From Kribbella voronezhensis (GTDB taxonomy: Bacteria > Actinomycetota > Actinomycetes > Propionibacteriales > Kribbellaceae), in contig NZ_SOCE01000001.1 in NCBI RefSeq assembly GCF_004365175.1, positions 4,285,403-4,349,402 of the forward strand: DNA of 64,000 bases, given 5' to 3'. The stretch's first letter is position 1, and the number at the start of each line of letters is the position of its first letter. Below the pieces are notes generated by a model, which was given only the letters and a program-made list of their open reading frames with translations, was not told the origin of the DNA and did not search any database. The translations under genes and the position numbers were made by a program. This document shows, piece by piece, positions 1 through 64,000 of the stretch.

Positions 1-275
1 ACCCCAAGGACGCGGACCTGCGCTCGCTGATCAAGGACCTCCGCGAGGCCAGTGACCTCTTCGCCACCCTCTGGGACGACCGCCCGATGGCCTTCCACGG
101 CTCCGAACGCAAAACCGTCAACCACCCCGATGTCGGCGCCCTCACCCTCGACTGCGACGTCCTCACCGCCCCCGGCAGCGACCTCCGCCTCGTCGTCTAC
201 ACAGCCGCCCCCACCACGGACTCCGCCGAGAAACTCCGCCTCCTCTCAGTCCTGGGCCTCCAAACCATCACCTGA
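1..275 (+). CDS. C-terminal end of an MmyB-type XRE regulator (partial)
   Basis: Only the end of this gene is inside the window; the frame is open from base 3 to the TGA at 273-275. The protein has the pattern of the MmyB ligand-binding domain found at the C-terminus of actinobacterial XRE-type regulators: a W-DDRP/F-HGSERKTVNHP stretch, a G-LTLDCDVL strand and a final LVVYTAAP-DSAEKLRLL segment. In that family an N-terminal Cro/CI helix-turn-helix precedes the domain, which would lie upstream of base 1. The target and ligand are unknown. Confidence 0.8.
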   Translation, partial: PKDADLRSLIKDLREASDLFATLWDDRPMAFHGSERKTVNHPDVGALTLDCDVLTAPGSDLRLVVYTAAPTTDSAEKLRLLSVLGLQTIT

Positions 276-319
276 GCAACAGCCGGTCCGCGGCGGGTAG
301 CTGCGCCGCGTGGGGAGTG

Positions 320-1273
320 TCAGAAGGCGTCGACGTCGCTGGTGGAGGCGTTGCCCAGGAGGCTGGGTTTGAGGCCGATCTTCCAGCCTTCGTTCTTGCC
401 GAAGCCCTGGTCGAACTTGGAGAAGCTGCAGTCGGAGCTGAACTGGCGGCGCTTGGCGTTCCAGTCTTTTCCGGTCTTGTAGTAGATGTGGTACTTCCCG
501 CCGATCCGGCTGATCGTCGCCGTCTTCTTCGCCTGCACGAACATCATCACGTGCGGCTTGCTCGGCGGCTGGCCGTCGGTGACGACGGAGATCGCGACGT
601 CCTTGTCGGTCCCGTTCTCGACCTGGAGCCGGCCGGAACCGCGGGCGCCGGAGCGCACGATGATGTCACCGTTCGACGGGCGCTGGTCGGCCGGCTCGGG
701 GCCCAGGTTCGGCAGGGTGCTGCCGAAGCGGATGCCGGCCTTCTTCAGCAGTGCGACGGCGCTGGCCAGGTCGGTGGTCAGCTTCCGCTGGAGGCTCTGC
801 GACGTGTAGACGACACCACCGCACTTGGCGTTGGACACCGCGTCGTCGTTCTCGCTCCCGGACAGGTTGTCGCTGGCCACCTGCAGACGCGCCTGCAAGG
901 CCTTGTGCGCAGCGGCTGCGGCAGCCGGCGGCTTCACGTCCTCGAGAGCGGACTTCTCGGTCTCCAGCAACTGCGACAGCCCGGTCATCGCATCGGCGAG
1001 GTTGTCGCCGTTGTTGGCCGTGCTGAGAGCCTTGATCGCCGGCGCGAGCCGGGCATCCAGCTCGGTCAGACTCGTCTGGTACTGCGCCGCGGTCAGCGGG
1101 CCGACAGGCGTCGTGACGACCGGCGTGGGCGTCTCCACCGGGTCGCTGCTCGTCGTCACCGGCGCCGAACTCGACTGCGTCGTCGAGCCGGCGTCGTCCT
1201 TCGACGAGGTCCCGCACCCGGTCGCCAGACCGACCACGGCAAGCCCGATCGTGACGCACAAAAGCTTCTTCAC
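320..1273 (-). CDS. Secreted lipoprotein of unknown function
   Basis: About 317 residues. I start it at GTG 1273 (protein VKKLLCVTIGLA), because this gives a normal lipoprotein signal peptide ending in a lipobox LATGC; a TTG 12 codons upstream would add residues ahead of the positive n-region. After the Cys comes a Ser/Thr/Pro-rich linker, then a helical segment rich in Ala, Leu and Lys, then a C-terminal domain with beta character (SGRLQVENGTDKDVAISVV...KYHIYYKTGKDW). The C-terminal part resembles small adhesion or immunity-type domains only loosely, and I do not recognise the family. It is probably anchored on the outer face of the membrane. It converges with nothing and is followed on its upstream side by the end of lysX. 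Confidence 0.75.
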   Translation of the reverse strand: MKKLLCVTIGLAVVGLATGCGTSSKDDAGSTTQSSSAPVTTSSDPVETPTPVVTTPVGPLTAAQYQTSLTELDARLAPAIKALSTANNGDNLADAMTGLSQLLETEKSALEDVKPPAAAAAAHKALQARLQVASDNLSGSENDDAVSNAKCGGVVYTSQSLQRKLTTDLASAVALLKKAGIRFGSTLPNLGPEPADQRPSNGDIIVRSGARGSGRLQVENGTDKDVAISVVTDGQPPSKPHVMMFVQAKKTATISRIGGKYHIYYKTGKDWNAKRRQFSSDCSFSKFDQGFGKNEGWKIGLKPSLLGNASTSDVDAF

Positions 1274-1392
1274 ACTGCCCCCCAGATCTTGTCGTCCCCT
1301 TGAGAACAAAGCTTAAGTGGGCCCACCGACAACGGCGACCCGACTGTCCACAGGGTGCAGACGCGGCGAGCAGGAAGCTGGTTCCGGGCCGG

Positions 1393-4300
1393 TCAGAGCC
1401 GCGGGGCCGGCCGGACGAAGGGGAAGGCCAAGGTGGCCCGGATGTTCTGGCCGGTGAGCATCATCATCACCCGGTCGACGCCGATGCCGAGCCCACCGGT
1501 CGGCGGCATCGCGTACTCGAGCGCGCTGAGGAAGTCCTCGTCCAGCGACATCGCCTCCGGATCGCCGGCGGCGGCCTTGAGCGACTGCTCGGTCAGCCGG
1601 CGTCGTTGCTCGACCGGGTCGACCAGCTCGGAGTACGCCGTACCGATCTCCGCGCCGAAGGCGACCAGGTCCCAGCGCTCGGCCAGCCGCGGGTCGGACC
1701 GGTGGGTCCGGGTCAGCGGCGATGTCTCCAGCGGGAAGTCGGTGTAGAACGTCGGCATCGTCGTGGCCGGCTCGACCAGTTCGTCGTACAGCTCGAGCAC
1801 CAGTTCGCCCGGCGACAGGTCGAACGCGACGTGGACGCCCAACTCGCCGCAGAGCTCCCGCAGCCGTTCGCACGACGTGCCGGAGTCGATCTGTACGCCG
1901 GTCGCCCGGCTGACCGCGTCGTGCACGGAGATCACCGGCCAGTCGCCGGAGATGTCGAGTTCGCCGTCGGGCCGTTTGACCACCGGCTTGCCGAAGACCG
2001 CGGTGGCCGTCTCGATCAGCAGTTCCCGGGTGAGCTCGCGCATGGTGTGGTAGTCGGCGTACGGCTGGTAGGCCTCGACGGAGGTGAACTCCGGGTTGTG
2101 GGTCGCGTCGGCACCCTCGTTGCGGAAGTTCCGGTTCAGCTCGAAGATCTTGCCCATCCCGCCGACGCTCAGGCGCTTGAGGAACAGCTCGGGCGCGATC
2201 CGCAGGAACAGCTCGGTGTCGTAGGCGTTGATGTGGGTGATGAACGGCCGCGCGTTCGCGCCACCGTGTACGGCCTGGAGCATCGGCGTCTCGACCTCGA
2301 TGAAGCCACGCGTCTCGAATCCGTTGCGCAGAGCCCGGACCGCCGTACTGCGGTGTCGCATCATCCGCAGCGAGTCCGGGTTCATCACCAGGTCGAGGTG
2401 GCGCTGGCGGACCCGCGCCTCGGGGTCGGTGAAGCCCTTTCGCTTGTCCGGCAAGGGATGCAGGCACTTGGCGGCCATCACCCAACCGGTGGCCTCGATC
2501 GACAACTCACCCCGGCGGCTGGTCACCACTTCGCCGGTGACACTGACGTGGTCGCCGATGTCGACCAGCCGGCGCCACAGTCGCAACGCCTCGGGGCCGC
2601 ACGCCTCGACTGTCAGCATCACCTGCAGCTCGGCCAAGCCGTCCTGCAGTTGGGCGAATGCGAGTCCGCCGTGGTTGCGCATCCGGGTCACCCGGCCGGT
2701 GACCGAGACCTGGTGACCGGTGTGGTGATCGGCCGGGAGGTGGTCGTTCACCTCGCGGATCCGTTCCAGGGTCTCGGTCCGGGGCACCGAGACGGGGTAC
2801 GGCTCGATGCCGGCGGCAACGAGTTCGGCGAGTTTGGTCCGGCGGATCCGTTCCTGCTCGGTCAGTCGCCGGTCCGGCAGGACCGGACGCAGGAGTTCGT
2901 GCTCCTGCTCCCGCACAGCCGCGTTGAACCGGCCGCCGTCGGCCGCTCTGATCGCGTGCCGTTCGGCCGTCTCGACGGTGTCGACGCGGGTCCACGGCCG
3001 AGGCGCCGGCAGGAAGCCTTCGGCCGTGCCGGCGGCGAGCAGTACCTGCGCGAGCGAGGCGCCGCGGGAGTAGCAGATCAGCCTGGGAGACCAGCGCGGC
3101 AGGTATTTCTCGTTCGACTGGTAGAGGCTCTCCAACTGCCAGAACCTCGAAGCAGCGGTCAGCAGCGCGTTGGTGAGCCGCAGTACGGGACCGGCGCCGA
3201 CGCGCTCGGCGTCGCTGAAGATCTCCCGGAACATGGCGAAGTTCAGCGAGATGTGGTGGACGCCGAGATCGCTGCAGGCGTCGACGAGCGCGGTGACCAT
3301 GAACTCCATCAGCCCGTTCACCGACTCGGGATCGCGGCGCATGAGGTCGAGTGAGACGCCTCGCACACCCCACGGAACGAAGGACAACAGCCCTCGTACC
3401 GCGCCTTCGGAGTCGCGCGCGATCACCATCACGCAGCGCGCGTCGGCCGGGTCGCCGAGCCGTCCGAGGGCCATCGAGAACCCACGCTCGGTCTGCGCTC
3501 CGCGCCACTTCTCGGCCAACCGCACGTACTCCTGCAGGGCATCGGGGGACAGGTCGCCGTGGCGGCGCACCTCCGCGTGGTACCCGGCTCGCTGGGCTCG
3601 CGTGACCGCCTGCCGGACCGGTCGCATCGTCCGGCCTTCGAGGCTGAAGTCGGCGACGTCGATGATTGCCTCGTCACCCATTGCCAGCGCCCGCAGGCCC
3701 GCGTCGACATAGGCGTGCGCGGCCTCCTCGCTCGCGGACAGGACGGCAGGGGACCAGCCGTACACCCGGGCCTCGGCGAGCCAGCGCTGGATGGCGGCGG
3801 GCCAGGCGACCGGATCACCCAGCGGGTCTCCGCTGGCCAGGCTGACCCCGTTGACCACCCGATAGGCGATCGCCGCGTTGTTGTCGGGGGAGAAGATGAC
3901 GGCCTTGTCGCGGCGGGTGGCGAAGTAGCCGAGTGAGTCGCGTTCGCCGTACTGGAGCAGGAGCCGGCGAACCTCGAGCTCCTCGGCCTGGCTCAGGTAG
4001 CGGACGCGGCGTACCGACCGCAGGAAGATCGCGAAGGCGATCACCAACGACAACGCGGACAGGAAACCGACCGTCAGGCCGACCCAGTTGTGGCCCGAGC
4101 GGTCGCCGCCCATCGTCGTCCGGCTCTGCCCGAGGGCCGCGAAGATGGCCCAGCCGACCTTCTGTTTCTGCCCGTGCAGCGTGTGCGGGAACACCTGGGT
4201 GAGCGTGATGCTGACCGCGATCGAGATCAGCAGACCGGTGATCAGTACGCCGACGGCGAGCCGTCGCGTTCCAGGCGCCAGCCGGGCCGGGAACGCGCCG

Positions 4301-4761
4301 CGGATCCGCCAGAGCAGCCAGATCATGCCCAGCGTGACGACCAGGCTGGCGACGCTCCATTCGAGGTCGCCGACCCCGAGCTTCTCGAACTCCGGCGTCT
4401 TCAGGTCCGGGTCGTTCGGGTTGGCGATCAGCACGCTGAGGAAGCCCACCGCGGCGATCCGGCCGAGCAGCCACAGACCCTCGAAGACGAACAGCACCCA
4501 GAGCAGCGCCGCCCGTTTGCCGCGCCGCAGCGCACTGCCGACGACCGCCAGATAGACGGCCGACAGGAAGGTGTGGCCGGCCGGGATGCCGAAGAACTCG
4601 ATGACGTCCTCGACGTCCGCGACGACGTCCGGCGCGAACAGATGCACCGGGACCGCGATGAACGAGCAGACCGCGGCGAACAAGACGGCGCGACCGACCC
4701 ACACCGCGGCCCGTTGCTGCCACTTGGGGATCACCTGTTCCGATGACACCTGACTGATCAT
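1393..4761 (-). CDS. lysX: Bifunctional lysylphosphatidylglycerol synthetase/lysyl-tRNA synthetase LysX
   Basis: About 1122 residues, close to the size of mycobacterial LysX. The N-terminal ~260 residues hold several membrane helices. A DUF2156 GNAT-fold transferase domain (about 290-600) moves lysine from Lys-tRNA to phosphatidylglycerol. The C-terminal ~500 residues are a class II lysyl-tRNA synthetase with an OB-fold (VSVTGRVTRMRNHGGLAF), motif 2 (RNFRNEGADATHNPEFTS) and motif 3 (GLGIGVDRVMMM). Family members make lysyl-PG, which lowers membrane negative charge and protects from cationic peptides. The start at ATG 4761 (MISQVSSEQ) places a short cytoplasmic tail before the first helix; a longer frame upstream would overlap the divergent gene. 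Co-location with two lanthipeptide systems fits a self-protection role, but that is inference. Confidence 0.95.
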   Translation of the reverse strand: MISQVSSEQVIPKWQQRAAVWVGRAVLFAAVCSFIAVPVHLFAPDVVADVEDVIEFFGIPAGHTFLSAVYLAVVGSALRRGKRAALLWVLFVFEGLWLLGRIAAVGFLSVLIANPNDPDLKTPEFEKLGVGDLEWSVASLVVTLGMIWLLWRIRGAFPARLAPGTRRLAVGVLITGLLISIAVSITLTQVFPHTLHGQKQKVGWAIFAALGQSRTTMGGDRSGHNWVGLTVGFLSALSLVIAFAIFLRSVRRVRYLSQAEELEVRRLLLQYGERDSLGYFATRRDKAVIFSPDNNAAIAYRVVNGVSLASGDPLGDPVAWPAAIQRWLAEARVYGWSPAVLSASEEAAHAYVDAGLRALAMGDEAIIDVADFSLEGRTMRPVRQAVTRAQRAGYHAEVRRHGDLSPDALQEYVRLAEKWRGAQTERGFSMALGRLGDPADARCVMVIARDSEGAVRGLLSFVPWGVRGVSLDLMRRDPESVNGLMEFMVTALVDACSDLGVHHISLNFAMFREIFSDAERVGAGPVLRLTNALLTAASRFWQLESLYQSNEKYLPRWSPRLICYSRGASLAQVLLAAGTAEGFLPAPRPWTRVDTVETAERHAIRAADGGRFNAAVREQEHELLRPVLPDRRLTEQERIRRTKLAELVAAGIEPYPVSVPRTETLERIREVNDHLPADHHTGHQVSVTGRVTRMRNHGGLAFAQLQDGLAELQVMLTVEACGPEALRLWRRLVDIGDHVSVTGEVVTSRRGELSIEATGWVMAAKCLHPLPDKRKGFTDPEARVRQRHLDLVMNPDSLRMMRHRSTAVRALRNGFETRGFIEVETPMLQAVHGGANARPFITHINAYDTELFLRIAPELFLKRLSVGGMGKIFELNRNFRNEGADATHNPEFTSVEAYQPYADYHTMRELTRELLIETATAVFGKPVVKRPDGELDISGDWPVISVHDAVSRATGVQIDSGTSCERLRELCGELGVHVAFDLSPGELVLELYDELVEPATTMPTFYTDFPLETSPLTRTHRSDPRLAERWDLVAFGAEIGTAYSELVDPVEQRRRLTEQSLKAAAGDPEAMSLDEDFLSALEYAMPPTGGLGIGVDRVMMMLTGQNIRATLAFPFVRPAPRL

Positions 4762-4809
4762 CCCACCTACCAGGCCCCGGCCTTGCCCAGGTGTGCAACT
4801 CTGACCGAC

Positions 4810-5496
4810 ATGTTGGCCGTCCCCGACCGGTTCCAGTACCGGCTGATGCGCGATGTGATGATCGCGGCCGCGGTGCTGTACTGCAGCCTGTTGCTGGAAG
4901 CGGCAGCCGGATTTCCGCTGAATCTGCACTACTCGTTTCTCAGCGAACTCGGCGCGAGGGACCAACCGACGAGCCCGTACGCACGCGCGATGGACCTCGG
5001 CTCCGGCGTCTTGCTCGTCCTGGCCGCGGTCCTCGGCCGGCCGGCGGCAAAGATGCATCGGGATGTGGGCGGCCTCCTGGTCGGCGCGGCGGTGTTCGGT
5101 ATCGGCACGACGTCCGATGCGCTCCTCCCGATGGACTGTGCGCCTTCACTGAGCCAGGCCTGCCGCGAAGCCGAGTCGAGTGGTCAGGTCGGTTTCGCGC
5201 TGTTCCTGCACGAGGCCACCTCGACGCTGGCCGACCTCGGCAGCATTGCCATGGGCATCTTCGCCGTTCTGGTACTGCGTCGCCTGGGCTGGGGTGGCCT
5301 GCTCGCGAAGGCGGTCGCGGTACTGGCGGCAGGTGTGGCGGTGACCCAGGTCTGGCTCGGGATCGAGGTCGGTCTCGAGGTGCTGACCGGCAACGATCTG
5401 CACCCGCCCGGCCTCCTGCAGCGGGTCTCCGTGCTGCTGGTGTGCTTTTTCATGGCGACACTGTTACCAGGTCTGAGGCAAGCTTTCATCCGATGA
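4810..5496 (+). CDS. DUF998 family membrane protein
   Basis: About 228 residues with six to seven hydrophobic helices (VMIAAAVLYCSLLLEAA, GVLLVLAAVLG, LVGAAVFGIGTTSDALLP, LADLGSIAMGIFAVLVL, VAVLAAGVAVTQVWLG, VSVLLVCFFMATLLPG). The HYSFLSELGARDQPTSPYARAMD segment after helix 1 is typical of DUF998 proteins, whose function is not established. I start at ATG 4810; a TTG at 4783 is possible. It diverges from lysX with about 48 bases between starts, so the two promoters share one short region. Its TGA overlaps the ATG of the next gene (ATGA), so the pair is co-translated. Confidence 0.85.
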   Translation: MLAVPDRFQYRLMRDVMIAAAVLYCSLLLEAAAGFPLNLHYSFLSELGARDQPTSPYARAMDLGSGVLLVLAAVLGRPAAKMHRDVGGLLVGAAVFGIGTTSDALLPMDCAPSLSQACREAESSGQVGFALFLHEATSTLADLGSIAMGIFAVLVLRRLGWGGLLAKAVAVLAAGVAVTQVWLGIEVGLEVLTGNDLHPPGLLQRVSVLLVCFFMATLLPGLRQAFIR

Positions 5497-6239
5497 GCGC
5501 ATCCTGGATCGTGCTGCCCGGCCTGGCCGAGACTCCCGAGGAGTTCGACCGGGTCCTCGAACTGTTGCCTGGGCGCGACGTCCGGGTCGTCGACCCCTGG
5601 CAGATCCCGGTCGCCGCGCCCCTGGACGAGTTGCGAGCGGCAACGACCGCCGGTACGCCGGTCTGCCTGGCCGGCCACTCGATCGGCGGCCTCGCCGTAC
5701 TGCGCTGGGCGCTCGTGCACCCCGGCGAGGTCGAGCGCCTGGTCCTGATCGACACCAGCCTCACCTCGGAGACCGGCTGGAGCTGGCTCTATCCAGGCAC
5801 CCGCGCCGACCGGATGATCCGGTCCTTCCTCACCTTCGTCGGCCGCACCGGCTTGCCGCGACTGATCGGACCCACCCTGCGTCGGCTGCTGGTCCGGGTC
5901 GGCAGCGCGACCAACCGCGATTTGTTGTCCAAGGCAACCGCCAGGGCGCGGTACGGCGCGGCGGACTCGTGGTTGCTGTTCTGGGACGATCTGGCCAGCA
6001 GTTGGACGCTGGCCGCCGAGGTGGCCGAGCTGCTGAAGGACCCGCCGCCGGACCTTCCGCCGACCGTCTTCCTGGTCGCCACCGGTGGCAGCTCCCGGTT
6101 CACCGCGAAGAGCTGGCTGGCCGGTCAGCGCGAACTCGCCGCCAAGCTCAACACCACCGGGATCGAAGTGCTCAGCGACTCAGCTCATCTGGTCCACCTG
6201 GACCGCCCGGACGCCATCGCCAAGGCGCTCAGCGACTAG
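5493..6239 (+). CDS. Alpha/beta hydrolase
   Basis: 248 residues with an alpha/beta-hydrolase fold. The nucleophile elbow is GHSIGG (GxSxG) near residue 69, and the probable catalytic His lies in SAHLVHLDRPDA near the C-terminus, a normal position. The ATG overlaps the stop of the DUF998 gene by four bases. No neighbour fixes the substrate; it may act on a small ester or serve as a thioesterase-like enzyme. The last coding bases (positions 6227-6238) are repeated 66 bases further on, beside the end of the facing ROK gene (see repeat entry). Confidence 0.85.
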   Translation: MSASWIVLPGLAETPEEFDRVLELLPGRDVRVVDPWQIPVAAPLDELRAATTAGTPVCLAGHSIGGLAVLRWALVHPGEVERLVLIDTSLTSETGWSWLYPGTRADRMIRSFLTFVGRTGLPRLIGPTLRRLLVRVGSATNRDLLSKATARARYGAADSWLLFWDDLASSWTLAAEVAELLKDPPPDLPPTVFLVATGGSSRFTAKSWLAGQRELAAKLNTTGIEVLSDSAHLVHLDRPDAIAKALSD

Positions 6240-6304
6240 TTCGCCAGGACCAAGGCAGGGAAAGAAAGGGAAGGAAAGAAGAGGAAGGCGCAGCTCAGCG
6301 ACTA
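6227..6304. repeat. 12-bp direct repeat flanking a purine-rich 54-bp tract
   Basis: The 12-mer gctcagcgacta occurs at 6227-6238 (the end of the hydrolase gene) and again at 6293-6304 (containing the stop of the facing ROK gene). Between them lies a 54-base strand with an almost pure A/G run (about 6256-6287). The layout looks like a small insertion with target duplication or a replication-slippage event at the convergent gene ends. No terminal inverted repeats are visible, so I do not call it a mobile element. Confidence 0.6.
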
Positions 6305-7531
6305 AGCAGGCGTCGTCAAAGCAGGAGTAGGAAGTTTGCGCTGCCAGACCTCGTCCAGCGCCATCCGCATCGCGCCGGTGACCACTGCGTCCTCAGCAAG
6401 CGCCGACAGCTCCAGCTTCGGGTGGTTGAGCGTCAGCAGCCGGAGCTGGTCGGAGATCGCGTCGAGCAGCACGGCACCCGCTCGCGCCACGCCGCCACCG
6501 ATCACCACGGCCGTCGGGTCGAGAACCAGCACTGCGGGCGCCAGGGCCCTCGCGAAGTCGCGAGCGACCTGCTGCACGACTGCCTGCGCGACCGGGTCCC
6601 GCTCAGCGGCCGCGGCGAACACGTCGGCCGTGTCGAGCTGGTCGCGGCCGAGCTCTGCCAGCCGTGAGTCGGGGTTGGCCAGCGCTGCCTGCCGCCCGAG
6701 CTCGGCGATCGCCTCGGAGCCGACCGCGCGTTCCAGCGGACCGCGGCTGTCCTCGGGGTTGATCACGTCGTCCGGCGCGGTGGCGATGAAGCCGATCTCA
6801 CCCGCTGCGCCCGTACCGCGATGCAGCCGGCCGTCGATCACGATGCCGGCGCCGAGCCGCTCACCCCACTGGACCGCCAGCAAGGTCCCCGTGCCACCGC
6901 GGGCCGCGGCGATGGCCAGTGCGGCCAGGTTGGCGTCGTTGTCCAGCATGACCGGGCAGTCGAGCAGGCTGCGAACGTGCTTGGTCAGGTCGACCGCGGA
7001 CCAGCCGGGCACGCTCGGCACCAGCTGGACGCGACCGGTGTGCTCGTCCACGATGCCCGGGCTCGCGGCGACCGCGGCTGCGATGTCCTCGGCCGGAACC
7101 TCGGCCTCGGCGAGTGCTTCGGTGATCACCTCGCTGATCACACCGAGCAGTTCCTGAGCGCTCCAGCCCGGTCCGGACCGGCGTACGAGCGACAGCTTGC
7201 GGCCGGCCAGGTCGGAGACGCCTACGGTGACCCGGTGCGGACCGACATCCAGCCCGAGCACGGGTGCGGCGCGGCCACGCAGGGACACCCGGATGGCCGG
7301 GCGGCCGAGGGAGCGGTCCGCGGAATCCGGCCCGTGTTGCTGCAGCCAGCCGTTGTCCAGCAGCTCGTCGACCGCCTGGGCGACGGTCGGTCTGGCCAGA
7401 CCCGTCCGTTCCACCAGTTCGGCGACCCGCAGCGGGGCCGGTGCCGAGCGGCGGACCGCATCCAGCACGGCCGCGACGTTGATCCGGCGCAGCATCGTCG
7501 TACCGCCGCCGCCGACCGTTCCCTTGCCCAT
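6302..7531 (-). CDS. ROK family transcriptional regulator
   Basis: About 409 residues. An N-terminal winged helix (RVAELVERTGLARPTVAQAVDELLDNGWLQ) is followed by an ROK sugar-kinase-like domain starting at VLGLDVGPHRVTVGV. The DNDANLAALA motif and the GTGAAGEIGF segment are present, but the zinc-binding CxCGxxGC-type motif expected after it is absent. That fits a regulator with a degenerate kinase fold rather than a glucokinase. I start at ATG 7531, which has AAGGGG about eight bases upstream; a GTG at 7552 is less likely. It stands alone, so its inducer sugar is unknown. Confidence 0.85.
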   Translation of the reverse strand: MGKGTVGGGGTTMLRRINVAAVLDAVRRSAPAPLRVAELVERTGLARPTVAQAVDELLDNGWLQQHGPDSADRSLGRPAIRVSLRGRAAPVLGLDVGPHRVTVGVSDLAGRKLSLVRRSGPGWSAQELLGVISEVITEALAEAEVPAEDIAAAVAASPGIVDEHTGRVQLVPSVPGWSAVDLTKHVRSLLDCPVMLDNDANLAALAIAAARGGTGTLLAVQWGERLGAGIVIDGRLHRGTGAAGEIGFIATAPDDVINPEDSRGPLERAVGSEAIAELGRQAALANPDSRLAELGRDQLDTADVFAAAAERDPVAQAVVQQVARDFARALAPAVLVLDPTAVVIGGGVARAGAVLLDAISDQLRLLTLNHPKLELSALAEDAVVTGAMRMALDEVWQRKLPTPALTTPA

Positions 7532-7627
7532 GTCCGACCCCTTGCCTGCCACTCGCCCATCCTATATACAAAGCGAGCGTTCATAAATGAGCACACTCCG
7601 GGCGCGAGTGGTTCGTTCCGGAAGGGC

Positions 7628-10549
7628 TCAGTCTTGCAGGACAGTACGGGCAAAACTGCTCAGCGCCTCGCGGTCGGGCTGCTGCGTCTTGGTCATCAGG
7701 CTGGCGACATGCTTCTCGACCGTGCGCGGCGAGATGTGCAGCCTCGACGCGATCGACTTGTTGCCGATCCGGTCGACCAGCAACCGGCAGACCTCGTACT
7801 CCCGGGTGGTGACGCCGAGCTGGCGCAGATTCGCCGGCACCTGATCGGTGCCCGTACGCCGTTGCGAGACCGTCGCGCCCAGTTGCCGCAACAAGCTCCG
7901 GCAGGCGCTGGCCACTGGCTGCACGTTGGCGGTGTGGAAGTAGTCCTCGGCCTGCCGCAACCACGCGACCGGCTCGCCCCAACCGTCGGCATGGGCCGGC
8001 TCGGCCACCATGCGCAGGCCGAGGTGGCGGGCCATCGGATAGAGCGAAGACGTCTCCAGCGCCTCGGCCGCCATCGCGTTGGCCTCCTCCGGCCGTCCGT
8101 CGCGGCCGAGCAGCACCGCGTGTCCCCATTGGACGAACTGCCGGTTCCAGCGCATCTTGCTGCCCGCGGTCGCCGAGACCGCCTCGAAGTGCGGCCAGCC
8201 GTTGCGCCCGGCGAGAACGCCCAGCAGCAACCCCAGTCCGTTCTTTCCGGCCATGTGAAACGTAGTGGGGTTCTGCGCGTCGTACGCGAGTGCCTGGGCC
8301 ATGTCCGACTCGGCCAGCTCGCGGTTCTCCTCGAGCAGCGCACAGAACGTCCGGGCCAGCCCGTACGACAGCGGCAGCTCGTGCGAGGCCCGCTCACCCC
8401 AGGTCGCGAGCTCGGCGAGGGTGGCCTCCATCTCAGCGCGTTTGCCCTGGTGGCCGGCCAGTACAGCCTTGGTGACCAGCACGTACGGCGCGCCGCGGGT
8501 GAGCTTGAGTCGCTGGGTGACCGCCAGGCAGGCCTCGATCATCTCGGCGGCCTTCTCGTACTCCGAACGCAGGATCGCCTGTTGGCCGAGGGCTCCGTCG
8601 ACCTCGTACGCGCTGGGGATCGCGCCGATCCGCAGCGCCTGCTGGCGGGCGTGTTCCAGCTCGGTCACGTCACCGTCGGCCAGGCACATCGTGCCCGCCT
8701 GGAAGATGTGCGAAAGGTTCTGCTGGACGGCCAGGTTGTGCTCGGCGGCCACCTGCCGGGCCCGCCGGAAGTAGCCGATCGACTGATCGAGATCGTGTTC
8801 CCGCGACAGGATGCCGAGCAGTTGCCAGGCGTCGACGGCGACCTCCGGCAGGTCGGCCCGTTCGGCCGCCTCGGCCGCCCGGGTGGCCAGGTCGGCAGCA
8901 GACTTCAGTCGTCCCGGGCTCGTCTTGGCCAGTTCGAGGGCCGCCGCCATCGCGTCCAGCGGCGCCAGGTCGGCGTCGGCCGCGTCCGGTCCGAGCAGGG
9001 ACCGCGCGACGGCCACATGGGTGGACGCCGACGACCAGCGGCCGGCGATGTGTTCGACGCCGGCGAGCCGGACGTGCAGCGCCGCCACCTTGCGGCTGTC
9101 CAGTCCGCGATTGGCCAGCTCCTCGATCGCCTCCGCGGTGGCTGCGGGGTGGCCGAACTGCCCCGTCTCGCCGACCGCCAGCAGCAACGCCCCGAGGACG
9201 TCGGCGCGGTGAACGACGTCGGGATCCCCGGCGAGCAGGGTGTTGGCACGGTCCAGCAGGTTCACCGCGGACGCCATCGAGCCCTCGGCGAACGACCGCC
9301 GGCCGGTGACGGCGAACAGCCGGCCGGCGCGGGCGACGTCACCGCCGGCCTGGGCCAGCTCGGCCACCATCGGCGCCCACTCGCCCGGCAGACCGGGGTG
9401 CAGTTCTTCGATCGCGTCCGCGCAGCGGCTGGCCAGACCAGCTCGCTCGGTCGGATTCAGGCCGGCCAGCAAGGCCTCGGCCGTCAGCGGATGCCGGAAG
9501 GCGTACCAGTCCGGGACCGGCTCGTCCGGCCCGACCAGCTGGGCGGCCAGGCCGGCCCGCAGGGTCGCCAGGAGCTGCCGTTCGTCGACGCCGCTGGCGT
9601 GCCGGACCACGCTGAGCGGAAAGCGGTGGCCGATCACCGCGGCCAGGACCAGGATCTCCCGCGACTGCGGTCCGAGCTGATCGGTCCGGCTGCCGATGCT
9701 GCGGACCACCGCGGCCGGCACCGTCATCCGGAAGTCGTCGACCACCTGCACGGTGCCATCGATTGCCGAGAGCAACTGTCCGGACCGGCTGGCCTCCTGC
9801 AGCAGTTCCTCCACGATGAAAGGGATTCCGGCACTGTCGGCCCAGAGTCGCTCGACCAGCCGGTCAGGCACGCCGGCCGGTGCGACCTCGAGGCAACCGG
9901 CCGTGAGCTCGCGGACGTTCTGCCGGTCGAGCGGGTGCAGTTCGACGAGAGCCGCCGTACCGCGTTGAGCCGCGAGCTGAGCGAGCTCGGCCGCCGGGGT
10001 CCGGTCCGGCCGGAGCGTCGCGACGACGGCGATCGGCTGGTCCTGGAGATTGTCGAGCAGGTACTCGATCACCGCCAGTGTCTCCGGATCCGAGCCGTGC
10101 AGGTCCTCGAGCACCAGCAGGCAGCCCCGGTCCCGGCCGACCAGCTGGAGCAACCGCAGGATCGCCTCGCCGAGGACGACGGCGGAGATTCCGCTCTCCG
10201 GTACGTCGCCGTCGTCCCAGTCGGGAACGAGGCGTCCGAGCACCCGGCGATAGAGCCCGAGCCGTTCGGGGTCGGGCATCTCGCCGCGGCGGATCAGGGA
10301 CAGCAAGGCCTCGGTGAACGGGCGGAAGGCGACCATCGTGCCGATCGCGCCGACCCGGCCGCGGAGCGTCGCCATGCCGTGATCGAGGGCCAGCGTGGTG
10401 CCGACGGCGGCCAGCCGGCTCTTGCCGATGCCTGGCTCGCCGAGCAGGAAGACCGCACCCCCACGTCCGGCGCGAGCCTCGGCGAGCAGGTGATCGAGCT
10501 GATCGATCTCCCCGTCTCTGCCGACCACTCTGGGCGCATGGGTCTGCAT
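7628..10549 (-). CDS. LAL-type LuxR regulator with AAA ATPase domain
   Basis: 973 residues, typical for large ATP-binding LuxR regulators (MalT-like). The N-terminus has a Walker A motif GEPGIGKSR near residue 40 and a Walker-B-like CLLVLEDLHG segment. A long helical middle part resembles tetratricopeptide repeats. The last 65 residues are a LuxR helix-turn-helix (TTREYEVCRLLVDRIGNKS, then HISPRTVEKHVASL). Such proteins often control secondary-metabolite clusters. It lies downstream of and codirectional with the lanM unit, separated by 137 bases holding two overlapping hairpins, so it is a plausible but unproven pathway regulator. Confidence 0.9.
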   Translation of the reverse strand: MQTHAPRVVGRDGEIDQLDHLLAEARAGRGGAVFLLGEPGIGKSRLAAVGTTLALDHGMATLRGRVGAIGTMVAFRPFTEALLSLIRRGEMPDPERLGLYRRVLGRLVPDWDDGDVPESGISAVVLGEAILRLLQLVGRDRGCLLVLEDLHGSDPETLAVIEYLLDNLQDQPIAVVATLRPDRTPAAELAQLAAQRGTAALVELHPLDRQNVRELTAGCLEVAPAGVPDRLVERLWADSAGIPFIVEELLQEASRSGQLLSAIDGTVQVVDDFRMTVPAAVVRSIGSRTDQLGPQSREILVLAAVIGHRFPLSVVRHASGVDERQLLATLRAGLAAQLVGPDEPVPDWYAFRHPLTAEALLAGLNPTERAGLASRCADAIEELHPGLPGEWAPMVAELAQAGGDVARAGRLFAVTGRRSFAEGSMASAVNLLDRANTLLAGDPDVVHRADVLGALLLAVGETGQFGHPAATAEAIEELANRGLDSRKVAALHVRLAGVEHIAGRWSSASTHVAVARSLLGPDAADADLAPLDAMAAALELAKTSPGRLKSAADLATRAAEAAERADLPEVAVDAWQLLGILSREHDLDQSIGYFRRARQVAAEHNLAVQQNLSHIFQAGTMCLADGDVTELEHARQQALRIGAIPSAYEVDGALGQQAILRSEYEKAAEMIEACLAVTQRLKLTRGAPYVLVTKAVLAGHQGKRAEMEATLAELATWGERASHELPLSYGLARTFCALLEENRELAESDMAQALAYDAQNPTTFHMAGKNGLGLLLGVLAGRNGWPHFEAVSATAGSKMRWNRQFVQWGHAVLLGRDGRPEEANAMAAEALETSSLYPMARHLGLRMVAEPAHADGWGEPVAWLRQAEDYFHTANVQPVASACRSLLRQLGATVSQRRTGTDQVPANLRQLGVTTREYEVCRLLVDRIGNKSIASRLHISPRTVEKHVASLMTKTQQPDREALSSFARTVLQD

Positions 10550-10593
10550 GGTTCCAAACTCTAGCTACGCTCCGGTTGGATCGCAGTGGGTTC

Positions 10594-10648
10594 GGCCGGT
10601 CGCCTTCGACCGGCCCGGCTGGCTCAAGCGCTTGTTCCAGCCGGGCCG
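10594..10648. terminator. Two overlapping stem-loops after the lanM unit
   Basis: Stem A pairs CGGCCCGGCTGG (10611-10622) with CCAGCCGGGCCG (10637-10648), 12 perfect base pairs with a 14-base loop. Stem B pairs GGCCGGTCG (10594-10602) with CGACCGGCC (10607-10615), nine base pairs with a 4-base loop. The stems share 10611-10615, so they cannot fully form together. They lie between the stop of the 70-residue peptide and the LAL gene. No clear U-tract follows, so termination strength is uncertain; an attenuator or operator is also possible. Confidence 0.65.
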
Positions 10649-10686
10649 ACGTCAGGCATCGCTGTGTTTCTCGGGTGCGGCAGGGA

Positions 10687-10899
10687 TCAGTGCGGTGCGC
10701 TGATCGAGGTGAAGGTGCCGCAGTTCTCGGTGACCTCGACGATGCCGACGGCCAGTGCGCTGGCGGTGCCGACCAGCGCAAGGGCCCGCGCGCCGATCCG
10801 GCCGCGCTTCGGGAGGGTGATCGGGCCGATCGGGTCCGGCTGCTCGTCGACCGGCTGGGCGGCGACCTGGTCTTCGGGCTGGTTGTGCTGGGCGGTCAT
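10687..10899 (-). CDS. Putative class II lanthipeptide precursor (70 aa, one Cys)
   Basis: 70 residues. The N-terminal half is hydrophilic and acidic (QPEDQVAAQPVDEQPDP), as in many leader peptides. Then come a KRGR basic patch and a hydrophobic stretch (ALALVGTASALAVGIV), and a Ser/Thr-rich tail VTENCGTFTSISAPH holding the only Cys (residue 60). The ATG overlaps the lanM stop (ATGA) with AGGGGA upstream, so it is co-translated with the synthetase. Its size, place and tail suit a LanM substrate able to form one thioether ring, perhaps between Thr57 and Cys60. Against this, one Cys and a membrane-like helix are unusual, and no GG/GA cleavage site is obvious. It could instead be a small membrane protein. 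Confidence 0.6.
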   Translation of the reverse strand: MTAQHNQPEDQVAAQPVDEQPDPIGPITLPKRGRIGARALALVGTASALAVGIVEVTENCGTFTSISAPH

Positions 10900-13853
10900 G
10901 CTGTTTCCCCTGTCGAATGGTGTTCTGTCCGGACCGGACGCTGTGATGGGCGCCGGAGACCGGTGGTGGGTTCTAGCAGCAGCACGGACGGAACCTGTCC
11001 GCCGAAACCGAGCCGGAGCAAGCCGTAGCCGATCCCGGCCAGACCTGTCAGCAGGCCTGGTGAGGAGACGGCGCGCGGCGTACCGCAGTGCGGTCCGTAC
11101 TGCTGTATTGCGGCGAGCACCAGCCCGGCCCGGCGGCGCCGGACCGCCTCTGTGGCCGGGTGCTCGCGATCGGTGAGCCACAACAACGGCTCGACCGCGC
11201 CGAGCTCGCCGTGACACAGACTCATGTCGGCGAGCACCGGACGTTCTTCGGCGGACCTCAGATAGGTGTCGAGGTCCGTGGTCACACCAGCGGACAGCCG
11301 GGCGAGGGTGGTGCCGGCTCCGCCCGCGCACCAGCCGGCATCGGCGTGGTCGCGCTGATCGAGGTCGATGGAAGTCAGGTCGATGGCAGCCCGCGCCGCG
11401 TCGGCGTACCGGCTGTCCTGTACTGCGTACTGCCCGAGTGCCCAGGCGATTCCCTCGTACCCGCGGGCGAACCCGTGGTCGGGTGCCTGCGCCCGGCGGG
11501 CCACCGCGGCGACCAGTTCGTCGGCGTACCGGGCGGCCAGTCGGGTGGCTGCCGGTTGGCCGTGGATCGCCAGCATCGCGGCCAGCCCGCCGGCCGCACC
11601 CTCGACGTAGCCGGGGAACTGGTCCGGTTCGGGGGTGAGCTGTTCGCTGAGTTCGAGTGAGGACGCGAGCCACTTGGTGACGTCGGATTCGTCCAGCAGC
11701 GAGCTGAGCCGGTTGAGGCCGTAGCTGATTCCCCCGAGGCCGTGCAATCCGGGGCCGACGATCTGTGCGGCCTCCGGCGCGGCCGCGAGGGAGTCCAGCA
11801 GCAAGGGGATCGGGCGGATCGCGTCCCTGGCCAGGTCGGTGTACTTCTCCGCGCCGGTGAGTGCGCCGATCTGGGCCAGGAAGAGCGCCGTACCGGTGAA
11901 GCCGTTCGACAGACCCGCGCCCATCGGCATCACGGCCCAGTGGTGGTCGTCGAGCAGTTCGAGGCTCAGCCAGTTCGCCTCGCCGTTGCTGCCGAGGACC
12001 TGGGCCATGATCTCGTCGGCGATGTCGGTGGCGGCCGCGAGCAGTCGCTCGGGATCGGCTTCCGCCGCGCCGACGGCCGGCCTGCTCGCCGTAGTGGTGT
12101 GCACGACCGGTTCGGGGCGGGTGGCCAGGCAGGCCGAGATGAGCCACTGCTGGCGGTGCTGGTCGATCTCGCTCATCGCCGCGATCTTGGCCTCGACCAC
12201 GTCGAGTCCCTTGTGGGCAAGGAGGTCTGGCACCCGGCTGCCGTCGGCGGCCCAGACATCGGTGCTGTCCGGCCGGGCTGTGAAGAGCGGGACGTCGCCT
12301 GCCCACAGGTCGGCCAGCTCGTACGGCACCAGCCGGTGCAGGGCCGGATCCGCGTCCCAGAGCAGGTCGAGCAGCTGGCTGCGGCCATCGGCATCGCGGA
12401 GCGCGTCCGGATGGGTCGCCTCGTCCAGCAAGGTCACGTAGGTCTGGGTAGGACGGGCGACGTACCTGATCTCGTCGGCCGCGCAGCGGGCCAGGAGGCC
12501 GTCCGGCCCGAGTAGTTCGTTGCGGTGCCAGGCGATCGCCTCATACGCCGCCCGGAACCCTGTCAGGAGAGCGATCTCGTAGTCCCGCGGCTCCATGTCG
12601 ACGCCGTGCAGCCGGGGCCGGTTGCGGCCACCACGGGTGGTGGCAGGACGCCGTACGAGGTGCATCGTGTCCAGTCCGGCGTCGGCCCAGTCGACCTTGC
12701 TGATCGGCGACACCTCGCCGACGTCGCCGCCGAGCCCCGAGATGTCCGCCACACCGTGCTCGCCGGTGAACAGCAGCGGCAGCAGAGCAGTGCGGTAGAC
12801 AGAGCTGCGCAGTGCCGAGTGAGCCGGGTCCTGGCCCAGTACGCCGTTGCCCTGCTGGCTCGGGTGGAAGAGGGTCTCCACGTCGACGAACACCGGCTGG
12901 TCGCCCGCGGCGATCAGGTTCTCGTAGTGCATGTCGGTGCCGTCCAGCACGTACAGCAGGGTCAGCAACGCGCCTTGCCGGTGGTAGAAGCGGCGTACTT
13001 CGGTCAGGTCGGTACAGGGCTTGTGCTCGATGAACCCGAGCCAGCCGTACCCCGGCCGGCACAGCACCGGAACGGTTCGCAGGCCCAGGCCGGTCCTGCC
13101 GTTCAGCCAGCCGACCAGCTCGTTGAAGTGCTGGTGCAGCTCCAGCGGCCGTGGCTTGTAGACCACCTTCCGGCCGTCCGCGAAGGTCAGCGTGGCCGTC
13201 GACCGTCCACCGCGGTGCGGATCACCACCGGGCAGCACGCTGGTCAGGGCGCCGGGGTCCGTGCCGGCCAGCAACTCGGTGACCACCAGCTCGCGGTCCT
13301 CGGCGAGGCGGGCCAGCAGTTCGAGGTGACCCTCGACAGCCTGTCGGCACGCCTCGCCCAGGACCCGGGCCAGCACCGGGTATGCGGCCAGGAATTCCGC
13401 CAGCTCGCTCCCTCCCGCGAGCCGGTGGGTGAAGTTCAGGAATCGCTCGGCCGGTGTCTGCCCGGCCAGTTCGTTGCGGCTCCGGGCGCGGGCCAGCTCC
13501 AGCACCAGGGTGCGAGCGGCCGACCGGACCAGCCGGTCTCCGAGTTGTTGCAGGAACTGCTCGGCCACGACCCCGGTGTGCCCGGCCGAGGCCAGGTCCT
13601 GCCGGGCCGATTCGAGCAACGGCGCGAGGCATCCGAGCAACGCCTGCCGCCAGTCGTCTCCCACCGGCCTGCGCTCGAAGGTCGAGGTCGTACTGCGTTC
13701 CACATACGCCGCCCAGGCAGGCATCTGCCGGCCCGGTTCGTGCGGACCCACGCCGGCCGTCCACCAGGGCTTCGCCTGGCCGGCCCGGAGTGTCGGCGTG
13801 GTCGCGGAGTTGAGCACGGGCTCAGGGTGCCATCGGGTACTGGGTGCTGCCAT
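10896..13853 (-). CDS. lanM: Class II lanthipeptide synthetase LanM
   Basis: 985 residues. The N-terminal two thirds are the DUF4135 dehydratase domain, with the kinase-like segments TLTFADGRKVVYKPRP, LDGTDMHYENLIAAG and FVDVETLFH. This domain phosphorylates and eliminates Ser/Thr to give Dha/Dhb. The C-terminal third is a LanC-type cyclase with the zinc-ligand motifs GWCAGGAG and LCHGELG and a third Cys in HCGTPRAVSSPGLL, so it should be active. It ends in ATGA overlap with the 70-residue putative precursor. No dedicated transporter or protease is adjacent, so export and leader removal must rely on other loci or the precursor is unusual. Confidence 0.95.
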   Translation of the reverse strand: MAAPSTRWHPEPVLNSATTPTLRAGQAKPWWTAGVGPHEPGRQMPAWAAYVERSTTSTFERRPVGDDWRQALLGCLAPLLESARQDLASAGHTGVVAEQFLQQLGDRLVRSAARTLVLELARARSRNELAGQTPAERFLNFTHRLAGGSELAEFLAAYPVLARVLGEACRQAVEGHLELLARLAEDRELVVTELLAGTDPGALTSVLPGGDPHRGGRSTATLTFADGRKVVYKPRPLELHQHFNELVGWLNGRTGLGLRTVPVLCRPGYGWLGFIEHKPCTDLTEVRRFYHRQGALLTLLYVLDGTDMHYENLIAAGDQPVFVDVETLFHPSQQGNGVLGQDPAHSALRSSVYRTALLPLLFTGEHGVADISGLGGDVGEVSPISKVDWADAGLDTMHLVRRPATTRGGRNRPRLHGVDMEPRDYEIALLTGFRAAYEAIAWHRNELLGPDGLLARCAADEIRYVARPTQTYVTLLDEATHPDALRDADGRSQLLDLLWDADPALHRLVPYELADLWAGDVPLFTARPDSTDVWAADGSRVPDLLAHKGLDVVEAKIAAMSEIDQHRQQWLISACLATRPEPVVHTTTASRPAVGAAEADPERLLAAATDIADEIMAQVLGSNGEANWLSLELLDDHHWAVMPMGAGLSNGFTGTALFLAQIGALTGAEKYTDLARDAIRPIPLLLDSLAAAPEAAQIVGPGLHGLGGISYGLNRLSSLLDESDVTKWLASSLELSEQLTPEPDQFPGYVEGAAGGLAAMLAIHGQPAATRLAARYADELVAAVARRAQAPDHGFARGYEGIAWALGQYAVQDSRYADAARAAIDLTSIDLDQRDHADAGWCAGGAGTTLARLSAGVTTDLDTYLRSAEERPVLADMSLCHGELGAVEPLLWLTDREHPATEAVRRRRAGLVLAAIQQYGPHCGTPRAVSSPGLLTGLAGIGYGLLRLGFGGQVPSVLLLEPTTGLRRPSQRPVRTEHHSTGETA

Positions 13854-14256
13854 GGGTACGGAGCCCCCATATTCGTCGGCCGGCGGCGAGGCCGAGTGGG
13901 TAGTGCTGCCGCACCGCGGGATGGCGACTGGGGGTTGACCACCCCGCGGCAGCAGCGCCTGGCCGATCGAACCTCTGGTGGAAGGTCAGGCCGGACCAGG
14001 AACTCCGGTACTACGGGCAACCGTCGGACGGCCCCCGCTGCTCTGCGTTCTCGACGTTGGCCTCCTTCGGTTGCGTTTCTAGGGATGGATGTGACCGAAC
14101 GCCGTGAACGATGCCTGAGGGCGCACGGGCCGGGCAAGACCTCCGGGCACCCAAATTCGGGCCTCGGGGGCGCACCGTTCACCTACGTGCGGGCGGGGCG
14201 GAACATGGGGGCGGATCACCCATGTGCGCCGGCTGATCAGCTGCGACGGTGGCTAG
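13854..14256. promoter_or_regulatory. Divergent region between lanM and the LLM oxidoreductase
   Basis: About 400 bases without a convincing gene. It must hold the promoter of lanM (leftward) and of the flavin oxidoreductase (rightward). Visible structure: an 8-bp inverted repeat GCTGCCGC (13905-13912) / GCGGCAGC (13946-13953), and a CATGGG/CCCATG hairpin-like repeat around 14204-14224. Short open frames on both strands have no recognisable protein pattern. Either repeat could be an operator for the LAL regulator, but no specific evidence links them. Confidence 0.4.
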
Positions 14257-15339
14257 GTGTTCAGCCCTGTCACACCCGGTCTCCCGGTCTCTGCCCACTC
14301 GGTCCTCGACGTGGTGCCGCAGATGGCCGGGCAGTCTGCCGCGGCTGCGTTGCGGGAGACAGCCGAGGTCGCCCAAGCGGCGGACGACCTTGGCTACCGG
14401 CGCTTCTGGCTTGCGGAGCAGCACGGTGTGCGCGGTATCGGCAGCGCGGCGCCCGCAGTGCTCGCCGCGGTACTGGCCGCCCGTACCGATCGCATCCGGC
14501 TGGGCTCGGGTGCGGTGATGCTGGCGAACCACCAGCCGCTCGTGATCGCCGAGGAGTTCGCGGCACTCGCAGCGGCGTACCCGGGCAGGATCGACCTGGG
14601 AGTCGGCAAGGCTCCGGTGGCGGCCGCGCCGACCACCGCTGCAGCGCTTGGCCGGACCGACGTCGGCTGGGACGCGTTCCCGCAGCGGCTGGACGAGCTC
14701 TGCGGCTTCCTGCGCGACGGTCTCCCCGGGCGTGCTCCGGTGGGAGATGTCCGGCTCGCGCTTGCTGGGTTGCCGCCACCGGTGTTCGTGCTGGCCGGCA
14801 CGCCACATGAGGCGCAGGTGGCCGCAGTACGGGGGCTGCCCGTCTTCCTGGCTCACCACACGACCTCACAGACCACGCTCGCGGCAGCAGCGGCGTACCG
14901 GGAGTTCTTCGAGGCGACAGGGCCCACGGGCAAGCCGTACCTCGCAGTCACGGTCGGGATCGTCGCGGCCGACACGGACGAGGAGGCGGTGATCCGGCTC
15001 GCGGAGTACGTCCGGGTGAAGCTCCGGCTCAACGCGGCGTCGTCCAGGGCTACTCCGGCCGAGCTGCTGGAGATTCTGAGGTCTCCGCTGACCACTCGGG
15101 AGCGGCACCGGGCAGAGCGGCTGCTGGACGATCCCGGCCACATCATCGGGTCCCGCGCGACGGTTGCCTCGGAGCTGGCGTCGCTGGCGGCCAGTACCGG
15201 CGCGGACGAGATCATGCTGGTTCCACTGGCCTACGACGGGCTGGTCCGCTCCGCCATTCTGCGGACCACTGCAGCAGGGCTGTCCCGCACAGTACGAACC
15301 GTTCCGCGCTCCACACCGCACTTCGTCGCCACTGCCTGA
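14257..15339 (+). CDS. LLM class flavin-dependent oxidoreductase (MsnO8-like)
   Basis: 360 residues starting at GTG. It shows the luciferase-like monooxygenase TIM-barrel pattern: VLDVVPQMAGQSAAAALRETAEVAQAADDLGY near the N-terminus, FWLAEQHG, RLGSGAVMLANHQPLVIAEEFA, and ADEIMLVPLAYD near the C-terminus. This matches the MsnO8-type subgroup of FMN- or F420-using oxidoreductases found in natural-product loci. It diverges from lanM and might modify the LanM product, but the intergenic distance and separate promoter make this only a possibility. A housekeeping oxygenase role is equally likely. Confidence 0.85.
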   Translation: MFSPVTPGLPVSAHSVLDVVPQMAGQSAAAALRETAEVAQAADDLGYRRFWLAEQHGVRGIGSAAPAVLAAVLAARTDRIRLGSGAVMLANHQPLVIAEEFAALAAAYPGRIDLGVGKAPVAAAPTTAAALGRTDVGWDAFPQRLDELCGFLRDGLPGRAPVGDVRLALAGLPPPVFVLAGTPHEAQVAAVRGLPVFLAHHTTSQTTLAAAAAYREFFEATGPTGKPYLAVTVGIVAADTDEEAVIRLAEYVRVKLRLNAASSRATPAELLEILRSPLTTRERHRAERLLDDPGHIIGSRATVASELASLAASTGADEIMLVPLAYDGLVRSAILRTTAAGLSRTVRTVPRSTPHFVATA

Positions 15340-15405
15340 TTCCTGCTTTGCGGCGGCCTACTGTGGGTACGGCCGACTAGTAGCAGCCGTGGAGAGGCAG
15401 AGCAG

Positions 15406-16866
15406 ATGTCGCGAGAGCAGGAAGTCATCGAAGCGTGTCCCACCGACCTGTTCATCGGGGGCAAGTGGCAGGCCGCCGAGAGCGGTAAGACGCTGGCGGT
15501 CGAGGACCCGGCCACCGGAGAGACGCTCTGCTCGGTGGCCGACGCCGGTGTCGCCGACGGACTGGCGGCACTGGACGCCGCCGTCGCCGCACAGGCCGAG
15601 TGGGCCGCGACCCCGCCTCGCGATCGCGGCGAGATCCTGCGGCGCTCGTTCGAGCTGATGACGGCTCGCGCCGACGAGCTGGCTCTGCTGATGACGCTGG
15701 AGATGGGCAAGCCGGTCGCCGAGTCGAAGGGCGAGATCGCGTACGCCGCGGAGTTCTTCCGCTGGTTCTCCGAGGAGGCCGTCCGGATCGACGGCGGCTA
15801 CCAGATCGCCCCGAACGGCAAGGGCCGCTTCGTCGTCCTGCGGCAGCCGGTCGGCCCGTGCCTGCTGATCACCCCGTGGAACTTCCCGGCCGCGATGGGC
15901 GCCCGCAAGATCGGCCCGGCGGTCGCGGCCGGCTGCACGATGGTGATCAAGCCGGCCGCGCAGACGCCGTTGTCGATGCTGAAGCTGGCCGAGCTGATGA
16001 CCGAGGCCGGGTTGCCGGCCGGCGTACTGAACGTGGTCACCACCAGCGATTCCGGTGGGGTGATGGAGCCGCTGATCAAGGACGGGCGCGCCCGCAAGCT
16101 GTCCTTCACCGGATCGACGCCGGTCGGCAAGAAGCTGATCGAGCAGTCCGCCGACCAGGTGCTGCGCACCAGCATGGAGCTCGGCGGGAACGCGCCGCTG
16201 ATCGTGTTCGAGGACGCGGATCTGGACAAGGCGGTCGAGGGCACGATGCTGGCGAAGATGCGCAACGGCGGTGAGGCCTGTACGGCGGCGAACCGGATCT
16301 ACGTGCACTCGTCGGTGATCGACACGTTCGGCGCGAAGCTGACCGAGCGGATGAAGGCGCTGAAGGTCGGCCGCGGGACCGGCGACGGCGTCGACGTCGG
16401 CCCGCTGATCGATGCGAAGCAGCGCGACAAGGTGGCCGAGCTGGTCGACGACGCGGTGTCCCAGGGCGCCGACGTACTGCTCGGCGGATCGGTTGCTGAG
16501 GGCAACGGGTACTTCTATCCGCCGACGGTACTGGCCGGCGTACCGGCGAGTGCGCGGCTGCAGAAGGAGGAGATCTTCGGGCCGGTCGCGCCGCTGACCG
16601 CGTTCGACGACGAGGACGAGGCGATCCGGATGGCGAACGACACCGAGTTCGGCCTGGTGTCGTACCTGTTCACCAAGGACCTCAGCCGGGCCCTGCGGGT
16701 CTCGGAAGCCCTCGAGAGCGGCATGGTCGGCCTCAACCAGGGCATCGTCTCCAACCCGGCGGCTCCCTTCGGCGGCGTCAAGCAGTCCGGTCTGGGCCGA
16801 GAAGGCGGCAGCGTCGGCATCGACGAGTACCTCGACGTGAAGTACATCGCCGTAGCCCTCGACTGA
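15406..16866 (+). CDS. gabD: NAD(P)-dependent succinate-semialdehyde dehydrogenase
   Basis: 486 residues, full length for the aldehyde dehydrogenase family. It carries the NAD-binding ITPWNFPAAM motif, FTGSTPVGKKL, the general-base Glu in MELGGNAPLIVFEDAD, and the catalytic Cys in GGEACTAANR, which is characteristic of GabD-type succinate-semialdehyde dehydrogenases. It should oxidise succinate semialdehyde to succinate in GABA breakdown. No GABA transaminase lies beside it, so another aldehyde substrate is possible. It converges with a TetR gene whose stop is four bases away. Confidence 0.88.
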   Translation: MSREQEVIEACPTDLFIGGKWQAAESGKTLAVEDPATGETLCSVADAGVADGLAALDAAVAAQAEWAATPPRDRGEILRRSFELMTARADELALLMTLEMGKPVAESKGEIAYAAEFFRWFSEEAVRIDGGYQIAPNGKGRFVVLRQPVGPCLLITPWNFPAAMGARKIGPAVAAGCTMVIKPAAQTPLSMLKLAELMTEAGLPAGVLNVVTTSDSGGVMEPLIKDGRARKLSFTGSTPVGKKLIEQSADQVLRTSMELGGNAPLIVFEDADLDKAVEGTMLAKMRNGGEACTAANRIYVHSSVIDTFGAKLTERMKALKVGRGTGDGVDVGPLIDAKQRDKVAELVDDAVSQGADVLLGGSVAEGNGYFYPPTVLAGVPASARLQKEEIFGPVAPLTAFDDEDEAIRMANDTEFGLVSYLFTKDLSRALRVSEALESGMVGLNQGIVSNPAAPFGGVKQSGLGREGGSVGIDEYLDVKYIAVALD

Positions 16867-16869
16867 AGC

Positions 16870-17457
16870 TCAACCCTGCGGGCTCAGCGCTGTGAGGTGG
16901 GCGTCGAGCAGTGCTGTGAGCCGCTTGTGAGGGAACGCTCGCGGGTCGAAGAGCGCCTGTACTACGAGTCCGTGGGTGAACGCGGCGAGCCCTGCCACGA
17001 GGTCGTCCGGATCGCCTGCTGGTAGGTCGCCGTCGTCCTGCGCGTCGACGACGAGCGGCTTGAGTCGAGCCCGCCAGCGTTTGTAGCGGGCCTTCTCCAG
17101 TGCGTGGAGTTCGGGGTCCGCCAAGGCTGCGTCCCAGGAACTGACCCACACCCGGTTGATCTCCGTGCCCTCGGGGGTCAGCGGGAGGACCGCGGCCAGG
17201 GCGGACCGCAGCGCCTCCAGACCTCGCCCTTCGTACTCCGGAACGAGGGCCCGGGTATGCGTCTCCGCCAGCTCCAAGGCGTGCACGATCAGCGCCTGCT
17301 TGGAGGGGAAGTAGTGCGTCACCAGTCCGGTGGTCGCGCCCAGTTCGGCCGCCACCGCGCGCAGGGTGAGTCCACCGAACCCTGCCTCGGCCAGCACCCG
17401 CCAGACCGCGGCCGACACGTCGCGCCGCCTGGCCTCGTGATCGGTCTTCGCCGGCAT
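16870..17457 (-). CDS. TetR family regulator (BetI-like)
   Basis: 195 residues. The helix-turn-helix is LTLRAVAAELGATTGLVTHYFPSKQALI near the N-terminus, of the BetI-like type with the TGLVTHYF recognition helix. The C-terminal part (RVWVSSWDAALADPELHALEKARYKRWRARL) fits the TetR C-terminal domain that binds small ligands. A GGAGGTG Shine-Dalgarno sits ten bases before the ATG. It diverges from an acetyltransferase gene, and a near-perfect inverted repeat between them is its probable operator, so it likely represses itself and the neighbour. Confidence 0.9.
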   Translation of the reverse strand: MPAKTDHEARRRDVSAAVWRVLAEAGFGGLTLRAVAAELGATTGLVTHYFPSKQALIVHALELAETHTRALVPEYEGRGLEALRSALAAVLPLTPEGTEINRVWVSSWDAALADPELHALEKARYKRWRARLKPLVVDAQDDGDLPAGDPDDLVAGLAAFTHGLVVQALFDPRAFPHKRLTALLDAHLTALSPQG

Positions 17458-17487
17458 CCGCCGTCACCTCCTTGCGGGCTATAGTAC

Positions 17488-17509
17488 GTACCTAACGTTT
17501 GTTATGTAC
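17488..17509. promoter_or_regulatory. Probable TetR operator
   Basis: GTACCTAAC (17488-17496), a GTTT spacer, and GTTATGTAC (17501-17509) form a 9-bp inverted repeat with one mismatch, about 30 bases from the TetR start and 16 from the acetyltransferase start. It lies where it would block both promoters. It also covers an upstream ATG at 17504, which argues that the acetyltransferase starts at 17525 instead. Confidence 0.7.
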
Positions 17510-17524
17510 TTCGGGAGGCCGCTC

Positions 17525-18079
17525 ATGTTCACGTTCAAGATCACCGACGACGCCGAACTCCGGCCGCTCGAGCCGTGGCAGGCCGGTGAGTTCCTGGCGC
17601 ACGTCGACAAGGCCCGGAAGAACATCGAGCCGTACATCTCCTGGGCCGACCTGGTCGTCGACGAGGACGGGGCCAGGTCCTTCCTGCAGCGGTACGCCGA
17701 TCGCCAGGCGGCGGGCGAGGGCCGGATCTACGGCATCTGGCTGGCCGGCGAACTCGTCGGCGGGTTGCTGTTCCGGACCTTCGAGGTGGCCTGGGGCAGC
17801 TGTGAGATCGGGGTCTGGCTGTCGGCCGAGGCGGAGGGTCGCGGGCTGGTCACCCGGGCCACCCAACAGCTGATCGACTGGGCGATCGGCGTCCGCGGGA
17901 TGAACCGGGTGGAATGGCGCTGCGTACCGGACAACGCGCGCAGCGGCGCCGTCGCCAAGCGGCTCGGGATGACGCTCGAGGGCACTCTGCGGCAGGCCTT
18001 CCCCTATCGCGGCGAGATCCACGACGTGCAGATCTGGGCTCTGGTGCGCGACGAGTGGGAGCACCGGTCCTGGGCCTGA
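17525..18079 (+). CDS. GNAT family N-acetyltransferase (RimJ/RimL type)
   Basis: 184 residues. The start at ATG 17525 has GGGAGG six bases upstream. The protein has the RimJ/RimL-like fold: ELRPLEPWQAGEFLAHVDKAR at the N-terminus, CEIGVWLSAEAEGRGLVTRATQQLIDWA (the acetyl-CoA pyrophosphate loop is EAEGRGLVTR), and RVEWRCVPDNARSGAVAKRLGM before the C-terminal strand. Family members acetylate the N-terminus of ribosomal proteins or small amines. Control by the divergent TetR suggests a response to a small molecule rather than a ribosomal role. Confidence 0.88.
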   Translation: MFTFKITDDAELRPLEPWQAGEFLAHVDKARKNIEPYISWADLVVDEDGARSFLQRYADRQAAGEGRIYGIWLAGELVGGLLFRTFEVAWGSCEIGVWLSAEAEGRGLVTRATQQLIDWAIGVRGMNRVEWRCVPDNARSGAVAKRLGMTLEGTLRQAFPYRGEIHDVQIWALVRDEWEHRSWA

Positions 18080-18100
18080 CCCGGGGCATACTGGGGGATC

Positions 18101-18988
18101 GTGACTGGCCATCGGGGGATCAGGATCGCGGCACTCGTCGCGACGGCGTGCGTAGTACTGACAGGTTGCAGGGATTCACCGACCGCGACACCCACACCGG
18201 ACCGAACCTTTCCGGCCAGTACTACGCCAACGCAACCTAGTAAGCCTGGTGCTAGGCCAACGTCAACTGCTCCTAGTACGCCCAGTGTCAGGCCGGGGGA
18301 GTCGCACGGTGTGAGCCTGCTGCCGGTCGTGCAGCACGGGCCGCGGGACAAGCGGCGGATCGCGCTCACCTTCGACGCCGATCTCACCGCCCTGATGCGC
18401 ACCCGTCTCCAGCGCGGCAAGGTCCACTCGTACTACAACGAGGCCTTGATCAACGAGCTCCGGGCGATGAAGGTCCCAGCGACCCTGTTCCTCACCGGGA
18501 TGTGGATGGAGCAGTACCCGGACCGCACCCGCGAACTGGCGGCGGATCCGCTGTTCGAGCTCGGCACGCACACCTACGACCACCGCGGCTTCACCAAGCA
18601 CTGCTACACACTCGGCACGGTCCCGGCCGCCGAGATGCTCACCGACGTACGCCGGGCCATCGAGATCCTCGACAAGCTAGATGCGCACGCGACGAGGTGG
18701 TTCCGGTTCCCGGGCGGCTGCTACGACGGCACCGCGCTGCACGAACTCGCCCCCGCCGGGGTCACCGCGGTCGGCCTGGACGTGCCGGGCGCCGACGGGT
18801 TCGCGAAGTCGCCGAAGCCGGTCATCAAGCAAGTCCTCTCGCACGTCCAGAACGGCTCGATCGTCGTGCTGCACATGCACGGCGGCGACAACGCACCCTT
18901 CACGGACGAGGCGATCCCCGAGATCGTCCGCACTCTCCGCGCCCGCGGCTACACCCTCGTCACCGTCACCCAGCTGATGGCCGGCTGA
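18101..18988 (+). CDS. Polysaccharide deacetylase family lipoprotein
   Basis: 295 residues starting at GTG. A signal peptide ends in a lipobox VLTGC, followed by a Thr/Pro/Ser-rich linker of about 45 residues and a NodB-type catalytic domain. Motif 1 is TFDADL (the catalytic Asp and first metal ligand Asp), motif 2 is HTYDH (HxxxH metal ligands), motif 3 is RFPGGCYD, and the late motif is VVLHMHGG. It should remove N- or O-acetyl groups from cell-wall or surface polysaccharide on the outside of the membrane. It starts 22 bases after the acetyltransferase gene; a functional link is not evident. Confidence 0.9.
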   Translation: MTGHRGIRIAALVATACVVLTGCRDSPTATPTPDRTFPASTTPTQPSKPGARPTSTAPSTPSVRPGESHGVSLLPVVQHGPRDKRRIALTFDADLTALMRTRLQRGKVHSYYNEALINELRAMKVPATLFLTGMWMEQYPDRTRELAADPLFELGTHTYDHRGFTKHCYTLGTVPAAEMLTDVRRAIEILDKLDAHATRWFRFPGGCYDGTALHELAPAGVTAVGLDVPGADGFAKSPKPVIKQVLSHVQNGSIVVLHMHGGDNAPFTDEAIPEIVRTLRARGYTLVTVTQLMAG

Positions 18989-18992
18989 CACC

Positions 18993-19023
18993 CCCGCAGC
19001 GCCTGACCCGGCGAGCCTGCGGG
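18993..19023 (+). terminator. Stem-loop after the deacetylase gene
   Basis: CCCGCAG (18993-18999) pairs with CTGCGGG (19017-19023) around a 17-base loop, directly after the deacetylase stop at 18988. A second CCCG/CGGG pair follows. There is no long T-run, which is usual for actinobacterial terminators. Confidence 0.5.
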
Positions 19024-19081
19024 CAGCCCGTTTCGGCGGGTTGGTCGGTGTTGGCGAGCCGGCATGGCAGTCTGGGGGACC

Positions 19082-20443
19082 ATGACGACGATCCCCGACT
19101 CGCGCTCGCGGGGCCGGAGTCTGCGCAAGGGCGCGCTCGGGCTGCGCGCCTCCACCGCGATCGGGATGTCGTCGACCGCGCCGGCGTACTCGCTGGCCGT
19201 CTCCGTCGGGCTGCTCGCCGGGACGGTCGGCGCGGCCACTCCGCAGGTGCTCGCCGTCAGCGCGATCCCGGTGATCCTGATGGCGCTGTGCTTCCGGGAG
19301 CTGAACGCGGCCCAGCCGGACTGCGGTACGACGTTCCGCTGGACCGAGAAGGCGTTCGGCCGCGGGATCGGCCGGATGGTCGGCTGGACCACCGTGATGG
19401 CCTGCGTCCTGGTGATGGGGAACCTGGCCCAGGTCGCCTCCGTCTACACGTACGTGTTGTTCGGACTCGACGGTGCCGCTGACTCGCGGGTCGCCCAGGC
19501 CGGTCTCGGTGCGGTGTTCATCGCCGGGATGGCCGTCCTCGCGTACCGCGGCATCCGGATCGCCGCGTGGACCCAGTTGCTGCTGCTCGGCGTCGAACTG
19601 CTCGCGCTGCTGTGGTTCGCCGTCAACGCCTTCTGGGTGGCGGACTCCTTCACCATCCCGCCGGCCTCGACCACGAGCGAGGTGAGCTGGTCGACCGGCC
19701 TGCTGATCGCGGTGTTCCTCTACTGGGGCTGGGACTCGTCCTTCAGCGTCAACGAGGAGACGCGCGACCCCCGCCGTACGCCGGCCGTCGCAGCCCTTGC
19801 TGCGAACGTGATCCTGGTCGTCCTGTACGTCGTCGTCGCCTGGTCGGCGATCGCGTACGCCGGAACCGATGCGCTCGCGGACGTCTCGGACGGCGACTTC
19901 TTCTCGGTGCTGGCCGGCGACCTGCTCGGCACGGCCGGCGGCAAGCTGCTGCTCCTCGCGGTACTGGCGTCGGCACTCGCCTCGACGCAGACCACGATCC
20001 TGCCGACCGCGCGGACGATGCTGTCGATGGCCCGCCGGGACGCGTTCCCCGGGCAGTTCGCCCGGATCTCGGCGCGCTTCCAGACACCGAGCGTCGCCAC
20101 CTGGGTGTTCGCCGGAGTGAGCCTGCTGATCTATGTGGTGCTGGTGCTCACCTCGGACGCGGTGCTGGCCGACTCGGTCGGTGCGGTGTCCATCCTCGTC
20201 TCCCTGTACTACCTGGCGACCGCGCTCGCAGTACCGGTCTACTTCAGCGGTGAGATCCGCGGCCGGGTGCTGCAGCGAGTGGTCGTTCCGCTGCTGGCGA
20301 CGGCCGGGTTCGTCACCGTCCTGGTGCTCGCGGTCGCCAACGCGGCCACGGGTTCGCTGGTTGTGGTCGGTGTGACGATGGTGGTGGGCGCGATCATCAT
20401 GTACTCGATGAAGCCGCCCGCTGAGGGGGAGGCAAGCTCTTGA
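19082..20443 (+). CDS. APC family amino acid/amine permease
   Basis: About 453 residues with 12 predicted membrane helices. The start at ATG 19082 has GGGGGA just upstream; the GLRASTAIGMSSTAPAYSLAVSVGLL segment is the conserved first helix of the amino acid-polyamine-organocation family. The NEETRDPRRTPAVAALAANVILVVLYV motif between helices 6 and 7 is also typical. It is the first gene of an operon with a YgiB-like lipoprotein and a glutathionylspermidine-synthase-like enzyme, overlapping the next gene by four bases. That context suggests a polyamine, amino acid or small peptide amine as the substrate. Confidence 0.88.
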   Translation: MTTIPDSRSRGRSLRKGALGLRASTAIGMSSTAPAYSLAVSVGLLAGTVGAATPQVLAVSAIPVILMALCFRELNAAQPDCGTTFRWTEKAFGRGIGRMVGWTTVMACVLVMGNLAQVASVYTYVLFGLDGAADSRVAQAGLGAVFIAGMAVLAYRGIRIAAWTQLLLLGVELLALLWFAVNAFWVADSFTIPPASTTSEVSWSTGLLIAVFLYWGWDSSFSVNEETRDPRRTPAVAALAANVILVVLYVVVAWSAIAYAGTDALADVSDGDFFSVLAGDLLGTAGGKLLLLAVLASALASTQTTILPTARTMLSMARRDAFPGQFARISARFQTPSVATWVFAGVSLLIYVVLVLTSDAVLADSVGAVSILVSLYYLATALAVPVYFSGEIRGRVLQRVVVPLLATAGFVTVLVLAVANAATGSLVVVGVTMVVGAIIMYSMKPPAEGEASS

Positions 20444-20859
20444 CGGAACGCCGAAGGATGCGGAGTGCCGGGATCACGCTCGGCCTGACGGCCCTGGTCG
20501 CGGCCTCGCTGTCCGGCTGCTCCAGCGACGACGACCAGCCCGACTACGCCGCGATCTGCGTCGACCCGCAGACCCAGCAGCGCACCGAGGACGACAACTG
20601 CAAGGACGAACGCGAGTACCACGGGTCGGGTGCGGGATTCTTCTGGTTCTACATGGCCACCCGTGGTGGCGGGCTCGTGCCGCCGATCGGCGGGCGCTAC
20701 AACACCGGCCAAGGGACCTACACGATCCCCAGCTCACGCCCGGGCGGCAGCGGTTCGCCGACGATCAAGCGCGGCGGGCTGGACACCAAGGGCGGCGACA
20801 TCGGCAAGATCACCCGCGGTGGCTTCGGCAAGGCGGGCAAGGGAGGCTCCGGCGGCTGA
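20440..20859 (+). CDS. YgiB/DUF1190-like lipoprotein
   Basis: 139 residues starting at TTG, whose TGA-overlap with the permease stop implies coupling. The signal peptide ends in a lipobox ASLSGC. The mature part is short and hydrophilic, with CVDPQTQQRTEDDNCKDE, a Gly-rich middle and a C-terminal ITRGGFGKAGKGGSGG. The TRGGFG tail and Cys-rich acidic head resemble YgiB/DUF1190 lipoproteins, which in enterobacteria are encoded next to YgiC-type ATP-grasp ligases. The same partner gene follows here by a TGATG overlap, so I infer a shared envelope function. The exact role is unknown. Confidence 0.75.
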   Translation: MTERRRMRSAGITLGLTALVAASLSGCSSDDDQPDYAAICVDPQTQQRTEDDNCKDEREYHGSGAGFFWFYMATRGGGLVPPIGGRYNTGQGTYTIPSSRPGGSGSPTIKRGGLDTKGGDIGKITRGGFGKAGKGGSGG

Positions 20860-22079
20860 TGTGGCGGCACTCGATCCGGCCGCGACCCGGCTGGAAGGAC
20901 AAGGTCGTCGAGCAGGGCCTGGTGTTCCCGATGACGGACATGCCCGACGGCAGCGAACGCCCGTACTGGAACGAGAGCGCCTGGTACGAGGTGACGATGG
21001 ACGAGGTGCTGCACCTCGAGCGCGTCACCGAGGAGCTCTACGAGATGTGCAAGCACGCCGCCTCGGTGATGGTGACCAGGTTCAGTGACTCCCAACTCGG
21101 CCTGGCGTCCGGAACGCTGTCGCTGGTGGAGCAGTCGCTGAAACGCCAGGACCTGTCGGTGTACGCGCGGTTCGACCTGGCCTGGTCCGGGGTCGAGCCG
21201 AAGATGCTGGAGATCAACGGCGACACCCCGACCGGGCTGCTGGAGTCCGCGGTGATCCAGTGGAACTGGCTCGAGGACGTGTTCCCCGACGCCGACCAGT
21301 GGAACTCGGTGCACGATCGCCTGGTCAAGTGGTGGAGCGAACGGCGTACCGCGGGAGCCTTCCCAGGCAACGAGGCACACTTCTTCAACTCGGCGGCGGA
21401 GACGACCGGCGAGGAGGCGATGACGGTCGCCTACCTGCGCGACACCGCGGCGATGGCGGGGCTGGCGACGTACGGGCACGAGATCGAGGATCTGGGCTGG
21501 GAGTCGACGCAGCGCGCCTTCGTGGACTGGGGCGGGCGGAAGATCCGGACCGCGTTCAAGTTGTACCCGTGGGAGGACATGCTCGACGACGAGTTCGGCA
21601 AGTACATCCTGGCCGGCGTCGAGCGCGAACCCGTGCAGTGGATCGAGCCGATCTGGAAGACGATGCTGTCCACCAAGGCGATCCTGCCGGTGCTCTGGGA
21701 GCTCTACCCGGACCACCCGAACCTGCTGCCGGCGTACTTCGGCTCGCCCGGCGACCTGCTCGAATGGGTCGCCAAGCCGCTGCACGGTCGCGAGGGCAGC
21801 AACATCCGGATCCACACGATCACCGACCCCGACGACCACATCCAGTCGGGTCCGTACGACACGGACACGATGGTCTACCAGGAGTGGCACCCGCTGCCGT
21901 CGTACGAGGGGAACCGGGCCGTGATCGGCAGCTGGGTCGTCGACGGGGTCGCCGCCGGGATGATGGTGCGCGAATCCGACGGGCCGATCACCGACTACTA
22001 CGCCCGCTTCGTCCCGCACGCGATCGGCACCGAGGCGCGCCCGGACGAGGAAACGATCCGATCCTGGTTGAACTCCTAG
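20859..22079 (+). CDS. Glutathionylspermidine synthase-like ATP-grasp ligase (YgiC type)
   Basis: 406 residues, the length of YgiC/YjfC proteins, which correspond to the synthetase half of glutathionylspermidine synthase. Key segments are RFDLAWSGVEPKMLEINGDTPTGLLES (nucleotide and metal site, with the typical E-x-N-x-DTP), WESTQRAFVDWGGRKI, FKLYPWEDM, and KPLHGREGSNIRI near the C-terminus. The ATP-grasp fold forms an amide bond. Actinobacteria normally make mycothiol rather than glutathione, so the true substrate is unlikely to be glutathionylspermidine. It shares an operon with the YgiB-like lipoprotein and a permease. Confidence 0.85.
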   Translation: MWRHSIRPRPGWKDKVVEQGLVFPMTDMPDGSERPYWNESAWYEVTMDEVLHLERVTEELYEMCKHAASVMVTRFSDSQLGLASGTLSLVEQSLKRQDLSVYARFDLAWSGVEPKMLEINGDTPTGLLESAVIQWNWLEDVFPDADQWNSVHDRLVKWWSERRTAGAFPGNEAHFFNSAAETTGEEAMTVAYLRDTAAMAGLATYGHEIEDLGWESTQRAFVDWGGRKIRTAFKLYPWEDMLDDEFGKYILAGVEREPVQWIEPIWKTMLSTKAILPVLWELYPDHPNLLPAYFGSPGDLLEWVAKPLHGREGSNIRIHTITDPDDHIQSGPYDTDTMVYQEWHPLPSYEGNRAVIGSWVVDGVAAGMMVRESDGPITDYYARFVPHAIGTEARPDEETIRSWLNS

Positions 22080-22117
22080 CTTGAGGGGCACCCCAGAAGT
22101 AGGAAAGGCGGTGTCCC

Positions 22118-23644
22118 ATGAAGCTTGCTCAGCTGGCCATGGCCGGGGATGTGAACGCGCCCTGGAACGGGCACGACACCAGGGTCCTGATCGTCGCGGT
22201 GATCGGGATCGCGCTGATCGTCGCGTTGATCGTGGCGCTGAAGTTGCACGCGTTCCTCGCGCTGACGATCGGCGCGCTGTTCGTCGGGCTGGCCTCGGGG
22301 ATCGCGGCCGGCGGGGTGACCAAGTCGTACGAGAACGGGGTCGGCGGTGTCCTCGGGTACGTCGGGGTGCTGATCGCCCTCGGGGCGATGCTCGGCAAGC
22401 TGCTCGCGGACTCCGGCGGCGCCGACAAGGTGGTGGACACGCTGCTGCGCGGCCGGCCCGCCACGCTGCCCTGGAAGATGGCGCTGATCGCCGGGATCAT
22501 CGGGATCCCGATGTTCTTCGAGATCGGGCTGGTGCTGCTGATCCCGATCGTGATGCTCGCCGTCCGCCGGTCCGGGGGCAGGGCGATGCTGCTGGGGATT
22601 CCGGCGCTTGCCGGTCTGTCGGTGTTGCACGGGTTCGTGCCGCCGCACCCGGGGCCGCTGGCGGCGATCGGCATCCTGCAGGGAAATGTGGGGATCACGC
22701 TGGCACTCGGTCTGCTGGTCGCGATTCCGTCGGTGGCCGTGGCTGGACCGGTTTTTGCGCGCTTTGCCGCGCAGTGGGTGCCGATCGGTGCATCCGGCGC
22801 GGCCCTCGCGGTGACGAGCGGGACTCGCAGCGGTGGCGTTGGTGTCGGGGGTGGCGGTTCGGCCGGAGTGTCCCGCGTGCAGGACGGGCCGGTCCGGGGT
22901 CCCGGAGCAGCTGACGGCCTGGAGGAGGTGTCGGGCGCCGAGGAAGCCGGTACGGCGCAGGACCCGACGGCGACGAGGAGCCCGAGCTTCGCGTGGACCC
23001 TCGTCACCGTGTTGTCGCCGGTGGTGCTGATGCTGCTCAAGGCCGCCGCGGATGTCTGGATGAGCAAGGACGCGGCGCTCTACCCGTTCCTGGCGTTCAT
23101 CGGAGACCCCGTCGTCGCGCTGCTGATCGCCGTACTGCTCGCGATGTACACCTTCGGTACCGCGGTCGGCTTCACGGTCTCGGTGCTGAGCAAGAAGATC
23201 GGCGAGAGCCTCTTCCCGATCGTCGGGGTCCTGCTCATCGTCGGCGCCGGCGGCGGCTTCAAGCAGGTCCTCGTCGACGGCGGAACCGGTACGGCGATCG
23301 CGAAGATCGCCGTCGCCGCCAGCCTGTCCGCGTTGGTGCTCGGCTGGATCGTCGCGGTCCTGATCCGCCTCGCCACCGGCTCAGCGACGGTGGCAACCGT
23401 CACGGCCGCCGGCATCGTGGCGCCGTTGGCGGCCGGCCTGAACGACACCAACGTCGCCCTGGTCGTCCTGGCCATCGGCGCCGGCTCGCTGTTCTTCTCC
23501 CACGTCAACGACGCCGGCTTCTGGCTGGTCAAGGAGTACTTCGGCCTCACCGTCGGCGAAACCATCAAAACCTGGTCCGTGATGGAAACCATCATCTCCG
23601 TCATGGGCCTGGCCCTCACCCTCCTCCTCTCACTGATCTTCTAG
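22118..23644 (+). CDS. GntP family gluconate:H+ symporter
   Basis: 508 residues. It shows GntP family segments: LHAFLALTIGALFVGLASG, LGAMLGKLLADSGGADKV, GIPMFFEIGLVLLIPI, HGFVPPHPGPLAAIG and GSLFFSHVNDAGFWLVKEYFG. Family members import gluconate or related sugar acids with protons. A hydrophilic loop of roughly 60-70 residues rich in Gly, Ala, Ser and Glu (about residues 230-290) separates the two halves; it is longer than usual. No gluconate kinase is adjacent. Its stop shares the sequence CTAG with the stop of the convergent hicB gene. Confidence 0.92.
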   Translation: MKLAQLAMAGDVNAPWNGHDTRVLIVAVIGIALIVALIVALKLHAFLALTIGALFVGLASGIAAGGVTKSYENGVGGVLGYVGVLIALGAMLGKLLADSGGADKVVDTLLRGRPATLPWKMALIAGIIGIPMFFEIGLVLLIPIVMLAVRRSGGRAMLLGIPALAGLSVLHGFVPPHPGPLAAIGILQGNVGITLALGLLVAIPSVAVAGPVFARFAAQWVPIGASGAALAVTSGTRSGGVGVGGGGSAGVSRVQDGPVRGPGAADGLEEVSGAEEAGTAQDPTATRSPSFAWTLVTVLSPVVLMLLKAAADVWMSKDAALYPFLAFIGDPVVALLIAVLLAMYTFGTAVGFTVSVLSKKIGESLFPIVGVLLIVGAGGGFKQVLVDGGTGTAIAKIAVAASLSALVLGWIVAVLIRLATGSATVATVTAAGIVAPLAAGLNDTNVALVVLAIGAGSLFFSHVNDAGFWLVKEYFGLTVGETIKTWSVMETIISVMGLALTLLLSLIF

Positions 23645-24090
23645 GCGACTTGGCGGGGTACCTTCACCCGCGGAACGGCCTTCCTCGTCTTCGGATGATC
23701 GTTGGCGAGTTGCGATACGCGGCCCGGCGACACCTCGAGGATCGTCGCGGTGTCGCGGACCGAGAGACCGTCTCCTCGGAGCTTCCGCACCACCTGGCGC
23801 ATGTCGTCGGCAGCCCGGTCGACAGCGGCCTGGGCGTCCAGCATCCGCTGACGTACGGCGGCCGCTTCGACCTCGATGCCGCCAAGATCGGGCCGGACAT
23901 CGACGGTGTAGTCCTCAGGCTCGCCACCGAGCTCGGTCGCGAGATAGTCACGCGCCATCCGGTCGGCATCCGCCAGCGGCTGGCATTGCGTCACCCCGAC
24001 CCCGGCGACATGCAATTCCCACCCCTGAGCCCACCGCCGAGCTGTCACCTCGTACGTCTTCGTCACTTCAACCACCCTTTCGGCAAGCAC
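23641..24090 (-). CDS. hicB: HicB-like antitoxin with C-terminal HTH
   Basis: Up to 149 residues. The N-terminus has the HicB fold (VTARRWAQGWELHVAGVGVTQCQPLADADRMARDYLA) and the C-terminus has a helix-turn-helix (LRGDGLSVRDTATILEVSPGRVSQLAND). This fits an antitoxin that binds the toxin and autoregulates the promoter. The frame overlaps the end of hicA by 28 bases when started at 24090; a GTG start near 24066 would make the overlap minimal and is quite possible. It is the second gene of the pair and converges with the gluconate permease. Confidence 0.8.
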   Translation of the reverse strand: MLAERVVEVTKTYEVTARRWAQGWELHVAGVGVTQCQPLADADRMARDYLATELGGEPEDYTVDVRPDLGGIEVEAAAVRQRMLDAQAAVDRAADDMRQVVRKLRGDGLSVRDTATILEVSPGRVSQLANDHPKTRKAVPRVKVPRQVA

Positions 24091-24275
24091 GGCAGTCGCT
24101 GGATGGTCTGGCGGACCAGCCCTGGTGAGATGGTGGTTGTCTGGGTGAGCACAACCCGGTGACTCTCACCGCAACCACAGGTCCAGACCTCGTGATCACC
24201 TTTCCCCTGCCGCACTACACAGCCGTTCCGCCGCAGCGCTGCCGCCAGTACGCGATACTTCGCCGCCTTCACCAT
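24063..24275 (-). CDS. hicA: HicA-like mRNA interferase toxin
   Basis: 70 residues, the usual HicA size. It follows the HicA double-stranded-RNA-binding-like pattern: KYRVLAAALRRNGCVVRQGKGDHEVWTC, in which GDHE holds the catalytic His, then HRVVLTQTTTISPGLVRQTIQRL. HicA toxins cleave mRNA or tmRNA during translation. The paired antitoxin follows with an overlap. The ATG at 24275 has no Shine-Dalgarno but sits beside the inverted repeats at 24279-24323, suggesting a short-leader or leaderless transcript. Confidence 0.8.
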   Translation of the reverse strand: MVKAAKYRVLAAALRRNGCVVRQGKGDHEVWTCGCGESHRVVLTQTTTISPGLVRQTIQRLPCLPKGWLK

Positions 24276-24278
24276 GCA

Positions 24279-24323
24279 GGGTAATTTACCCCGGCTAAAT
24301 TCTCAATGTATAGCCGGGGTAAA
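24279..24323. promoter_or_regulatory. hicAB operator/promoter inverted repeats
   Basis: Two nested palindromes lie directly before hicA. GGGTAA (24279-24284) pairs with TTACCC (24286-24291). TTTACCCCGGCTA (24285-24297) pairs perfectly over 13 bases with TAGCCGGGGTAAA (24311-24323). The GGGTAA/TTACCC core occurs three times, as expected for cooperative HicB or HicAB binding. The large stem also follows the mannosidase stop (24335) and could terminate that operon, so the site may do both jobs. Confidence 0.7.
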
Positions 24324-24334
24324 ACGCTCTGGTG

Positions 24335-26818
24335 TCAGCGTGCGATCAGGTCGTTCGCCGAGCGCAGGAGCGGGCTGGTGACACTGTGCGGGGTGCTGGT
24401 TGTGCCGGTGACGTGGAAGGTGTGGGTGGTGCCGGGGGTGAGGGTGATCAGGGAGGAGTCGACCCGGGCCGCTGCGTCGAGGCGGTCCGGGAAGAGGGCC
24501 AGGTCCTTGGTGAGAGCGGTGGCCCTGACGGTGACGTCGTAGCCCTCGGGGGTTGCGGTCACCTCGGTGGTGTAGGGCGCGGCGAGGAGTCGCAGGGCGG
24601 TGTCCTCGACGAAGTACCAGTACGCCGTGGCGCCGTCGGCCGTGCGGACTTCGACGTACTCCGCGGTCGGGTCGGCGGGGGTGGCGATCGATGCCGGGAG
24701 CGCGTTGAGGGTGTTGGAGCGGGCCGGGACCTCCAGGGCGAAGGTTTCGCCGGCGTGGATCGTGTCGTCGAGGGTGCTCCGGCGGGTGACCGTGACCTCG
24801 GTGCTCCAGGCGACGTCCGTGTCGTTGTGCGCGGCAACTACCGGGCCGTCTTCTCGCGGCTGCACGGTGAGCAGGCGGTCGGCGTACGCGTGGCGAAGGG
24901 CGAACCACAGCGGTTTGCGGATGCCGTGGCCGTCGACGGCGGCCCAGGAGACGACCGGCCAGTTGTCGTTCAGCTGCCAGACGATCGCGCCGGTGTTCAA
25001 CGGGAACAGGCTGCGGAAGTGTTCGATGCCGTAGGCAACTGCTCTTGCCTGGTTCAGCTGGGTGGTCCAGTGCCAGTCGTCGATCCCGTCCCACTTGGGC
25101 AGGTGGTCGCCGAGGCCGCGCTCGAGTTTGAGATTGCCCTCGAAGGCCTTCTGGTGCACCAGCATCTGTTCGCCGTACGGGTCGAGCGGCTCGTCGTGCA
25201 CGACCGAGGTGAGCGTCGACCAGGCCGGTGGTCCCTGGAAGCCGAACTCGGAGACGAACCGGGGCTTGTACATCCGGTACGTCGAGTAGTCCACCTGGTT
25301 CCAGACGTCCCAGATGTGCATGGTGCCGTTGCGCTCGTCGTTCGGGTGAATGTACCGGTCGTACGAGAACGGGCTACCCGGCGAGTACGGCGTCCGCGGG
25401 TCGAGTTCCGCCACGATCCCCGGCAGTAGGTCGAAGTAGTACTTCTCGCCCCACGGCCGGCCGGCCAGCGGCGCGCGCCAGCCCCACTCGACGTACCCCC
25501 AGATGTTCTCGTTGTTGCCGTTCCACAAGGCGAGGCTCGCGTGCCGGCTCAACCGGGTGACGGCCTGTCGCGCCTCGGCTTCCACCTCGCTCCACAGCGG
25601 CTCGTCCTCGGAGTACGCCGCGCAGGCGAACAGGAAGTCCTGCCACACCAGCACGCCGAGTTCGTCGCAGACGTCGTAGAAGTCGTCGCTCTCGTAGATC
25701 CCGCCGCCCCACACGCGCAGCAGGTTCATGTTCGCGTCGACCGCGTCGGTGATGCTCTTCTCGTACGTCGAACGATTCAGCCTGGTGACGAAGGCATCGT
25801 CCGGAATCCAGTTCGCCCCGCGCACGTAGACCGGCTTGCCGTTGACCGACAGGACGAACGGCCCGCCGTGCTCGTCCGGCGCCACGTTCATCGTGACCGT
25901 GCGGAACCCGACCCGCCCGTTCCACGCGTCCGAAGCCGCCCCGGCCGCGAGCGACACCTGTACGTCGTACAGCGGCTGCTCGCCGTACCCGCGCGGCCAC
26001 CACCGGTCCACCGCGTCGATCGTCGAAGTGACGCCGACCTCGGCCGTTCCCGCGGGCACCGTCATCTCGGTGATCGTGCCGCCGACCTCGACAGTCACGG
26101 TCGCGTCGTCGCTCGCTCCGTCCGCCCATGCGAGTGCGATCTTGGTGTCCAGTACGCCGTGGTCGCGGTCCAGCCCGGCGAGCGGCCGGACCGAGTCGAT
26201 CCGTACGCCGCTCCACGACTCGATCCGGAGCGGCCGCCAGATGCCGGCGGTCGCCACGTCGATTCCCCAGTCCCAGCCGAAGTTGCTCGCCATCTTGCGG
26301 ATCGCGTTGTAGGGATGGAGATTCGTGTGCGGCCACATCCCGGACTCGTCGCGCAGCCGGTTGGCCGTCACGACCGGCGACGCGAACTCGATCACCAGCT
26401 CGTTGCGCTCGGCAACGAGCAGGCCGGTGACCGGGAACCGGTACGACCGGTGCTGGTTGCAGGTCCGGCCGAGTTCGGTGCCGTTCAAAGTGATCCGGGC
26501 GGCGGTGTCGAGACCGTCGGCGACGAGTTCCTGGACCGCGTGCTCGTCGGCTTCCCAGTCGAACACGGTCCGGTAGCTCCAGCCGGTCTTCCCGATCCAG
26601 GCCAGCTGGGCTTCGTTGTCGCCGTCGAACGGGTCCGGGATCACCCCGGCCGCGAGCAGGTCGGTGTGCACCTCACCCGGCACGGTCGCCGCCACCGGCG
26701 CCGCGAGCAGCGCGCTGTGCCGGTCCGGTACCGGTCCGTCGACCGCCCGCACGGTCCAGGCGGCACCGCCGTCGGTGGTCAACGGAACGGTTCGGAGCGT
26801 AGAAGTCACAGCTTGCAT
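24335..26818 (-). CDS. GH2 family beta-mannosidase
   Basis: 827 residues. The order is an N-terminal sugar-binding jelly roll (GKTGWSYRTVFDW), an Ig-like domain, the TIM-barrel catalytic domain (VYVRGANWIPDDAFVTR, NLLRVWGGGIYESDDFYDVCDELG), then C-terminal beta domains. The acid/base Glu is in LALWNGNNEN and the nucleophile Glu is in FVSEFGFQG; both match GH2 beta-mannosidases. It should release mannose from beta-mannosides inside the cell, since there is no signal peptide. It is the last gene of the four-gene operon read leftward from 29292, probably repressed by the divergent LacI protein. Confidence 0.92.
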   Translation of the reverse strand: MQAVTSTLRTVPLTTDGGAAWTVRAVDGPVPDRHSALLAAPVAATVPGEVHTDLLAAGVIPDPFDGDNEAQLAWIGKTGWSYRTVFDWEADEHAVQELVADGLDTAARITLNGTELGRTCNQHRSYRFPVTGLLVAERNELVIEFASPVVTANRLRDESGMWPHTNLHPYNAIRKMASNFGWDWGIDVATAGIWRPLRIESWSGVRIDSVRPLAGLDRDHGVLDTKIALAWADGASDDATVTVEVGGTITEMTVPAGTAEVGVTSTIDAVDRWWPRGYGEQPLYDVQVSLAAGAASDAWNGRVGFRTVTMNVAPDEHGGPFVLSVNGKPVYVRGANWIPDDAFVTRLNRSTYEKSITDAVDANMNLLRVWGGGIYESDDFYDVCDELGVLVWQDFLFACAAYSEDEPLWSEVEAEARQAVTRLSRHASLALWNGNNENIWGYVEWGWRAPLAGRPWGEKYYFDLLPGIVAELDPRTPYSPGSPFSYDRYIHPNDERNGTMHIWDVWNQVDYSTYRMYKPRFVSEFGFQGPPAWSTLTSVVHDEPLDPYGEQMLVHQKAFEGNLKLERGLGDHLPKWDGIDDWHWTTQLNQARAVAYGIEHFRSLFPLNTGAIVWQLNDNWPVVSWAAVDGHGIRKPLWFALRHAYADRLLTVQPREDGPVVAAHNDTDVAWSTEVTVTRRSTLDDTIHAGETFALEVPARSNTLNALPASIATPADPTAEYVEVRTADGATAYWYFVEDTALRLLAAPYTTEVTATPEGYDVTVRATALTKDLALFPDRLDAAARVDSSLITLTPGTTHTFHVTGTTSTPHSVTSPLLRSANDLIAR

Positions 26819-26852
26819 CGCTTTCGGAAGAAGGAGCTGAAGCGGTTTACGG

Positions 26853-27455
26853 TCAGCTGACGGTACGGCGCCAGAGGTCGGCGAGCAGCCGGTGCCCAGC
26901 GGCCGTCGGGTGGACGCCGTCGTAGGCGAGCGTGGTCGCGCCGACGGTCAGTGCCTGCCGGTTGAACTCCACGTCGGCCGGCACCAGCAGAGCGTCGTAC
27001 TCCGCCGCGAGCCGCCTGACCACCTCGATCTTGGGATCCAGGTCGTCGCGCCAGCCGCGCTGCTCGGGTTTCACCGCCACCAGGAACGGCTCGACCAGGA
27101 CCAGCTTGGCCGTCAGCGGTTCCAGCAGTTCGCGGTACGACGCCTCGAAGTCCCCGGTCGAGGTCGGGTCGTCCTTGTCGTAGCGGCGCCAGGTGTCGTT
27201 GATGCCGACCAGCACGGACACCAGGTCCGGCTGGTGGGTCAGGACATCTTGCTTCCACCGCTCGACCAGGTCGACCGCGCGGTTGCCGCTGATGCCGACG
27301 TTGACGATCCGCGGCCGGCTCGCCGCGAGGTCGTCGTACAGGTTCCGGACGTAGCCGTCGCCGAGGCCGGCCGGGTCTGCCCGGCGGCCGCAGTCCGTGA
27401 TGGAGTCCCCGGCGAACACGACGGTTCGCCGGGGACCCAGAAGGCCGTCGCTCAT
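26853..27455 (-). CDS. SGNH/GDSL family hydrolase
   Basis: 200 residues. Block I is FAGDSITDCGRR with the catalytic Ser, block II has the oxyanion Gly in NVGISGNRAVD, block III is LVGINDTWRR (GxND), and block V is YDGVHPTAAGH with the Asp/His pair. No signal peptide is seen, so it is cytoplasmic. In a glycan operon it probably removes acetyl groups from acetylated mannoside oligosaccharides. It overlaps the upstream oxidoreductase by four bases. Confidence 0.92.
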   Translation of the reverse strand: MSDGLLGPRRTVVFAGDSITDCGRRADPAGLGDGYVRNLYDDLAASRPRIVNVGISGNRAVDLVERWKQDVLTHQPDLVSVLVGINDTWRRYDKDDPTSTGDFEASYRELLEPLTAKLVLVEPFLVAVKPEQRGWRDDLDPKIEVVRRLAAEYDALLVPADVEFNRQALTVGATTLAYDGVHPTAAGHRLLADLWRRTVS

Positions 27456-28549
27456 AAGGTGGCGGCGTGCACGTCCCAGTCGTCCGGCAGGACGGCAGGG
27501 ACCTCGACGGTGCTGGTCACATCGACGAAGGCGCCGGTCTCGATCGACTCGGTGATGGAGGCCATCACGTCGACGACGTGGAACGCCAGCGCCCCGGTGG
27601 CCCGGTGCGGCCGGTCCTCCCGGATCGCCCGCGCCAGATCCAGTACGCCGGTACCGCGCTCGGCCGTCGCCTTGGGGTCGGCGATGGTCTCCCAGTCCTC
27701 ACTGCCGCGCCGGCGGATCTTGATCTCGCCGGCGAAGTTGTTCGGATCGGGCAGGGCGAGCGTCGCGTCCATCCCGGTGATCTCGACGAAGCCGGTCCGC
27801 GGCAGCGGCGAGTCGAAGCTGAAGATGCTCTGCGACGACTGCCCCGACTCGAACCGCGCGATCGCACTCACGTGGCTCGGCACGGTGACGTCGAACTCCT
27901 GGCCCTGCAGCGGACCCGAGCCGATCACGCGCTTCTCCCGCGACTTGGAACCCAGGCCCGCCACGGCGGCGACCGGGCCGAAGCTCTGCACCAGTGCGGT
28001 CAGGTAGTAGGGGCCGATGTCGAACAGCGGGCCGGCCCCTTCCTGGAACAGGAACGCCGGGTTCGGGTGCCAGGACTCCGGACCGGGGGACTGCATCAGC
28101 GTGAGCGCGGTCAGCGGCTCGCCGATCTCGCCCTTGTCGATGATCCGCCGGGCCGTCTGCAGGCCCGGGCCGAGGAACGTGTCCGGTGCGCAGCCGAGCC
28201 GGAGTCCCGCGTCCTGAGCGGTCGCGAGCAGCTTCAGTCCGCTCTCCTGGTCGAGCGAGAACGGCTTCTCGCTCCACACATGCTTGCCGGCGGCAACAGC
28301 TGCCAGCGCCACCTCGACGTGGGCGATCGGGATGGTCAGGTTGACCACGATCTCCACGTCCGGGTGACCGAGCACGGCCTCGGGACCACCATGGGTCTCG
28401 ATCCCGAACTCCTCGGCCTTCGCCTTGGCCGCTTCCGGCCGCAGGTCCCCGATCGCCAGCACGTTCAGGTCAGGAAAGCTCTGCATGCTCTTCAGATAGG
28501 CGTCAGAGATCACTCCGGCGCCGATCACGCCTACGCCGACCGCGCTCAT
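27452..28549 (-). CDS. Gfo/Idh/MocA family oxidoreductase
   Basis: 365 residues. The N-terminal Rossmann motif is GVGVIGAGVISDAYLKSM, followed by the EKPF motif region (HVWSEKPFSLDQESG), which contains the conserved catalytic Lys. The C-terminal half is the alpha/beta domain typical of the family. It should oxidise or reduce a sugar or inositol with NAD(P). It overlaps both neighbours by four bases (ATGA), so it is co-translated with the TIM-barrel isomerase and the hydrolase. Confidence 0.92.
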   Translation of the reverse strand: MSAVGVGVIGAGVISDAYLKSMQSFPDLNVLAIGDLRPEAAKAKAEEFGIETHGGPEAVLGHPDVEIVVNLTIPIAHVEVALAAVAAGKHVWSEKPFSLDQESGLKLLATAQDAGLRLGCAPDTFLGPGLQTARRIIDKGEIGEPLTALTLMQSPGPESWHPNPAFLFQEGAGPLFDIGPYYLTALVQSFGPVAAVAGLGSKSREKRVIGSGPLQGQEFDVTVPSHVSAIARFESGQSSQSIFSFDSPLPRTGFVEITGMDATLALPDPNNFAGEIKIRRRGSEDWETIADPKATAERGTGVLDLARAIREDRPHRATGALAFHVVDVMASITESIETGAFVDVTSTVEVPAVLPDDWDVHAATL

Positions 28550-29292
28550 GCAACGTCCTCCCCGGTCAGGTAGCTGAAGCTACCCGCCACCGCGTCGAAG
28601 ATCTCGCCCTCGAAGTCGTCCAGCTCGACCACGCGCAGCGTGCCCGGCGACGCCTTGAGGATGTCGGTCACCGCGATACTGCCGGCGCCGACCGCCACCT
28701 GGGCCTTGTTGTTCAGGGTGCCGTCGCCGTCCTTGATGTGCAGCGCCTTGACCCGGTCACCCAGCCGTCCGAGCAGCGCCGGTACGTCGGCCCCGCCGAC
28801 CGCGGCCCAGTACGTGTCGACCTCGAGGATGACCTCGTCGGACAGGTTCTCGGCCAGGATCTCCAGGCCGTGCACGCCGTCGATCACCGACTCCAGCTCG
28901 AAGTGGTGGTTGTGGTACCCGACGGTGATGCCGTGCTCGGCGGCCTCGGCGGCCGCCTTGTTCAGACCCTCGGCCGTCGCCTTGATGTCGTCGGCCGACT
29001 GCCAGCGCGCCGGGTCGACGAACGGGTCGATCACCGTGCTGATGCCGAGCCGCTTCGCGGCCTCGAAGATCGGGCCCGAGTCCTCCTTCAGCAGCCCTGC
29101 GTGCGTCGTGGGTGCCGACAGTCCGTACTTGGGCAGCGCCTCGGCCAGCTTGTCGGCCATCCCGACCACGCCGAAGGGCTCGACCTGCCGGTACCCGATC
29201 TCCGCGATCCGGGCCAGCGTGGCGTCGAAGTCCTCTTCCAGCTTGTAGCGGACCGTGTAGAGCTGGAGGGACAGGTTGTCCACTGCGACCAT
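28546..29292 (-). CDS. Sugar phosphate isomerase/epimerase (TIM barrel)
   Basis: About 248 residues starting at ATG 29292 (MVAVDNLSLQLYTVRYKLEED). It has the xylose-isomerase-like/AP-endonuclease 2 TIM barrel: EIGYRQVEPFGV, THAGLLK, VGYHNHHFELE (metal-binding His), ILEVDTYWAAVGGADV and ALHIKDGDG. Such proteins isomerise or epimerise keto sugars and commonly partner with Gfo/Idh oxidoreductases. It is the first gene of the operon. GAGGAGAGAAC stands seven bases upstream of the ATG. Confidence 0.9.
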   Translation of the reverse strand: MVAVDNLSLQLYTVRYKLEEDFDATLARIAEIGYRQVEPFGVVGMADKLAEALPKYGLSAPTTHAGLLKEDSGPIFEAAKRLGISTVIDPFVDPARWQSADDIKATAEGLNKAAAEAAEHGITVGYHNHHFELESVIDGVHGLEILAENLSDEVILEVDTYWAAVGGADVPALLGRLGDRVKALHIKDGDGTLNNKAQVAVGAGSIAVTDILKASPGTLRVVELDDFEGEIFDAVAGSFSYLTGEDVA

Positions 29293-29623
29293 GTTGTTCT
29301 CTCCTCGTCGCCGAAGCACCGACCGCTGCCCTTGGCGGCCTCCGACCATTTGCCGAACCGGTTAAGTAACGCGTTGAGCCTATCCCAGCATCCCCCCGCC
29401 CGACCACCCTCAATCCCAGTGTCCGAACCGGAGCGACTCCGCGTGAGCAAGCGCTTGCCGCAGTTTGCTCACGCTGCGTGGCGGCCGGGCGATGTGGATC
29501 GCCGATATGACGCAGAGTGATGGCAAGCGTTTACCTAGAGACGATCAGTAGGCAGCGGCCGCACAATGGGTGCCTGCCGAACCGCCCGTCACGGTTCGGA
29601 CCGCCCGTTCGAAGGAGGCCATC
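29293..29623. promoter_or_regulatory. LacI-controlled divergent promoter region with palindromes
   Basis: This 330-base gap separates the sugar operon from its LacI regulator. It holds AACCGGTT (29356-29363), the perfect 12-bp palindrome GCAAGCGCTTGC (29447-29458) nested in a wider GTGAGCAA/TTGCTCAC repeat (29443-29472), and a half-conserved GGCAAGCGTTTACC near 29522-29535. The central CG and symmetric arms are the usual form of LacI-family operators. The first site is near the operon start and the last is near the regulator promoter, so both transcripts could be controlled. Confidence 0.7.
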
Positions 29624-30643
29624 GTGCCCCGAATCACGATCAAGGAGATCGCCCGACGGGCCGGCGTCTCCAAAGGCGCGGTCTCGTACGCGCTGAACAA
29701 CCAGCCGGGGGTCTCCGAGGCCACCCGGGCAAGGGTCCTGAAGGTCGCCGCGGAGCTGGAATGGGTGCCGAACCGGGCTGCCCGGCAGTTGTCGGCCGCG
29801 CGGTCGGAGACCTTCGGACTGGTCGTGGCCCGGACGGCCAAGACCCTCAGTGAAGAACCGTTCTACATGGGCTTCGTCGGTGGCGTGGAGTCCGTGCTGA
29901 GCGAGAAGTCGTACGCGCTCGCGCTGCAGGTCGTCCCGGACCTGGCCGGCGAGATGGCGACGTACCGGAAGTGGGCCGCGGAACGCCGGGTGGACGGCGT
30001 GATCGTGGTGGATCTCCGCGTCGACGATCCACGGATCCCGTTGCTGCGCAAGCTGGATCTGCCCGCCGTCCTGGTCGGGCATCCGGCGCTGGCCGACGGG
30101 ATGACGTGTGTCTGGACCGACGGCACCGCCGCGATGAACGCCGCGGTCGAGCACGTCGCCCGGCTCGGGCACCAGTCGATCGCGCGGGTCGCCGGACCGC
30201 CCGAACACGGGCACGTCTGGATCCGCGACCAGGCGTTCGCGGCGATCACCCGGGAGCTCGGCCTCGACGCGCAAGTGGTGCACACCGACTTCTCCGGTGA
30301 GGAAGGTGCCGCCGCGACCCGCCAGCTGATGGCGGCCGCCGACCGGCCGACCGCGCTGATCTACGACAACGACCTGATGGCCGTGGCCGGTCTGTCGGCG
30401 ATCAACGGGCTCGGGATGAGATCACCCGGCGATGTCACGCTGATCGCCTGGGACGACTCGGCGTTGTGCCGGCTGACGCATCCCACGCTGACGGCGATGA
30501 GCCACAACATCGTTGCCTACGGCGCCGAAGTCACCCACCGCCTCTTCGGCCTCCTCGACGGCGCGCCACACCAGGCGCACCTCTACTCCACCCCAACCCT
30601 CACAGTCCGCCAAAGCTCCGGCCCACCCCCACGCCCCAGCTGA
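29624..30643 (+). CDS. LacI family transcriptional regulator
   Basis: 339 residues. I start at GTG 29624 because GAAGGAGG lies six bases upstream and the protein then begins PRITIKEIARRAGVSKGAVSYALNNQPGVSE, the normal LacI helix-turn-helix. The hinge (AARQLSAARSETFGLVVA) and a periplasmic-binding-protein-like sensor domain follow, ending in the usual VTLIAWDDS and LTAMSHNI segments. It diverges from the mannosidase operon and should repress it until a mannoside-derived sugar binds. Confidence 0.92.
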   Translation: MPRITIKEIARRAGVSKGAVSYALNNQPGVSEATRARVLKVAAELEWVPNRAARQLSAARSETFGLVVARTAKTLSEEPFYMGFVGGVESVLSEKSYALALQVVPDLAGEMATYRKWAAERRVDGVIVVDLRVDDPRIPLLRKLDLPAVLVGHPALADGMTCVWTDGTAAMNAAVEHVARLGHQSIARVAGPPEHGHVWIRDQAFAAITRELGLDAQVVHTDFSGEEGAAATRQLMAAADRPTALIYDNDLMAVAGLSAINGLGMRSPGDVTLIAWDDSALCRLTHPTLTAMSHNIVAYGAEVTHRLFGLLDGAPHQAHLYSTPTLTVRQSSGPPPRPS

Positions 30644-30654
30644 CCCGGTACGAC

Positions 30655-30687
30655 GCCCCGCCGCCGCCGAACCGGCGGCGCGCGGGG
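30655..30687 (+). terminator. GC-rich hairpin after the lacI-type gene
   Basis: CGCCGCCG (30659-30666) pairs with CGGCGGCG (30673-30680) around a 6-base loop, and outer C4/G4 runs extend the stem. It starts 12 bases after the LacI stop codon and is the likely terminator of that transcript. Confidence 0.65.
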
Positions 30688-30794
30688 TGGGGTGAGTGCG
30701 ATGCGCCACGTCGGGGCTATGGGGTGGGGGGAGTGCGATGCGCCACGCCGGGGCTACGGGGTGGGGTGAGCGCTATGCACCGCGCTGGGGAGCG
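30684..30794. repeat. Three tandem copies of a 37-bp G-rich unit
   Basis: The 37-base unit starting GGGGTGGGG and containing GAGTGCGATGCGCCACG occurs at 30684-30720, 30721-30757 and, more diverged, 30758-30794. A degenerate fourth copy follows at about 30797-30830. The copies are contiguous with no spacers, so this is a minisatellite and not a CRISPR array. G-runs of four or more on the top strand could form G-quadruplexes. It lies in the gap between the convergent LacI and molybdopterin genes. Confidence 0.8.
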
Positions 30795-30846
30795 TCGGGG
30801 TGGGGGTGGGAGTGGTCCGCCACGCCGGGAGGCGAGGGGGTGCGGG

Positions 30847-32949
30847 TCAGGGGGCTGGGGTGACTGTTACCGGGACGCCGTTCAGGGCGGCGGTGCCTGC
30901 CAAGGGGTCCGTGCGGGTGGCGTCGGTGATGTCGTTGGCGCTGGCGCCCGGCACCTCGTTGGCGACCGAGAGTCGGGCGCCTGGGCGGCCGTGGCCGAAG
31001 CCGTGCGGGAGGCTGACCACGCCGGGCATCATGTCGTTGCTAGCGGCAACTTCTACCGCGACCGACCCGGCGGCCGAGCTGACCTGGACCAGTTGACCGT
31101 CCTCGAGGTCACGCTTGCTGAGATCGTCGGGATTCATCAGCAACTGGTGCCGCGGTTTGCCCTTCACCAGCCGCGCCGAGTTGTGCATCCACGAGTTGTT
31201 GCTGCGCAGATGCCGTCGCCCGATCAGCAGCAGATCGTCGGCCTCGCCCTCGACGAGCAACACCGCCCGAGCCTGATCCAGGCCCTCGAGGATCAGCCCC
31301 GGCGCAAGGTCGATCCGCTTGTTCTTCGTGTAGAGCGCTCGAGGCAGAGCCGGCTGCAGCGGACCGAGATCGATACCGCCCGCCGACTTCTTCAGTTTCC
31401 GCACCGACAACCGGTACGGCCCGACGCGAAGCCCCAGATCGACCACGCGGCGCGGATTCAATCGGAGACGAAGGGAGGTCAGAAGCTTCCGCCGGCTTCT
31501 CGGCGTACGGCGTAACAGGGCCAACCCCAGGTCCCGGAAGATCTCCCAGTCGTGCCGCGCATCGGCCGGTCGCTGCAGCACCGCTTCGTTCCACCGAGCA
31601 GTGTTCCGTACTGCGAGTTGGTGGAACGCCAAGTCGTAGTGGTCCCGCTCGAGCGGTGGCGTCGGCGGCAGGATCACGTCGGCGTGCCGGGTGGTCTCGT
31701 TGATGTACGGATCGACGGAGACCATGAACGACAGCGTGTCCAGCGCCTCGTCGAGGGCCCGCCCGTTCGGAGTCGAGAGCACCGGGTTGCCCGCGATCGT
31801 CACCATCGCCTGGATCTGGCCGTCGCCCGGCGTCACGATCTCCTCGGCCATTGCGGCCGCAGGCAGTTCGCCGCCGAACTCGGGCCGCCCGCCGACCCGG
31901 CTCTTCCAAGCGCCGATGTGACCTCGGCCGATCCCGCGCAGCGTGTCGACGGCGGGCCGCGGGATCATCGTGCCGCCCGGCCGGTCGAGGTTGCCGGTGA
32001 TGATGTTGAGCACCTGCACCGCCCACTGGCAGACCGCACCGAACTGCTGCGCCGAGACCCCGAGCCGCCCGTAACAAGCAGCCTTGTCGGCGGCCGCGAA
32101 CTCGCTTGCTATCCGGCGGATGGTCTCCGCGTCGATCCCGGTGATTCGCGCGGCCGCGTCCGGCGTCCAGTCCTGGACAGCCTCGGCGACCCTGTCCAGC
32201 CCATCGACGTACGGCGCCGGCTTCGCGTTGCCGTCCGCGATCACCTGATGGATGAGCGCGAGCAGGAAGGCCGCATCCGTGCCGGGCCGGACGAAATGGT
32301 GTTCGTCGGCGACCGCCGCCGTCTCGGTCCGCCGCGGGTCGATCACGACGACGCGGCCGCCGCGTTTGCGAAGGTCCTTGAGTCGCCGGCCGAACCCGGG
32401 TGCGGTCATCATGCTGCCGTTCGACGCGAGCGGGTTGGCGCCGAGCATCAGCAGGTACGACGTACGGTCGATGTCGGCCACCGGAACCATCAGTTGGTGC
32501 CCGTAGAGCAGGTGCGAGGCGAGCATGTGCGGCAGTTGGTCGACCGACGTCGCGCTGAACCTCTGGCGGGTCCGCAGGAGCCGGACGACGGTCGGCATGT
32601 GCGTCATCGCGCCGAGGCTGTGTACGTTCGGATTGCCCAGGTACACGCCGACGGCGTTGCGTCCGTGCGCCTGCTGGATCTCGCCGAGCCGGGTCGCGAT
32701 GAGTTCGTACGCCTCGTCCCAGCCGAGCTCGGCCCAGCCGTCCGAAGTACGGCGTACCGGCTTGGTCAGCCGGTCCGGGTCCTCCTGGAGGTCCTTGAGC
32801 GCGACCGCCTTCGGGCAGATGTGCCCGCGCGACAGCGGGTCGGCCTCGTCGCCGCGGATGTCGGTGACCCGGCCGTCCTCGACCGTGACCAGCACGCCGC
32901 AGATCGCTTCACACAAGTTGCACGAGGTCCTGCGCACAGAGGTCGCCAT
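30847..32949 (-). CDS. Molybdopterin-dependent oxidoreductase with N-terminal 4Fe-4S site
   Basis: 700 residues. The N-terminus carries the iron-sulfur motif CNLCEAICG followed by GHICPKA, then the molybdopterin domains (VGVYLGNPNVHSLG, LMLGANPLASNGS, GGRVVVIDPRRTETA, GNPVLSTPNGRALDEAL, PHGFGHGRPGARLS). This is the formate dehydrogenase/nitrate reductase/DMSO reductase superfamily. The usual Cys or Sec ligand position appears to be occupied by Ser/Thr or Asp (FSATSVDQLPH), so the reaction cannot be named. It lacks a Tat signal, so it is cytoplasmic. No electron-transfer subunit is adjacent. The modABC operon about 16 kb away would supply its metal. Confidence 0.88.
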   Translation of the reverse strand: MATSVRRTSCNLCEAICGVLVTVEDGRVTDIRGDEADPLSRGHICPKAVALKDLQEDPDRLTKPVRRTSDGWAELGWDEAYELIATRLGEIQQAHGRNAVGVYLGNPNVHSLGAMTHMPTVVRLLRTRQRFSATSVDQLPHMLASHLLYGHQLMVPVADIDRTSYLLMLGANPLASNGSMMTAPGFGRRLKDLRKRGGRVVVIDPRRTETAAVADEHHFVRPGTDAAFLLALIHQVIADGNAKPAPYVDGLDRVAEAVQDWTPDAAARITGIDAETIRRIASEFAAADKAACYGRLGVSAQQFGAVCQWAVQVLNIITGNLDRPGGTMIPRPAVDTLRGIGRGHIGAWKSRVGGRPEFGGELPAAAMAEEIVTPGDGQIQAMVTIAGNPVLSTPNGRALDEALDTLSFMVSVDPYINETTRHADVILPPTPPLERDHYDLAFHQLAVRNTARWNEAVLQRPADARHDWEIFRDLGLALLRRTPRSRRKLLTSLRLRLNPRRVVDLGLRVGPYRLSVRKLKKSAGGIDLGPLQPALPRALYTKNKRIDLAPGLILEGLDQARAVLLVEGEADDLLLIGRRHLRSNNSWMHNSARLVKGKPRHQLLMNPDDLSKRDLEDGQLVQVSSAAGSVAVEVAASNDMMPGVVSLPHGFGHGRPGARLSVANEVPGASANDITDATRTDPLAGTAALNGVPVTVTPAP

Positions 32950-32999
32950 CAGCCCAAACTACCCTGCGGTAACGTTGCTCGACAGGGGCTGGTCGTAGC

Positions 33000-33518
33000 T
33001 CAGTCGAAGCGTGCTTCGTCGAGCCGGCCGAGGATCGCGTCGACCGTTTCGTGCGGGGACAGGTCGGAGTTGTCCAGCCAGAGCCCGCGCCTCGGCGAGA
33101 ACGCGTGCAATTCGTAGTCGAGTTCGTCGACCGAATGGTCGTGTGCGCCACCGAGCCGGTTGGAGATCACCTCGGGCCGCGGAGTCAGTACGACGAGGTA
33201 GCGCGGCCGGGTCTCGATGCCGTCCAGGAACTCGCGCAGCAGTTCGCCGATCACCACGTCCTGCAGGACGACGGTGAAACCGGCCTGGGCATAGCCGTCG
33301 GCCGCCTGGCAGGCCAGCCGGTATCTCAGCTTCAGCTGTTTCTGGGCCTCGGCGCCGTCCTCGGCGTCGCGGGCCGCCTGGCCGCTGACGATCATCCGGC
33401 GGAACACATCGCCGCGAAGATGGACGCCGTAGGAGAATCGCTCGGCCAGCAGTTGGGAGACCGTGGACTTGCCGGCCGCCGTGATTCCGCTGACGACGAT
33501 CACCCCCTCGGTTTCCAT
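33000..33518 (-). CDS. P-loop kinase/phosphotransferase (AAA_33, CPT-like)
   Basis: 172 residues. The Walker A motif is SGITAAGKSTVS at the N-terminus, followed by GVHLRGDVFRRMIVSG, where the Asp resembles the catalytic base of small-molecule kinases such as chloramphenicol 3-O-phosphotransferase. The RYLVVLTPRPEVISNR segment and a short C-terminal lid follow. It probably phosphorylates a small metabolite. The substrate is unknown and the neighbours (a TetR gene and a molybdopterin enzyme) give no direct clue. Confidence 0.8.
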   Translation of the reverse strand: METEGVIVVSGITAAGKSTVSQLLAERFSYGVHLRGDVFRRMIVSGQAARDAEDGAEAQKQLKLRYRLACQAADGYAQAGFTVVLQDVVIGELLREFLDGIETRPRYLVVLTPRPEVISNRLGGAHDHSVDELDYELHAFSPRRGLWLDNSDLSPHETVDAILGRLDEARFD

Positions 33519-33537
33519 GAGGGGATCGTGCCATGCA

Positions 33538-33564
33538 GGACGAGGTTTTGGTCAGGCCTCGTCC
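33538..33564 (-). terminator. Stem-loop between TetR and kinase genes
   Basis: GGACGAGG (33538-33545) pairs perfectly with CCTCGTCC (33557-33564) around an 11-base loop. It lies downstream of the TetR gene (stop at 33618) and just before the kinase start, so it probably ends the TetR transcript. Confidence 0.55.
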
Positions 33565-33617
33565 ATTCTTGTCTGCAGTCGGACACCGTCCGTAGGTGCC
33601 GCAATCGCTTGCTTTTC

Positions 33618-34217
33618 TCAGTCCTGCAAGGTGTTCAGGTGATCGGCGAGGATCTTGCGGACGCGGGCGGGCGTTGTCCGGGTGCGCTGCATCGACGTGT
33701 GCAAGGACAGCCCGTCGATCAGCGCGTGCAGTCGTTCGGCCTCGAGGTCGAGGTCGAGACCACTCCGTAAGCCGCCGGCAGCAGCGAGACCGTCGAGCAG
33801 CGAGCGGCACAATCCGCGCAGTTCCTCCTGGATCGGGCCGAGGTGCTTGCGCAGGCCGTCGGCGCCGGAATCGGTCTGCGCCTGGGCGACGAACGACAGC
33901 CAGATGTCGAACTCGGCCTGCCGTTCACTGTCGAGCGGGATGACCTCTTCCAGATACCGCAGCGCGATCGCGGTGGCGCTGCCGGTTGGTTCGATCGCGC
34001 TGATCCGGTCCCGCACGCGGCGCGAGACCAGATTCATCGCGAAGTTCAGCAGGCCTTCCTGGTCGGGGAAGTAGTAGCGGACCGCGCCGGCCGACCAACC
34101 GGCCTCCGCCGCGACCGTGCGCACGGAGGCGGCGCGGATGCCGTCGCGCCGAACCACGCGCCACAGCGCCTGGGCGATCTCCTCGCGGCGGGCGTCATGG
34201 TCGACGATCTTCGGCAC
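33618..34217 (-). CDS. TetR family regulator
   Basis: 199 residues. The helix-turn-helix is IRAASVRTVAAEAGWSAGAVRYYFPDQEGLL near the N-terminus. The ligand domain includes EFDIWLSFVAQAQTDSG and ends in LHTSMQRTRTTPARVRKILADHL. It diverges from a small membrane protein. An inverted CGTGTT/AACACG repeat in the 76-base gap is its likely operator, so it probably represses the membrane protein and itself. Confidence 0.9.
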   Translation of the reverse strand: MPKIVDHDARREEIAQALWRVVRRDGIRAASVRTVAAEAGWSAGAVRYYFPDQEGLLNFAMNLVSRRVRDRISAIEPTGSATAIALRYLEEVIPLDSERQAEFDIWLSFVAQAQTDSGADGLRKHLGPIQEELRGLCRSLLDGLAAAGGLRSGLDLDLEAERLHALIDGLSLHTSMQRTRTTPARVRKILADHLNTLQD

Positions 34218-34236
34218 CCGTTCTTTTTAGCACACT

Positions 34237-34262
34237 CGTGTTATGGTCGATGTAGAAACACG
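34237..34262. promoter_or_regulatory. Possible TetR operator half-sites
   Basis: CGTGTT (34237-34242) and AACACG (34257-34262) are inverted copies 14 bases apart in the divergent region. The flanks (ACT before, GTCGT after) extend the similarity weakly. The site lies 20 bases from the TetR start. Confidence 0.4.
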
Positions 34263-34293
34263 GTCGTACTAAATAAAGGGAGGGTCGGACGCC

Positions 34294-34827
34294 GTGCTGC
34301 TTGCTGTGATCGCCGGCTGCGAGATCGGATTCTGGGTGCTGCTGGTCGCCGGGATGGTGACGCGCTATCTGCTGAAGTGGCCCAAGGCCGGGTTGGTCCT
34401 GCTGGCCGGCGTACCGCTGGTCGACGTGGTGATGCTGGTCGCCGGCGTCATCGACCTGCGTCGCGGCGGGGAGCCTTCGTTCGCGCACTCGCTGGCCGCG
34501 ATCTTCATCGGGGTGAGCGTCGCCTTCGGGCATCAGACCATCAAGTGGGCGGACAGGTGGGCCGCGCACTGGCTGGCCGGCGCCGCACGTCCGGCGAAGC
34601 GGCCGAAGGGAGGCCCGGACCGCGCGCGACGGGAGCGGCAGGGCTGGTTCCGGCACCTGCTGGCGTACGCGATCGGCTGCGGCCTGATGCTGGCCCTCGG
34701 CCTGCTCTCCGGCAAGGGGTACGACGCCCTGCTCGGGCCGGCCTGGACGTGGACGATCGTGCTGGTCATCGACGCCTTCGTCTCCTTCAGCTACTCCTTC
34801 CCTGGCCGGGAGAAGCAGAGCGTCTGA
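34294..34827 (+). CDS. Small integral membrane protein, TetR-adjacent
   Basis: 177 residues starting at GTG, with GGGAGGG 11 bases upstream. It has about five hydrophobic helices (AVIAGCEIGFWVLLVAGMV, LVLLAGVPLVDVVMLVAGVI, AAIFIGVSVAFG, HLLAYAIGCGLMLALGLL, WTWTIVLVIDAFVSF) and a basic cytoplasmic loop rich in Arg/Lys between helices 3 and 4. I do not recognise the family. Divergence from a TetR gene suggests ligand-induced expression, perhaps in export or membrane protection. Confidence 0.8.
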   Translation: MLLAVIAGCEIGFWVLLVAGMVTRYLLKWPKAGLVLLAGVPLVDVVMLVAGVIDLRRGGEPSFAHSLAAIFIGVSVAFGHQTIKWADRWAAHWLAGAARPAKRPKGGPDRARRERQGWFRHLLAYAIGCGLMLALGLLSGKGYDALLGPAWTWTIVLVIDAFVSFSYSFPGREKQSV

Positions 34828-34891
34828 CGGCGCCGGACTCCGGATCGCCGAGATCCGGGCCGGGCCCGGCAACGCGTCGTACATTTCGGAC

Positions 34892-35539
34892 ATGACGAAA
34901 TCCGATGCGGGGCGGATCTGGTTCGCGGTCACGGCGCTGGTGGTCGCCGTCGGGATAGTGGTGCAGTTGTTCGTCACGGCGGGCAGTACCGAGGGGTACT
35001 TTCCGGACAATCCGGATCGCGTGTTCAACGTCTTCGCGTACTTCACGATCCAGTCGAACCTGCTGCTCGGCGGGACCTGCCTGCTGCTCGCGCTCGATCC
35101 CGGGCGATGGCAGTCGATGTTGTTCAGGACGCTGCGCCTCAACGGCGTGCTGTGCATCGCGGTGACCGGGATCGTCTATCACCTGGTGCTGGCCGGCACC
35201 GACACGTTGTCGGGTGGCGCCGCGTTCTCCAACCTTGTCCTCCACACGATCACGCCACTGCTCGGCGTCCTGGGCTGGCTGATTTTCGGGCCTCGCCGGC
35301 AGACCGATCGGCGGGTGGTGGGCTGGTCGATCGTCTACCCGTTGCTGTGGTTGGCTTTCACGTTGATTCGCGGCGAAGGCACCGGCTTCTACCCGTATCC
35401 GTTCGTCAACGTGACCGAGCACGGATACGGGACGGTCTTGCTGAACTGTCTGCTCGTCGCGCTACTGTTCCTGGCGCTGGCGTTCGGGGCGGCTCTGCTC
35501 GACCGCCGGATGGGATCGAAGACCACCTTCGACAGATAG
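34892..35539 (+). CDS. Pr6Pr family membrane protein
   Basis: 215 residues with six helices. The segments YFTIQSNLLLGGTCLLLALDPGRW, NGVLCIAVTGIVYHLVLAG, NLVLHTITPLLGVLGWLIFGPRR and YPFVNVTEHGYG follow the Pr6Pr (FAR-17a/AIG1-like) pattern. The conserved VNV...GYG near the end is characteristic. The biochemical role of the bacterial members is not established. It is followed nine bases later by a methyltransferase gene, probably in the same transcript. Confidence 0.85.
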   Translation: MTKSDAGRIWFAVTALVVAVGIVVQLFVTAGSTEGYFPDNPDRVFNVFAYFTIQSNLLLGGTCLLLALDPGRWQSMLFRTLRLNGVLCIAVTGIVYHLVLAGTDTLSGGAAFSNLVLHTITPLLGVLGWLIFGPRRQTDRRVVGWSIVYPLLWLAFTLIRGEGTGFYPYPFVNVTEHGYGTVLLNCLLVALLFLALAFGAALLDRRMGSKTTFDR

Positions 35540-35548
35540 GTAGCCGTT

Positions 35549-36196
35549 GTGCTGGTGACCTCTCGCTCGTACGCCGAGTACGAGGCGATGTTCGACCTGA
35601 CCGAACTGCCCGGTTCCGTGCTCGACTGTTGCGCGGGCGGGGCGAGCTTCACGGCCGAGGCGGCGGCTCGCGGCGTCGACGCGGTCGCCGTCGACCCGGC
35701 GTACGAACTGCCCGCGCCGGACCTCGTGGACACCGTACGGCGAAGTCTGCCGGCCACCTCCGGGATCGTCGACGAGCACGCGGACAGCTTCGTCTGGACC
35801 TGGTACGGGACGCCCGCTCGCAAGGACGAGCTGCGGATCGAGGCCGCGGACAGGTTTCTGCAGGACGTGGCGGTCGCGCCCGAGCGCTATGTGCCGGGCA
35901 GCCTGCCGGAGCTGCCGTTCTCCGATGGGCGTTTCGAGCTGGTGCTCTGCTCGCACCTGCTGTTCACCTGGGCCGACAAGTACGACCGGGACTGGCATCT
36001 CGCCGCGCTGCGCGAACTCGTCCGGGTCAGCCGGTCGGAGGTGCGCGTGTTCCCGCTCGTCCAGCAAGGAGCCGGCGAGCCGGTCGACTACCTGCCTGAG
36101 TTGCTCGGTGAGCTCACCGACGTGACCGCGGAGATCCGTCAGGTGCCCTACGAGTTCCAGGTGAACGCCGACAAGATGCTCGTGCTGTCCCGCTAG
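35549..36196 (+). CDS. Class I SAM-dependent methyltransferase
   Basis: 215 residues. The SAM-binding motif is VLDCCAGGASFTAEAAARG with an acidic residue at the next strand end (DAVAVDPAY). Motif IV is ELVLCSHLLFTWADKY, typical of Methyltransf_11. The Cys pair in LDCCAGG is unusual for motif I. Substrate unknown. It may be co-transcribed with the Pr6Pr membrane protein. Confidence 0.85.
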   Translation: MLVTSRSYAEYEAMFDLTELPGSVLDCCAGGASFTAEAAARGVDAVAVDPAYELPAPDLVDTVRRSLPATSGIVDEHADSFVWTWYGTPARKDELRIEAADRFLQDVAVAPERYVPGSLPELPFSDGRFELVLCSHLLFTWADKYDRDWHLAALRELVRVSRSEVRVFPLVQQGAGEPVDYLPELLGELTDVTAEIRQVPYEFQVNADKMLVLSR

Positions 36197-36256
36197 CGAG
36201 CGACGAGGTGCGTACTGAGGGGGCTGCACCCCGCCGCCCGCAAGGACGTGCCGGTG

Positions 36257-36880
36257 CTAGCGGAGGTAACGGCCGCAGACCGGCCACGGGGACGCGCCGC
36301 GCTGCGCGTAGAGCTTCTTCGCGCGCATGAGCTGCTCGGCCGCCGAGGCGTTGATCGGGTTGCCGGAACCGCCGACGCTGCGCCAGGTCTGCTTGTCGAA
36401 CTGGAACAGGCCGTAGTACCCGGCCGGGCTGACCGCGCGGGGGTTGCCGCTCGACTCGCAGTTGGCCACCTTGGCCCAGGCGCCGCTCAGGGACGCCTTG
36501 CCGCTCGCGCGGGTGGATGGAGCCTTCGACTCCGACCGGCTGGCCCGGACCTTGCGCTCGGGTTTGTGCACCGTCCGCGTCTTCTTCACCGTCCGGCGCT
36601 CGGTGACGGCGGCCTTCTTCACACCGTCGAGCTGGAGGGTCTGCCCGATCAGGATCAGGTCGGGGTCCTTCAGATGGTTCAGCCTGGCCAGCTGGTGCCA
36701 GTCGGCGCCATGGGCCTGGGCGATCTCGGAGAGCGTGTCGCCGGGCTTGACCGTGTAGTCGGTCGCGAAGGCAGCGCCCGCGCCGGCGGCGGTGATGCCG
36801 GCCCCGAGGCCGGCGATCGAGAGGGTCCGAACCACCCGGCGGGAACTTCGGCGGGGTCGGGCATGTCGAGCTTTGGACAT
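36257..36880 (-). CDS. rpf: LysM domain resuscitation-promoting factor (transglycosylase)
   Basis: About 207 residues from ATG 36880 (MSKARHARPRR), with AGGAGC 12 bases upstream. A twin-basic signal peptide (RRSSRRVVRTLSIAGLG) ends near TDYTVKPGDTLSEIAQAHG, a LysM domain for peptidoglycan binding. A Lys/Arg/Ser-rich linker follows. The C-terminus is the Rpf/lysozyme-like domain with the catalytic Glu in WAKVANCESSGNPRAV, then GYYGLFQFDKQTW. The protein should be secreted and cut peptidoglycan glycan strands during regrowth. The very long leader upstream points to RNA-level control. Confidence 0.92.
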   Translation of the reverse strand: MSKARHARPRRSSRRVVRTLSIAGLGAGITAAGAGAAFATDYTVKPGDTLSEIAQAHGADWHQLARLNHLKDPDLILIGQTLQLDGVKKAAVTERRTVKKTRTVHKPERKVRASRSESKAPSTRASGKASLSGAWAKVANCESSGNPRAVSPAGYYGLFQFDKQTWRSVGGSGNPINASAAEQLMRAKKLYAQRGASPWPVCGRYLR

Positions 36881-37328
36881 CAGCGTTCTGCTCCTTGTGA
36901 GCTGGGCATGGTGAATTTCCTGCCCGGCCGATTCAGCCGCGTGCGCACTTCCCCTGAGAACCTCGTGCACCGCCCGCGCAGGGGCTGGTGGACGAGGTGA
37001 AGGTGGACGTCACCTGGGTGCGTGGGACTCGGATCGCCGGCCGCACTCCGTTCGGGCGGCCGCACCGGGCTCCGCAGTCTGGTGAGGTACCACTCCCTTT
37101 CCGGGTGCAGGGGACCGGCATCCGGACAGGTCACGAGACAGCGTCCGAATGATCACGCCCCGGTAACGACGTGACCCGAGATATCGTGCGCGACCGGCGG
37201 TGAGAACGCAAGACCTGTGGCGGAATCCGGACAAACTTCTTGTTTGCCCTGACAAGGCGAAACCCCAACAACAGAACGGTTTCCAGCGCGCCGTTCCCCG
37301 GGCGGGGCGTTTCAAACGGAGCTGTTGA
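36881..37328 (-). promoter_or_regulatory. Long leader of the Rpf gene; possible ydaO-type (c-di-AMP) riboswitch
   Basis: About 450 bases without a gene. Actinobacterial rpf genes often carry a c-di-AMP (ydaO) riboswitch here. On the minus strand I see stem-loops including a CGGCCG hairpin around 37047-37072, followed by ATCCGAGTCCCACGCACCC and AGGTGACG, which partly resemble the conserved CCGAAYCC...CACC..GGT..GCG block of that family. The GGGGTGAATC element is not clearly present, so this is a weak match. A covariance search would settle it. Confidence 0.35.
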
Positions 37329-37874
37329 TCAGCGGTGGAAATGGCGCGCCGGCACGAGCTGGACGGTCAGGTCGCCGACCAGTTGCCGGTCCTGGCCGGG
37401 CCAGGCCTCCCAGACCTGCCGGGCCCACTCGATCAGTAGGTGCTCGACTGCCCGAACCCCCTCGGGGGCGGCTTGGAGGACCGCGTGAGCGGTGAGGGTG
37501 CCTACCTGGTCGGGTGGCGTCAGGACCGGCCAATCGGAGTACGAGTTGGCCATGATGCCGTGGGCCGTGCGGACGTCGAGGTTGCCGGAGCCGCGCTCGA
37601 AGTACATGTAGAGGCCGTTGAGGGCGAAGACCGTGGTGATCGGGCGGGTCTGCGGGCCGACGTGCTGGGCGCCGTACGCGTCGATCCGGAGTTGGTGCAG
37701 GTGGCCGAGGGCAGCCTGGTGGTCGACCTCGTAGCCCAGCAGGGCGCCGGCGACCTCGGCGCATTCGGGCGAGGCGTTGTATCCCGATGGCCCGCCGGAC
37801 CAGTTGCTCACCGGCAGGACGACCTGGCAACCGGGGCAGCGGCGAGATTCGCGCGTGTCATCTGCGGCGTTCAC
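37329..37874 (-). CDS. DUF5946 family protein
   Basis: 181 residues. It begins with a small CPGC motif (RRCPGCQVVLP), then NWSGGPSGYNASPECAEVAGALLGYEVDH, RIDAYGAQHVGPQT, FALNGLYMYFERG and a C-terminal VGDLTVQLVPARHFHR. This is the pattern of DUF5946 proteins, whose function is not known. The CPGC pair and His residues might bind a metal. It diverges from the RamR-like regulator with about 100 bases between starts, but no role in the lanthipeptide pathway is evident. Confidence 0.8.
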   Translation of the reverse strand: MNAADDTRESRRCPGCQVVLPVSNWSGGPSGYNASPECAEVAGALLGYEVDHQAALGHLHQLRIDAYGAQHVGPQTRPITTVFALNGLYMYFERGSGNLDVRTAHGIMANSYSDWPVLTPPDQVGTLTAHAVLQAAPEGVRAVEHLLIEWARQVWEAWPGQDRQLVGDLTVQLVPARHFHR

Positions 37875-37973
37875 TCGTTGATCGAAGCACGGGCCTGGCC
37901 GCCCGGCAGCTGATTATTGCCCGGCATCCGGAAGCGGCCCTCGGGGCGGTCCGTGGTTGAGGCGATCTAGACG

Positions 37974-38585
37974 ATGGGGGAAGCGGTGATCCGAGTAGTC
38001 CTCGGGCACCGCGGCACTTTGGTGCGAGGCGCACTGGCCGCGGTGTTGGCAAGAGAGTCCGATCTCGAGGTCGTGGCGGAGCTGGACAGCTCGGACGACG
38101 TTCTGCCCTCGGTGACGCGCCGGCCGCACGTGGTGCTGCTGGATCCGCAGCTGCCCGGCAAGATCGGGATCGAGAGCCTGTGCCTCAAACTGACCGGCCG
38201 CGGCGTGCTGGTGCTGATCGATCACGAGGCGATCGCCGCGACCAGTCTGGCGCTGGTCAAGCAGGCACCCCGGATCGGCTTGATAGCGACCGACGCGACC
38301 ACCGATCAGCTGGTCCAGGCGATCCGGGACGTCGCCAAGGGTCTGCCGGTCGTCGACGTCCGGCTCGCGGTCGCAGCGCTGAAGGCGGGCGACAACCCGC
38401 TGACCGATCGGGAGTGCGAAGTACTCCGCCAGGTCACCACCGGCGCTACCGCCCAGGAGATCGCCCGCACGCTCAGCCTGAGCACGGGGACGGTGCGCAA
38501 CTACCTGTCCCGCATCCTCACCAAGACCGGTGCCCGCAGCCGGATCGAGGCGATCCGGAAGGCTCAGGACGCGGGCTGGATCTGA
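37974..38585 (+). CDS. ramR: RamR/AmfR-like LuxR response regulator with degenerate receiver
   Basis: About 203 residues from ATG 37974; a GTG at 37986 with GGGGGAA upstream is an alternative start. The N-terminal half has the receiver fold, with the acceptor-like Asp in VVLLDPQLPGK. The acidic pair normally found after beta-1 is replaced by Gly-His (VVLGHRGTL), and the conserved Lys after beta-5 is missing (LIATDATT). It therefore probably works without classical phosphorylation. The C-terminus is a LuxR/NarL helix-turn-helix (LTDRECEVLRQVTTGATAQEIARTLSLS). It lies at the end of the lanthipeptide operon and converges with it, as a RamR homologue would, and is the likely activator. Its 3' end overlaps the last ABC gene by 22 bases. 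Confidence 0.85.
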   Translation: MGEAVIRVVLGHRGTLVRGALAAVLARESDLEVVAELDSSDDVLPSVTRRPHVVLLDPQLPGKIGIESLCLKLTGRGVLVLIDHEAIAATSLALVKQAPRIGLIATDATTDQLVQAIRDVAKGLPVVDVRLAVAALKAGDNPLTDRECEVLRQVTTGATAQEIARTLSLSTGTVRNYLSRILTKTGARSRIEAIRKAQDAGWI

Positions 38586-40264
38586 TCGCGTCGCAGCTGG
38601 ACTCCGGGCTGCCAGTGACCGAGTAGCTCCCGGTAGAGCGGCGAGGTCCTCAGCAGGGTCTGGTGAGTGCCGACGGCGGCCTTGTTGCCGTCGAGGACGA
38701 GGATCCGTCGCGCCCGGAGGGCCGAGCTGATCCGGTGCGCGATCACGATCACCGTGCCGCCGCGTGCCGCGAACGCTTCTTCTGCTCGACGCTCGGCGTC
38801 GGGATCGAGGAAACAGGTCGCTTCGTCCAGGACGACAAGCGGCGCGGGGGACAGGTAGGCCCGCGTGAGCGCGATCAGTTGTCGTTCGCCAGGCGACAGG
38901 TCGGCGGGTCGTAGCCGTGCCTCCAGCCCGCCCAGCCGATCGATCAGGGCAGCCGCGCCGACCGCATCGATGGCCTGCCGGACTTCGGCGTCCGAGGCGT
39001 CCGGCAGCAGGTAGACCAGGTTCTCCAGCACCGTGCCCGTGAAGACGTAGGCCTCTTGCGGAATCAGCACCCGCGTCATCGCCAGCCGGTCGGTGGACAG
39101 CTCGCTGGGCGGCACGCCGCCGAGCAGGAGCCGGCCGCTGGTCGGAGTGAGCATCCCGCAGACGAGAGCGGCCAGCGTCGACTTCCCGATTCCGCTGGGC
39201 CCGACGACGGCCAGGTGTTCGCCCTCGGTCACGGTCAGGTCCAGATCCGCCAGCACCGGTTCGGCGTTCGGGCCGTAGGCGAAGGTCAGTCCTCGCAGCC
39301 GGAGCTGATGGCCCTTGGAATCGGCCATGGGCCGGGGCGCGAGCTGGTACGCCGTGCTGTCGAGGATCCGTCCGAGCGTGATGACGTAGCGCAGTCCACT
39401 GTCGCCCAGCGCTCCCATCACGGTGTTCAAGGCAGGTTGCAGGCTGATCAGCACGTAGGTGAGGCCACCGAGCAACGTGCCGGTGCTGACGCCATGACCG
39501 ACGAGCCAAGGCCCCATCGCCAGGAGGATCAGCAAGGGCGCCCAACCGCCGAGCGCGAAGCACAGGGTCCGCAGGGCGGCCACTCTGGCCAGCGATCGCT
39601 CGGCGGCAGCCTGCTCGTCGATCGGCCGGCCGACGATCCGCTCCGCGAACTCCTCCGAGCCGGTCGCTGTGATGTCGCGAACTCCGCTGAACACCATCCC
39701 GGCAGCCGTCGCCAGCTCCTCGTCGGCCCGGAGCGACGCCCGGACCCGGTCCGCGGCGATCCCGAGCACCGCGAGCGAAGCCACGAACCCCACCAGGAAC
39801 GGCGGTACGACGAACACCGCGACCATCGGCGCCAAGGACAACAACCCGGCCAGTACGCCGAACAGCGTGACGCCGAAGTTCCGGATCACCAGGACCAAGC
39901 CGGCGAAGGTGTCGCGGACGATCTCCACCTGGCGGTTCAGCCGTGCCACCGACGCGTCGTCGCCGGTCTGCAAGGCGCCGGCCACCACCCGGCGTACGAG
40001 GTCGTCGCGGAGGGGCTCGACCAGTTCGCCGAGGCGGCCGTAGACCTGGTGGGCGCCGGCGGCTCCGAGGCAGGCGGTGGCGACGAGTCCGGCCAGCCAG
40101 GCGATACCTCGCCAGGCGTGTCCGGCCAGGAAGTTGTCCGTCGCGTGAGCGACAGCCACGCCGTAGATTGCCGTCGGCAAGATCTCCGGGACGGACCAGG
40201 CGGCCAGCTTCAGGGCCGGGCGCTTCCGCAGTGCGGCGAAGCCGTAGCGCAGCTCGCGATTCAT
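38564..40264 (-). CDS. ABC exporter half-transporter (RamB-like)
   Basis: 566 residues from ATG 40264, which overlaps the stop of the preceding exporter gene (ATGA). The N-terminal ~300 residues are six helices of an exporter-type membrane domain. The ATPase part has Walker A GPSGIGKSTL, signature LSPGERQLIALTRA (SP replaces the usual SG), Walker B PLVVLDEATCFLD and the H-loop VIVIAHRIS. With the upstream half-transporter it should form a heterodimer that exports the class III lanthipeptide. RamB is the counterpart in SapB production. Confidence 0.92.
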   Translation of the reverse strand: MNRELRYGFAALRKRPALKLAAWSVPEILPTAIYGVAVAHATDNFLAGHAWRGIAWLAGLVATACLGAAGAHQVYGRLGELVEPLRDDLVRRVVAGALQTGDDASVARLNRQVEIVRDTFAGLVLVIRNFGVTLFGVLAGLLSLAPMVAVFVVPPFLVGFVASLAVLGIAADRVRASLRADEELATAAGMVFSGVRDITATGSEEFAERIVGRPIDEQAAAERSLARVAALRTLCFALGGWAPLLILLAMGPWLVGHGVSTGTLLGGLTYVLISLQPALNTVMGALGDSGLRYVITLGRILDSTAYQLAPRPMADSKGHQLRLRGLTFAYGPNAEPVLADLDLTVTEGEHLAVVGPSGIGKSTLAALVCGMLTPTSGRLLLGGVPPSELSTDRLAMTRVLIPQEAYVFTGTVLENLVYLLPDASDAEVRQAIDAVGAAALIDRLGGLEARLRPADLSPGERQLIALTRAYLSPAPLVVLDEATCFLDPDAERRAEEAFAARGGTVIVIAHRISSALRARRILVLDGNKAAVGTHQTLLRTSPLYRELLGHWQPGVQLRRDQIQPAS

Positions 40265-41928
40265 CCGAACACCTCGCGATAGCAGGCGTCCTGCCACAAC
40301 TCGGCGTGCGAGCCGACCGCGCGTACCAGTCCGCTGTCCAGCCAGATCACCAAATCGGCGCGGGCGGCCGTGGCGGTCCGGTGGGTGACGATCAGCCTGG
40401 TCCGGCGGTGCCGGTCCTCGGTCAGCGTCTTGCTGATCTGCATCTCGGTGGCGGTGTCGAGACTGGAGGTCGCGTCGTCGAGCACCAGCAAGCGGCTCGC
40501 CGGCCAGGCCCGGGCCAGCCCCAGCCGTTGCCGTTCGCCACCGGACATCGGTGCCTTGAGCAACGGTGTGCGATAGCCGTCGGGGAGTCGGCTCACGAAG
40601 TCGTGCGCATGGGTGGCGCGGGCGGCGGCCAAAGTCCGGACCGGGCCGATCACGTGGTGGGAAATCGCGTCGCCCACGGTGGTCCCGACCAGCTGGGGAC
40701 GCTCGAAAGCGCAGCCGATCGCGGCGCGTAGCATCTGCCGGTTCACCGCTTGCAGTGGTACGCCGTCCAGCAGGACCTGTCCCTCGGACGGGTCGCGCAG
40801 CCGGGCAGCGAGGGCGGCGAGCACCGACTTGCCGGCTCCGCTCGGCCCGACCACGGCGACCGTGGCTCCGCCGGGCAGTTCGAGATTCACGCCGGCCAGC
40901 AGCACCTTCTCACCGGCCACCACCGACACTCCGTCGAAGGTGAGCCTGCCGGGGCCGGCCGGTAGCGGAAGGGTGCCGTGGGCAACGGTTTCGACAGCGA
41001 GCACTTCGCCGGCCCGGCGGCTTCCGGCCCGCGCCCGGGCCAGCTCGCCGAGCACACCGGTCAGGCTGCCGAGGCCGGCACCGAGTACGGCGTACTGGCC
41101 GGCGGCGAACAGCTCCCCGGCAGTGATTCGTCCGGCCACCAGCTGTAGGCCGCCGACGGCCAGAACCGCCACCAGGACAAGGGGTCCGACGATCGCTGCC
41201 TGGGCACCGGAGCGGGCGAGGACGCGCCAGGTGAGCAGGCCGTGTTTGTGCAGTTCGGGAAGGAGGGCAAGGATCCGGCGCTCTTCGCGGGCGTTCGTGC
41301 CGGCTGCCGTGATCGTGCGCAGGCCGGTGAGAGCCTCGGTCAGCAGACCGGCGATCCGGCCCTGGGTCTCTTGGTAGGCGAGGCTGATCTCCGCGGTCCG
41401 GCGGGCGAACACCCAGAGCACGCCGATCACCAGCAGGATGCCGCCGAAGAAGGCGGCCGCGAGCCAGGGGTCGATCAGCGCCAGCAGCACCAGGCTTCCC
41501 GCCGGCGGGACGATCGCGGCGACGGCGTTGACGATCGCCGGCCCGGCCTGGGCGGCGTCGACGGCGTTACCGCTCACCCGGGTGACGAGATCGCCGGTGT
41601 CGAACGCGCGGGTTCCGTCGGGTCCGCTGCGGACGACGTTGCTGACCAGGCGATGCCGCAACCACGCCGTCGTGCTGACGACACAAGCCGTGCCGGTGAA
41701 CACCTCGACGAGCGCGCAGCCGATCCCGATCGCGATCAGCCCGGCGGCCAGGGCGAACCACTTTCCGTACCCGTGGTGGGCGACGATCGCGTCGACGGAC
41801 CGCCCAAGCACCGTCGGCAACGCAAGCGCCACGCCACTACCGAGCAAGGCGGTCACCCCAAGCACCGGCAGCCAACCCCGCCCGCGGCGCACCACACCCC
41901 GAAACTCCGACGCCCGCTCGCCACTCAT
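40261..41928 (-). CDS. ABC exporter half-transporter (RamA-like)
   Basis: 555 residues from ATG 41928 (MSGERASEFRG), overlapping the peptidase stop by four bases; a longer upstream frame is antisense noise. Six helices span the first ~310 residues. The ATPase part has Walker A GPSGAGKSVL, signature MSGGERQRLGLARA and Walker B RLLVLDDATSSLD. The catalytic Glu after Walker B is Asp here, as seen in the degenerate site of heterodimeric exporters. This half therefore likely pairs with the next gene product, in which the site is canonical (DEAT). Confidence 0.92.
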   Translation of the reverse strand: MSGERASEFRGVVRRGRGWLPVLGVTALLGSGVALALPTVLGRSVDAIVAHHGYGKWFALAAGLIAIGIGCALVEVFTGTACVVSTTAWLRHRLVSNVVRSGPDGTRAFDTGDLVTRVSGNAVDAAQAGPAIVNAVAAIVPPAGSLVLLALIDPWLAAAFFGGILLVIGVLWVFARRTAEISLAYQETQGRIAGLLTEALTGLRTITAAGTNAREERRILALLPELHKHGLLTWRVLARSGAQAAIVGPLVLVAVLAVGGLQLVAGRITAGELFAAGQYAVLGAGLGSLTGVLGELARARAGSRRAGEVLAVETVAHGTLPLPAGPGRLTFDGVSVVAGEKVLLAGVNLELPGGATVAVVGPSGAGKSVLAALAARLRDPSEGQVLLDGVPLQAVNRQMLRAAIGCAFERPQLVGTTVGDAISHHVIGPVRTLAAARATHAHDFVSRLPDGYRTPLLKAPMSGGERQRLGLARAWPASRLLVLDDATSSLDTATEMQISKTLTEDRHRRTRLIVTHRTATAARADLVIWLDSGLVRAVGSHAELWQDACYREVFG

Positions 41929-44045
41929 AACCCAGCCCAACCAAAAGAACCGACCTCGCCCGGAGAGCCGTGTTGGGCGGGGGTGGGATGGTCGCCGGAG
42001 GAGGTGGTGGGTGGGGTGGTGTGGGTGGAGAGGAAGGCGAGGATGTCGGCGGCCAGGGCGATGCTCGTGCTGGCTGGGCGGGGGCCGTGGCCGGAGGTTT
42101 GGTCGAGGCGGAAGACGATTGGGCGATCGCTGTCGGTTGCGTACTGAAGGGCCGCGCACATCTTGCGGGCGTGCAGTGGGTCGACGCGGGTGTCGCCGCC
42201 GAAGACCGTGAACAGCACGGCCGGATACTTCACGCCCGGCACCACCCGGTGGTACGGCGAGTAGCTCAGCAGGTGCTCGAAGGCGACCGGATCAGACGCC
42301 GAGCCGAATTCCGGCACCCAGTTCGCCCCGAGTCCGGACAACTCGTAGCGGACCATGTCCAGCAACGGCGCCGAGCACACAGCCGCGGCGAACAGTTCCG
42401 GCCGCTGCGTTACCGCGGCGCCGACCAGGAGTCCGCCGTTGGACTCACCGCAGAGCGCGAGCCGATCCGTCGACGTCCATCCCTCGGCGATCAGGAACTC
42501 GGCCGCGGCGATGTAGTCGTCGAAGACCTTCTGCTTCCCGCCCAACGTTCCCGCCCGATGCCAGTCCTCGCCGCCCTCGCCGCCACCGCGGAGGTTGGCG
42601 GTCACGAAGACACCACCGGCTTCGACCCAGGCCAGGGCGAACGCCGAGTACGTCGGAGTCAGCGACTGCCCGAAACCGCCGTACCCGTAGAGGATTGCCG
42701 GCCGCGGACCGGATCGGCCAGGCTTCGCGATGACCAGCATCCGCAGGACGGTCCCGTCGGCCGAGCGGTACTCCAGTTCCTGCGTCTCGGCGTCCAGTTC
42801 GCCGATCGCACCCGGCGGATCGGACCACCGGGTCGTCCGCGCTGTGCTGGCGTCGTACTTGAAGATCGCCGCCGGGGTGACGCTGTCGGTGTAGCTGAAC
42901 CAGGCCTCGTAACCGCCTTCGGGGCGGCTGGTCAGTGAACCGACCGAGCCCGCGCCGGGTAGCTCGACCTCGCCGAGCCGTCGCCCGGTCACCAGGTCGT
43001 GGACGACGATCTCCCCGAGCGCTCGTCTGGTCCGGCCGACGAGAACGACCTTGTCGAGGACGGCGAGACTGCTCAGCGGCGCCTCGGGATCGGCCGGAAC
43101 GAAGTCGTGCCAGACCAGCGGTTCCTCCGGGTCGCCGATGCAGATGCGGCCGGTCGGCGCGTCGCGGGTGGTGACGACGTACAGGCGGCCGTCGGGGCCG
43201 ACCGACAGCAAGGTGATCGCGTCGACGTCTTTCTGGATCACGGCCGGCGGCTCGTCCTTGCTCAGATCGGCCAGCCAGAGATCATTGCCGGAACCGCGAA
43301 CCGCCGAGATCGTCAGCCAGCGCCCGTCCGCGCTGAGTTCCAACCCGTACGACGCTTCGCCGGGCAGCACCTGGAGATCGTCGGCCGAGCCGAGCCGGTG
43401 TCGCAGGACGTGCCGGAATCGCACGTAGTAGAAGGATTCTCCGTCCGGGAGCCAGGCGACGGGCGAGTAGCGGCAACCGTCGATCGGACCGTCCACAAGG
43501 TTGCCTGTGGCAACGTCGAGCACGAACAGTCTTGCTTGTTCGGTGCCTCCGCTGGAGAGCTGGTAGGCGACGAGGGAGCCGTCCGGAGAGGGCTGCCAGC
43601 TGTCGAGATTCGTGGAGCCGGTGGGATCGAGTTGCTGTGGATCGAGCAGCGGGACGTCATCGACGAAGAGGACCGGGTGCTCCTGGGCGGGTTCTTGCCG
43701 GAGTACGAAGCAGCGGTCGCCGCGCCAGAGCGGGGCGGTCGTTGAACCGACCGCGGAGAGGTTCTTGATCCGGGTCCGGAACCGGAAGCGGTTCGACAGA
43801 CCCGCGGCGTGCTGCAGCCAGAGCTCGTCCTGGATCTGCTGCCAGTGCAGGGTTTCCGGACTGTCTGCATCCTCCAGCCAGCGATAAGGATCCGCCACGG
43901 CATGCCCGTGCAACTCTTCAACCAACGGCAACCGCGGCGCAGAAGCACGCGAGTGCACGTCGGCGCCCGGTTGCGGTGCGGGGCCGGACGGCGCGCCGGG
44001 TGACGAGTGCGGGCTGGTGCTGGGGTGGTGGGGTCGGGGGTGCAC
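41925..44045 (-). CDS. Prolyl oligopeptidase, lanthipeptide leader protease (FlaP-like)
   Basis: About 706 residues. I start at GTG 44045, which has GGAAGGAG six bases upstream; an in-frame ATG at 44096 is less well placed. The N-terminus is Pro/His-rich, then a beta-propeller follows, then the alpha/beta-hydrolase domain with the triad Ser in CGESNGGLLVG, Asp in GGDTRVDPLHARK and His in TSGHGPR. S9A peptidases cut after Pro. A POP in a class III lanthipeptide operon is known from flavipeptin (FlaP), where it removes the leader. The precursor here has Pro12 in LETPGYGGG, a fitting cut site. The last sense codon is TTA, which is rare in such genomes. Confidence 0.92.
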   Translation of the reverse strand: MHPRPHHPSTSPHSSPGAPSGPAPQPGADVHSRASAPRLPLVEELHGHAVADPYRWLEDADSPETLHWQQIQDELWLQHAAGLSNRFRFRTRIKNLSAVGSTTAPLWRGDRCFVLRQEPAQEHPVLFVDDVPLLDPQQLDPTGSTNLDSWQPSPDGSLVAYQLSSGGTEQARLFVLDVATGNLVDGPIDGCRYSPVAWLPDGESFYYVRFRHVLRHRLGSADDLQVLPGEASYGLELSADGRWLTISAVRGSGNDLWLADLSKDEPPAVIQKDVDAITLLSVGPDGRLYVVTTRDAPTGRICIGDPEEPLVWHDFVPADPEAPLSSLAVLDKVVLVGRTRRALGEIVVHDLVTGRRLGEVELPGAGSVGSLTSRPEGGYEAWFSYTDSVTPAAIFKYDASTARTTRWSDPPGAIGELDAETQELEYRSADGTVLRMLVIAKPGRSGPRPAILYGYGGFGQSLTPTYSAFALAWVEAGGVFVTANLRGGGEGGEDWHRAGTLGGKQKVFDDYIAAAEFLIAEGWTSTDRLALCGESNGGLLVGAAVTQRPELFAAAVCSAPLLDMVRYELSGLGANWVPEFGSASDPVAFEHLLSYSPYHRVVPGVKYPAVLFTVFGGDTRVDPLHARKMCAALQYATDSDRPIVFRLDQTSGHGPRPASTSIALAADILAFLSTHTTPPTTSSGDHPTPAQHGSPGEVGSFGWAGL

Positions 44046-44074
44046 GGGTTCTCCTTCCGGCGGGGAGTGGGTTC

Positions 44075-44141
44075 GGCCCTGGGGGAATTGCTTCACCCCA
44101 GGGCCTTCGAAACCCTTGCACCGGCCACTCAGAACCGGTGC
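44075..44141 (-). terminator. Two stem-loops between the precursor and peptidase genes
   Basis: GGCCCTGGGG (44075-44084) pairs perfectly with CCCCAGGGCC (44096-44105), ten base pairs. GCACCGG (44118-44124) pairs with CCGGTGC (44135-44141), seven base pairs. Both lie just after the precursor stop at 44153. Placed here they would stop part of the transcription or protect the upstream RNA, so that far more precursor than peptidase and exporter is made. Confidence 0.65.
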
Positions 44142-44152
44142 GCCGGCGCCGA

Positions 44153-44290
44153 TCAGTGGCAGAGCAGAAGGCTCAGGTTGCTCGGGGTGTGCGAAGCGCA
44201 GCCCAGAACGGTCAGCGTGGAGCCACCACCGTGGTGGTGGCCGCCGCCGTAGCCGGGGGTCTCCAGACCCTGAAGGTCGAGAAGTGCCAT
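44153..44290 (-). CDS. lanA: Class III lanthipeptide precursor peptide (SapB/flavipeptin type)
   Basis: 45 residues, easily missed because of its size. The leader begins MALLDLQGLETP, with the LxDLQ.E motif shared by class III precursors such as RamS. Residues 13-23 (GYGGGHHHGGG) are Gly/His-rich. The core has two ring motifs of the form S/T-x2-S/T-x3-C: Ser24-Thr27-Cys31 and Ser37-Ser40-Cys44. These are sites for labionin or lanthionine rings. The ATG stands four bases after the LanKC stop, and a perfect GAAGGAGGT Shine-Dalgarno is formed by the last LanKC codons, so the two genes are coupled. Confidence 0.93.
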   Translation of the reverse strand: MALLDLQGLETPGYGGGHHHGGGSTLTVLGCASHTPSNLSLLLCH

Positions 44291-44294
44291 GTGT

Positions 44295-46868
44295 TTACAC
44301 CTCCTTCGATGTGCCTAGTAGGGATGGGGACTCGGACCACTGGGGAGATCCGAGGAACGGGAGGGACACCGGCTGCTCGTGCAGCGCGGCTCCCAGAGCC
44401 AGCAGGACGCCGGCCGATCCGGTCGCCAGGTCCATCGAGAGACGGAGCAGCTGGTTGCCGGGGTAGGTGAGGCCACCGGCGAACGGCATCGCATGCCAGC
44501 CGAGGCCGTTCACCAGGTCGTCGAGGGTGTCCTGAGGCTCGGCCAGCGCGGCCGCGGTCAGCAGCAGGCCGGCGCGACCCATGAACAACCCGGGCTGGAC
44601 GTAGTACGAGCAGTGGGTGACCCGGCGCAGGTCCGCGAGCGTGGCGGCCAGTTCCTCGTCCGGGCGGTGCCGCAGATAGCGCTCCAGCACGAGCGCGATG
44701 CCGGCCGAGCCCTCCTCGAGGTACGGCAGCGTTCGCCAGCCCTGGTTCACCTGCAGCATGCCGTCCGGCGTCATCAGGCAGCGGCGGAGGTCCTGCCGTA
44801 GCGCGATCTCGGCCAGGTCGAGCAGTCCGGTGTCACCGAACCACTCGAACGCCTGGAGGAACAACAGCGCCGGACCGGACGACCCGAACATCAGCCCGGC
44901 CCGCGGATGCGGCCCGCCACTGAGTTCCGGTACGTCGTGGACATCGCCCAGCCGATCCGCCACCAGGTCGAGGACCCGGATCGCCTTGGCCTGCAGGGCA
45001 GGCTCCGCTGCGAAGTGCAGCAGGTTCAGGCCGATACCGGCCAGGCCGGAGTGCAGCCCGAGCTCGCGAGCCTCGTAGTCGTCGGCGAGGGTCCGGTCGA
45101 TCGCGTCGAGAGCATCCTGCCGGTAGCCGAGTTCGTCGAGTACGTGCGCGACGCCGTGCAGTCCGTCGTACAGGCCGGGCCCGCTGTCCGAGGCGATGGC
45201 CTGCTTGCGCAGCCACTCGTCGTACTGCGGGAAGCGGCCGGCGCCCGTCTTCGCCAGGGCATACAGGACTCCCGCTGCTCCCGTGGCGAGGTTGGTGCCG
45301 CCGCCCGGCTGGAACTGCGCGATGTCGCCCGGGAACAGCCGGTCGCCGCGCTCCGGCGTCGCACTGGCAACGATTGCCTTCGTCAGCGCCGAACGAACCT
45401 CGGCCCACTCCGACCTGCCGGGCATGGCGAGGCCGGCCATCTCCGGATCGCTGCTGACGCCGGCGCCGACGACGGTCCGGACCGCGGCGTCGATAGTTGC
45501 CTTCGGCACCGGAAAGGTCTCGGTGATCATCTCGGCGAGCTGGAAGGCCTTGCCGGGATGGAGATTCAGCAGCATCGTCGCTTGCGGCGCGTAGAGCCCG
45601 AGGGTGATACAGGCCAGCGCGTAGAGGTCGACGTCGACGCCTTGCCGATCGGCCGGAGCAGCGTAGCCGGGATGCGCGAGCGCCGACCGGGCCTGCTCCT
45701 CGGCCAGTGTGGCGACCTCGAAGTCGATCAGGACCAGCCGGTCGTCGAGACCGAGGAGCACGTTGTCGGGGTGCAGGTCGCAGAAGACCACGCCCCGTTC
45801 GTGCAGCTGGCGGACGGCGGCCTCGACCCGCGCGACCATCGCGGCGGCCCAGTCGGCGTACTCCGCGCGCTCGGCCTCGGTCGCGTCCGGGTGGGTCAGT
45901 GGGTAGCGGCGGACCAGCTCGCGCTGCAGGGAGTTCGAGTCGACGTGCTCCTGGACCAGGAAGTGGTGCTCGCCGAGCTGGAAGTAGTCGTGCAGCTGTG
46001 GCACCACGTCGAGTCCGTCGAGGCGCCGCAGGATGTCCCGCTCGTGACCGATCCGGGCCACGGCGTCCCGGCCGCCCATGTCGAGACCGGCCAGCGGGCG
46101 GCCCTCCTTGAGCACCACCCGCGTGCCGGTCTCGTTGTGGTGCCCGAGGTAGACGCCGCCGCCGTTGGAGAACTGGATGACGCTCTCGATCGTGTACGCC
46201 AGCTCGTTGGTGGTGACCGCGTTCCTGGCTTCGAGATGGGACTCGAGGAAGGACGGCAGGGTTGCCCACGGCGGCATCGAGAAGGTCGGGCCGCGGTGGT
46301 CAGGCACCAGCCGGCCTTGGTCGTCGACGAGGGCCAGGACCCTCTCGCCGGAGTCGTTCAGGCAATAGCGGCTGACGAACGCGCCGTACCGGACGAAGAG
46401 TGGACCCTCGGCGTAGCGCAGGTCACTCAGGATGTACGGACCCCGCACGCCGTGCAGGAGGTCGTCGAGCTCCTTCAGCACCAGCTCGAGCTGGGCCTCG
46501 TCGGTCGGGTAGATCGTCACCAGCTTGCCGCTCGAACCGCGTGGGGCGGACTTCGAGTTGACCATCACCAGGACGGGCTCGTTGCGGAGGAACTTGAACG
46601 CGATACCGCGGGGGACGCAGTAGTCCCAGACCGTCGCCAGCGCTCGCTCGGCATCCGCGAGACCGGCGGAGACGTGGATCTTCCAGCCCTGGTCCGGCAG
46701 CTTCAGCCCGGTCGGCGCGTAGTGCATCCACAGGTCGCCGGGCACGTGCTGCCAGCCGGCCGGGACAGGACGCGAGCAGAGCGCGAAGTCCGGATGCTCG
46801 GCACCACGCTTGGTCGGGGTGTCGTAGAACCGCCGGTCGGCCAGGCAGTACAACTCGTAACTTTCCAT
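44295..46868 (-). CDS. lanKC: Class III lanthipeptide synthetase LanKC
   Basis: About 857 residues from ATG 46868 (MESYELYCLADRRFYDTP), with GAGAGGGGG upstream. It has three parts: an N-terminal phospho-Ser/Thr lyase domain (ISAGLADAERALATVWDYC region onward), a Ser/Thr kinase domain with the VVLKEGRPLAG Lys strand, catalytic VFCDLHPDNVLLG and metal-binding LIDFEVATL, and a C-terminal LanC-like cyclase. The cyclase lacks the Cys/Cys/His zinc ligands, as is characteristic of class III enzymes. It dehydrates Ser/Thr in the 45-residue precursor and closes the rings. It leads the operon, as RamC does. Confidence 0.95.
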   Translation of the reverse strand: MESYELYCLADRRFYDTPTKRGAEHPDFALCSRPVPAGWQHVPGDLWMHYAPTGLKLPDQGWKIHVSAGLADAERALATVWDYCVPRGIAFKFLRNEPVLVMVNSKSAPRGSSGKLVTIYPTDEAQLELVLKELDDLLHGVRGPYILSDLRYAEGPLFVRYGAFVSRYCLNDSGERVLALVDDQGRLVPDHRGPTFSMPPWATLPSFLESHLEARNAVTTNELAYTIESVIQFSNGGGVYLGHHNETGTRVVLKEGRPLAGLDMGGRDAVARIGHERDILRRLDGLDVVPQLHDYFQLGEHHFLVQEHVDSNSLQRELVRRYPLTHPDATEAERAEYADWAAAMVARVEAAVRQLHERGVVFCDLHPDNVLLGLDDRLVLIDFEVATLAEEQARSALAHPGYAAPADRQGVDVDLYALACITLGLYAPQATMLLNLHPGKAFQLAEMITETFPVPKATIDAAVRTVVGAGVSSDPEMAGLAMPGRSEWAEVRSALTKAIVASATPERGDRLFPGDIAQFQPGGGTNLATGAAGVLYALAKTGAGRFPQYDEWLRKQAIASDSGPGLYDGLHGVAHVLDELGYRQDALDAIDRTLADDYEARELGLHSGLAGIGLNLLHFAAEPALQAKAIRVLDLVADRLGDVHDVPELSGGPHPRAGLMFGSSGPALLFLQAFEWFGDTGLLDLAEIALRQDLRRCLMTPDGMLQVNQGWRTLPYLEEGSAGIALVLERYLRHRPDEELAATLADLRRVTHCSYYVQPGLFMGRAGLLLTAAALAEPQDTLDDLVNGLGWHAMPFAGGLTYPGNQLLRLSMDLATGSAGVLLALGAALHEQPVSLPFLGSPQWSESPSLLGTSKEV

Positions 46869-47131
46869 GCGGATTCGTCCCCCTCTCTCGTGGTTGCCCC
46901 GGCACATCTTGGGCAGCACGGAAGGGGTCGGCGTAGTGCATGACGTCACGACTAGGCCGTGAAGAACTCACTCGCTACGAGTGAGTAAGTAAACACTCTT
47001 TGTTACGTCTCCATCACTTTGAGCGGTGAAATCGGTGTTACATGATGCCAATTCGTGGCAGTGCGATCACAGGCCGTAACTTCGCGGCAGTAACTTCGTG
47101 TCACCTGTCGAGCACGGTCTGTATACAGCGA
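46869..47131 (-). promoter_or_regulatory. Promoter region of the class III lanthipeptide operon
   Basis: This gap holds CTCACTCG (46967-46974) and CGAGTGAG (46978-46985), a perfect 8-bp inverted repeat about 100 bases before lanKC. Farther upstream is the 9-bp direct repeat GTAACTTCG at 47076-47084 and 47090-47098, spaced 14 bases. More GTTAC-like elements lie between. LuxR-type activators such as RamR bind promoter-proximal repeats, so these are candidate sites. The base composition here is clearly less GC-rich than in the neighbouring genes. Confidence 0.55.
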
Positions 47132-48103
47132 TCACTCGGCCGCCCGGGCCTGCTGGCTGGCGTAGTACGCGCCCTTCCGGGCCCGCATCACCTCGCCGAG
47201 CGGGCGGTGCTCGATCAACGCGTTCCAGGGGTCGAACCGGGCCGCTTCGACCTGTGTCGCGAGCGCCTCGTCCGGCTTCTGCCGGGGCACGGTCAGCCGG
47301 GCCACCGTCAGATAGGGCGCCGCAGTCCAGTCGACCGAAGCGTCCTCGATCGGGGTGGCCGTCTCGTCGGTGAAGAACTGCACCTGCAGGTCGTAGGACA
47401 TTGGACCCTCGATCAACCGGTCGTAGATGTCCGCCGCCCAATCGTTGCTCGCCGACGGGTTCACCTGGTCCGAGGCGGCGGCCAGTCGGACGCGGACGGC
47501 GTACGGGCCGAAGGCGATCGGGGCGGCGCTGAAGAAGTCGTGGGTCGCGAATCCGCTGAACGGCGACTTGAGCGCGGCCGAGACGGTCTTGAGTTGCGGG
47601 ATCATGCCCGGGTTCTTGAGCAGCCGGAGCAGGAGATTGCCCGGTGTGCTGCCGCCGGTGGTGACAACCTTGGTGAAGTCCTCGCTCGTCGCGGAACTGA
47701 ATCGCTCGTGGTTGATCAGCGCGAAGTCCTGCGATACCGCCTCGCCGCCGAGCGCGGCCCGGCCGGAGACGCCGAGCACCTTGATCGAGAAGCCGCGGAT
47801 GTCGGGCACGCTGTCGGCCGCGCGGTTGAAGCCGCCGTTGGACAGCCGGATCCACGCGTCGTACCGGTCGGGGGTCCTGAACAGACCCTGTCGCGCGTAC
47901 TCCGGCAGGTCGGCCAGGACGTCCAGAGTCGCCCGCAGCGCGGCGACCTGCTTGCGGTGCAGCGCCCGTCCCGTCCCGTACTTCTCCGACTTCCGGTCCT
48001 GCATCGCGACGAACTCCGCCGCCTGCGCCTCGTGCCGTTCCTGCTCGTCCGCCCCGATCACTTCACGCCACTCGGTACTCGGCTCTGCCACGGCATCTCC
48101 CAT
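47132..48103 (-). CDS. Catalase-related heme protein
   Basis: About 323 residues. I choose ATG 48103 (MGDAVAEPSTEWREVIG); an ATG at 48145 is possible. The TGRALHRKQVAALRATLDVL, RLSNGGFNRAADSVPDIRGFSIKVLGV and GEAVSQDFALINHERF segments match the catalase-like superfamily, where the RALHRK His region forms the heme pocket. It is much shorter than true catalases (about 480 or more), so it lacks the C-terminal wrapping and helical parts. Peroxidase-like activity on organic hydroperoxides is possible. No signal peptide. Confidence 0.8.
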   Translation of the reverse strand: MGDAVAEPSTEWREVIGADEQERHEAQAAEFVAMQDRKSEKYGTGRALHRKQVAALRATLDVLADLPEYARQGLFRTPDRYDAWIRLSNGGFNRAADSVPDIRGFSIKVLGVSGRAALGGEAVSQDFALINHERFSSATSEDFTKVVTTGGSTPGNLLLRLLKNPGMIPQLKTVSAALKSPFSGFATHDFFSAAPIAFGPYAVRVRLAAASDQVNPSASNDWAADIYDRLIEGPMSYDLQVQFFTDETATPIEDASVDWTAAPYLTVARLTVPRQKPDEALATQVEAARFDPWNALIEHRPLGEVMRARKGAYYASQQARAAE

Positions 48104-48176
48104 CGCAAGGATCCAGCGGGTCCCGCCCAGTATCCGCCGTCGCATTGGTTGCGCCAGGCAACCGGCCGGTGCGTGG

Positions 48177-49238
48177 TCAACTCGGGTAGGTCTGGATCTC
48201 GGTGGCTTTGAGGGTGGCGTGCAGGTGTTGGCCCGGGGCGAGGCGGAGTTCGGCGACGGCCGCGGGGGTGATGTCGGCGAGGAGCGTGGCCGGGCCGGCC
48301 GGAGAAGCATCGAGGCGGACGCGAACGGTGTGGGCGTGCTGTTCGAGTCCGGTGACCACCGCCGGCCAGGTGTTGCGGGGGCTGCCGGCCGGCTGCTCGG
48401 CGTACAGGCTGATCGCTGACGGCGGGAAAGCCACGTGGACGCTGCCGGAGGTGGGTGCGGCGATCGTCAGGGAGCCGCCGCTGGTGAGCGCGACGAGAGT
48501 GCCCTGGGCGGTGCCGCGGTACAGGTTGAGGCCGACCAGTTGGGCGACGTACTCCGTCCGCGGCCGACGGGCGATCTCGGTGGGAGCGCCTTCCTGGACG
48601 ACACGGCCGTGTTCGACGATGACGAGGCGGTCGGCCAGCACCATCGCGTCCAGCGGGTCGTGGGTGACGAGGAGAGTGCGGCCCTGGTACCGACGGAGGT
48701 GCTCGCCGAGCTCAGCGCGCACATGCAATGTCGTACTTGCGTCCAGGGCTGCCAGGGGCTCGTCCAGGAGGAGCAGTTCGGGTGTGGTGGCGAGCGCGCG
48801 GACCAGCGCGACCCGCTGCGCCTGGCCGCCGGACAGGGAGCGCGGGCGACTCTTCAGGTGATCGCCGAGACCGACGGCGTCGAGCCAGCGGGTCGCCTCG
48901 GCGCGGGCGGAGTGCTTGTCCGTACCGCGAGCTCTGAGGCCGAAGGCGACGTTCTCCAAGGCACTGAGGTGGTCGAACAGCAGATAGTCCTGGAACACCA
49001 CGCCGATCGGGCGGCGGTCGGCCGGGCGGAACACCCGCGGCGGCTCGTCCCAGACCTCGTCCCCGAGGCGGATCCGGCCGTCGGTGAGCGGTAGCAGCCC
49101 GGCGATGGCGCGGAGGGCGGTGGTCTTGCCCGCGCCGTTCGGGCCGAGCAGCGCGACCACCTCGCCTGGCTCGACGGTGAGTTCGAGGTCGAGGCTGAAG
49201 GCGGACCGGGTGACCTGCAGGTCGGCGTACAGGGTCAT
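48177..49238 (-). CDS. modC: Molybdate ABC transporter ATP-binding protein
   Basis: 353 residues from ATG 49238, overlapping the modB stop by four bases. Walker A is GPNGAGKTT, the signature is LSGGQAQRVALVRA, Walker B is LLLLDEPLAALD, and the H-loop His is in LLVTHDPLDA. The C-terminal ~100 residues are the MOP/TOBE domain (STIAAPTSGSVHVAFPP region) that binds oxyanions and lowers transport when molybdate is plentiful. The last gene of the operon. Confidence 0.94.
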   Translation of the reverse strand: MTLYADLQVTRSAFSLDLELTVEPGEVVALLGPNGAGKTTALRAIAGLLPLTDGRIRLGDEVWDEPPRVFRPADRRPIGVVFQDYLLFDHLSALENVAFGLRARGTDKHSARAEATRWLDAVGLGDHLKSRPRSLSGGQAQRVALVRALATTPELLLLDEPLAALDASTTLHVRAELGEHLRRYQGRTLLVTHDPLDAMVLADRLVIVEHGRVVQEGAPTEIARRPRTEYVAQLVGLNLYRGTAQGTLVALTSGGSLTIAAPTSGSVHVAFPPSAISLYAEQPAGSPRNTWPAVVTGLEQHAHTVRVRLDASPAGPATLLADITPAAVAELRLAPGQHLHATLKATEIQTYPS

Positions 49239-50044
49239 CGCAGACCACTGATCCAGCGTTCGCGCAGACACGCGAGAACGACGACGGAGACGGCCAGCAG
49301 TACGACGCTGAGCACCACCGCGACGTCGGGGTCGGTCTCCAGGGCGAGATAGACGGCCAGCGGCATCGTCGTCGTACGGCCGGGCAGGTTGCCCGCGAAG
49401 GTGATCGTGGCGCCGAATTCACCGAGCGCCCGGGCCCAGCACAGTACTGCGCCTGCCACGACACCCGGCGCGATCGACGGCAGCGTGACCCGGCGGAACG
49501 TCAGCCAGCGTCCTGCGCCGAGAGTGGCGGCCGCTTCCTCGTACCGCGGGTCTGCCGCGCGCAGGGCGCCTTCCACGGAGATCACCAGGAACGGCATCGC
49601 GACGAAGGCCTCCGCGACGATCACGCCGGCCGTGGTGAACGGCAAAGAGAACCCGAACCAGAGGTCGAGGCGTTCGCCGATCAAGCCGCGCCGCCCGAGG
49701 ACCAGTAGCAGTGCAACACCGCCCACCACCGGCGGCAATACGAGCGGGACGGTCACCAGCGCGCGGATGAGTCCGCGACCCGGTAGCTCCGCTCTGGCGA
49801 GTAGCCAGGCCAGAGGGACGCCCAGAAGGAGACAGAGCACTGTGGCGGCGCTGGCACAGAGCAGGGAGAGTTTGAGGGCCTGCCCGACGTCGGCACTGAA
49901 CAGACGCGAGGGCAGCGTCGACCAGGGCGCCTGTGCGAGCAAGCCGGTCAGAGGGACGAGCAGGAAGGCGAGACCGAGCAGTGCAGGCAGCAGGAGGATC
50001 AAGGGCACGCGCCCCCTGATCCTCCTGCTGCCGCGGCGACTCAT
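49235..50044 (-). CDS. modB: Molybdate ABC transporter permease
   Basis: 269 residues with five to six helices. The EAA loop is EEAAATLGAGRWLTFRRVTLPSIAPG, and the GEFGATITFAGNLPGRTTTMPLAVYLALE segment is diagnostic of ModB. The start at ATG 50044 overlaps the modA stop by four bases (ATGA). It forms the membrane channel with ModC as motor. Confidence 0.95.
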   Translation of the reverse strand: MSRRGSRRIRGRVPLILLLPALLGLAFLLVPLTGLLAQAPWSTLPSRLFSADVGQALKLSLLCASAATVLCLLLGVPLAWLLARAELPGRGLIRALVTVPLVLPPVVGGVALLLVLGRRGLIGERLDLWFGFSLPFTTAGVIVAEAFVAMPFLVISVEGALRAADPRYEEAAATLGAGRWLTFRRVTLPSIAPGVVAGAVLCWARALGEFGATITFAGNLPGRTTTMPLAVYLALETDPDVAVVLSVVLLAVSVVVLACLRERWISGLR

Positions 50045-50805
50045 GGCGCGTCGAAACCGGCTGCGGTGAGGACGGCTTTGCCCTGGGCGGACAACACGTA
50101 GTCGACGAACGCTTTCGCGCCTTCCGGGTTCTTCGCCTTGGTCAACGTCGCGATCGGGTAGTCGTTGATCGCCTTGTCCGCCTCCGGGAACTCGATCCCC
50201 TCGACCTTGCCCCGCGCGGCCAGGACATCGGTCTGGTAGACCAGCGCCGCGTCGACCTCGCCGAGGCTGACCTTGGTCACGGCCGCCTTCACGTCCTGCT
50301 CCAGGCTGTCGGGCTGGGCGGCGACGCCGGCGGCGTCGAAGACTTTCTTGGCGGCCGAGCCACAAGGCACCTGAGCCGCGCAGACGGCAAGCTTCTTGTC
50401 CTTGTCGGCGAAGTCCTTCAGGCCGGTGATCTTGCCGGGATTGCCCTTCGGGACAGCGATCTCCAGCTTGTTCTTCACGAACGTGGTGGCGGGGCCTTTG
50501 TCGGTCACCTGGTCCAGGTTCTTCGGTGCGGCGGAGGCGAAGACGTCGGCCGGAGCGCCGGCGTTGATCTGCTGCGCGAGTGCCGAGCTCCCCGCGAAGT
50601 TGAAGACGACCTTGACGCCGGGATGGGCGGCCTCGAAGTCCTTGCCGAGCTGGGTGAAGGCACCGGTGAGGGAAGCGGCCGCGAAGACAGTGATCGTGCC
50701 GGTGGGCCCTGTGGTCGAGGAAGCCGGTACTTCGTCGCTGCCGCACGCGGCGACGGCGAGTGCGGCGACCGCGGTCAGGGCGGCGGCGACGGTACGGCGG
50801 AACAT
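50041..50805 (-). CDS. modA: Molybdate-binding lipoprotein
   Basis: 254 residues. The signal peptide ends in lipobox AVAAC. The mature protein has the ModA segments ITVFAAASLTGAFTQLGKDFEA, FNFAGSSALAQQINAGAPADVFASA and GEVDAALVYQTDV, whose Ser/Ala residues contact the oxyanion. It captures molybdate or tungstate outside the cell. Its ATG shares one base with the stop of the preceding gene (TGATG). Confidence 0.95.
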   Translation of the reverse strand: MFRRTVAAALTAVAALAVAACGSDEVPASSTTGPTGTITVFAAASLTGAFTQLGKDFEAAHPGVKVVFNFAGSSALAQQINAGAPADVFASAAPKNLDQVTDKGPATTFVKNKLEIAVPKGNPGKITGLKDFADKDKKLAVCAAQVPCGSAAKKVFDAAGVAAQPDSLEQDVKAAVTKVSLGEVDAALVYQTDVLAARGKVEGIEFPEADKAINDYPIATLTKAKNPEGAKAFVDYVLSAQGKAVLTAAGFDAP

Positions 50806-51254
50806 CAGGACTCCGGGATCTCGACGACGACGTGGGTGGACTTGATCGACGCGACGGCGATCACACCGGGCTCCAGCTCCAGCTCGTCGGCGGCCTCGCG
50901 GCTCATCAGCGAGACGACGCGGAACGGGCCGGCCTGCAACTCCACCTGTGCCATCACCCCGTCCTTGACCACCCGCGTGACGATGCCGCGCAGCCGGTTC
51001 CGCGCCGAGGCGGCGGTCGTCGTGCCGGGGTCCGGCGACTCGGCCAGCTTCTGCGCGAACGCCGCCAGCTCGCGCCCGTCGACCGCCATCCGGCCACCGT
51101 CCTGGACGGCCGGCAACCGGCCCTGCTCGATCCAGCGCCGGACGGTGTCATCGCTGACTCCGAGCAGCGCGGCCGCCTCACTGATCCGCAAATTCGGCAC
51201 AAATGTGATCTTAGCGCCGTATCTGCGGATGGCCTGCGGTGGTTTCTCCGGCAT
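50805..51254 (-). CDS. HTH-TOBE molybdate-responsive regulator/binding protein
   Basis: Up to 149 residues. The N-terminus has a MerR/excisionase-like helix-turn-helix (LRISEAAALLGVSDDTVRRWIEQGRLPAVQDGG) and the C-terminus a Mop/TOBE molybdate-binding domain (ARNRLRGIVTRVVKDGVMAQVELQAGPFRVVSLMS). It is the first gene of the mod operon and is co-translated with modA. This build is typical of actinobacterial Mo-responsive regulators and serves as ModE does in enterobacteria. The start may lie at a GTG around 51200, just before the helix-turn-helix. Confidence 0.88.
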   Translation of the reverse strand: MPEKPPQAIRRYGAKITFVPNLRISEAAALLGVSDDTVRRWIEQGRLPAVQDGGRMAVDGRELAAFAQKLAESPDPGTTTAASARNRLRGIVTRVVKDGVMAQVELQAGPFRVVSLMSREAADELELEPGVIAVASIKSTHVVVEIPES

Positions 51255-51265
51255 AGGTTTGGATC

Positions 51266-53236
51266 ATGAGCGCGACGGGGCTGCGGGACTATCTGGACGG
51301 GCCGTACAAGGCGGCGCGGGATGTCGTCCGGGAGGGGCTGGCCGAGCATGCCGGTCTGCTGGACGCGGGACTGCGGCTGACCCGCGACGAGTACCGCGAC
51401 GAGGTGCTCGCGATGCTCCAGCAGATCACCGCGGACGGGCATCCCGGCCGCGGGTTCCCGAAGGAGTACGGCGGTCAGGGCGACCTCGGCGGCTTCATCG
51501 CCGGATTCGAGACACTGGCCTTCGGCGACCTGTCGCTGATGGTGAAGGCGGGTGTCCAGTTCGGTCTGTTCGCCGGCGCGATCCTGCACCTGGGCACCAC
51601 GCGGCACCACGAGGAGTACCTGGCCGACGCGATCAACGGCCAGTTGCTCGGCTGCTTCGCGATGACCGAGACCGGGCACGGCTCGAACGTCCAGGCGCTC
51701 GGCACCACCGCGACGTACGACCCGGCCACGGAAGAGTTCGTCATCCACACGCCGCACGAAGGTGCGCGCAAGGACTACATCGGCAACGCCGCCCGGCACG
51801 GCCGGATGGCGGCGGTCTTCGCCCAGCTCGTCGTCGGCGGCGAAAGCCATGGCGTGCACTGCCTGCTGGTCCCGATCCGATCCCTCGACGGCGACCCGCT
51901 TCCTGGCGTGACCCTGAGCGACTGCGGGCCGAAGCTCGGCCTGAACGGTGTGGACAACGGCCGGATCGTCTTCGACCACGTCCGCGTACCCCGTACCGCG
52001 CTGCTCGACCGGTATGCCCAGGTCGATGCTGAGGGCACCTATACCAGCGAGATCGAGAACCCGGACCGCCGCTTCTTCACGATGCTCGGCACCCTCGTCC
52101 AGGGCCGCGTCTCGGTCGGCGGCGCCGCGATCAACGCGAGCAAGGTGGCGCTGACGATCGCCGTCCGGTACGCCGACCAGCGGCGGCAGTTCGGCGCGCC
52201 GGGGAGTGCCAACGAGGCGCTGCTCCTCGACTACCGGATGCACCAGCGCCGGTTGCTGCCGTTGCTGGCCCGGACCTACGCGCTGCACTTCGCTCAGGCC
52301 GAGCTGGTCGAGGAGTTCGTCCGGCTGTTCGGCGGGGGAAGGAACGAAAGCGAGGGAAGGAAGGAAGGCGTTGCGGTTGGTGAGGGCGACGAACACGATC
52401 GCCGGGCGCTCGAGGCGCAGGCGGCCGGGACGAAGGCGCTCGGCACCTGGCACGCGACGGAGACGATCCAGATGTGCCGGGAGGCCTGCGGTGGCGCCGG
52501 CTACCTCGCCGAGAACCGGCTGGCCGCACTGAAGGCTGACACGGACGTGTTCACCACCTTCGAGGGCGACAACACCGTCCTGCTGCAACTGGTCGCCAAA
52601 GGTCTGCTGACCAATTACCGCGAGTCCTTCGGCAAGCTCGACCCGCTCGGGACCGCCCGGTTCATCGCCGCCCAGGCCGTCGAGATCGCGGTGGAGAAGA
52701 CCGCGCTGCGGACGCTGGCCGAGCGGCTGCGCGACGTGGTGCCGAACCGGAGCGACTCGGCCGATCCCGACGCGGGGCTCCGCGACGACGCGTACCACTG
52801 CGGCATGCTGCGGTTCCGGGAGGAGCACATGCTCGCTGGAGTAGCTCGCCGGCTGAAGGCGGGGATCGACTCCGGGATGGAGCCGTTCGAGGTGTTCAAC
52901 CGGTGTCAGGACCACGTGATCGCGGCCGGCCGGGCGCACGTCGACCGGGTCGTTCTGGAGGCGTTCCTGGCCGGAGTACAGCGTGCTCCGGAGGGCGAGG
53001 TGCGGGAGCGGCTGAAGGAACTGTACGACCTGCACGCGCTGGCGACGATCGAGGCGGAGCGCGCCTGGTACATCGAGCACGGCCGGTTGTCGGGGCCGCG
53101 GTCGAAGGCGATCACGGCGCTGGTGAACGAGCTTTGTGCCCAGGTCAGGCCGTACGCCGGCGACCTGGTGGACGCGTTCGGAGTACCGGGCGCGGCGGTG
53201 GATGTGCCGATGGTTGTACCGTCACAGCATGAGTGA
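51266..53236 (+). CDS. Acyl-CoA dehydrogenase/oxidase family protein
   Basis: 656 residues, longer than normal acyl-CoA dehydrogenases and close to acyl-CoA oxidases. Segments are FAMTETGHGSNVQALGTTATYD (flavin/substrate strand), GPKLGLNGVDNGRIVFDHVRVPR, MLGTLVQGRVSVGGAAINASKVALTIAVRYADQRRQFG, and GGAGYLAENRLAALKADTDVFTTFEGDNTVLLQ. The last contains the Glu catalytic region. It should oxidise acyl-CoA with FAD, as in acyl-CoA oxidase. A charged insert (GGGRNESEGRKEGVAVGEG, about residues 357-375), encoded by a purine-rich tract, interrupts a helical part. Its stop overlaps the next gene by eight bases. Confidence 0.88.
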   Translation: MSATGLRDYLDGPYKAARDVVREGLAEHAGLLDAGLRLTRDEYRDEVLAMLQQITADGHPGRGFPKEYGGQGDLGGFIAGFETLAFGDLSLMVKAGVQFGLFAGAILHLGTTRHHEEYLADAINGQLLGCFAMTETGHGSNVQALGTTATYDPATEEFVIHTPHEGARKDYIGNAARHGRMAAVFAQLVVGGESHGVHCLLVPIRSLDGDPLPGVTLSDCGPKLGLNGVDNGRIVFDHVRVPRTALLDRYAQVDAEGTYTSEIENPDRRFFTMLGTLVQGRVSVGGAAINASKVALTIAVRYADQRRQFGAPGSANEALLLDYRMHQRRLLPLLARTYALHFAQAELVEEFVRLFGGGRNESEGRKEGVAVGEGDEHDRRALEAQAAGTKALGTWHATETIQMCREACGGAGYLAENRLAALKADTDVFTTFEGDNTVLLQLVAKGLLTNYRESFGKLDPLGTARFIAAQAVEIAVEKTALRTLAERLRDVVPNRSDSADPDAGLRDDAYHCGMLRFREEHMLAGVARRLKAGIDSGMEPFEVFNRCQDHVIAAGRAHVDRVVLEAFLAGVQRAPEGEVRERLKELYDLHALATIEAERAWYIEHGRLSGPRSKAITALVNELCAQVRPYAGDLVDAFGVPGAAVDVPMVVPSQHE

Positions 53237-53849
53237 GCCGATTGAGCCCGCGTCGGCCGCCGAGGCCGCCCGCGAACTGGCGAGGGTGTTGCTGGAACAA
53301 GCCGACGCCCTGGACCTGCACGACCTGCGGGCCACCACGGCGATCGAGAACGTCCGGGTCCAGGCCCGGGTGCTCGCCGACGCCGTGCACGAGCGGGGCT
53401 GGGGCGACATCTTCCTCGGCATCGACTCCTACGATCCCGACGAGCTGGACGACGACCTGCCGCTGGGCCCGGACGACTTCGACGACCCGGCCGACTACCG
53501 GGAGATGGTCGAAGGCGCCGGCCTCGACGAGCTGGACGAACCGCTGGTCCCCGAGAACGGGATCCGGCTCAGCTACCAGGCGCGGTACGACTTCGTGGTG
53601 ACCGATCCGGAGGCGTTCATCGCCTACGTCCGCGGCCGCGCCGACGAGGCGCAGAACGACGAGGTCATCGACGACATCGAGGACGCCCGGTCGGCCTTCG
53701 AACTGCTCGGCTACCTGGACGGGCTCGGCTCCAAGGACTACGACGGCGTCGGGCTGAGCCCCGCCGGTGGCGAGGAGTCGCACAAGGTCGTGGAGTTCTC
53801 GCTGTGGGACATGGACCCGACTCGCCGGGACGACACCTACCCGTACTGA
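53229..53849 (+). CDS. Acidic protein of unknown function
   Basis: 206 residues starting at ATG 53229, eight bases before the end of the acyl-CoA dehydrogenase frame. It begins with a helix (EPASAAEAARELARVLLEQADALD), continues with the highly acidic YDPDELDDDLPLGPDDFDDPADYREM, and ends in SHKVVEFSLWDMDPTRRDDTYPY. I do not recognise the family. The density of Asp/Glu suggests a regulatory or metal- or protein-binding role. Its place right after the dehydrogenase indicates joint expression. Confidence 0.75.
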   Translation: MSEPIEPASAAEAARELARVLLEQADALDLHDLRATTAIENVRVQARVLADAVHERGWGDIFLGIDSYDPDELDDDLPLGPDDFDDPADYREMVEGAGLDELDEPLVPENGIRLSYQARYDFVVTDPEAFIAYVRGRADEAQNDEVIDDIEDARSAFELLGYLDGLGSKDYDGVGLSPAGGEESHKVVEFSLWDMDPTRRDDTYPY

Positions 53850-54184
53850 TCGCCTTGCCAGGTTGTGGTTGTGAGCTCAACCGTTGCCTTGGAGAACGAC
53901 TTTATTGTTGTTGCGGCAGGCAACTTCACTACCAGTAGTGAGTGGTTGTACACAAAGCGTCGCCTTACTCAAGATCAATGCAAATGTTTGATCCCGAGCG
54001 TGGCGGGGGTGTCCGCGGCCGTGACAACGTTCAGTTGTCGGCGACGGACGGGTCGCTGACACAGGCTCTAGGAAGTCCCGCGGCCCTCCCGTCCGGAACC
54101 GGACTGTACCTCCCCTGCCGGTTCCGGAATGAGACGCGGTACCTCCCTCCTTCGGGGCCGACCGCCCTCTCGGGGCAAAGCAAG
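53850..54184. other. Gene-free stretch, AT-richer near its start
   Basis: From about 53875 to 53990 the sequence is clearly lower in GC than its surroundings. It contains the palindrome TCACTACCAGTAGTGA (53926-53941, seven-base arms with a two-base centre) and the TTGTAC-like element just after it. I see no convincing gene here. The palindrome is an operator candidate for the small-RNA unit that follows. Confidence 0.45.
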
Positions 54185-54256
54185 ACGCCGGCCGTGTCGC
54201 CGGGGTGCCGGTCGCCAGTGAGGTGGCGACCGACACCCGACACGGCCGGCGTTTCT
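54060..54256 (+). ncRNA. Candidate C-rich small RNA with strong terminator (6C-like?)
   Basis: TCCGGAACCGG (54092-54102) pairs perfectly with CCGGTTCCGGA (54118-54128); the 15-base loop contains TACCTCCCCT. A second structure pairs GCGGT (54136-54140) with ACCGC (54161-54165) and begins its loop with ACCTCCCTCC. Two neighbouring hairpins that expose C-rich, anti-Shine-Dalgarno-like loops recall the actinobacterial 6C RNA, although neither loop has six C in a row. A huge 3' hairpin with a T-rich end follows. The 5' end is not defined by sequence. Confidence 0.5.
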
Positions 54257-54260
54257 TTCT
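54185..54260. terminator. Near-perfect 68-nt hairpin with T-run, probably bidirectional
   Basis: ACGCCGGCCGTGTCG (54185-54199) pairs perfectly with CGACACGGCCGGCGT (54238-54252). An inner stem pairs CGGTCGCCA (54209-54217) with TGGCGACCG (54224-54232). On the + strand it is followed by TTTCTTTCT, a strong intrinsic terminator. On the - strand it lies just after the response-regulator stop (54267) with a weaker T-rich end, so it may serve both sides. Confidence 0.85.
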
Positions 54261-54266
54261 GCCCGG

Positions 54267-54905
54267 TCAGGCCGTCAGGTGGGCCAGGACGGCGAGCACG
54301 CGGCGGTGGCTGTCCGGGGTGTCGTCGATCCGCAACTTGTGGAAGATGCTTCGCATGTGGGTCTCGACCGTGCGTTCGGCCAGGACGAGCCGGTCCGCGA
54401 TCGCGCTGTTCGACAGTCCTTCCGCCACCAGGGCCAGTACTTCGCGCTCCCGGGCCGACAAGGCGGTGAGCGGATCGTTCATCCGGGTCGGCGTGACGAG
54501 AGCCGCCACGATCGCCGGGTCCAGCGCCGAGCCCCCGTCCGCGACCCGGCGCATGGCGTCGAGGAAGTCGGCGACCCGCAGTACCCGGTCCTTCAGCAGG
54601 TAGCCGAAGCCGCCGGTGGCGACGAGCTCCACGACGTGCTTGGTCTCCACGTGCTGGGACAGCATCAGGATCGGCCGGGCCGGGTTCTCGGCGCGCAGGG
54701 TCTTGGCGGCCCGGGCGCCGTCGTCGCTCATCGTCGGCGGCATCCGGACGTCGATGATGGTCAGGTCCGGCTCGACCTCGGCCACCGCTTCGACGAGTGT
54801 GTCGGCGTCCGCGACCGCACGGACGACCTCGTGTCCGTTGTCCACCAGCAGGCGGCTCAGACCCTCACGAAACAAGGCGGAATCCTCGCCGATCACGACG
54901 CGCAC
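54267..54905 (-). CDS. NarL/LuxR family response regulator
   Basis: 212 residues. The receiver has the acidic pair in [14 protein letters not shown], the phosphoacceptor Asp in [10 protein letters not shown] and the conserved Lys in YLLKDRV. The C-terminal helix-turn-helix is [36 protein letters not shown]. Its start overlaps the histidine kinase frame by 13 bases, so the two form a coupled two-component system. It acts as a DNA-binding output in response to the partner kinase. Confidence 0.94.
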
Positions 54906-56845
54906 GGGATCTCCGCCCTGATCGAGGTACCCGCGCCGGGCGGGCTGTCCAGCGTCAACGAGCCGCCGACCGAGGCCACCCGGTCCCGCAGCGAGGTCAA
55001 CCCGAAGCCTTCCCGGGCACCGCCGATCCCGTCGTCGCGGACGACGACTCGCAGCCGTTGCCCGAGCTGCTCGACCTCGATCGAGATCCGGGTCGCGCGC
55101 GCATGCTTCAGCGTGTTGGCGATCGCCTCACCCACCGTGAAGTACACCGCCGTCGCCACGCCTTCCCCGACCTGGACTTCCGGTACCACCAGGTCGACCG
55201 GTACGGAGCTGTCCTGGACCAGCCGGCGCAGCGCGACCGCCAGCCCGTCGTCCAATCGGCTCGGCCTCACTCCGTGCGCGATCCGCCGCAGCTCTGCCAC
55301 GGTCTGCTCGAGCGACTCAACCAGCTCATCGATTTCCTTGTACTGCGTGGCGCCGAGTCGATGCTGCAGCGACCTGAGTCGCATGCCGACGGCAATCAAC
55401 TGCTGTTGGGCGCCGTCGTGCAGGTCCCGCTCCAGTCGTTGCCGTTCGACCGTCACCGCCGCCATCAATCGGGACCGGCTGGCCCGTACTTCGGCCAGTG
55501 CGTCCTGCAGCTCCAGTCGTAGCCGGCTCACCTCGATCGGCAAGCGGGCCTCGACCGCCGCCTCGCGGGCGCGCCTGACGCGGCGGGCTGACGTCGTGCC
55601 GAGGACCAGCGCGCCGACGGCCGAATCGCCTGTGGACAAGGGGATCGCACCTTCGGGCAGATCGAGCTCCTCGCCGGGGCGCTGCAGGATGACCTGAAGT
55701 TCGGGGTCGCCGAGAGCTTTCCGGAGTACGTTTTGGACCTGCTCCGGCTCGGCCTGGCCGTCGCGGACCCGCCGGACGAAGTCCTTGATCTGGGCAACGG
55801 CTGTCGTCCGGTCGGGATCGACCAGGCGGCCGACGCCGCGGTGCAGCCAGTGGAAGAGGGGGAGCAGGAGGAGAGCCGTGACGAAGGCGGCGCTGGTGAC
55901 GCCGGCCCGTTGCTGCCGCGGGAAAAGGGTGTCAACGGCAACCACCACGGCGGCGAAGATCGCGGCCGAGACGATCGTGGTGATCAGCCAGCTGACCGTC
56001 GTACCGAAGAAGCGGTCGATGTCCAGCAGGTCGTGCCGCAGGATCGCGACGGTGATCGCGGCCGGGACCAGGAACAGCATCGCGACCAGGAAGCCCAGGT
56101 AGGCGACGTCACCCGGCAGCCCGGCGGCGATCGCCAGCCAACTCGTTGCCAACAGCACCGGCACGCTGATCGCCGCGCACATCAGCCAGCGCAGCCGGAT
56201 CCGGTCCAGCTCGCGGCCGCGGCGATATCTGACGACCAGGCTGACGGCAACTGCCAGCAGGATCCCGATCAGCCCGGCCATGGCCACCACGATGAGCCCG
56301 CCCCGCACTGGGGCGGGCAGCACGAACGGCGGCCTGCCGACGACACGCTCGGGCTCGGAAGTGGCCGAGTAGTTGTCGATGTCGGTGGCGATGACGAAGT
56401 TGACCAGGGCCAGCCAGACCGGTACGGCGATCGCGATCGTGCGCCACCTGCGGCCGGGGAGCAGACCGTCCGGGAACACCAGGACCAGGATCGCGAAACC
56501 CAGGAACAGCCAGGTCCAGACCCCCGCCGCCACGACCTCGACAGTGCGCGCGCCAGGCCACGCGTGGGCGGTGTGGTAGCTCGATCCCCAGTCTTCGACG
56601 GCGAAGACGACTGCCGGCAACGCGCCGGTCCAGGCCAGCGCGGGACCGATCGGGCTCGTCGGCGCTCGCACCGCGACCAGCCAGCCGAGCAGGAGCGACG
56701 GCAGCAGGATCGCCATCGTCACCGGGAGGTCGCCGCCGGACCCGATCGAGGCCGGCCCGTAGGCGAGTGCCGCGCGAACGACTAGGCCCGCGACGTACGC
56801 GACTGACGCGGCGGTCACCCACCCCAGTGGCCTGGTCACAGTCAC
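54893..56845 (-). CDS. Membrane histidine kinase (HisKA_3, NarL partner)
   Basis: About 650 residues from GTG 56845; the longer frame to 56887 adds only a Cys/Arg-rich tail. The first ~350 residues contain around nine to ten membrane helices. A GAF-like linker follows ([20 protein letters not shown]). The phospho-acceptor His is in [19 protein letters not shown] (HisKA_3) and the ATPase part shows [14 protein letters not shown] (N-box), VVRDDGIGG (G1) and [15 protein letters not shown]. The many-helix sensor resembles the membrane-signal sensing kinases of actinobacteria. The signal is unknown. Confidence 0.92.
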
Positions 56846-56975
56846 ATCATCACCCCGGCCGGCTCGGCAGCGCATCAGTGCCAGCACTTGGCCGACTGCG
56901 GCGCTGGCACGGATGTCGGCGCGCTGTTCCGAGCGGGAGCGTAGGCGGTGTCAGAACTTCGAGGAGGGGAATCCC

Positions 56976-57290
56976 ATGGTTGCCATCATCACCGTCCTGT
57001 TCGCCTTTCCGCTCGGCTACTTCCTGCGGAACCGCACTTCGGCCTACCTCGCCTACGTGGCGATCTACGCCTACTCCTTCACATTCCAGACCCTCTACCT
57101 ACTTCGCTCCTGGATCGGCGGCAGCGGCGAGGCCTTCCCGCGCGACGCGGAGAAGCTTCCCCTCGGCTACCTAGCCGTCACCGCGGGCATCTACGCCGTC
57201 GGCTTCGTCCTGATCACCGTCGCCCACCGCCTCGCCACCAAGCGCCGCACCCGCCCCACCGCCCCCGTCGACCTCGACGCGGCCCGCTGA
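56976..57290 (+). CDS. Small membrane protein
   Basis: 104 residues from ATG 56976, with GAGGAGGGG eight bases upstream. Three hydrophobic helices (VAIITVLFAFPLGYFL, AYLAYVAIYAYSFTFQTLYLL, GYLAVTAGIYAVGFVLITVAH) and a basic C-terminal tail (KRRTRPTAP). Unknown function and family. It converges with fbiC and shares a terminator hairpin with it. Confidence 0.75.
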   Translation: MVAIITVLFAFPLGYFLRNRTSAYLAYVAIYAYSFTFQTLYLLRSWIGGSGEAFPRDAEKLPLGYLAVTAGIYAVGFVLITVAHRLATKRRTRPTAPVDLDAAR

Positions 57291-57295
57291 TCGCA

Positions 57296-57330
57296 CCGGC
57301 TGCCACCACCGAGGGGGAGGCGGCAGCCGG
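57296..57330. terminator. Bidirectional hairpin between the membrane-protein gene and fbiC
   Basis: CCGGCTGCC (57296-57304) pairs perfectly with GGCAGCCGG (57322-57330) around a 17-base loop. It fills the gap between two convergent stop codons (57290 and 57337), where one hairpin can end both transcripts. Confidence 0.75.
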
Positions 57331-57336
57331 CATCAG

Positions 57337-59853
57337 TCAGGCGAGCTCGAGTTCGGTGACCGGGCGGGCCGGGACTTCGCCGTACGTCGTGGTGCGTTGG
57401 CGGGCGGGTCGGTTGGCTGCGGTCGCCATGGCGGTGAGTTCTTCGATGGATTTGCGGGAGCCGTGTTTCGAGCCGGCCATCCGGCTGATGGTCTCCTCCA
57501 TCAACGTGCCGCCGATGTCGTTGACGCCGCCGTTGAGGACGGCGACGCAGCCGTCGACGCCGAGCTTCACCCAGGAGCACTGGATGTTGTCGATCCGGCC
57601 GTGCAGCATGATCCGCGCCATCGCGTGCACCGCGCGGTTCTCGTCGTACGTCGGGCCCGGGCGGGCCACGCCGGCCAGGTAGATCGGCGAGTTGGTGTGG
57701 ATGAACGGCAGCAGGACGAACTCGGTGAACCCACCGGTCTCGTCCTGGACCGCCGCGATCGTCCGCAGGTGCTGGACCCAGTGATGCGGCGAGTCCACGT
57801 GCCCGTACATCATCGTCGACGACGACGGCAGCCCCACCTTGTGCGCGGTCGAGATCACCTCGATCCAGCTTGCCGTCGGCAACTTTCCCTTGGTGAGGAT
57901 CCAGCGCACGTCGTCGTCGAGGATCTCCGCGGCCGTACCGGGGATGCTGTCCAGTCCGGCCTCCTTCACCGAGATCAGGAACTCCTCGATCGACAGCCCG
58001 GTGCGCACCGAGCCGTTGACGATCTCCATCGGTGAGTACGCGTGGACGTGCATCTGCGGCACCCTGGACTTCACGGCCCGCACGAGGTCCGCGTACGCCG
58101 TACCGGGCAGGTCGGGGTGGATACCGCCCTGCATGCAGACCTCGGTCGCGCCGATCACCCACGCCTCCTCGGCGCGCTGGGCGACCTCGTCCATCGACAG
58201 CGAGTAGGCGTCGGCGTCCGTCCGCCGCTGGGCGAACGCGCAGAACCGGCAGCCGGTGTAGCAGACGTTGGTGAAGTTGATGTTCCGGTTGACCACGTAC
58301 GTCACGTCGTCGCCGACCACCTCCTTGCGCAGGTCGTCGGCGATGCGGGCGAGCTCGTCCAAGGCCGGGCCGGTGACGGTCATCAACGTCAGCGCCTGCG
58401 CATCGGAGAGGCCGGCCGGGTCGTCGGCCGCGGCGGAGAGCGCGGCCTTCACATCCGCGTCGATCCGCTCCGGGCTCGATTCCCCGGCGCGGCGAGCGGC
58501 GACGTCTTCACGCAGTACGTCCCAGTCCCCGTACGCCGCGTCGAAGTCCGAGCGGGTCTCCGTACGCCGTCCCTCGGTGTCGATCGCGGTATGCAGGTCC
58601 GTCCGCCCGACACTGTCCCAGCCGCCGTCGGGCTCCTGCCAGGGAAGGCCCTTCGGGAAGGCGGCTTCATCAGCCAGGCCGGTCTCCGGATCGACCAGCG
58701 CCTCGACGTGCGAGATCAGCCGCGGGTCGAGCCAAGGCTCCCGCAGGTACTCCGGGTGCGCGGTCAGCCTTTCCCGCAAGGTGAATCCGGCGGCCGCGGT
58801 CACCTTGGTCAGGTCGTCGAGCTGGGGCCACGGACGCTCCGGGTTCACGTGGTCGGGGGTCAGCGGCGACACCCCACCGAAGTCGTCCACGCCCGCGTCG
58901 AGGAGCAGCTTGCATTCGGCCAGATCGACCAGGTTCGGCGGCGCCTGGACGCGCATCCGCGGGCCGAGCACGATCCGGGTGACCGCGATCGCGGCCAGCC
59001 ACTCGTCCAGCGGAATGTCCGCGTCGTTGCGCATCGCGGTGTCCGGCTTCACCCGGAACCCCTGGATGATGACCTCCTGGATCCCGCCGTACTGACGGGC
59101 GATCTTGCGCAGCGCGAAAATCGAGTCGGCCCGCTCCTCGAGGCTCTCGCCGATCCCGACCAGCAGGCCGGTGGTGAAGGGGACGTTCGAGCGGCCGGCG
59201 TCCTCGAGCACGCGCAGCCGGATCGCCGGGTCCTTGTCGGGCGAACCGAAGTGCGGCTGGCCCTTCTCCTCGAACAGCCGGCGCGAGGTGGTCTCCAGCA
59301 TCATGCCCATGCTCGGCGCGACCGGCTTCAGCCGCTGCAGGTCCTGCCACGACATCACCCCCGGGTTCAGGTGCGGCAGCAGCCCGGTCTCTTCCAGCAC
59401 GCGGATCGCCATCGCCCGCACGTAGTCGAGCGTGCTGTCGTAGCCGGCTTCCTCGAGCCACGTCTTCGCCGCGTCCCAGCGGTCCTCGGGTGCGTCGCCG
59501 AGCGTGAACAGCGCTTCCTTGCACCCGAGGACCGCGCCCTGCCGGGCGATCTCCAGCACCTCGTCCGGGCTCAGGTACGGCGAGTGCATGCGGCCCGGCG
59601 TGGTGGCGAAGGTGCAGTAGTGGCACCGGTCGCGACACAGCCTGGTCAGCGGGATGAACACCTTCTTCGAGAAGGTGACGATCCCAGTGCGGCCCGCGTC
59701 GGCGAGACCCTGGTCCCGGACTCGTGCGGCCGTCGCCATCAGGGCGGTCAGGTCATCGCCGCCCGCTGCCAGCAACACCTCGACCTCGGCCGGATCCAGC
59801 GTCTTCCCGTCGTCGGCGCGCTTGAGTGCGCGGCGCATCGCAGTAGTCGTCAC
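57337..59853 (-). CDS. fbiC: FO synthase, radical SAM fusion (CofG-CofH)
   Basis: 838 residues starting at GTG 59853 ([19 protein letters not shown]), the usual FbiC N-terminus. It is a fusion of two radical SAM enzymes. The CofG half has [10 protein letters not shown] and the CofH half has [10 protein letters not shown], each a CxxxCxxC cluster ligand. Together they join tyrosine and 5-amino-6-ribitylaminouracil to make FO, the deazaflavin core of coenzyme F420. Signature segments include [33 protein letters not shown] and [16 protein letters not shown]. It diverges from a TetR gene by 90 bases. Confidence 0.97.
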
Positions 59854-59943
59854 GGCGACGAGCCTATGTCGCGTTCCCGGCCGGTTCTGCCGATTCGGGA
59901 GGCGAAAAACAATTAGTACGTCTGTCTTGATAGTTTGCTGTTT

Positions 59944-60507
59944 GTGCAGGTCAGAGGCAGTACCAGACGCCCGGACGGACGACGCGAGCGGGGTCGCGCC
60001 CGGCGTACGGAGCTGCTGATCGCGACCCTGGCGGTGATCGAGCGAGACGGTGTCGCCGGGGTCAGCCATCGCGCCGTCGCGGCCGAGGCGGGAGTGTCGC
60101 TGGCATCGACGACGTACCACTTCGCGAGCCTCGACGAATTGCTGGTGGCCGCGCTGACCTGGGCCGCGGAGGACCTGGCCGCCGAGTTGCAGGAGCGGGT
60201 CAGCGAGCTCGGCGCCCGCCCGGCCGACGAGCTCGCGCGGCTGATCGAGCACTGCCTGGTCTATCGACGGGGACGCACGCTCGCGGAGTACGAGCTCTAT
60301 CTCCTGGCTGCCCGGCGACCTGCGTTGCGCGAGGCGGCCGCTGCCTGGCTCGAGCCGTTGACGCAGATCGCCCGGAGCTTCACCAGCGACCCGCACAAGG
60401 CGAGCCTGCTGGTCGCCGCGCTCGACGGGATTCTCCTGCAGGCTCTGATCGGCGCGCGGGAGTTCGACCGGGCCGACTTCCACGCTTTGCTCGCAGTACT
60501 GAGGTAG
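59944..60507 (+). CDS. TetR family regulator
   Basis: About 187 residues. The helix-turn-helix is [33 protein letters not shown] start at GTG 59944; a TTG at 59935 is possible and no Shine-Dalgarno is seen, so translation may be leaderless. The ligand part includes [24 protein letters not shown] and ends at [12 protein letters not shown]. It diverges from fbiC and may control a neighbouring gene, such as the FtsX-like permease 71 bases downstream. Confidence 0.88.
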
Positions 60508-60577
60508 CGCGGGCGATACCCACGATCGGGCGTGCGGGCCAGCGAACGGGCGATGGTTCGCTGGTTGGGTTGGCGGC

Positions 60578-62470
60578 ATGCTGAGGTTGTCGCTGGGCGC
60601 GGTGCGGGATCGCTGGCAGTTGTTCGCGGGCGCCGTGGTGGCGGTGGCTCTTGGCGTCGGCCTGGTGCAGTCGGGGTTGCAGGTGCTGGCCGCGACGGAT
60701 CGGCCGGAGCTGCCGCCCGGGTTGTCGAAGTTCGACCAGGCGCGGATCCGCGAGGGGTACGTCGGCGCCGCGACGCTGCTCGGCATGTCGGTCATGCTGG
60801 CCGTGTTCCTGACGGTGTTCGTCGTGAGCACCACCTTCGGGTTCACGGTGGCGCAGCGACGACGCGAGCTTGCGTTGCTGCGGCTAGTCGGCGCTCAGCG
60901 TGGCAGCCTCCGGCTGATGTTGCTCGGTGAAGCGCTGATCCTCGGTGTCCTGGGCACTGCAGCAGGTGTCCCGGCCGGATTGCTCGGCACCTGGGCTCAG
61001 TCGGAGCTGCTGATCCGGCTCGGCATGCTGCCCTCTTGGTTCCGAGCGCCCTGGGACACCGGCTCGATGGAGGCCGCTGCGATCGTCGGGATCGGTACGG
61101 CGTTGGCGGGCGTCCTCGCGGCGGCTTGGCGGGCCTCGCGGATCGCACCGCTCGAGGCGCTCACCGAGCTGCCGGAGGGGATGCCGGTGATGACCGGATG
61201 GCGTTGGTTCTGGGGACTTTCGGCCACCGCCTGCACCGTGGTACTGGTGATCGCCGCGCAGGCCGCGCGCGATCTGGTGGCCGGTTTGATGATCGCGTTG
61301 GTGGTGATGATCAGCGGGTCGGTCGCCTTGAGCCAGCTGAGCCCGATCGCGGTGCCCCTCGCGGGACGCCTTCCAGCGTTGGTGCTTCGCGGCAGTCTCG
61401 TTGCGGACCTGGCCCGCGAGAACGTCCTGTACGCCGTACGCCGAGGTGCTGCTACTGCTGCTCCGTTGATCGTGCTCGTGGGACTTCTGGTGGGGTTGTG
61501 GGGCACGTTCGGCTCGCTCGCCAAGGCGGTCGGCGAGGAGCAGCGGCAACTGATCACCGCCGACCTCGTCGTGGGTTCGGAGGTGCCGGCCTCGCAGGAC
61601 ATCACGGTCGCGTCGCCGCAGACCGTCGTACCGGTGACGGTGATTCGCCAAGCAGGTAAGCGGAAACAGACCGTGTACTCCGAGGCGGTCGGCATCGAGT
61701 GGTCCGCGTACCAGCGCACTCATCGCCTGCGACCGCGCAAGGGATCGCTCGACCGGCTGGTCGGCCGGACGATCGCGATCGGTCCCGGGATGAGTGCCGA
61801 GGGATACAAGCTGGGCTCGACCGTGACGGCGGTGATCGGGACCCGGCGCCTGCCGCTGAAGGTGGTCGCGATCATGCCGGAGACCCTCGATGTCGGCGAC
61901 AACTTCTTCGTACCGCGCGCACTGGCCGGTGAAGGCCGGACCGAAACGCTGGTGAAAGTTGCTCCCGGCAATGACATCCGGACGGTCGCGCGCCGGCTCG
62001 AAGCCGGCGGCGAGGTGCGGACGGTCGCCGAGTGGGCCGAAGCGCGCGGCGAGGTCCAGCAACGCGGAAACACCGGCATCTTCGCCGTCCTGATGGGCCT
62101 GGCCGGTGTCTACGCGGCCGTCGCGGTCGTCAACGCCGTGGTAATGGCCGCAGCGGACCGCCGCCGCGAGTTCGCCCTGACGCGGATGGCGGGCCTCACC
62201 CGCGCCCAGGTCGTCACCGTCGCTCTGGTCGAATCCCTGACCGTGGTGGTGATCGGTGTCCTCCTCGGCTGCCTGGTCGCAGCCGCAGCGCTTGCGGGAG
62301 TCGCCGCCGGTACCGCGAACACCTACGGCGTCGTCGTCCTTGCAATCCCTTGGCGACTACTCGGCCTGATCCTCGGCGGCGCCCTCCTGGTGGTCGGCGG
62401 CACCGCCGCGGCAACAGCCTGGACCGTCACCCGCCACCAACCGGTCTCGCTGCTGGGCGGTCGGGACTAG
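60578..62470 (+). CDS. FtsX/MacB-like ABC permease
   Basis: 630 residues with ten hydrophobic helices in two similar halves. FtsX-like permease segments are [34 protein letters not shown] in half one and [31 protein letters not shown] in half two. The large extracellular part between helices (about 310-500) lies between halves. Such permeases work with a cytoplasmic ATPase in lipid or peptide efflux or protein release, but no ATPase gene is adjacent, which is unusual. It starts 71 bases after the TetR gene, so co-transcription is likely. Confidence 0.88.
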
Positions 62471-62478
62471 CTCGCGTA

Positions 62479-62979
62479 TCAGCGGTAGGTCTTCAGGCCC
62501 GAGCGGATCATGCTGTGCAGGACGAGGTGATGGAACGGCTCGATCGCGGCGTAGTAGAAGCGTCCGGCCGGGCGGAGGAAGTGGACGATCGTGACGACCT
62601 TGAACTCGCGCGTGGGAGAGGTGTTGTCGGTGATGAAGGCGAGGTAGCCGATCAGATGGTTGTCGGTCACCTTGAGGAGCAGGTAGTGGTCCTCCTCGCC
62701 CCGCACCACTTCGAAGAACGCTGCTCGATCTCCGGGCGTGAAGCTGATTGTCTCCGGCCGGACCCGTGGCCGCGACGGGACGCCGGCCGTCTGCAGTCTC
62801 AGTGCCTTGGCGAGGACGAACCGGGCAGCGAACAACGCCTTGATCCACCACGGCGAAGGACCGAGCGATCCGGCCACGAACTCGCGCAGGGTCACGGTGC
62901 CGGTCGCGGTCTTCAGGTCGACGACGTCGGCGGTGGGTAGGAGATCGGCCAGTTCGGGCAGATCGGTACGGACGGTCAT
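62479..62979 (-). CDS. DUF2867 family protein
   Basis: 166 residues. It has the DUF2867 pattern: LREFVAGSLGPSPWWIKALFAARFVLAKALRL, FFEVVRGEEDHYLLLKVTDNHLIGYLAFITDN, then REFKVVTIVHFLRPAGRFYYAAIEPFHHLVLHSMIRSG. The fold resembles small ligand-binding (START-like) proteins, and the function is not known. It lies 9 bases after the TetR gene and reads in the same direction, so it is probably its regulated target. Confidence 0.88.
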   Translation of the reverse strand: MTVRTDLPELADLLPTADVVDLKTATGTVTLREFVAGSLGPSPWWIKALFAARFVLAKALRLQTAGVPSRPRVRPETISFTPGDRAAFFEVVRGEEDHYLLLKVTDNHLIGYLAFITDNTSPTREFKVVTIVHFLRPAGRFYYAAIEPFHHLVLHSMIRSGLKTYR

Positions 62980-62988
62980 GCGGGCCTC

Positions 62989-63540
62989 CTAAAGCAGCGA
63001 CTTGCCGGTGGCCAGTCGCAAGGTGTCGGCGTACAGCGCGCGGAGCCGGTCGGACGAGAGCGGCGGCAGCACCTGCTCGGCGCCGATGAGGATCAGATAC
63101 AGCAACTCGGCGAGCTGGTCCGGACCGATCAGGCTGCTCTCCAGACCACGGCAAAGCTTCTGCAGGTACTGCGTGCGCGTCCGATCCACGCGCTCCTGCG
63201 CCTGCCGCGCCTCACCGTCCTGCAACGCCCAGGCCCGGACCGCGATCTCCAGTTTGGAGTCCTCCGGCCCGGCCAGGACGAGCTCCATCAGCCGGACCAG
63301 TTTCACCTCGGCGGTCGCCTCCGGATCCTCTTCCACGGTGTCGATCAGCCGGGTCGTGAAGAGTGCCTCGAAGTGCTCGAGCAGCGCCGTCCGGAACCCG
63401 CCGACGCCGTGGAAATGGTGATAGTACGAGCCTTTGCTCAGGCCGAGCTCGGTGGTCAGCCGGTCGATGGTCACCGCCGGCGCCCCCTCGTCGGCAAGCA
63501 GCCGGAGCCCGGCGTTCAACCAGTCCACCTTCGTCGCCAT
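62989..63540 (-). CDS. TetR family regulator
   Basis: 183 residues from ATG 63540 (MATKVDWLNAGLRLLADEGA). The helix-turn-helix is VTIDRLTTELGLSKGSYYHHFHGVGGF. The C-terminal part is AKIAVRAWALQDGEA-like (LEIAVRAWALQDGEARQAQERVD), common for this group. A perfect operator palindrome lies 14 bases upstream of the start, so it should repress itself and the DUF2867 gene behind it. Confidence 0.9.
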   Translation of the reverse strand: MATKVDWLNAGLRLLADEGAPAVTIDRLTTELGLSKGSYYHHFHGVGGFRTALLEHFEALFTTRLIDTVEEDPEATAEVKLVRLMELVLAGPEDSKLEIAVRAWALQDGEARQAQERVDRTRTQYLQKLCRGLESSLIGPDQLAELLYLILIGAEQVLPPLSSDRLRALYADTLRLATGKSLL

Positions 63541-63553
63541 GCCGCTGAACATA

Positions 63554-63571
63554 CCATACCGTTTGGTATGG
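63554..63571. promoter_or_regulatory. TetR operator palindrome
   Basis: CCATACC (63554-63560), GTTT, GGTATGG (63565-63571): a perfect 7-bp inverted repeat with a 4-base centre, directly before the TetR start. This is the typical layout of an autoregulatory TetR site. Confidence 0.8.
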
Positions 63572-63678
63572 GCGAATCGCCATGCCATTAGTACTCGCCT
63601 GAACCGCGGGGGCTCAGGCGCCGCGCTGCGGAAGAGAAGCCTCGGGAGATGGGTACTGAATGGCCTGGCGGTTCGGCC

Positions 63679-64000
63679 CTAGAGCCCGATGGTGTCCCCC
63701 GCGCCATAACTGCTCCGGTTGAACGAGATCGGCGGCCGGCCGGGGAGGTGGAGCTCGGTGAGGTGGAGGGTGCCTTCGCGGACCTGGAGTTCGGTGTCGG
63801 TGAGGATGCCGAAGGCGTTGCCCGTGGACCAGAAGTGGTTCGTCGACGGATAGCGCGGGTCGAAGCGCATCACACCGGAGCGGCCGTCGTAGTCGAAGCC
63901 GGTGAGGGCCACGACCGCGCCCCAACTCGCCATCGCGCGGGCGTAGTGGTGTCCGCACTCGGCCTCGTCGAACGGGTTGCGCCGCTCACCGTCGTACCGG
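63679..64000 (-). CDS. C-terminal part of a probable GH116 glycoside hydrolase (partial)
   Basis: The frame is open to the window edge, so only the last ~106 residues are seen. The segment RRNPFDEAECGHHYARAMASWGAVVALTGFDYDG, then FDPRYPSTNHFWSTGNAFG (given in parts), fits the C-terminal barrel of GH116 beta-glucosidases such as non-lysosomal glucosylceramidase relatives. The N-EC-HYARAMASW pattern is the most characteristic part. The rest of the enzyme, including the catalytic residues, lies beyond 64000. Other clan GH-O families cannot be ruled out. Confidence 0.55.
   Translation of the reverse strand, partial: RYDGERRNPFDEAECGHHYARAMASWGAVVALTGFDYDGRSGVMRFDPRYPSTNHFWSTGNAFGILTDTELQVREGTLHLTELHLPGRPPISFNRSSYGAGDTIGL

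What the first reader, a model, noticed from the sequence alone, without database searches (positions are those of the whole stretch)
10687..13853. LanM coupled to a 70-residue, one-cysteine, membrane-helix-like peptide
The sequence shows a complete LanM with intact zinc ligands, whose stop overlaps the start of a 70-residue peptide by ATGA. The peptide has an acidic leader-like half, a hydrophobic stretch and a tail VTENCGTFTSISAPH with a single Cys and five Ser/Thr. Established LanM substrates usually have several Cys and a GG/GA cut site. If this is the substrate, the product would have only one thioether ring and several dehydrated residues, or be a membrane-anchored lanthipeptide. No transporter or protease is adjacent. 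I cannot exclude that the true precursor lies elsewhere.
Basis: partly seen in the sequence, partly recalled or inferred. Interest (0 to 1): 0.78.

Follow-up and report, generated by a model that had tools for sequence, protein, structure and literature searches.

The report
Lanthipeptide synthetase with cysteine-optional substrate
A Kribbella soil bacterium carries a lanthipeptide-making enzyme welded to a small peptide that is very probably its substrate; the same enzyme-peptide-regulator trio is widespread in actinobacteria, but most versions of the peptide lack the cysteine that such enzymes need to make their defining rings, although the ring-forming metal site of the enzyme is always kept.

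Summary
Observation confirmed. LanM (10896-13853, minus) overlaps by ATGA a 70-aa peptide (10687-10899) with one Cys. The genome is a Kribbella with no other LanM. The 38th lost LanM, peptide, regulator and the neighbouring luciferase-like oxidoreductase gene in one clean deletion. Beyond Kribbella, 58 LanM loci (Saccharothrix, Lentzea, Kutzneria, Streptomyces and others) carry the same order: LanM, 60-85-aa peptide, LuxR/AAA regulator. Leader positions are conserved (G 99/99, R 95/99, L 94/99), and a Thr/Ser column in the tail is kept in 93/99.

The single Cys is not the defining feature: 64 of 94 family cores have none, 26 one, 4 two or more, and presence switches at least 12-13 times on the LanM tree. 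Membrane-helix hydrophobicity is not universal. Yet all 97 LanMs keep the Cys-Cys-His zinc site and stay under purifying selection (dN/dS about 0.2), even with Cys-free peptides. Best reading: a class II synthetase module that dehydrates a short Thr/Ser tail, the thioether ring optional. Product, export and cleavage are untested. New variant of a known kind.

The parts
10896..13853 (-). LanM, class II lanthipeptide synthetase, 985 aa; dehydratase domain (DUF4135) and LanC-like cyclase domain with Cys-Cys-His zinc ligands
   Evidence: TIGR03897 746 bits, PF13575, PF05147; catalytic and zinc residues kept in 97/97 relatives; only LanM in the 8.03-Mb genome; nearest solved structures LicM2 6st5 and CylM 5dzt
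10687..10899 (-). Probable LanM substrate (precursor peptide), 70 aa, ATGA overlap with LanM stop; leader ...DPIGPITLPKRGRIGARALALVG, core-like remainder TASALAVGIVEVTENCGTFTSISAPH
   Evidence: translation; homologue behind LanM in 37/37 congeneric LanM loci and in 58 loci of other genera
7628..10549 (-). LuxR-type regulator with N-terminal AAA ATPase (LAL type), 973 aa; third constant member of the module
   Evidence: PF13191, PF00196; homologue directly behind the peptide in every locus examined, 40-57% identity outside Kribbella
10592..10652 (-). Strong hairpin between peptide and LuxR gene, possible transcription attenuator or terminator
   Evidence: MFE -44.8 kcal/mol for 112 nt, z -2.2 against shuffles; function inferred
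14204..14224 (.). Palindrome CATGGG-N9-CCCATG in the divergent LanM/LLM promoter region, possible operator
   Evidence: only copy in the 64-kb window; same place in 20/37 congeneric loci; function inferred
14257..15339 (+). Luciferase-like (MsnO8 family) flavin oxidoreductase, divergent neighbour; Kribbella-only companion, optional
   Evidence: TIGR03558 285 bits; present in 34/37 congeneric loci, absent from L058 and L062 which keep LanM, peptide and LuxR; absent from the loci of other genera

Best explanation
The 70-aa peptide is the cognate substrate of the LanM in a compact three-gene module, LanM - precursor - LuxR/AAA regulator. The N-terminal part (up to ...GARALALVG) acts as leader: LanM binds it, phosphorylates Ser/Thr of the C-terminal part and eliminates phosphate to give Dhb/Dha, chiefly in the conserved T-[TS]-[VI]-[ST] tail (here FTSIS). 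In species whose peptide has a Cys, as here, the zinc site can close one (methyl)lanthionine ring. In the majority that lack Cys the product would be a linear dehydropeptide, or would receive a nucleophile from outside the peptide. Leader removal and export would use enzymes encoded elsewhere, and the LuxR/AAA protein controls the module. Shown by sequence: gene order, conservation, joint loss, intact LanM, Cys-optional core. Inferred: dehydration, ring, leader boundary, export, regulation.
For: Peptide next to LanM in 37/37 congeneric LanM-bearing genomes (36 by tblastn; the divergent 37th, L067, by reading). G023 lacks both: its ROK and SSADH genes lie 237 bp apart, with LanM, peptide, LuxR and LLM all gone. 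Tandem copies in L034, L035, L036, L040, L041, L043, L061. The same order recurs with diverged peptides in second Kribbella clusters L111 and L112 and in 58 loci of other genera. Conserved leader positions G 99/99, R 95/99, L 94/99, G 93/99; tail Thr/Ser column 93/99. Every core with a recognisable boundary has at least 2 Ser/Thr, mean 6.2. The leader evolves more slowly than the core (dN/dS 0.29 vs 0.43 in Lentzea, 0.36 vs 0.74 in Saccharothrix). LanM catalytic residues intact in 97/97; LanM dN/dS about 0.2 also where peptides lack Cys. Some relatives (e.g. L192) carry a WKDPxAR...HPAGEI leader that approaches the mersacidin/lichenicidin model TIGR03898 (22.3 bits vs cut-off 23.5), tying the family to class II precursors.
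Against: No biochemical evidence of dehydration exists. In a few Kribbella (L060, L063, L065, L066) the very tail (e.g. APNGLPWVVGG) has almost no Ser/Thr and only the hydrophobic segment offers them. No transporter or protease is linked. No canonical GG/GA cut site is present. Retention of the zinc site where no Cys exists is unexplained.
Confidence: 0.8

Rival explanations
1. The LanM cyclase domain acts intermolecularly: it adds a free thiol (for example mycothiol, or the Cys of a second peptide) to the dehydrated tail. This would explain why the zinc site is kept when the substrate has no Cys.
For: Zinc ligands invariant in 97/97 LanMs although most cognate peptides have no Cys. Eukaryotic LanCL enzymes add glutathione to Dha/Dhb intermolecularly with the same kind of zinc site (PMC9934072).
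Against: No direct evidence. Zinc may be kept for folding, or because Cys returns repeatedly in evolution (at least 12-13 switches). The thiol is a guess.
Confidence: 0.12
2. The peptide is not a substrate but a small membrane-anchored partner that recruits or regulates LanM or the LuxR/AAA protein; LanM modifies something else.
For: Hydrophobic, helix-predicted segment at residues 34-58 with 19-residue hydropathy of 1.6 or more in 33/36 Kribbella peptides; near-total loss of modifiable residues in the last 10 positions of some Kribbella members.
Against: Hydrophobicity is absent from about half of the non-Kribbella family. The tail Thr/Ser column is conserved in 93/99. Tandem copies with diverging cores, and a leader conserved above the core, are typical of RiPP precursors. 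Some members resemble the mersacidin/lichenicidin leader.
Confidence: 0.1
3. The product is an ordinary lanthipeptide with one ring, Cys being the essential residue.
For: One Cys lies among Ser/Thr in the window species and in 26 of 94 family members. Single-Cys peptides next to LanC domains were reported as a real but uncharacterised group (PMC11251773).
Against: 64/94 members, including close Kribbella relatives such as L045 (77% LanM identity), have no Cys in the core. It may hold for this species but not for the system.
Confidence: 0.4
4. The true precursor of this LanM lies elsewhere and the peptide is a chance or decaying ORF.
For: Class II precursors can be unlinked (prochlorosins; own knowledge, also noted in PMC7268733).
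Against: Conservation across many genera, joint loss and purifying selection; no alternative Cys-rich small ORF found nearby.
Confidence: 0.03

Closest known systems
Class II lanthipeptide systems of the mersacidin/lichenicidin group (LanM + LanA; LicM2 is the nearest solved enzyme)
   Same: Same synthetase family, intact dehydratase and zinc cyclase; the outer members of this family keep a WKDPxAR...HPAGEI leader close to TIGR03898
   Different: Core Cys optional and mostly absent; no GG/GA boundary; no LanT/LanP; a LuxR/AAA regulator is the only constant companion
Single-Cys peptides next to LanC-type cyclases (R Soc Open Sci 2024, PMC11251773)
   Same: Prediction of one-Cys precursors beside LanM genes; the window peptide fits the criterion
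   Different: That survey required at least one Cys, so it could not see that the family is mainly Cys-free; neither Kribbella nor Lentzea appears in its main text
Cys-less LanM-associated peptides of LanM + LanKC clusters and cyanotins (mentioned in PMC7268733)
   Same: LanM with precursors lacking Cys; our Kitasatospora locus L183 also has a LanKC-type gene beside the module
   Different: Most loci here have no LanKC beside LanM; this family's leader and LuxR/AAA partner are shared by all; the prochlorosin-type LanM has a CCC zinc site (PMC11251773), these have CCH
antiSMASH 'class II lanthipeptide' region of Kribbella sp. CA-293567 (PMC9962454, Region 2)
   Same: By coordinates very probably the same locus as G029/L040 here
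   Different: Annotated only as an unassigned class II region; no precursor, module or Cys analysis found in the passages read

Membership tests
LanM (class II lanthipeptide synthetase) | DUF4135 dehydratase fused to LanC-like cyclase, above curated cut-off | tested here: met
   TIGR03897 746 vs 304 bits; PF13575; PF05147
LanM (class II lanthipeptide synthetase) | Catalytic residues and Cys-Cys-His zinc ligands | tested here: met
   97/97 relatives and window
Lanthipeptide precursor (LanA), class II | Encoded beside its LanM, conserved leader, faster core | tested here: met
Lanthipeptide precursor (LanA), class II | Cys in the core that can form lanthionine | tested here: inconclusive
   Met in the window (1 Cys), not met in 64/94 family members
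Lanthipeptide precursor (LanA), class II | Dehydrated Ser/Thr and (methyl)lanthionine in the product | not testable with these tools
   needs mass spectrometry
Mersacidin/lichenicidin family type 2 lantibiotic (TIGR03898) | Match above curated cut-off | tested here: not met
   Window peptide no match; best relative (L192) 22.3 vs 23.5 bits
Double-glycine class II precursor with LanT | GG/GA boundary and linked C39-type transporter | tested here: not met
   Boundary-like motif is AL[AV]G; no linked transporter at the window locus
Prochlorosin/cyanotin | Nif11/NHLP leader and CCC zinc site | tested here: not met
   No Pfam/NCBIfam leader match; zinc site is CCH

The most novel reading that the evidence does not exclude
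A widespread actinobacterial LanM module makes cysteine-free, dehydroamino-acid peptides, or peptides whose dehydro residues are capped by an external thiol through the retained zinc site, and these serve as signals read by the co-encoded LuxR/AAA regulator rather than as ringed antibiotics.
Probability: 0.2. Interest if true: 0.85.

Novelty: new variant of a known kind. Interest (0 to 1): 0.6.

Why it matters
Mining tools that demand a Cys in the core discard such peptides (stated for RODEO in PMC7268733; and for the 2024 survey in PMC11251773), so a large family of LanM substrates has probably been overlooked. If LanM really acts on Cys-free cores while keeping a functional zinc cyclase, that asks what the cyclase adds to the dehydro residues, a question testable by one co-expression experiment. 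The three-gene LanM-peptide-LuxR/AAA module, nearly fixed in Kribbella, also suggests a physiological or signalling role rather than a sporadic antibiotic.

Tried and rejected
Upstream small ORFs (14011-14175 and 14079-14219, minus) as precursor: weak, partial conservation that looks like conserved promoter DNA, no conserved Cys core. A second LanM in the genome: none. Membrane anchoring as the defining feature: rejected for the family because hydropathy is not conserved. The luciferase-like oxidoreductase as an essential tailoring enzyme: rejected as essential, since it is missing in L058 and L062 and outside Kribbella. A plasmid-borne origin: no plasmid match. An Rfam search of 7000-15500 gave nothing. 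An attempt to find further conserved genes by ORF clustering in the non-Kribbella loci was clouded by spurious high-GC ORFs; a hand-picked Pfam check of ten flanking ORFs found no shared exporter or protease. The AlphaFold model of the peptide is low confidence (pLDDT 69; helix 34-58) and was not used further. One L178 peptide was first taken in a wrong frame; the right one was read and used. The Actinobacteria survey of Zhang et al. 2015 could not be read.

Full report
Check of the observation. LanM is a full class II synthetase (TIGR03897 746 bits, cut-off 304; PF13575; PF05147). It is the only one in an 8.03-Mb genome of which the window is C1:4285403-4349402. The peptide itself matches no Pfam or NCBIfam model. 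Its nearest named relative, a LanM 96% identical, is on a Kribbella monticola contig (L032 = G014; same 626622-base contig as L170), so the window is a Kribbella.

Conservation within the genus. The peptide was searched in 38 same-genus genomes and 20-kb stretches were fetched. In 36 genomes, window included, tblastn finds the peptide directly behind LanM. In a 37th (L067) a diverged peptide...SPIGAITVGR...RRARALAGFAAGTLAIG...GHAKQTTCDPIAPDGNDIVAGCPEH, stands there, again with the ATGA overlap. Seven loci have two or three tandem copies. The gene order SSADH(-), LLM(-), LanM(+), peptide(+), LuxR/AAA(+), ROK(+) is shared. G023 is a natural deletion: no PF13575 anywhere, no peptide, and at the locus ROK and SSADH are 237 bp apart, so LanM, peptide, LuxR and LLM are gone as a block. 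LLM alone is missing from L058 and L062, which keep the other three. The constant unit is therefore LanM-peptide-LuxR.

Conservation outside the genus. A peptide-profile search of 298 genomes of the order gave no convincing peptide outside this genus. A scan of 84,980 species genomes with a LanM alignment returned 80 loci; these are the closest relatives of this LanM, not a random sample of LanMs. In the 58 non-Kribbella loci (Saccharothrix, Lentzea, Kutzneria, Actinokineospora, Umezawaea, Kibdelosporangium, Crossiella, Kitasatospora, Streptomyces, Rhodococcus, Catellatospora and others) a roughly 60-85-aa peptide follows LanM, often at offset -4. A LuxR/AAA homologue (40-57% identity) follows the peptide (in L196 it is on the other strand). 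SSADH, LLM and ROK are not there. More distant LanMs (L113, L115, L116) lack the peptide; L116 has a precursor-like ORF with several Cys upstream instead.

Anatomy of the peptide family. In an alignment of 99 peptides the consensus is ...[HD]-P-[AIL]-G-[EP]-[IM]-x-L...G-A-R-A-x-A-L-x-G, with G 99/99, R 95/99, L 94/99 and G 93/99. Then follows a variable, often Ala/Val-rich stretch, and a tail T-[TS]-[VI]-[ST], where one column is Thr or Ser in 93/99. In the window this tail is F-T-S-I-S-A-P; in Saccharothrix M-T-T-V-S-A-P-G. Several outer members carry WKDPxAR before HPAGEI and nearly reach the mersacidin/lichenicidin model (L192: 22.3 of 23.5 bits). That supports descent from class II precursors in which the usual boundary region was remodelled. 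I place the leader/core boundary after AL[AV]G because conservation falls there; this is inference. In Lentzea and Saccharothrix the leader is more constrained than the core (dN/dS 0.29 vs 0.43; 0.36 vs 0.74), and both are below 1. Kribbella values (0.68, 1.05) rest on near-saturated pairs and paralogues and are not informative.

The cysteine. After AL[AV]G, 64 of 94 peptides have no Cys, 26 have one and 4 have two or more; all have at least two Ser/Thr (mean 6.2). On a LanM tree (97 rows, FastTree, long branches present) the Cys label needs 13 changes, at least 12 on well supported branches. All 97 LanMs keep the three zinc ligands and the dehydratase residues checked (one Lys is Arg in 23). 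LanM dN/dS is 0.19-0.25 alike in clades with Cys, without Cys, and with degenerate tails. So the enzyme is maintained irrespective of Cys in the adjacent peptide.

The membrane helix. A 19-residue window with mean hydropathy of 1.6 or more exists in 33/36 Kribbella peptides but only about half of the others. The AlphaFold model gives one helix, 34-58, with low overall confidence. Anchoring is therefore possible in Kribbella but not a family property.

Mechanism. The best-supported explanation is LanM-catalysed dehydration of the Thr/Ser tail, with an optional single thioether. Steps shown: gene linkage, joint loss, conservation pattern, intact enzyme. Steps inferred: dehydration, ring, cleavage, export, control by LuxR/AAA. 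A strong hairpin lies between the peptide and LuxR genes, and a palindrome CATGGG-N9-CCCATG in the LanM/LLM promoter region is found in 20/37 congeners and nowhere else in the window. Both may be regulatory. No linked exporter or protease exists; the ABC transporters and prolyl oligopeptidase of the class III cluster 30 kb away in the same window are conceivable helpers, but nothing here links them.

Retained zinc without Cys. Three readings remain open. The site may be structural, Cys may return often enough to keep it selected, or the cyclase may add an external thiol, as LanCL adds glutathione (PMC9934072). I give the last 0.12.

Literature. The 2024 survey PMC11251773 reports 179 single-Cys peptides beside cyclase genes and calls them uncharacterised; it required at least one Cys. 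The RODEO study PMC7268733 discards ORFs without Cys in the core and mentions Cys-less LanM-associated peptides in LanM+LanKC clusters; our L183 (Kitasatospora) has a RamC-type synthetase beside the module. antiSMASH regions 2 and 3 of Kribbella sp. CA-293567 (PMC9962454) coincide in coordinates with LanM and LanKC of G029, so the locus has been listed as a class II region, without analysis that I could find. Hence a new variant of a known kind, not a new category.

Limits. No chemistry was tested. The literature library is partial; in particular the 2015 Actinobacteria survey that may discuss Cys-less LanM peptides was not held.

Noticed in passing
window 38564-46949 (-): A complete class III lanthipeptide cluster of the SapB/catenulipeptin/flavipeptin kind: RamS-family precursor 44153-44290 (MALLDLQGLETPGYGGGHHHGGGSTLTVLGCASHTPSNLSLLLCH, PF19402 E 8.7e-16), LanKC 44295-46949, prolyl oligopeptidase 41925-44096, ABC transporter genes 40261-42159 and 38564-40297.
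   Followed up: partly
G-handles against LanM positions: The LanKC gene lies about 30-36 kb from LanM in most Kribbella genomes; G023 keeps LanKC after losing the LanM module, while G015 keeps LanM without a RamC_N match.
   Followed up: partly
L067 about 14900-16000; L183 1812-4679; also L181, L194: A class III-like LanKC gene sits close to the LanM module in G032 and in Kitasatospora loci, echoing published LanM+LanKC clusters with Cys-less LanM peptides.
   Followed up: partly
L112 (G004 = Kribbella antibiotica), downstream of LanM: Two tandem peptides with a different leader (FGSDELYAG...) and one Cys in GQTSAACVGTSHETTFPPVTF and GQTSVPCMATITHTPPVTIM, in the same LanM-peptide-LuxR order.
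   Followed up: no
L068 about 9946-10140 (G018): Orphan copy of the peptide (MDANDLRPDAQ...DPIGPPELPKMSRHSLRALALAGVAVGAPMLAFIYETSTGTPTTRY) with no LanM within 10 kb.
   Followed up: no
window 14204-14224: Palindrome CATGGG-N9-CCCATG upstream of the LLM gene and LanM in 20/37 Kribbella; lost in the clade whose peptide tails lack the T-T-x-S motif.
   Followed up: partly
L177, Candidatus Melainabacteria contig CAJCJE010000600.1: A LanM-peptide-LuxR module on a short contig labelled Melainabacteria, probably a mis-binned actinobacterial contig or a transfer.
   Followed up: no
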